From positions 1 to 20,021 of IMG/VR virus record IMGVR_UViG_3300044825_002175: a stretch of 20,021 nucleotides of DNA; one strand, 5' to 3'. This DNA comes from a virus. The stretch's first letter is position 1. Every line of letters starts with the position of its first letter. The translations under genes and the position numbers were made by a program. Of the stretch, positions 1-20,021 are shown in pieces. The notes under the pieces are model-generated. The model worked only from the letters and a program-made list of their open reading frames with translations. It was not told the DNA's origin and ran no database searches.

Positions 1-1
1 C

Positions 2-187
2 TTCGTAACCAGCCTGGACGTCGGGCTGACGCTGAACCAGGGGTTGCGTGCGGGCAAGAAGATCCTGGGCAAGCATGCGCGCATCAGCGCCCAGGTCGGT
101 GTCTACAACGAACTGCTGGGTGTCCTGTTCACCGTGCTACCGCCGCGACGGCGTCGAGATACTTCTGGCTCTCCGCCTCCCGCTTAG
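2..187 (+). CDS. C-terminal end of an unrecognised + strand protein (partial)
   Basis: The frame starting at base 2 stays open for 61 codons to a TAG at 185-187, with its start beyond the left edge. Through about base 135 it uses G or C at nearly every third position and reads like a real protein (for example GLRAGKKILGKHARIS and YNELLGVLFTVL), whereas the other + frames read as Pro/Arg/Gln-rich noise or hit stops, and the aligned - frame has a stop at 103-105. The last 19 codons lie antisense to the giant virion gene and give a low-quality Arg/Pro/Ser tail, so the original stop may have been lost or the gene may be cut by a recombination junction. I do not recognise the family. It would be the first gene of a convergent module to the left, or a neighbouring host gene if this is a prophage end. 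Confidence 0.5.
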   Translation, partial: FVTSLDVGLTLNQGLRAGKKILGKHARISAQVGVYNELLGVLFTVLPPRRRRDTSGSPPPA

Positions 188-3100
188 CCGCAATGATGTC
201 GAGCAGCTCGCGCTTTCGCTCGGGCGTGTTGTTGCTGTTGCGCACCGCCTTCTCCTGCTTCGACAAGTTCTGCAGGCGACCTTCGGCTGAGCGCAGCATC
301 GGGATGGTCTGCAGGTTCTCGATGTCTGCCAAGTACATCTTGGCGTCCTGCTTGCGCCCCTCGTTCATCATCTTGTCGTAGGTGGCCTTGACCTGATCGG
401 CGGCCTTGATCTTGGCGTACAGAATGTCAGTCGGCCCGTTGCCGTAGCGATCCTGGAAAGACGTGCCGATGAGCGGTGTCTCGGTCAGCTTACGCGCGGG
501 TTGCGCAGCATCCGGCGTGCCGAACACCTGGTTCATGGCGGCGGCCGCCATCACCGGCAGGCTGCCCAGGTAGCCCCGAGCCAGATGCTCGATCTGCAGT
601 GGTGACAGTTTCAGCGCGTCGGGTAGCATGTCGACCTGCAGCATCTCGGACATGCGTTTGGCCAGCTCCGTGGTGCGCGCGGTGTACCGTTCCTGCGGAT
701 CCAGGCCCTTCATGTTGGCGCCTTCGATCTCGCGCCCGGTGAAGAAGCTGTGGTTGGTGCCGACCTCGATGATCGGCTTGACCGCCTGCGGAATCAGGAA
801 GGAACTTCCACCAGGGATCTGGTTCAGGAACAGGTTGCGGATAGCCTTCCACTCCTGCTCGGTGGATTTGCCACGCATGAAGTCGATCAGTGCCTCGGGC
901 ACTGCCTTGAACAGCAGACCGACTTCGAACGGGATCGGCAGCTTGAGGGTGACGTCATTGGCCGGGTTCTTCGGGTCGCGGGACAGCGGCACGAACCAGT
1001 TGGCGTACCGGTCGCTGGCGCGCGCGTTCTTGTAGGTGTCGTCGTCTTCCATGGCCATGGCGTAGATCAGCGTGCCGGCCATCAGCATGCCGGCGCGGTC
1101 CCAGAACTTCTGCTGGATGCCGAGGCGCTCCTGCATCGACGCCTTGCCGGTCATGGCCTTGTGCAGCACGTTCAGACCCTGGATCTGGGCGTTGAAGAAC
1201 GGGATCAGCCGCGAGGCGTACTGCACACTGGGCGACAACCCGCGCTTGCTGAAGTTCATCATCTCCATGGCTGCCATCTCGGCCTCCATCTCGGAGCCCG
1301 TGCGCTTCAGCACGTCGTCGTACAGCTGCTGGCGGGTCACGGAGTCGGCGCGCATCGCAGCGCGGTCCATCATGGAGAACAGCTTGCCGAACGCCCCCTC
1401 GTTGCCGCCGGCAAGCTGCAGGGACATCTTCGACAGATCGTCCGGGTCGCCGGTGAAGATCCCGCTCTGTACAACCCCCTTGCGGATCAGCGCATCGGCG
1501 GTCGCGTCGTTGCGGCCGGCGGACTGCCGGGTGAAGGCAGCGATGGCCTTGGCGACAGCTGCCAGGGGCCCCCGGTCCAGGCCGCCGGTGAAGCTGGCGG
1601 CGAACGGGTCGCGGAATAGCTGTCGGGCCACGTACATGGGGTTGCGCGTCACGCCGGCGCGCAGCACATCACCCGCCCACCCGAATGCCTTGAGGAAGCT
1701 AGGCATGACGGTGTACGAACCCTCCAGGCTGCGCGCGACCATCTCGGACGGGATGCCTTCGGCGGCCGTGCCCTCGGTGTCGACAACGACGTGGTACTCC
1801 TCGCCGTCCTGCTTGAAGCGCAGCGCCTTGACATCCGCAGGCCCGTCACCGCGCTTGATGGCCATCTTCTTGGCCGGCTTCCCGATCTCCTGCAGCGCGT
1901 AGGCCACATTGCGGGTGGTCAGGTTGCGCATGCCCAGGTCGGTCAGCAGCATCACGTTGCGCGTGATCGACTCGTTGAGCGGCATCAGCTTGACGTCGCT
2001 GCCCTCCAGCGCCTTGAGGTACGGCTGCGTGCGGATGTCGCCCAGGCGGATCACCTTTGTCTCGTCGAACACGAACTCGGCCACACCGTCCGGGCGCACG
2101 CGGTAGTAGGGCACGTAGGTGTCGGAGGCGGTGTAGGCCGCCGCGTCCTTCTTGGAGATCGCACCGGTGTCGGCCAGGAACTTGATCATGCCGCGGTTCA
2201 GGTCGGCGTAGGTACGGGCCATGTCCTCCAGCGCAGCCTTCTGCTTCGGGTCGGCGGTCAGCTTGGCCAGGTCGGCCTTCAGTGCCTCGGGGGTCGCGCC
2301 TCCCTTGCCCAGGTCCAGCGCGAAAGCCGCCTTGGGGTCGGCCAGCGCACGCTTGGCGGTCAGGTAGACCTGCGCCTTCTCCATCTTCTCGGCGGCCGTC
2401 GCACCGCTGATCTTCTCGATTGCCTTGAACACGTCCTGCACAGACTTGCTGTTGCCGGCTTCGACGACGTAGCGCCCGCGCGCATCCTGCTTGAGTCCCA
2501 ACGCGCCGTGCTGGAACACGGAGTACACCTGGGGCATGCGCGCGTCGTTCTTGCGCACATAGTACATGGCCTGCTCGGCCAGGCGCTTGCTGCCCTTGGC
2601 CAGGGCTTCGCGCAGCGGCGCGCGCATGTCGACCGTGTGCATCTCGGCTGCCAGCGCCAGGTTGCCGCCGAGGCGGTCCTTGAACGTGCGCTCCTTGGCG
2701 ATCAGCTTGCCGACGGCATAGGGGCTATCTCCCTTGGCCGTGCGGTAGACGGCCGGGCCTTTCGGCCCGCTACCCTTTGGGCCGGGGGTGCCGTCCTGTA
2801 CGTGCTGGCGCGCGTTGGCGACGATCTGCTGGACTTCTTTGTCGGTGACGCCGCGCAGTCCGAGTGTCTTGGCCAGCCAGGCCTTGATGGCCTGGTAGAT
2901 TTGCTTGATCGCACTGGGGTTGCCACTCTCGGCCATGTCCGCCAGCGTCTCCTCGACCGCGATCTCACGCGACATCTTGGGGCTGGCTGCCATCTTGGCG
3001 TCCGCGGCCTTTTTGATGCTGGCGTTGCCGTTGTACAGCCGATTCATGGTTGACGCGTAGTCCGCGCCCATCATGTCGCGCAGGCCGTAGTGGCCGGCGA

Positions 3101-6100
3101 TCTCGTGTGCCACGGTCAGCGCCACGTCGTTTCCGTTGTGCAGGTTCTCCGCAACTAGGTACACCGTGCCGGTCTCGGGATCGAACACGCCCGGGATCTT
3201 GCCGGTCATGTTATCGGCCGCCGCTTGATCCTGCAACCGCTGGGGCAGCCCGGCTTCGGTATCGACCACGGTGATGGGTGGCGTGTTGGTCCAGCCATCG
3301 GTGATGCGATCGACCAGGCGCGTGACTTCGGCGGCCTTCATACCGGCGCCGGTGTTGGTGGCAGTGCGAAAAACTGCGGGCTTGCCTTCGTCGTAGTCCG
3401 CGCCAAACTGCTCACCTTTTTGCTCGGGGATGGCGCGCCCCTTGCTTGCCTTGGCCGCTTCGCGGGCTGCGCGTGCTTCTTCAATCTTGTCCAAGCGAGC
3501 CTGCTCGGCTTCTTCAGCCGCGGCTCTTGCGCGCTCCGCCGCCGCACGGTTGCCTTCGCGCATGGCTTGCTTGGCGGTGGGCTGGCGCACCTGCCCAGAC
3601 TCCTGCACGCGCCGGCGCGTACCCGTCTTGTTCTCACCGGCGCGGCTTTCCGGAGAACCCGTGCGCATATCGCCGGCAACTTTCTCAGGTCCAACTAGCG
3701 GGCCGCGCCCGCGCCGACCTTCCTTGGCAGCCATCTCCGCGGCAAACACCTCGAACACGTTGCCCTGCAACTCGCGTTCTTTGGGTTCCGCGGCACGCTC
3801 CGCCTTGCGCGCTTTCTGCAGCTCCGCCAGCTTGGTGTTGACCATGTCCAAGCGATACTGCAGCGCGGCCACCTTGGCTTCGTTGAGCTTCAGCCGGGCT
3901 TTGGCGCGGGCGTTGCTGGGCTTCCCGAACAAGGTACTCTTGAGCGGGCTGCGCACCGGCAGGGGAACCACCGCACCGGGGTCTTTGTCGCGGGCAGCCA
4001 CAGCGTCAGCGATCTGGTTCTCCAACGAACCCTGCACTTTCTTCAGTGCGCCAATGTCCGCGATACCGTCAATGCGTTGCTGGAACGCTACGTTCTTGGG
4101 ATCTTTCTCTCGCGCCGCTACTGCCGCGTCTGCCGCCTGTTCTGCGTCACTGCTGCGACGCGGCGACATCTGCGTTTGCTGCAGCGCAAGCTGGCGGGCG
4201 ACCGAAGCCAAGCCGACAGACGGCTGCTCAACCGGTGTGCCGGTTGCCTCTGCCTCGACAAGCTGCTGGTACTCCTTTGCAGGCAGCGCGTCGATCTCCC
4301 GCGCCAACTGCATCTTGCGGGTCTCGATACCGTCCGCCGCAGCCCGCGCATCCATGTAGTCACGCTTGGCCTTGACCGCCTTGTCGTAGTCGCTGAGCGC
4401 GTCGTAGTAGGACGCCGGCATTCCGTTGTCGGGATTGCGGAGGTATTGCGTGCGTGCTGCTTCTGTTGCACGCGCAGCAGCGTCGATGGCAGCATCCAGC
4501 TTGGCCTGCTCTTTTAGGTCGATCGCGGAGAGCGCAACCAGCAAGCCGCGCTTGCGCTGCATGTCAGCGTAGTCGGGTGCGGCGCCTGTGTTCGGCGCAG
4601 CGGGTGTCCCTGCCGGCACGCGGGCCGCGTGTGTCAGCTGGCCGCGTTCTTCTTGGCGGCCGGCGGGCACAGTCAACTGCTGGATCTGCCGCACACGGTT
4701 CGTCAACTGCTCATAGGCATTGTTGAGCTGCTGGCGTTGCGCCCGAATCATGCTCTCCGCGATGCGAGCGTTCTTCATACCGGCGCTGTCGCGCAGCAAG
4801 TTACCGGGCGTGTCCGCGGTGCGAGAGCGATAGTCTGCGTTCACTGCAGCAAGCGCGTCTTCGGTCTCTTTCAACCCCCGCGTGGCCTCGGCCTTTGCCT
4901 TGCCTTTCGAGCCCGGCGATGCCAGCACGCGTTTCCACCAGTCGCGCTTGAGCTCCAGCGTGCGCACCCGGCGCTCGTGCTTGACGCGTTCTGCGCGCTG
5001 GGTGGCCACCACCATGCCGGCCTGCTGCGTCTCCAGACGCGGACTGGAGATACCCTGCGCTTCGAGTCCTTCCAGCACCGACGTAACAAAGTCGAAGCGC
5101 GCTTCCAGGTCCTGCATCGCGCTGGGATAGCGCAGAAGGTTGCGGAAGTCCTGTGACACGACGTCCTTGATGTCGACAACAGAATCCGCGATTGCCTGAA
5201 GATCGCCCGACAACCGCTCGATGTCTTTGCGCAGCGCTTCCTGCTGTTCTTCCAGTGCGGACTTCTTGCCAGCACGCATGGCTTCGGCGCTGTCGATCAC
5301 GTCCTGGCGCATCCGCCGGGCCTCTGCCAACTGCCGCCGCGCCGCAGCGGCCTGCTGCCCCAGCTCCGCTTCCTTGGCTTGTGCCGCCGCGAGACGCTGC
5401 TCCAGCACTTCGAGCTTGGATGCGCGTGCAGGGATGGCCGCCTGTGCGGATTCAACACGTTCGCGTTTTGCGCGGTTGGCGTCCGCCACTTCTTTCTTTG
5501 CCTGTGCAAGGTCTTTGTTGAACGCTTCGACACGCGCCTGCACATCGACCGCCGCTTTGAGTCGAACGACGGTGTCGAACATGTCCGCGTAATGCGACCC
5601 GAGCACAGCCTCGAACGCGGGGCGTTGCTTGAAGTACGCCTGCATGTCGTCGCGCGTCAGTGAGCCGGAACCCATCAGACTTGCAAGCGCGGTGCGTGCC
5701 TTTTGTTCTTGCGGCGCCGCCTTGGCATCTCCGCTCAACAGGGTGAGCAGTTTGCTCAATGCCGCGTCCAGCTCGGCTTCCGTTGCGGCAGGGCTAGTCT
5801 TGATGTAGTGCACCAACGAGCGATACTGCTCCGCATCTCGCAAGCGTCCTACACGCGATTCAACTTCTTCGAGTGCTTCCTTGGCGTTCGCGACGCGAAG
5901 CAAAGCCCGAGCGTCGCCCTGCCGTTGATCCCACAGCGCGCGCACTGCTGGAGGTGCGTCGTTCGGAAGCGCTGCGGCTTGTTGCCGCGCAAAAGAAATG
6001 AGCTGCTCTGCTTCCGCGGCGGACAAATCAGCGTCCATGGCCGACCGCACTTCGTTGTACCGCTCGGTTGCGGCAGCGATCGCCTTTGCGTTTTCCTCGT

Positions 6101-9100
6101 CCTGAATCGGAAGCGAGTCTGTGCTCGGCTGCCCACCGCGCGGATTGCGGATCATGTCGGGCTCGTTTTGTGTTTCTAGCTGCCCGATACCCGTTGTTAT
6201 TTTTGCCGGATTGGGAATGAACTCCGGTTCGTTTTGCCGCAGCGACTCGTTCCGGTCTTCCTCCGCACGCTCGGCGGCGGCCTGGGCCATGGCCAGCTCG
6301 TTGCGCCGTGCCACAGCATCTCCGAGCGCAGTCTCCAGGCGAACCAGCGTACCCTCGGCCTGCCGCACCAGGTCGTAGACCGGGGTCTCAACGCCGTACA
6401 CGCTGTCCCAGAAATCAAACGACTGCTGGTCCTCGGGGGCAAGATCCAGTGTAATGTCGTCGATTTCCGCAGCGTTCGTCAGTTCCTTGCCGCGCACAGA
6501 CTCTGCGTTGGGGCGGTTGCGGCGCTCAACCGTTGCCGACGTAGAGACCGTTGGCATCTTGCTCCCGCCCGGCCCTTGCACCGTGTCGGTGGTCGCCGTA
6601 GATGCGGCCGTGCGAACAGGGGAGATAACCTGCTGTGTCCCTGGTTCGGCATTGACGTAGCCGACTTCCCCAACCTTGGTGTAGCCGGGCGCGTACGCGC
6701 CACCTTTAGCGGGCGTTTGCGCAGCGATCTGTTCTTGCGTCGGGTTGGGGTTGGCCTGCTGCGCCTTGGTCAGCCCCTTGTTCGCGGGCGGCACCCACAC
6801 AGGCTGCACCGCCCGGTTCTCGACCGGGACGGTTTCCTTAGAAGTCGTCCGCGCCAACTGCTGCGCCAGCGCAGCCATCTCCTGCTGAAGCTGCTGTACC
6901 TTCTGCCGTGCGGCCGCAAACGTCGGTGCGCCCTGGAACGTGCCGGGGGCTGCCTTCTTCTCCGGCTCGATACGCGCCAGCGCGGCTGCTTCTTCTCGTG
7001 CGGCGTTGAGCTCTTTCTGCTTGTCCGCCAGAACTTGCTTGATGCCTTCTCGCGTGTCGACCTGCTGGCGCGCGCCTTCGCCCAGATTGGCCATGCGATC
7101 GAGCTGGTCTCGGATGGCATCGAGGATTTCTGGACGGGTCGGTGTACGCGCCAACAGCGGGTTGGATAGCGCACGTTCGTAGTTGTCCAGCGCCTGTTTG
7201 CCCTGCGCAGACATGTTGGGGCGCAAGCGCAGCGACTCGATACGCTGCAACAGGTCGGACTCGGGTGTAACACCCGGGATCGTGCCGCCGGGGCCAATCT
7301 CCGGGAACAGGCTCTCCTGCTGCGTCTCGGGCGCGGGGGCCGTGTTCTGCTCGGATACCGCGCGCTGCGCGTCGGGGCCTGGTTTGCGGTACTTCTCCCG
7401 CGGACCGCCGTCGCCCCGCGGCCGCGCGCGCATGTTGATGCTTGCGTCCAGGATCGGGGTTTCGCGAGGGCGCCACCCCGTCTGTACCGGCGTGGCGGCG
7501 GACGCCGCCGGCGCTGGGGGTGCCTCTGCTTGCGTTTGGGTCTCCTCGTCCTGCACCTGCGAAACTTGCGTGGCGGGCGGGGCTTCCAGCAAACGCACGC
7601 GCTCGCGTTGCGCCGCGTGCAGCTTCTCCAACTCGACGCGCAGCGCCTCGGCCTGGCCCATCTTGCCGGACTGCACCGCGACGCCGTACTGCTTCGTCAG
7701 CCGGTCGATTTGCTGCTGGCTGTCGGGCGGAGCCTGCGTGGTAGCGCCAGCCACCTTCCGGTCACCGAGCTGCTTCTCCAGTGCTTTGGCGCGGCGCAAC
7801 AGCTGCGCCGCCTGCTCCTGTGCAGCCTTGGCCGTAGCCATGTCGCCCTTCTTGGCTGCTTCCAACGCCTGCTTGACCGCCGCGGCCTGCTGTTGGTACA
7901 GCACGTCGCGTTCGGCAGTCATCTGCTGCACAGCGCCCGGGCCGGCGTCGTAGGACTCGCCGGAGTCGGACACCGCGGTTGCCTGGGCTTTCTCCTGCGC
8001 AGCCTGGAACGCCTGATCCTGCATTGCCTTCAGCGTCGGGCGCACAGCAGCTGCCTCGACCTCTAGCTCCTTGAGGTTGTCCTCGTAGAACTGATCTGCG
8101 GCAGCCTGCTGTGCCTCGCGTTCCAGCTTGTCCGCACCGGTGGCGTCCGCACCCAGCTTGCCCGGCAACATGGCTTGATGCTGTGCGTAGAGCTGGTTGT
8201 ACTGGTCGTTGATCTTCTGGGCGTACGCCGGGTCCTGCCGCTGGGCGGCCTTCTGCTGCTCCTCCTGCTGGCGCAGGGCGGCCGCGTCCTGCTCGGCCTT
8301 GATCCGCTTCTGCTCCTCGATCTGGGCAGCTTGGAGCTGCTCGCGACCACGCTCGTGGAACCGCCCGGGCCCGGCCAAGGCGCCGCCAAGCGCCGCGCCA
8401 CCGATGAAGTTCTGCAAGTACGCCTCGCGTGCAGCCTCGTCGTTCAGCGCCAGTCCGGCCTGCAGCCGCTCGAACACCTGCTGGGATGCCTCGGTCAGAC
8501 CCTCGACACCCGACGCCTTGACGCCGGACTTGGCGTAGTCAGCCAGCGTTGCCTTGAGCCCCTGCTTCGCGATCTCGGCGGCGGCCTTTGGGGTCAGCTC
8601 CTTGCCGGCAGCAGCGAAGATCCGGCGGATGCCAGGGATCATCTTGAAGCCGACGACGTCCAGCGCGGCCTGCGGAACCGCGGCCAGAGCTGCGGCGCCG
8701 AGATCCGTGTCAGCGAGCTTCTTGCCGGTGTCCTGCTGAGCAGCCAGATTGGATGCCGTGAATTGCCCGGCGGAGGCCAACCCCGCCGCGCCGGCGGCAA
8801 CCAAGGCCGGGGCGCCAGCGAACGCAGCGCCCGCACCTGCAGCAAGAGGGGCTGCCATGTATGGCAACGAACCGCCGGCAGTCTCCGCCAGCTTGGCCAT
8901 GGGCGAGTCGAACCAGGTGCCCTCGGTGGGCTTGAACACCCGTGCGGCTTCCGCCTTGTTGCGTGCCTGCTGTTCTTCGGCGGCCTTGATGGACATCAGC
9001 CCCGAGCGCCCGGCCAGCCCAGCGAGGCTGCCCTTGAGGTCTTCCCACCCGGCCTTCATCGCCGGGATGAAGCCGGACTTGGCTGTGCTCGGCGCCGCAG

Positions 9101-9221
9101 CGGCAGCCCCCGAAGCGACCGCCTGCTCCATCAGCGCCTGGGCTTGCTCGGGCGTCGTGCCCTCGGGCACCTCAAACCGGGCGATGCGCCCGTCGGGCAT
9201 TTGGAAGCGTGCGATGGGCAT
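129..9221 (-). CDS. Giant polyvalent virion/ejection protein with metallopeptidase and LPD38-like regions (3030 aa)
   Basis: Residues 1-35 carry the MP-A-RFQMPDGR...FEVPEGTTPEQAQ leader seen at the start of many phage virion proteins. Residues about 118-195 and 271-285 are Ala/Gly-rich and hydrophobic, as in internal virion or ejection proteins. From about 290 to 1930 lie long Ala/Glu/Gln/Arg coiled coils broken by Pro/Gln-rich linkers. A zincin-type metallopeptidase domain spans about 1955-2155, with HEIAGHYG (H2039, E2040, H2043) and a likely third zinc ligand in VEETLADMAE (E2090 or E2091). About 2190-2480 matches the region that commonly precedes LPD38 in phage giants (MYYVRKNDARM). The C-terminal part resembles LPD38, with RNPMYVARQLFRDPFAAS near 2525-2543 and a hydrophobic stretch near 2706-2722. 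Domain names come from memory of polyvalent protein families, not a search. Its ATG shares one base with the preceding stop (TAATG). The likely role is delivery into the host with the genome; peptidase activity is inferred. Confidence 0.85.
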   Translation of the reverse strand: MPIARFQMPDGRIARFEVPEGTTPEQAQALMEQAVASGAAAAAPSTAKSGFIPAMKAGWEDLKGSLAGLAGRSGLMSIKAAEEQQARNKAEAARVFKPTEGTWFDSPMAKLAETAGGSLPYMAAPLAAGAGAAFAGAPALVAAGAAGLASAGQFTASNLAAQQDTGKKLADTDLGAAALAAVPQAALDVVGFKMIPGIRRIFAAAGKELTPKAAAEIAKQGLKATLADYAKSGVKASGVEGLTEASQQVFERLQAGLALNDEAAREAYLQNFIGGAALGGALAGPGRFHERGREQLQAAQIEEQKRIKAEQDAAALRQQEEQQKAAQRQDPAYAQKINDQYNQLYAQHQAMLPGKLGADATGADKLEREAQQAAADQFYEDNLKELEVEAAAVRPTLKAMQDQAFQAAQEKAQATAVSDSGESYDAGPGAVQQMTAERDVLYQQQAAAVKQALEAAKKGDMATAKAAQEQAAQLLRRAKALEKQLGDRKVAGATTQAPPDSQQQIDRLTKQYGVAVQSGKMGQAEALRVELEKLHAAQRERVRLLEAPPATQVSQVQDEETQTQAEAPPAPAASAATPVQTGWRPRETPILDASINMRARPRGDGGPREKYRKPGPDAQRAVSEQNTAPAPETQQESLFPEIGPGGTIPGVTPESDLLQRIESLRLRPNMSAQGKQALDNYERALSNPLLARTPTRPEILDAIRDQLDRMANLGEGARQQVDTREGIKQVLADKQKELNAAREEAAALARIEPEKKAAPGTFQGAPTFAAARQKVQQLQQEMAALAQQLARTTSKETVPVENRAVQPVWVPPANKGLTKAQQANPNPTQEQIAAQTPAKGGAYAPGYTKVGEVGYVNAEPGTQQVISPVRTAASTATTDTVQGPGGSKMPTVSTSATVERRNRPNAESVRGKELTNAAEIDDITLDLAPEDQQSFDFWDSVYGVETPVYDLVRQAEGTLVRLETALGDAVARRNELAMAQAAAERAEEDRNESLRQNEPEFIPNPAKITTGIGQLETQNEPDMIRNPRGGQPSTDSLPIQDEENAKAIAAATERYNEVRSAMDADLSAAEAEQLISFARQQAAALPNDAPPAVRALWDQRQGDARALLRVANAKEALEEVESRVGRLRDAEQYRSLVHYIKTSPAATEAELDAALSKLLTLLSGDAKAAPQEQKARTALASLMGSGSLTRDDMQAYFKQRPAFEAVLGSHYADMFDTVVRLKAAVDVQARVEAFNKDLAQAKKEVADANRAKRERVESAQAAIPARASKLEVLEQRLAAAQAKEAELGQQAAAARRQLAEARRMRQDVIDSAEAMRAGKKSALEEQQEALRKDIERLSGDLQAIADSVVDIKDVVSQDFRNLLRYPSAMQDLEARFDFVTSVLEGLEAQGISSPRLETQQAGMVVATQRAERVKHERRVRTLELKRDWWKRVLASPGSKGKAKAEATRGLKETEDALAAVNADYRSRTADTPGNLLRDSAGMKNARIAESMIRAQRQQLNNAYEQLTNRVRQIQQLTVPAGRQEERGQLTHAARVPAGTPAAPNTGAAPDYADMQRKRGLLVALSAIDLKEQAKLDAAIDAAARATEAARTQYLRNPDNGMPASYYDALSDYDKAVKAKRDYMDARAAADGIETRKMQLAREIDALPAKEYQQLVEAEATGTPVEQPSVGLASVARQLALQQTQMSPRRSSDAEQAADAAVAAREKDPKNVAFQQRIDGIADIGALKKVQGSLENQIADAVAARDKDPGAVVPLPVRSPLKSTLFGKPSNARAKARLKLNEAKVAALQYRLDMVNTKLAELQKARKAERAAEPKERELQGNVFEVFAAEMAAKEGRRGRGPLVGPEKVAGDMRTGSPESRAGENKTGTRRRVQESGQVRQPTAKQAMREGNRAAAERARAAAEEAEQARLDKIEEARAAREAAKASKGRAIPEQKGEQFGADYDEGKPAVFRTATNTGAGMKAAEVTRLVDRITDGWTNTPPITVVDTEAGLPQRLQDQAAADNMTGKIPGVFDPETGTVYLVAENLHNGNDVALTVAHEIAGHYGLRDMMGADYASTMNRLYNGNASIKKAADAKMAASPKMSREIAVEETLADMAESGNPSAIKQIYQAIKAWLAKTLGLRGVTDKEVQQIVANARQHVQDGTPGPKGSGPKGPAVYRTAKGDSPYAVGKLIAKERTFKDRLGGNLALAAEMHTVDMRAPLREALAKGSKRLAEQAMYYVRKNDARMPQVYSVFQHGALGLKQDARGRYVVEAGNSKSVQDVFKAIEKISGATAAEKMEKAQVYLTAKRALADPKAAFALDLGKGGATPEALKADLAKLTADPKQKAALEDMARTYADLNRGMIKFLADTGAISKKDAAAYTASDTYVPYYRVRPDGVAEFVFDETKVIRLGDIRTQPYLKALEGSDVKLMPLNESITRNVMLLTDLGMRNLTTRNVAYALQEIGKPAKKMAIKRGDGPADVKALRFKQDGEEYHVVVDTEGTAAEGIPSEMVARSLEGSYTVMPSFLKAFGWAGDVLRAGVTRNPMYVARQLFRDPFAASFTGGLDRGPLAAVAKAIAAFTRQSAGRNDATADALIRKGVVQSGIFTGDPDDLSKMSLQLAGGNEGAFGKLFSMMDRAAMRADSVTRQQLYDDVLKRTGSEMEAEMAAMEMMNFSKRGLSPSVQYASRLIPFFNAQIQGLNVLHKAMTGKASMQERLGIQQKFWDRAGMLMAGTLIYAMAMEDDDTYKNARASDRYANWFVPLSRDPKNPANDVTLKLPIPFEVGLLFKAVPEALIDFMRGKSTEQEWKAIRNLFLNQIPGGSSFLIPQAVKPIIEVGTNHSFFTGREIEGANMKGLDPQERYTARTTELAKRMSEMLQVDMLPDALKLSPLQIEHLARGYLGSLPVMAAAAMNQVFGTPDAAQPARKLTETPLIGTSFQDRYGNGPTDILYAKIKAADQVKATYDKMMNEGRKQDAKMYLADIENLQTIPMLRSAEGRLQNLSKQEKAVRNSNNTPERKRELLDIIAAKREAESQKYLDAVAAVAR
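6142..6236 (-). repeat. Imperfect 29-base direct repeat inside the giant gene
   Basis: Two 29-base copies at 6142-6170 and 6208-6236 match at 22 positions and lie 66 bases apart, exactly 22 codons. They code the decapeptides QNEPEFIPNP (residues 996-1005) and QNEPDMIRNP (1018-1027) in a linker between coiled-coil segments. The stretch around them is poorer in G+C than the rest of the gene. It may be a short linear binding motif or just slippage in a linker. Confidence 0.6.
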
Positions 9222-10693
9222 TATTCGAACCCGAGGAATTTGACGCCGCCGCTGGGCGCAGCCGGCGACGCCGGCTTGCCCGCAATACTAGCACGGACCT
9301 CTCGTTCTGCCTGCGCCCGCGCTTGAGCTTCCGGCATCGGATTGAACGGATCCGCCTTCATGAGCTGCGCGGTACGCGACTGAATCTTGGCCTCGACCTG
9401 CACCGGGTTCGGCGGTTTCACTCCAGCAGCGATACCCGACCGTCCGGCCTTGTTTGCTCTGATCGTCTCCACAACCGGCTTCGTGTCGCGGGTGTAAGCG
9501 GTCTGTGCGTCGTAGTAGCCTGCCTGCGCCTCCTGCAGCTTCTCCGTCGACTTCTGTGCAGCAATCTGTTTCTGCAGCGCCGCTGCCTCTTGCTCCAGCT
9601 TGTACGCCGCCGCATTGTTGCCAAGCTGGCGCTCGACCTGGGCCTGCTGGATGAGGATGTCTGCCTTGTCGTAGGCTTCCTTGACCGACGCCATCTGCTC
9701 CTGCCGGGCCTTGTCCTTGCCGTGCATGGCCAGCGCACCGGCACCCAGCGCCTGAGCCGCACTGCTGCCGCCCTTGGCGGACACACCGGCGAGAAACTCC
9801 ATGACCCGATCGAACTTGCTGGGGGTCAGGTTCTTCACCTTGGCGTTGTACGCGGCCTCCAGCTGCTTGCGCGACAGCTCGTCGAGCTCGTCACGCTTCT
9901 TCTGAAGCGGCTCCTGCTTGGCCAGGAAAACGCGCAGCTGGCTGTCTGACATGGTGGATGCGTCGGGCAGGTCGGGCATGCCCGCACCCTCCTGGCGCTG
10001 CATGCGTTTCTTGGGATCGAACGGTCCGTCGGACGGAGGCGACGCCGGAGCCGCGACGGCAGCGATGCCAGAGTAGCTGGGCTTACGCACAGTGGCCTTG
10101 TTTGTCGCCGGCGAGCGTGCCTGCACAGGCTCGGGGTAGGCACTACCAGCCTGCTGCGCCTCGCGGATAGACACCGTGTCAGGGTATGCCGGTGCTTCTG
10201 GTTTTGCCGGTGCGTTGCCTTTCCACTGGAACAGGTCCCCAAGCGAAGACATCGCGCGGTCGAACGGGCTGTCGCCGCGGAACAACGGCGCGCTGGCACC
10301 TGCCCCCCCACCCGGCATAAGCGATCTGAAAAAAGCGTTGCGCTGCTCCGTGTTGCGTTGTTTGTATAGTCGCTGCTGTTCTTCGAGCGACATCTTGTCG
10401 GGCTCGTTCCAGCTTCCGTCTTGCCCCGAAAACGCCCGGCCGCCGCCGGCGTACGCAGCGATCCCGCTCTGCGGGGCTTCTAGGTTGCCGACGAGCTGCT
10501 CGAGTACCGGCAGCGTGTCGCCTTGGCCCATGGCCGTCTCGTTGGCCATGCCTTGTGCGTAGGCCTTCTTGTCCGTCAGCTCCTTGAGCGCGGCCACCGC
10601 CTCGAAGTCACCCTGCATGGCCAGTGCCTGCAGTTGCGGCACGTTACCGGCAAGTTTGGCCTTCATGACGGCCATGCTGCTCTGAAGGCTCAT
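9221..10693 (-). CDS. Virion-associated protein with coiled coil (490 aa), function unknown
   Basis: I place the start at ATG 10693, which overlaps the previous stop by four bases (ATGA). The frame stays open for 29 further codons upstream, but that part is antisense-like and runs inside the neighbouring gene. The N-terminus is helical. A GIAAYAGGG motif follows near residue 78, of a type common in late proteins of this phage group, then a Pro/Ala-rich disordered stretch and an Ala/Gln/Lys/Glu coiled coil over roughly residues 265-410. The end is Pro/Ala-rich and finishes with KFLGFE. There is no signal peptide or catalytic motif. It lies directly upstream of the giant gene and is coupled to it by a TAATG overlap, so I infer a virion or ejection component that acts with the giant. 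The family is familiar in style but I cannot name it. Confidence 0.75.
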   Translation of the reverse strand: MSLQSSMAVMKAKLAGNVPQLQALAMQGDFEAVAALKELTDKKAYAQGMANETAMGQGDTLPVLEQLVGNLEAPQSGIAAYAGGGRAFSGQDGSWNEPDKMSLEEQQRLYKQRNTEQRNAFFRSLMPGGGAGASAPLFRGDSPFDRAMSSLGDLFQWKGNAPAKPEAPAYPDTVSIREAQQAGSAYPEPVQARSPATNKATVRKPSYSGIAAVAAPASPPSDGPFDPKKRMQRQEGAGMPDLPDASTMSDSQLRVFLAKQEPLQKKRDELDELSRKQLEAAYNAKVKNLTPSKFDRVMEFLAGVSAKGGSSAAQALGAGALAMHGKDKARQEQMASVKEAYDKADILIQQAQVERQLGNNAAAYKLEQEAAALQKQIAAQKSTEKLQEAQAGYYDAQTAYTRDTKPVVETIRANKAGRSGIAAGVKPPNPVQVEAKIQSRTAQLMKADPFNPMPEAQARAQAEREVRASIAGKPASPAAPSGGVKFLGFE

Positions 10694-11646
10694 GACAGGC
10701 TCCCGTAGAGTTGCGCCACGCGCCCGGCGCCAAGACCCCCCACGCTCCCGCGCTCGGGGATGTGCCCGCCGCCAGCCCACAGGTCGAACAGGCTGCCCAG
10801 GCCGCCGATCGCAGACCCGATGCCAGCCAGATCCGACGCCCAGTTGGACGTCGGCGAGCTCTGCTGCGTCTGCGTGGTGGTGCTACCCGGGAAACCCGAC
10901 ACCATGTTGCGCATGAACGTGAGCTGATCGTACGGGTGCTGCTGGGTGTTGAGCCAATCTTGATACCCGGTATCCAGCCCTTTCTGCTGTGTCTGCTGGT
11001 CTAGCAGGCCGGCGGTCGACTGCAGGCCGAAGGCCGTCTTGCCCATCTCACCAAGCGCCTCGCCGCCCTTGATCGCGGCCTGCGAACCGAACTGACGGTC
11101 CTGCTGCTGCCGGGTTGCGTCGGCGTTGTACTGCTGCTGGGCCTGCTGCCAGGACGTGTTGAGCCCTTGCGTTTGGATGTCGTTCAGGCGCTGGGCCAGG
11201 TTCCGATCGGCTTCTGCCTCGATGACGCCGTGCCGGCTGCCGCCAAACGCACCGGCCTTGGCTGCTGCCGAGTCCCGCCCGGTCTGAGCGATCTGGTCAT
11301 CGCGCACAGCCTCCCGCTTGGCGATGTCCGTCACGCCTTGCTGGTACGGGCTCATGTACTGCTGCGCCGCAGCAAGACCGAAGGAGCCTGTCGCCGGAGT
11401 GTAGTTGGCGCCGCGCCCGAGCATGCCCGCGCCCTGCGACATCATGCTCCCTGCATGCAGACCGGACACGGACGTGCCCGCTTGCTCCTGCAGCGGTGTC
11501 AGACCTGCCACCCGGGAACCGGTATAACTCGGTGCCGGGTTGTTCGCGGTCAGCGCCTGCGAACGCGCGAACAGATCCGAGACGTACGGCTCGATGTAGC
11601 CTGGAAGCGACGAATTTGTCGTGGTCGTGGTTGTTCCGTCTGCCAT
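10690..11646 (-). CDS. Virion-associated protein (318 aa), function unknown
   Basis: The N-terminus is Thr-rich, followed by LPGYIEPYVSDLFARSQAL and a YTGSRVAGLTPLQEQA segment (residues 41-56). The central region has KAGAFGGSRHGVIEAEADRN (130-149), then a Gln-rich helical stretch (155-190). This arrangement recurs in proteins encoded just before giant virion proteins in short-tailed phages, where they are listed as structural or hypothetical. The C-terminal third has Thr/Gln/Ser-rich linkers, a Gly-rich hydrophobic helix (268-290) and AGGGHIPERG (291-300). The start is well supported by an ideal ribosome-binding site at 11651-11656. I infer a packaged structural or ejection protein; no enzymatic motif is visible. 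Confidence 0.8.
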   Translation of the reverse strand: MADGTTTTTTNSSLPGYIEPYVSDLFARSQALTANNPAPSYTGSRVAGLTPLQEQAGTSVSGLHAGSMMSQGAGMLGRGANYTPATGSFGLAAAQQYMSPYQQGVTDIAKREAVRDDQIAQTGRDSAAAKAGAFGGSRHGVIEAEADRNLAQRLNDIQTQGLNTSWQQAQQQYNADATRQQQDRQFGSQAAIKGGEALGEMGKTAFGLQSTAGLLDQQTQQKGLDTGYQDWLNTQQHPYDQLTFMRNMVSGFPGSTTTQTQQSSPTSNWASDLAGIGSAIGGLGSLFDLWAGGGHIPERGSVGGLGAGRVAQLYGSLS

Positions 11647-11650
11647 GATT

Positions 11651-11656
11651 CCTCCT
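11651..11656 (-). promoter_or_regulatory. Strong ribosome-binding site for the 318-aa virion protein
   Basis: A full AGGAGG lies four bases before the ATG at 11646 and overlaps the TAG stop (11655-11657) of the preceding gene. It is one of the strongest such sites in the operon, and this is one of the few junctions where the genes do not overlap. Confidence 0.8.
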
Positions 11657-12656
11657 ACGCGGGCATGACCTTGGCCGGGTCCACTGGCCGAATCTGCTCG
11701 CTCTTGCCGTGCGCCATCTGGCGGATGCGCTCCATCATCTGATACAGCATGTCCGCACCAGCCTTGGACGAACCGCCGCCCAGACCAGACACCACGTCGG
11801 CGGGGATGACAAACTCCCCGTCCGCCAGACGACCTTCGCCGCCATCATCCATCTTGACCGGGACATCGTCAGACAACCCGGTGCCGCCGCCCTGGACGAA
11901 ACGAGGCTGCAACGGTGCGCCGGCGGCGATGCCGCTCGGAGCCTGGCCGCCGCCTGCCATCCGGAAGGTCTGGCCGGACGTGTACCCCATGGGGTTGGCG
12001 CCGCCACCGACGTTGGTCAGCGTGTACTGCCGGGCAACCGGGTCCCAGACGTAGCGCCGCATGCCGGCGTCGGCCGGCGCAGCCGGTGTGGTCTGCGTGG
12101 GGGCAGAGGAGCCGAACGGGTTGGCCGTGCCTGCCCCGATGCCGGAGCTGTCACCCATCCCGCTCTCCTGTGGGACTGACGCCGGCATCGAGATACCGAA
12201 CCGCGCAGAGTCGCTCTCCCGCGCGGCCCGATCGGCCTTTGCGTACTCGAGCGCTGTGCCGAGGCCAGCCGCGAGCATACCGAACGTACCGGGCACCTTC
12301 CCCGCAATGCCGAGTGCCTCGATCACGCGATCCATTGTGGTAGGAGCCGACGTGGGGGTGGGTGTGTTTTCTCCGGGCGTTGGAGCAAACGCAGCGTTGT
12401 TGACGGTGCCCGGCGCTTGCCCTGGTTCCGGACCACTGCCGCCCGTCGGGCTGCCCCCACCGAAAGCCGCGTCATTGACGACACCCGGGGCTTGTCCTGG
12501 CTCGGGGTTGCTCACATCCGGCCCGTTGAACCCGCCAACACTCGGCGAACCGTCCGGGCGTCCCGCATCCGCGTTGCCTTCGGGGTCGGCATCACCGCCG
12601 TTGTAAAACCGGCGCTTGCGGGGTTTCTTGGCTGCCAGAATTTTTGCCAGGCTCAT
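11655..12656 (-). CDS. Disordered virion-associated protein with GEFVIPADVV motif (333 aa)
   Basis: After a basic start (KKPRKRR, residues 10-16) the first hundred residues are Gly/Pro/Asn-rich and hold a duplicated 15-residue unit (51-65 and 76-90). A helical, Ala/Gly-rich segment (108-148) is followed by another disordered stretch and a RYVWDPVARQYTLTNV segment (201-216). The C-terminal part carries GLSDDVPVKMDDG (260-272), GEFVIPADVV (280-289) and a Gly-rich then helical end (291-315). This GTG-SDD-P...GEFVIPADVV pattern recurs in phage late proteins next to tail and ejection genes, but to my knowledge its function is not established. The ATG overlaps the stop of the fibre gene by four bases. 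Probable minor virion protein. Confidence 0.8.
   Translation of the reverse strand: MSLAKILAAKKPRKRRFYNGGDADPEGNADAGRPDGSPSVGGFNGPDVSNPEPGQAPGVVNDAAFGGGSPTGGSGPEPGQAPGTVNNAAFAPTPGENTPTPTSAPTTMDRVIEALGIAGKVPGTFGMLAAGLGTALEYAKADRAARESDSARFGISMPASVPQESGMGDSSGIGAGTANPFGSSAPTQTTPAAPADAGMRRYVWDPVARQYTLTNVGGGANPMGYTSGQTFRMAGGGQAPSGIAAGAPLQPRFVQGGGTGLSDDVPVKMDDGGEGRLADGEFVIPADVVSGLGGGSSKAGADMLYQMMERIRQMAHGKSEQIRPVDPAKVMPA
12387..12506 (-). repeat. Duplicated 45-base unit in the 333-aa virion protein gene
   Basis: Copies at 12387-12431 and 12462-12506 each code a 15-residue unit of the form PEPGQAPG-x-V-N-x-AAF. The copies have diverged at the DNA level mainly at synonymous positions, so the duplication is old or the peptide is under selection. 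Confidence 0.7.
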
Positions 12657-13600
12657 GCTTTTCCCTCCAGCGCTTCCACGCGTGCCTTGAGTTCCTTGAT
12701 TGCGTTCACCAGAATAGGTACCAGGGACGACTCGTTGTACTTCAGATTATCCGGGTCTTCGTCGTCGATGACAACGCCTGTGTCCTCCAACGCGCGAATC
12801 TCCTGCGCCAGGAAGCCGTACTTGAGGCGCCCCACGGGCGTGTCGACACCGCGTTCAGTCCGAAACCGGTACTGCACCGGGTACAGGCGGTCCACAAAAT
12901 CAAGGCCGTGCGGCACACACCCGTAGACCAACTTGTCGCGCGCGTCGGACGTAACCGTCCAGGCGATCTTGATGTAGGCATTGGTGTGGCTGTTGTTGCC
13001 CATGACGATGCGATTGTTTTCGCCCGAGGCAACAATATGCACCGCGTCGCTGCCGGAATTTGAGCCGACTGCGATGTTGTTGTCCCCGTCCGCCGCATTC
13101 AGTGCGCCCCACCCGATCGCCACATTGTCGCTGCCGGACACGTTGCTTTCCAGGGCGAAGCCGATCGCCACGTTCGACACCCCATCCTCCACAAGCAGCG
13201 CGGCGTAGTTGCCGAGCGCCGTGTTGTTCTCCCCAGACGTCAACGCACTGAGCGCGCCTTGGCCGTACGCCGTGTTGTTGACGGCTGGAGCAACCGCTGA
13301 CTGCATTGAATCCGCACCGAACAACACGTTCGACGCGTCCGCCACAGTACCCGCAACTGCTCCGTTCAAGTCAGGGTTGACCGTGGTGATGAGCTGCCCG
13401 GTCCCGGTATCGACCGTCAGCGCCGACGACGCACCGAAGTCGCCAGCGTCGTTGTACTGCAGCTCTCCCGTTGCTCCCGCCGGCGTGATCGCCGTCCGCA
13501 GACGGTCGAAGTAGCTGCGCAGCGCGCCCAGCATCATGTCGAAATACTGTCGGTTGTACTCCGGCGGGGCGTTGCCGAGAACAGGCGGGTTGACCTTCAT
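12653..13600 (-). CDS. Tail fibre/spike with YadA-head-like repeats and S74 intramolecular chaperone (315 aa)
   Basis: The N-terminus (residues 1-40) probably attaches to the virion. Residues 108-200 hold spaced copies of an N-[TV]-A-x-G motif (NNTAYG 108, NNTALG 125, NVAIG 143 and 159, NIAVG 175) at 16-18 residue intervals, the pattern of left-handed beta-roll YadA-type heads, which form trimers. The C-terminus is a peptidase S74 chaperone domain: TSDARDK (217-223) with the expected Ser218/Lys223 dyad, then GLDFVDRLYPVQYRFR, GFLAQEI (262-268) and a terminal coiled coil (292-313). In this family the domain assists trimerisation and cuts itself off, probably just before Ser218. The ATG overlaps the preceding stop by four bases and has GGGAGG upstream. 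It is a receptor-binding candidate, short for a fibre. Confidence 0.88.
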   Translation of the reverse strand: MKVNPPVLGNAPPEYNRQYFDMMLGALRSYFDRLRTAITPAGATGELQYNDAGDFGASSALTVDTGTGQLITTVNPDLNGAVAGTVADASNVLFGADSMQSAVAPAVNNTAYGQGALSALTSGENNTALGNYAALLVEDGVSNVAIGFALESNVSGSDNVAIGWGALNAADGDNNIAVGSNSGSDAVHIVASGENNRIVMGNNSHTNAYIKIAWTVTSDARDKLVYGCVPHGLDFVDRLYPVQYRFRTERGVDTPVGRLKYGFLAQEIRALEDTGVVIDDEDPDNLKYNESSLVPILVNAIKELKARVEALEGKA

Positions 13601-15441
13601 GCGCGCCTCCCGTCCGGTCGTACATCCAGTCGTGGGGTGCCGAGTTTCCAGTGCACGCCCGTTGTGTCCGAGCCAACACGTAGCGCCATCTGGCGCCCGC
13701 GGGTGCGTACAAACAGCTGCTGCGTGAACTGTTCGACGTCATCCGTGGACGTCTGCGATACCGCCTGCGTGATCTCCGCGTTGTATGGCGCGCCGGGATT
13801 GTTCCGGGTGCGCACGGTGAAGTTGAGCGCCGGTGTGGTGCTCGTAGATCCCGTGAACGTGACGTCCGGGAGAATCCGTCGCACGAAGCCCAGGTTGTGT
13901 CCGTCACCGATGTCGAAGTCCGCCGACTGGATGTATGCGTCCATGGCCACCGAAGCAGCCGTCGAGTTGTCGTCCAACCCGTACTCGTGCATGACGACGT
14001 TGCTGACGTACGTGGCAGCCAGCGGGCCCTGCTTCAGACCGGTGTCAAGCCACGCGCTGCGCGTCAGCTCGCCGTAGAACCACAGATTCTCCGAGTAGTT
14101 GTACACGACATACCGATCCGGTTGCGTGCTCGCCTCGCTTGGGTAGAACCACCAAACCTCGGAAAACCCCTCGTTCGTGCCCGCAAAAACCTGCTGCCCC
14201 TGCGCGCGGTTGATGTCGTCGTACACCTGGTCGGACACCGGGCAGTCAAGCGTCTGCACCCGACCGTCGAAGATATAGAACTTGTCGTGACCCATCCAAT
14301 ACGCCACGCCGTTGGCCTCGACGATGCCGTACGGGCTGATGGTCGAGATGTTGCTGGACTGCTGCGTGAACGAGAACACGAACGGCGCCCCGACGTACTG
14401 CATGGTGTACGCCGCCGTGTCGGTCAGGATGAAAATCTCTTGCCGCAGGTTGATAGCCGACACGATGTTGGAGCCCGTGGGCAGCGTGTACTCTCCGGCC
14501 TGGTTGGTCGCCGCCGGCGCCCACTCGACCAGGCTCTCCGCGTCGCTCCAGCGAACCAGCAGCGGGTTGTATTCGGTGTCCCCGTAGGAGTTCGTGCTGA
14601 ACAACACAAGGATCCGCGCGGCCTGCTCGAACAGCATGTGGAACTGGAACAGCGGAACGGACGATGCGCCGGGGAGCGACGAGAGCAGCACGCCGCGGTC
14701 GTACGTCGTCGGTGTTGCGTTGGGTGTCCACAGATATGGCGCGCCGCCGCGCGGGCCGAACACGAGCTGCTCGCCGTACGGCACCTGTGTCCAGACCCGC
14801 ATCTCCGTGGACGCAACCGATGCGCCCCACACGCCTGAGCTATAGGTACCCGTGCCGTACGTGCCGGACGACGTCGTCGACAGTTCGTTGCCGATGTTGA
14901 GCTGGTACGCAAACACGCCGTTGCCGCCCGTGGCCGAACTGGTGGCCGTGGCGCCGACGACAATCGTGTAGTTGTCCGCATCCACGTACGTGATTTGGAA
15001 CTCGCCGTTGAACGACGCCGCAGGGATGCCGCCCACAGCCGCCAGCGAACCCGAGATCGTGACGAAGTCGCCTGTGATGGCTCCGTGCGCCGTGTCGTTC
15101 ACTTCGACGACCGCCGACAGATTCGTCGTCGTGAACGCGTTGGCTGCGATGGTCGCTGTGTCGCGGATCGGGGTCACGTCGTTGTAGTTGCCGCCGCCCT
15201 CGATGTACATCTTCAGGTGCGTGCCGACACCCGTTTGGATCACGCCGGCAAGAGTCTGCCACGACGCCAACGATCGGCACACACCCTGGTATACCGACGC
15301 GGAGATACGCGCCCAGCCGCCGATCTTCTCCGGGAACCCCGTGCGAAACCGCACCAGGTTGCACGAATACCAGCCGCCCTCGTTCGCAAGGGTGGTGATG
15401 TTCCGGATGATGCCCGGCTTGAATTGCAGTTTTTGGAGCAT
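13597..15441 (-). CDS. P22 gp10-like tail/DNA-stabilisation protein (614 aa)
   Basis: The start, with FKPGI (7-11), NEGGWYSCNLVRFR (20-33) and PEKIGGW (37-43), and the end, with FVRTRGRQMALRV and a LGTPRLDVRPDGRR tail, match the conserved ends of the packaged-DNA stabilisation (gp10-like) family of short-tailed phages, as I remember it. The middle is beta-rich with recurring short W/Y/F-rich segments, consistent with a propeller-like body. In P22, gp10 follows the portal-adaptor ring, seals the head after packaging and extends the tail nozzle; the same role is inferred here. The ATG begins two bases after the Rz stop, and the upstream ribosome site is weak (GGGAA), so translation may be coupled. 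Confidence 0.8.
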   Translation of the reverse strand: MLQKLQFKPGIIRNITTLANEGGWYSCNLVRFRTGFPEKIGGWARISASVYQGVCRSLASWQTLAGVIQTGVGTHLKMYIEGGGNYNDVTPIRDTATIAANAFTTTNLSAVVEVNDTAHGAITGDFVTISGSLAAVGGIPAASFNGEFQITYVDADNYTIVVGATATSSATGGNGVFAYQLNIGNELSTTSSGTYGTGTYSSGVWGASVASTEMRVWTQVPYGEQLVFGPRGGAPYLWTPNATPTTYDRGVLLSSLPGASSVPLFQFHMLFEQAARILVLFSTNSYGDTEYNPLLVRWSDAESLVEWAPAATNQAGEYTLPTGSNIVSAINLRQEIFILTDTAAYTMQYVGAPFVFSFTQQSSNISTISPYGIVEANGVAYWMGHDKFYIFDGRVQTLDCPVSDQVYDDINRAQGQQVFAGTNEGFSEVWWFYPSEASTQPDRYVVYNYSENLWFYGELTRSAWLDTGLKQGPLAATYVSNVVMHEYGLDDNSTAASVAMDAYIQSADFDIGDGHNLGFVRRILPDVTFTGSTSTTPALNFTVRTRNNPGAPYNAEITQAVSQTSTDDVEQFTQQLFVRTRGRQMALRVGSDTTGVHWKLGTPRLDVRPDGRRA

Positions 15442-15442
15442 G

Positions 15443-15916
15443 CTATTTCCCGTTGAGGCGCTGCCTCAAGGCGTCGTACCTGGCTTTGCAGGTTTCGGCG
15501 GCAACGTGTAGTCGAGCTGCGTCGGCAGCATACCTCTCAAGAAATTCTGCATCTCCTGCTGCCAGTTGCGCTCCGGTAGCTCCAACACAAGCGGGGGGAT
15601 CTCCGGGATTGGCGCTGGGGGCTGGACGATCGGGGCGCTTGCGCAGCTCGCCAAGAGCAGCGTTGAGACGGCGATCCACATCCGATAGCTGTGCATTCTT
15701 GACTCCTTCCAGGACCAGGGCGTCCGACATGATGTTGAGCCCGCGCTGCGTTGCTTCGAGATGCGCCTGCATGGCCGCCTTCTCTTGTGCGGCCTGTCGG
15801 AGATCCGCCTTGTCGCCCTCGTACTGTACGCCCTTCACAAAACCGAACGCGACCAGCGCAGCCGCAAGCAGCACAACCGCCAGGATCCGGTAGGGCATCG
15901 GCACGAGGTTGAGCAT
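15443..15916 (-). CDS. Rz: i-spanin, Rz-like inner-membrane subunit (157 aa)
   Basis: ATG 15916 shares one base with the endolysin stop (TGATG), so I prefer it over a longer frame that starts inside the endolysin gene. A hydrophobic signal anchor covers about residues 9-28, preceded by MPYR; the rest is periplasmic, with helical coiled-coil-forming stretches (about 35-85 and 120-155) around a Pro-rich break with a Cys (PPACVG). This is the type II membrane topology of Rz. It pairs with the outer-membrane lipoprotein coded inside it to fuse the two membranes in the last step of lysis of a Gram-negative host. Confidence 0.85.
   Translation of the reverse strand: MLNLVPMPYRILAVVLLAAALVAFGFVKGVQYEGDKADLRQAAQEKAAMQAHLEATQRGLNIMSDALVLEGVKNAQLSDVDRRLNAALGELRKRPDRPAPSANPGDPPACVGATGAQLAAGDAEFLERYAADAARLHVAAETCKARYDALRQRLNGK
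15466..15696 (-). CDS. Rz1: o-spanin, Rz1-like lipoprotein nested inside Rz (76 aa)
   Basis: The gene is wholly contained in the Rz gene in another frame. MHSYRMWIAVSTLLLASC is a lipoprotein signal peptide with lipobox LASC and predicted lipidated Cys18. The mature part is Pro-rich (PPAPIPEIPP and PPKPAKP), as is usual for Rz1, and would reach from the outer membrane toward the periplasmic domain of Rz. A strong AAGGAG site six bases before the ATG supports independent translation. Confidence 0.88.
   Translation of the reverse strand: MHSYRMWIAVSTLLLASCASAPIVQPPAPIPEIPPLVLELPERNWQQEMQNFLRGMLPTQLDYTLPPKPAKPGTTP
15703..15708 (-). promoter_or_regulatory. Ribosome-binding site for the nested Rz1 gene
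   Basis: AAGGAG lies six bases before ATG 15696, inside the Rz coding sequence. It decides the start and argues that the nested frame is a real gene. Confidence 0.8.
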
Positions 15917-16386
15917 CACGTAAACCCCGTCTCGAACAGATCGCGCTCCGACTTGCGCCGGCGCACCAGACCCGCCATGACACGCCCGTCGTTCTTCGTC
16001 CATCGCTCGAACTGCACGGCTGCGCCGTGGTAATCCCCGGAGTTGAGCATGCGCAGCAGCGTCGAGTCCCCCAGGCCTTCGGCCACCGTGTCCGTGTCCT
16101 CATCGGCCCCAACATTGAACACGAACGACACCAGCGCATCGAACTGTGACTGCGTCAAAGGCACCTTGACCAGGCGCAGGACTGCTGACTCGGCCGCCCG
16201 CACATCCTCGCGCAGCCAAGCGTCCGCCTGCTCCAGCGTGCAGGTGTCACCGCGCTTCACCCCGCGGGTGTGACCGTAGCCGATCGTCCAGGGGTTGCCA
16301 TCCACCGAGCCCGGGTCCGGGTACGCATGCAGCCGCACGCCCTCGTGCTCCTTGATCAGCGCCAGGCCTTCTTCACTTGTTTGCAT
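15916..16386 (-). CDS. Endolysin, GH24 lysozyme (156 aa)
   Basis: This is a T4/P22-type muramidase that cuts the MurNAc-GlcNAc bond of peptidoglycan. The active site is clear: E15 in KEHEG, D24 in YPDPG and T34 in WTIGYGHT, with a four-residue insertion between the last two compared with T4 lysozyme. QFDALVSFVFNVG (81-93) and AGLVRRRKSERDLF (138-151) are further family hallmarks. There is no signal peptide or signal-arrest-release anchor, so it should be cytoplasmic and depend on a holin for access to the wall. The start overlaps the end of the upstream holin candidate by 14 bases. Confidence 0.93.
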   Translation of the reverse strand: MQTSEEGLALIKEHEGVRLHAYPDPGSVDGNPWTIGYGHTRGVKRGDTCTLEQADAWLREDVRAAESAVLRLVKVPLTQSQFDALVSFVFNVGADEDTDTVAEGLGDSTLLRMLNSGDYHGAAVQFERWTKNDGRVMAGLVRRRKSERDLFETGFT

Positions 16387-16633
16387 CTGGTACCCCCTTC
16401 TGGCTGTCCAGCCCCTGCTGTTTCTGGTTCAGCACACGCTCCACGCTGGCGTGCGCGACAACGATACCGCCGTACGCAATCCACAACCACTCCGAGCCGT
16501 GCCCACCAAGAACGGTGTAGACGAAGGCCCAGGTCATGGACGCCTTGCCGACGTTCGACCAGACCGCGGACTCGCGTAGCTTGCCTGTGCGATGGTCGAC
16601 AACGAGATCCATGACACACCACTTGCGTGTCAT
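16373..16633 (-). CDS. Small membrane protein, probable holin (86 aa)
   Basis: I choose ATG 16633, which overlaps the previous stop by four bases (ATGA); a GTG at 16639 would add two residues. Two hydrophobic helices are likely, about residues 31-44 and 48-64, joined by GGHGSE, followed by a charged Gln/Lys/Asp-rich tail. Size, topology and position just before the endolysin fit a class II holin, which would form the inner-membrane lesion that releases the endolysin. There is no close family memory behind this; the neighbouring tail-anchored protein is the competing candidate. Confidence 0.65.
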   Translation of the reverse strand: MTRKWCVMDLVVDHRTGKLRESAVWSNVGKASMTWAFVYTVLGGHGSEWLWIAYGGIVVAHASVERVLNQKQQGLDSQKGVPDANK

Positions 16634-16968
16634 GGCCACATCACCAGCTTGAGCACGGCCAACCCGACCATTCCGACGCCGGCGACGATCCCCGTCACAA
16701 CGTACTTGCGCAGCTCCTGAAGACCGGGCATCGCAACCTCCATCTTGGCGATGCGCTTGTCGTGGTCCTGCATCGTGGCTGCCCCCATCTGCAGCCGCTC
16801 AGAAATCGCGACCTGGCGCTCGTCGATGCGCACCAGCAAACTGATGCTCTGCCCGATGGAATCCAGCTTGGAGTCAAACTGGCGGCCTTGGTTGGCCACC
16901 GTATCCGTCAGGCGATCGACGCCCTCTTCCAGGCGCTGCACGCGATGTGGGAGGATGTCATCCGGCAT
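16630..16968 (-). CDS. Coiled-coil, C-terminally membrane-anchored protein of the lysis cassette (112 aa)
   Basis: Starting at ATG 16968, the protein has a hydrophilic heptad-rich helix (residues about 8-80, RVQRLEEGVDRLTDTVAN onward) and a single C-terminal membrane span (89-111) ending in MWP. The plan resembles XhlA-type haemolysin/holin-associated proteins, which sit in the membrane next to a holin. It starts two bases before the preceding stop codon's end is cleared (one-base gap) and overlaps the holin candidate, so it probably belongs to the lysis operon, either as a holin partner or regulator. A longer upstream reading to 17091 is the neighbour's coding sequence in another frame. Confidence 0.6.
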   Translation of the reverse strand: MPDDILPHRVQRLEEGVDRLTDTVANQGRQFDSKLDSIGQSISLLVRIDERQVAISERLQMGAATMQDHDKRIAKMEVAMPGLQELRKYVVTGIVAGVGMVGLAVLKLVMWP

Positions 16969-16969
16969 G

Positions 16970-17230
16970 TCAGACTCCACGTTCAGCCTGACGCGCGGCC
17001 TTGCGGGCGGCAGCTTTGGCGAGTTTCTGCGGAGACCACACCGCGTTGGTGATAGCCACGACGTCCGCGGGCTTCCCGTCCGTACTGTCACCGGGCTCGA
17101 GAACTTCGCGGTGGAATGTGCGGCTCAGCTCAACGCCATCCTCCTCGATGACCGTGGCGGTGCGAATGTGCACGTTGCCCTGTGCGTCGATGGTGGTCTG
17201 GTCGACCTCGGTTCGTTTGGTGATTGGCAT
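16970..17230 (-). CDS. Small unknown phage protein (86 aa)
   Basis: MPITKRTEVDQTTIDAQGN opens a mainly beta-strand N-terminal half (VHIRTATVIEEDG, residues 20-32), followed by a charged middle and a basic helical end rich in Ala, Lys and Arg (68-84). There is no membrane segment or signal. AGGAG lies seven bases before the ATG. Its place between the tail fibre and the lysis genes suggests a tail-fibre accessory or minor structural protein, but nothing in the sequence fixes a function. Confidence 0.75.
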   Translation of the reverse strand: MPITKRTEVDQTTIDAQGNVHIRTATVIEEDGVELSRTFHREVLEPGDSTDGKPADVVAITNAVWSPQKLAKAAARKAARQAERGV

Positions 17231-17253
17231 GGTTGACTCCTATGTAAACGCGC

Positions 17254-18804
17254 TCAGTCCACCCGGTACACACCGCTGATGACTACTAGACCTGACGAGC
17301 AAACCGCGATGCCGGTCGGTCCGCCGCCAGCCAGCGCCAGCTCGCGCAGGCCGAAAACAGTCGCGCCACCAGAAATGCCGCCGGGAAGAAAAGTCGTGTT
17401 AGCTGACATCGTGACTCCAAGATTCCACCCCGACAAAACACTGGCAACAACAGACGAAGATGCCGCAAACGGCAGACCCCCAACTTGCAACTGCCCTGTG
17501 CCGGTGTGCGAATTCCAGTACACCGACATGTCGATATACACCACGCCGCCGATCTTGACATACCGACCTTGCTGCGACAAATACCCCACGGTTCCGGCAG
17601 TCGACGAACCCAGAACAGTTGGCGTGAACGTCCCTTCTTCGTAGTCGTCCAAAGTGTTCGCGTCTGCGCTGGCCACCTGCGTCGCAGGGAACGTGATGCC
17701 GTCCGATGTCTGCAGCTTGGCGCCAGACGTGTTCTCGGTACCCGTACCAACAAGGAACCGGCCGGCGTGGTAGCTGCGTGCGGAGCCCGGGACATACAAG
17801 TTCCACTTGCCGGTGCCGGTGGTGACATTGCCGTAGTACCCGGCAATAAGCGTAGCAGCACCCGCCGAGATGTCGGTAGACAGGTAGTTGATCAGATTCG
17901 TGATCGTGGCACCAGAACCGTTACTGACTGCGGTGCTAAAAGCCGCCCCCGTTATTAGTGTGCCGGCTGCGCCCGTGCCAACTACACCTTGTATCCCGTA
18001 CATTGTCGACGCTGAAACAGCGTTTGCCAAATCTGCCGTACCACTGACACCAACTAGCGCTCCAGTACCTGCGTAACCTGTCACCCCGCGCGCCACCCCG
18101 ACCACCGCAGTCTTGGACACTGCCCCGGATGTGTTGTTGGCGCTGACAACGGTGTAATCGCCGTACTCGCTCACGGACGTCGAGGATAGGGTACCAACCG
18201 TGTACTTCAACACCGTCACGGCCGGCACTGAACCGAAACCAAAACGGCCACTGCTGTCGACTTCGAACCGCTTCGTGCCACCGGTTGCCCAAGCAAGCTG
18301 GTCCGCACCAGGCGAGTACATCCCCGTGTTTGGATCACCCGTGAACGCGTACGACGGGAACGCGGCGCCGCCGAGGCCTGCCACGATGTCGCCGTAGCAG
18401 ACGACCACGTTGGTTCCGTCGCAGCGCACCCAATACGTCCGGCCGTTGGGGATCACGACCCCGGTGCCCGACGCAGCGATGACCTGGATCGCCTGACTGC
18501 CCGTGGTGGCGTTCTCGATGATCCAGAGCTTGGGAACCAAAGGGACCACCACGTTGCGCTGCGCAGTCAGGGACACGCCGCTGGTGACGCGCAGCACCGC
18601 GCAGCGCGCCTCGTCAGACGTGCCGTTGAGCGCCGTCAGCGTGTAGTTGGCGTCCGAAGGCATCGACACCACCGCACGGCCGGCCACGGCCTGGTCGACC
18701 ATGTTGGTGATACTGTTGTTGATCTCCGTGCCCCAGGTGCCGAACAGATCCCCCGTCGTCGGGAGTGCCAGGCGCAGGGAGGCAGAGTAAAGCGAAGTTG
18801 CCAT
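17254..18804 (-). CDS. Tail fibre protein (516 aa)
   Basis: ATG 18804 follows the adaptor stop by four bases with AAGGGA upstream; an in-frame extension to 18984 is the adaptor in another frame. Residues 1-140 form a conserved attachment module (NGTSDEARCAVLRV at 60-73, IIENATTGSQAIQV at 95-108, WVRCDGTNVVVC at 125-136). PSYAFTGDPNTGMYSPGAD (150-168) and SSGRFGFG (184-191) are typical phage fibre modules. Residues 200-340 are Gly/Ala/Ser/Thr-rich and beta-like. The end contains LDDYEEGTFTPTVLG (385-399) and GRYVKIGGVVYIDM (413-426), a common fibre tip domain. There is no S74 chaperone here, unlike the second fibre. The repetitive central part is less G+C-rich by eye, which fits modular exchange. 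Confidence 0.85.
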   Translation of the reverse strand: MATSLYSASLRLALPTTGDLFGTWGTEINNSITNMVDQAVAGRAVVSMPSDANYTLTALNGTSDEARCAVLRVTSGVSLTAQRNVVVPLVPKLWIIENATTGSQAIQVIAASGTGVVIPNGRTYWVRCDGTNVVVCYGDIVAGLGGAAFPSYAFTGDPNTGMYSPGADQLAWATGGTKRFEVDSSGRFGFGSVPAVTVLKYTVGTLSSTSVSEYGDYTVVSANNTSGAVSKTAVVGVARGVTGYAGTGALVGVSGTADLANAVSASTMYGIQGVVGTGAAGTLITGAAFSTAVSNGSGATITNLINYLSTDISAGAATLIAGYYGNVTTGTGKWNLYVPGSARSYHAGRFLVGTGTENTSGAKLQTSDGITFPATQVASADANTLDDYEEGTFTPTVLGSSTAGTVGYLSQQGRYVKIGGVVYIDMSVYWNSHTGTGQLQVGGLPFAASSSVVASVLSGWNLGVTMSANTTFLPGGISGGATVFGLRELALAGGGPTGIAVCSSGLVVISGVYRVD

Positions 18805-18808
18805 ATGT

Positions 18809-19420
18809 CTATCCCTTGCGACGATACGTGTCAGTGCGCGAACGAGCTTCGCCAAAAGTCTTGAGCTGGCCAAGAGCCTCCATGTAGCTCTTGTTGTACA
18901 TCTCCACCACATCGGCCTCCTCCTTGAGGTACACCGCGGCGTCGCGCAACGCACCATACTGCAGCGCGAACTCGTAGTTGTCACCCAGCCAGGAGGTCTC
19001 GGTGTCGACGATCGACGGCGGATACCCCAGGTAGCGCAGCGTCGTAACGTATCCGGAATCCGGTACCGGCGCCAACAGCAGTGTGGTGGTGTCCTTCACT
19101 GCGTAGTAACGAGGGACACCTTGCGTCGTCGTGGGGTACGCCGTGGTCAGGAAACTGACCATCTTGGGGAGCAGGTACACCTCAGACCCGGACACCGTGA
19201 TAGCCAGGCTGTCGGTCGAGAGGAAGTCAGCCGGTACCGCGAGCGTGTTCACACCGGCCGTCATGGTGGGTGCCGACTGCAGCTGCGCCAGCGGCAGGTT
19301 CGCGTCGTTGATGATCCGCTTCTCCGTGGCACGGACGAAGTCGGGGATGTGCCCCTCGAACGACGTCTCGGCGTCAACCGCGAAGTCCAGGATGATCTGT
19401 TTGAGTTCGGTGTATGTCAA
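18809..19420 (-). CDS. Head-tail adaptor, SU10-adaptor type (203 aa)
   Basis: Recognisable features are the N-terminal helix (LTYTELKQIILDF), the FVRATEKRIINDANLPL segment, TLAVPADFLSTDSLAITV, YLLPKMVSFLTTAYP, GVPRYYAV with LLLAPVP, WLGDN, and a C-terminal helix with YMEALGQLKTFGEARSR. These match the phage adaptor family typified by SU10, as I remember it: a ring that binds the portal and carries tail parts. I place the start at TTG 19420, because a GAGGT site lies five bases upstream and the family sequence begins there. The ATG at 19504 would add 28 unrelated residues and run under the HNH ribosome site. It is the first - strand gene in the window; portal and capsid genes are expected beyond the right edge. 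Confidence 0.82.
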   Translation of the reverse strand: MTYTELKQIILDFAVDAETSFEGHIPDFVRATEKRIINDANLPLAQLQSAPTMTAGVNTLAVPADFLSTDSLAITVSGSEVYLLPKMVSFLTTAYPTTTQGVPRYYAVKDTTTLLLAPVPDSGYVTTLRYLGYPPSIVDTETSWLGDNYEFALQYGALRDAAVYLKEEADVVEMYNKSYMEALGQLKTFGEARSRTDTYRRKG

Positions 19421-19425
19421 GATGC

Positions 19426-19430
19426 ACCTC
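19426..19430 (-). promoter_or_regulatory. Ribosome-binding site that selects the TTG start of the adaptor
   Basis: GAGGT lies five bases before TTG 19420. No ATG or GTG in this frame has a comparable site, so it decides the start. Confidence 0.65.
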
Positions 19431-19447
19431 GCGCGTACAATGTCGCA

Positions 19448-19475
19448 ACCTCCGGAGCTGGCAGGCCCCGGAGGT
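19448..19475. repeat. Perfect 8-bp inverted repeat between divergent genes
   Basis: Arms ACCTCCGG (19448-19455) and CCGGAGGT (19468-19475) flank a 12-base loop. It lies in the 89-base gap between the leftward adaptor and the rightward HNH gene. No T-run follows on either strand, so it is a poor intrinsic terminator; a leader hairpin or protein-binding site is possible. Confidence 0.55.
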
Positions 19476-19495
19476 AACTTCCCAAACCTTTGTCT

Positions 19496-19500
19496 GGAGG
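19496..19500 (+). promoter_or_regulatory. Ribosome-binding site of the HNH gene
   Basis: GGAGG lies nine bases before ATG 19510 and decides that start over the in-frame ATG at 19414, which would add 32 residues overlapping the start of the adaptor gene. Confidence 0.75.
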
Positions 19501-19509
19501 ACAAGCGGC

Positions 19510-20013
19510 ATGAGCAAAAACATTATCCCACTGACGGCGGAACGTCTGCACGAACTGCTGCACTACGACCCGGAGACGGGTGTATTCACGTGGCGTGTTC
19601 GACGCCGCCCTCACATGTGCGTCGGCGCTGTTGCAGGGTGCGCAATGGATAACTACTGGTGCGTCCGGATTGATAACCGACCGTACCGTGCGCACAGGCT
19701 TGCCTGGTTTTACGTGCACGGCGCGTGGCCGCTCGATCTTGTGGATCATATAGACGGCGACGGGCGCAACAACCGCATAAAAAACCTGCGCGAAGCGACG
19801 CACGCGACGAACGCACAAAGCCAGCGTCGCGCGCGCAAAGACAACAAAACGGGTTTTCTCGGCGTCGCCTACTACAAAGCCAATAACACGTACACAGCCC
19901 AGATACGCCTCAACGGCGCTAAAAAGCATCTGGGCTACTTTACAACCGCCGCAGCCGCCCACAACGCATACCTCGATGCAAAACGACGGGGGCACCCCGC
20001 CTGTGCTATTTGA
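19510..20013 (+). CDS. HNH homing-type endonuclease with C-terminal AP2 domain (167 aa)
   Basis: The N-terminal part has LHYDPETGVFTWRV (17-30), typical of this family. The HNH nuclease core runs through YRAHRLAWFYVHG (59-71) and VDHIDGDGRNNRIKNLRE (78-95), with the His-Asn metal-finger residues in place (H80, N88, N92). An AP2-type DNA-binding domain follows (114-160: TGFLGVAYYKANNTYTAQI, LGYFTTAAAAHNAYLDA). Free-standing enzymes of this kind cut allelic sites in related phages and copy themselves in. It is coded opposite to every structural gene here, is less strongly biased to G/C third positions, and sits alone between structural genes, all signs of a mobile insertion. It looks intact. 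Confidence 0.9.
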   Translation: MSKNIIPLTAERLHELLHYDPETGVFTWRVRRRPHMCVGAVAGCAMDNYWCVRIDNRPYRAHRLAWFYVHGAWPLDLVDHIDGDGRNNRIKNLREATHATNAQSQRRARKDNKTGFLGVAYYKANNTYTAQIRLNGAKKHLGYFTTAAAAHNAYLDAKRRGHPACAI

Positions 20014-20021
20014 GTTCATGT

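Follow-up and report, generated by a model that had tools for sequence, protein, structure and literature searches.

Large phage proteins that combine a zincin metallopeptidase (MPTase) with an LPD38 domain have been described among the polyvalent proteins (Iyer et al. 2017, PMC5512222), and that study already includes HExxxH variants of the zincin motif. Gp69 of the Bcep22-like Burkholderia phage JC1, a "DarB-like" protein of 4515 aa, carries a zincin about 1050 residues from its C-terminus, preceded by domains of lytic transglycosylase-like, methylase/helicase-like and LPD3 type (PMC9144972). In the vRNAP of phage N4 (gp50), a giant ejected protein, a zincin-motif domain (C1) and, after it, a large region of helices (C2) close the chain (PMC12633501). 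What zincins do in ejected phage proteins may be either self-processing or attack on the host. The HExxxH spacing with a downstream glutamate is also found in MATCAP/TMCP and DPP III (PMC10499314), cellular enzymes that have other known substrates.

The peptidase and the LPD38-containing C-terminal module (C-module) of the giant protein analyzed here, P0001, are homologous to those of JC1 gp69, and both giants occupy a similar place at the end of a morphogenesis module; however, no domain was recognized ahead of the P0001 peptidase, and its motif is HExxxH rather than the HExxH of gp69. As in the polyvalent MPTase proteins, a zincin and LPD38 are joined in one large phage protein, but P0001 lacks a match to the Pfam family MPTase-PolyVal, and an obligate, exchanged slot such as that described below did not surface in the parts of PMC5512222 consulted or in our literature searches. 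The C1 domain of N4 gp50 is related to one of the peptidase types of the P0001 family (type iii), whereas the type i zincin and the C-module of P0001 itself have no significant profile similarity to N4, and searches of Pfam, NCBIfam and PHROGs gave P0001, unlike gp50, no polymerase match that would mark it as an N4-type vRNAP. With MATCAP/TMCP and DPP III, the P0001 peptidase shares the motif spacing and the downstream glutamate, but no sequence similarity to them was found.

Genomic Context of P0001

The window, that is, the whole stretch of DNA analyzed, is an entire viral contig of 20,021 bases. The preliminary description had reported an uninterrupted frame of 3030 residues at positions 129-9221, at the end of a phage late operon. 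Both statements held, as the frame starts with ATG, lies on the minus strand (left unstated earlier) and closes a co-directional, podovirus-type run of virion genes:

129..9221, minus strand: giant gene P0001, 3030 aa from an ATG, the final complete gene of its operon within the contig
9221..10693, minus strand: P0002, 490 aa from an internal ATG, no family, stop overlapping the P0001 start
10690..11646, minus strand: P0003, DNA ejection protein family (phrog_4287, E 3.3e-18)
11655..12656, minus strand: P0004, last 80 residues conserved across 37 loci, no family
12653..13600, minus strand: P0005, tail fibre or spike with Peptidase_S74 chaperone (family match)
13597..15441, minus strand: P0006, virion structural protein (phrog_3287), a relative of proteins annotated as phage stabilization proteins
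15443..16003, minus strand: P0007, weak Rz-like spanin match (family match)
17254..18984, minus strand: P0008, tail fibre protein (family match)

The stop of P0002 and the start of P0001 overlap as TAATG. P0003, located two genes upstream of P0001, has relatives in 53 of the fetched loci, and JC1 has a comparable gene order that likewise ends in its own giant. The C-terminal 80 residues of P0004 are 45-50% conserved in the best of the 37 loci, where they lie upstream of such giants, and P0004 is likely a further virion protein. At the contig edge (19420-20019), a 200-aa minus-strand frame has no Pfam match.

Domain Layout of P0001

Comparison with relatives, composition and profile searches divide P0001 as follows:

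Residues 1-397 (8031..9221, minus strand): constant N-terminal module, leader and Ala/Gly-rich segments, 40-77% identity in relatives
Residues 398-1944 (3390..8030, minus strand): variable interior, Ala/Gln/Glu/Lys-rich with short heptad stretches only (comparison with relatives; composition)
Residues 1945-2165 (2727..3389, minus strand): peptidase slot, putative type i HExxxH zincin (conservation, predicted fold)
Residues 2172-3030 (132..2708, minus strand): constant C-module, 860 aa, conserved in relatives
Residues 2727-2917 (471..1043, minus strand): LPD38 (PF18857), profile match

The leader and Ala/Gly-rich segment proposed earlier (residues ~1-397) are borne out by this conservation. Since no 19-residue window of P0001 exceeds 1.6 on the Kyte-Doolittle scale, its hydrophobic segments are not strong transmembrane predictions. 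The claim of about 1600 residues of coiled coil was overstated: the heptad signal is restricted to parts of the interior, where it stands out against shuffled sequences only at residues 901-1000 (z 3.3) and 1301-1400 (z 3.6) and is weak at 701-800, 1201-1300 and 1601-1700 (z 1.6-1.7), the remaining windows being rich in Ala, Gln, Glu and Lys with no standout heptad signal. Coiled-coil-type matches to WDCP and to NCBIfam ASRP were weak and below cut-off, and were treated as compositional.

Profile search recovered the predicted LPD38-like C-terminus (E 8.6e-30, 104.7 bits against a cut-off of 27), and LPD38 was likewise matched in 34 of the 34 relatives scanned. The combination of a zincin and LPD38 in one phage polypeptide supports the suggestion, based on sequence, that P0001 belongs with the phage-type polyvalent proteins; one relative (L079) combines a zincin, ART-PolyVal and LPD38. 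A DarB/antirestriction identity was considered and rejected because neither a methylase nor a helicase was found in P0001.

A part in the ejection channel had also been raised in the preliminary description. The C-module could be a channel core like that of T7 gp16 or the PhiM1 TEP, making the giant a cargo-carrying channel subunit, an arrangement compatible with any role of the peptidase. The DNA ejection family gene P0003 nearby would suit such a channel, and the combined model matched the PhiM1 ejectosome chain 8vb2_A over 204 residues (rmsd 5.9), albeit weakly, its Z of 6.4 being under the tool's informative level. When the C-module was folded alone, however, 8vb2 was not among the matches listed, although the Foldseek candidates may have lacked that chain. 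Neither the T7 gp16 nor the N4 C2 profile is significantly similar to the C-module, and while some motifs look alike by eye, homology is not claimed. We give a channel core a fairly low probability.

The Peptidase of P0001

The candidate catalytic residues lie within the slot:

Residues 2039-2044 (3090..3107, minus strand): HEIAGH metal-binding motif (conservation)
E2090/E2091 of AVEETLADMAE (2949..2954, minus strand): putative third metal ligand, E2091 falling in a near-invariant column

An HEIAGHYG metallopeptidase had been proposed, to be checked by profile search for MPTase-PolyVal and LPD38. The motif at residue 2039 is indeed conserved and a zincin core is predicted for the region, but the spacing is HExxxH, not HExxH, and LPD38 was the only one of the two families found: MPTase-PolyVal (PF18818) gave no match to P0001 at E<=10 and was also unmatched in scans of P0001, the peptidase region and 34 relatives. 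Alignment of 25 HExxxH relatives (A2) revealed that the H, E and H of the motif (H115/E116/H120), like the G two positions further along, never vary, and that type i peptidases have a near-invariant Glu 51-52 residues downstream of the motif (E167).

In the predicted structure, the peptidase region adopts a zincin core with the order helix-strands-helix-helix (pLDDT about 75-90). Lethal factor is its best fold match (Z 7.6), and MATCAP, itself an HExxxH enzyme, was also among the matches listed (Z 5.9); as both fall below the tool's caution level of Z 8, they support rather than prove a zincin. With Foldseek alone, neither P0001 model matched a PDB entry at E<=0.001, and sequence-profile searches of the PDB gave chance matches only. 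That the motif is not a product of chance is indicated by the invariance of H/E/H/G and by its confinement to the slot across 62 relatives. Conservation, the model and profile homology to the JC1 gp69 zincin together support the assignment of the slot as a zincin-like metallopeptidase of the gluzincin type with putative activity.

Constant Ends and Variable Interior

A first scan of viral metagenomes with the C-terminus yielded 45 loci, and a profile scan yielded 405 relatives; the 80 best were retained. Over the C-terminal 690-860 residues, identity to the window protein is typically 45-50%, falling to 30-38% in the most distant relatives, with a mean column identity of 65% in the alignment of this region (A1). 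In the comparison with relative L002, P0001 is 92-100% identical over residues 61-300 and 85-100% over 2220-3000, as against about 20-30% over most of residues 400-2160. Constant ends of this kind mark what a protein may need for packaging and ejection and are thus useful for studying phage protein delivery.

No relatives of the P0001 N-terminus were found at E<=0.01 among 50,697 phage records. Relatives of the C-terminal region were not found in plasmids, and none were confirmed in a pattern search of genome contigs; the absence from genome contigs would be expected of phages without a prophage state, though it does not prove one lacking.

An Obligate Slot Filled by Four Peptidase Types

Inspection of the 62 distinct relatives that cover the slot, the window included, revealed that the slot is filled in every one: each has exactly one HE..H or HE...H motif before the C-module, and no further copy occurs anywhere in their 170,182 residues. 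The motifs fall into four types:

Type i, HExxGHxG (the window protein): n=19
Type ii, HEVG[VA]H: n=17
Type iii, HExxH[AQ]-like, mostly HExxHAA: n=21
Type iv, HELIGH: n=5

The set used for the tree was built from rows with a motif, and the rows left out were examined separately. Rows without a motif are cut off at or near the C-module, apart from L025 and five others; the five have their motif ~1030-1050 residues upstream of the C-module, and all were kept in the tree set. L034 has the motif and stands outside the set solely because its 3' end is cut. In L025 (6684-9269), a C-module follows unrelated DNA, with no recognizable cargo or N-terminus; it may be a chimera, a split gene or a true exception to the filled slot.

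Types i, ii and iv can be aligned with one another, and their joint profile matches JC1 gp69, whereas the type iii profile matches the N4 vRNAP zincin (97.1%, 5.8e-11); the likeness between the two groups is marginal (57.7%). The downstream Glu is invariant in the type iii alignment as well. These patterns bear on the proposal that the peptidase fold is mainly structural, a bead for packaging or tail passage with little or no proteolysis. In N4, encapsidation is reported to need a region that includes the zincin (PMC5512222), and the vRNAP is proposed to travel through the tail like beads on a string (PMC12633501). However, even very divergent types retain H, E, H and a downstream Glu, as expected of an active enzyme, and we consider a mainly structural role improbable.

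Repeated Exchange of the Peptidase Block

On a tree of the C-modules of the 62 relatives, the peptidase type changes at least 19 times (least possible 3; shuffled mean 32.1), and the starred branches alone force 13 (type iii), 12 (type i) and 9 (type ii) changes; these parsimony counts derive from a rapidly built tree, and they could be too high if C-modules have recombined internally or contigs are chimeric. In three pairs (L024/L012, L075/L097 and L037/L114), only the peptidase block region has been exchanged, with DNA identities of 70-87% upstream, 43-59% within and 79-97% downstream of the block. In other pairs, including the window and L002, the entire interior differs between the constant ends. 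The exchanged block takes in the linker to the C-terminal chassis.

It was this exchange, above all, that the preliminary description missed, along with the minus strand and the HExxxH spacing. Polyvalent proteins, LPD38 and HExxxH zincins have been described before (PMC5512222), but an obligate, repeatedly exchanged slot between constant ends is new in that we found no earlier account in the open-access papers searched, although priority is unproven.

Frequent exchange of enzyme type within near-identical backbones would also be expected if host targets were under diversifying selection. P0001 might accordingly be a delivered effector whose peptidase cuts a host protein, for example one of defence or of the envelope, with the slot being exchanged, as in polymorphic toxins, when host targets differ or evolve. 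Such a role is listed as a possibility by Iyer et al. (PMC5512222), and an ADP-ribosyltransferase, a typical effector enzyme, adjoins the peptidase in L079. Nevertheless, no relative has an empty slot and the slot always precedes the C-module, an arrangement more natural for a general task than for a weapon that could be dispensed with, and we hold a host target to be the less likely reading. With similar reserve, the slot may be seen as an evolved exchange site for delivered proteases, at which the whole block is replaced at once, in the manner of a polymorphic toxin's tip, as host targets shift.

Probable Delivery and Proposed Function

Delivery with the virion, as the preliminary description had supposed, is well supported, albeit indirectly. 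JC1 gp69 has been identified in CsCl-purified virions by 51 unique peptides (PMC9144972), and hhalign relates both the peptidase (97.7%, 2e-12) and the C-module (96.7%, 4.5e-10) of P0001 to it; a neighbour from an ejection family, P0003, is also present. Ejection is also known for the N4 vRNAP (PMC12633501), a giant whose zincin is related to type iii. Because the homologous gp69 is found in virions and the N4 vRNAP is ejected, P0001 is likely packaged in the virion and ejected with the DNA.

On balance, we think it slightly more likely than not that P0001 is a giant ejected virion protein with a constant delivery chassis, an exchangeable interior and an obligate zincin that cuts its own chain after delivery. 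The giant would be packaged inside the podovirus head and ejected along with the DNA. Its chassis would consist of the N-terminal ~400 and the C-terminal ~860 residues (with LPD38), held constant on either side of the exchangeable interior, and the slot ahead of the C-terminal chassis would always hold a zincin (here HExxxH), sometimes followed by an ADP-ribosyltransferase or another extra block. After delivery, the peptidase would act by cutting its own chain near the slot, each exchanged block bringing its own cleavage site and thereby freeing the cargo from the chassis. Counting against this explanation are the single homologue from which we infer packaging and the C-module of L025, which has no recognizable cargo upstream.

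If the delivery reading is right, cleavage in cis is itself an evenly poised proposition or slightly less. It is slightly favoured over a host target because of the obligate place of the enzyme beside the chassis and because the linker is exchanged along with it. The N4 vRNAP is reported to be packaged unprocessed (PMC5512222), and therefore any cleavage comes later or not at all. Near-identical backbones with different peptidases constitute a natural experiment, in which comparison of cleavage and host range would separate self-processing from attack on the host.

Additional Sequences in the Slot Region

Several relatives carry further sequence near the peptidase. In L079 (8494-9213), a type i peptidase is followed, ahead of the C-module, by an ADP-ribosyltransferase (ART-PolyVal, E 3.6e-28), and type ii proteins, e.g., that of L010, have a TWHGS start that may belong to a divergent ADP-ribosyltransferase. 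About 870 extra residues separate the type iii peptidase from the C-module in L091 (6388-9144) and also in L082, L099, L102 and L112; this block contains a WCTG...YKNGKP stretch and has no Pfam match in L091. Twin-arginine-like stretches follow the peptidase motif in L043 (8150-8920; RRKLLKGAAAAMATPVMP) and L011 (8966-9655; RRTFLRGAVSAVGQMYLP), that of L043 sitting between the HELIGH motif and the downstream Glu region.
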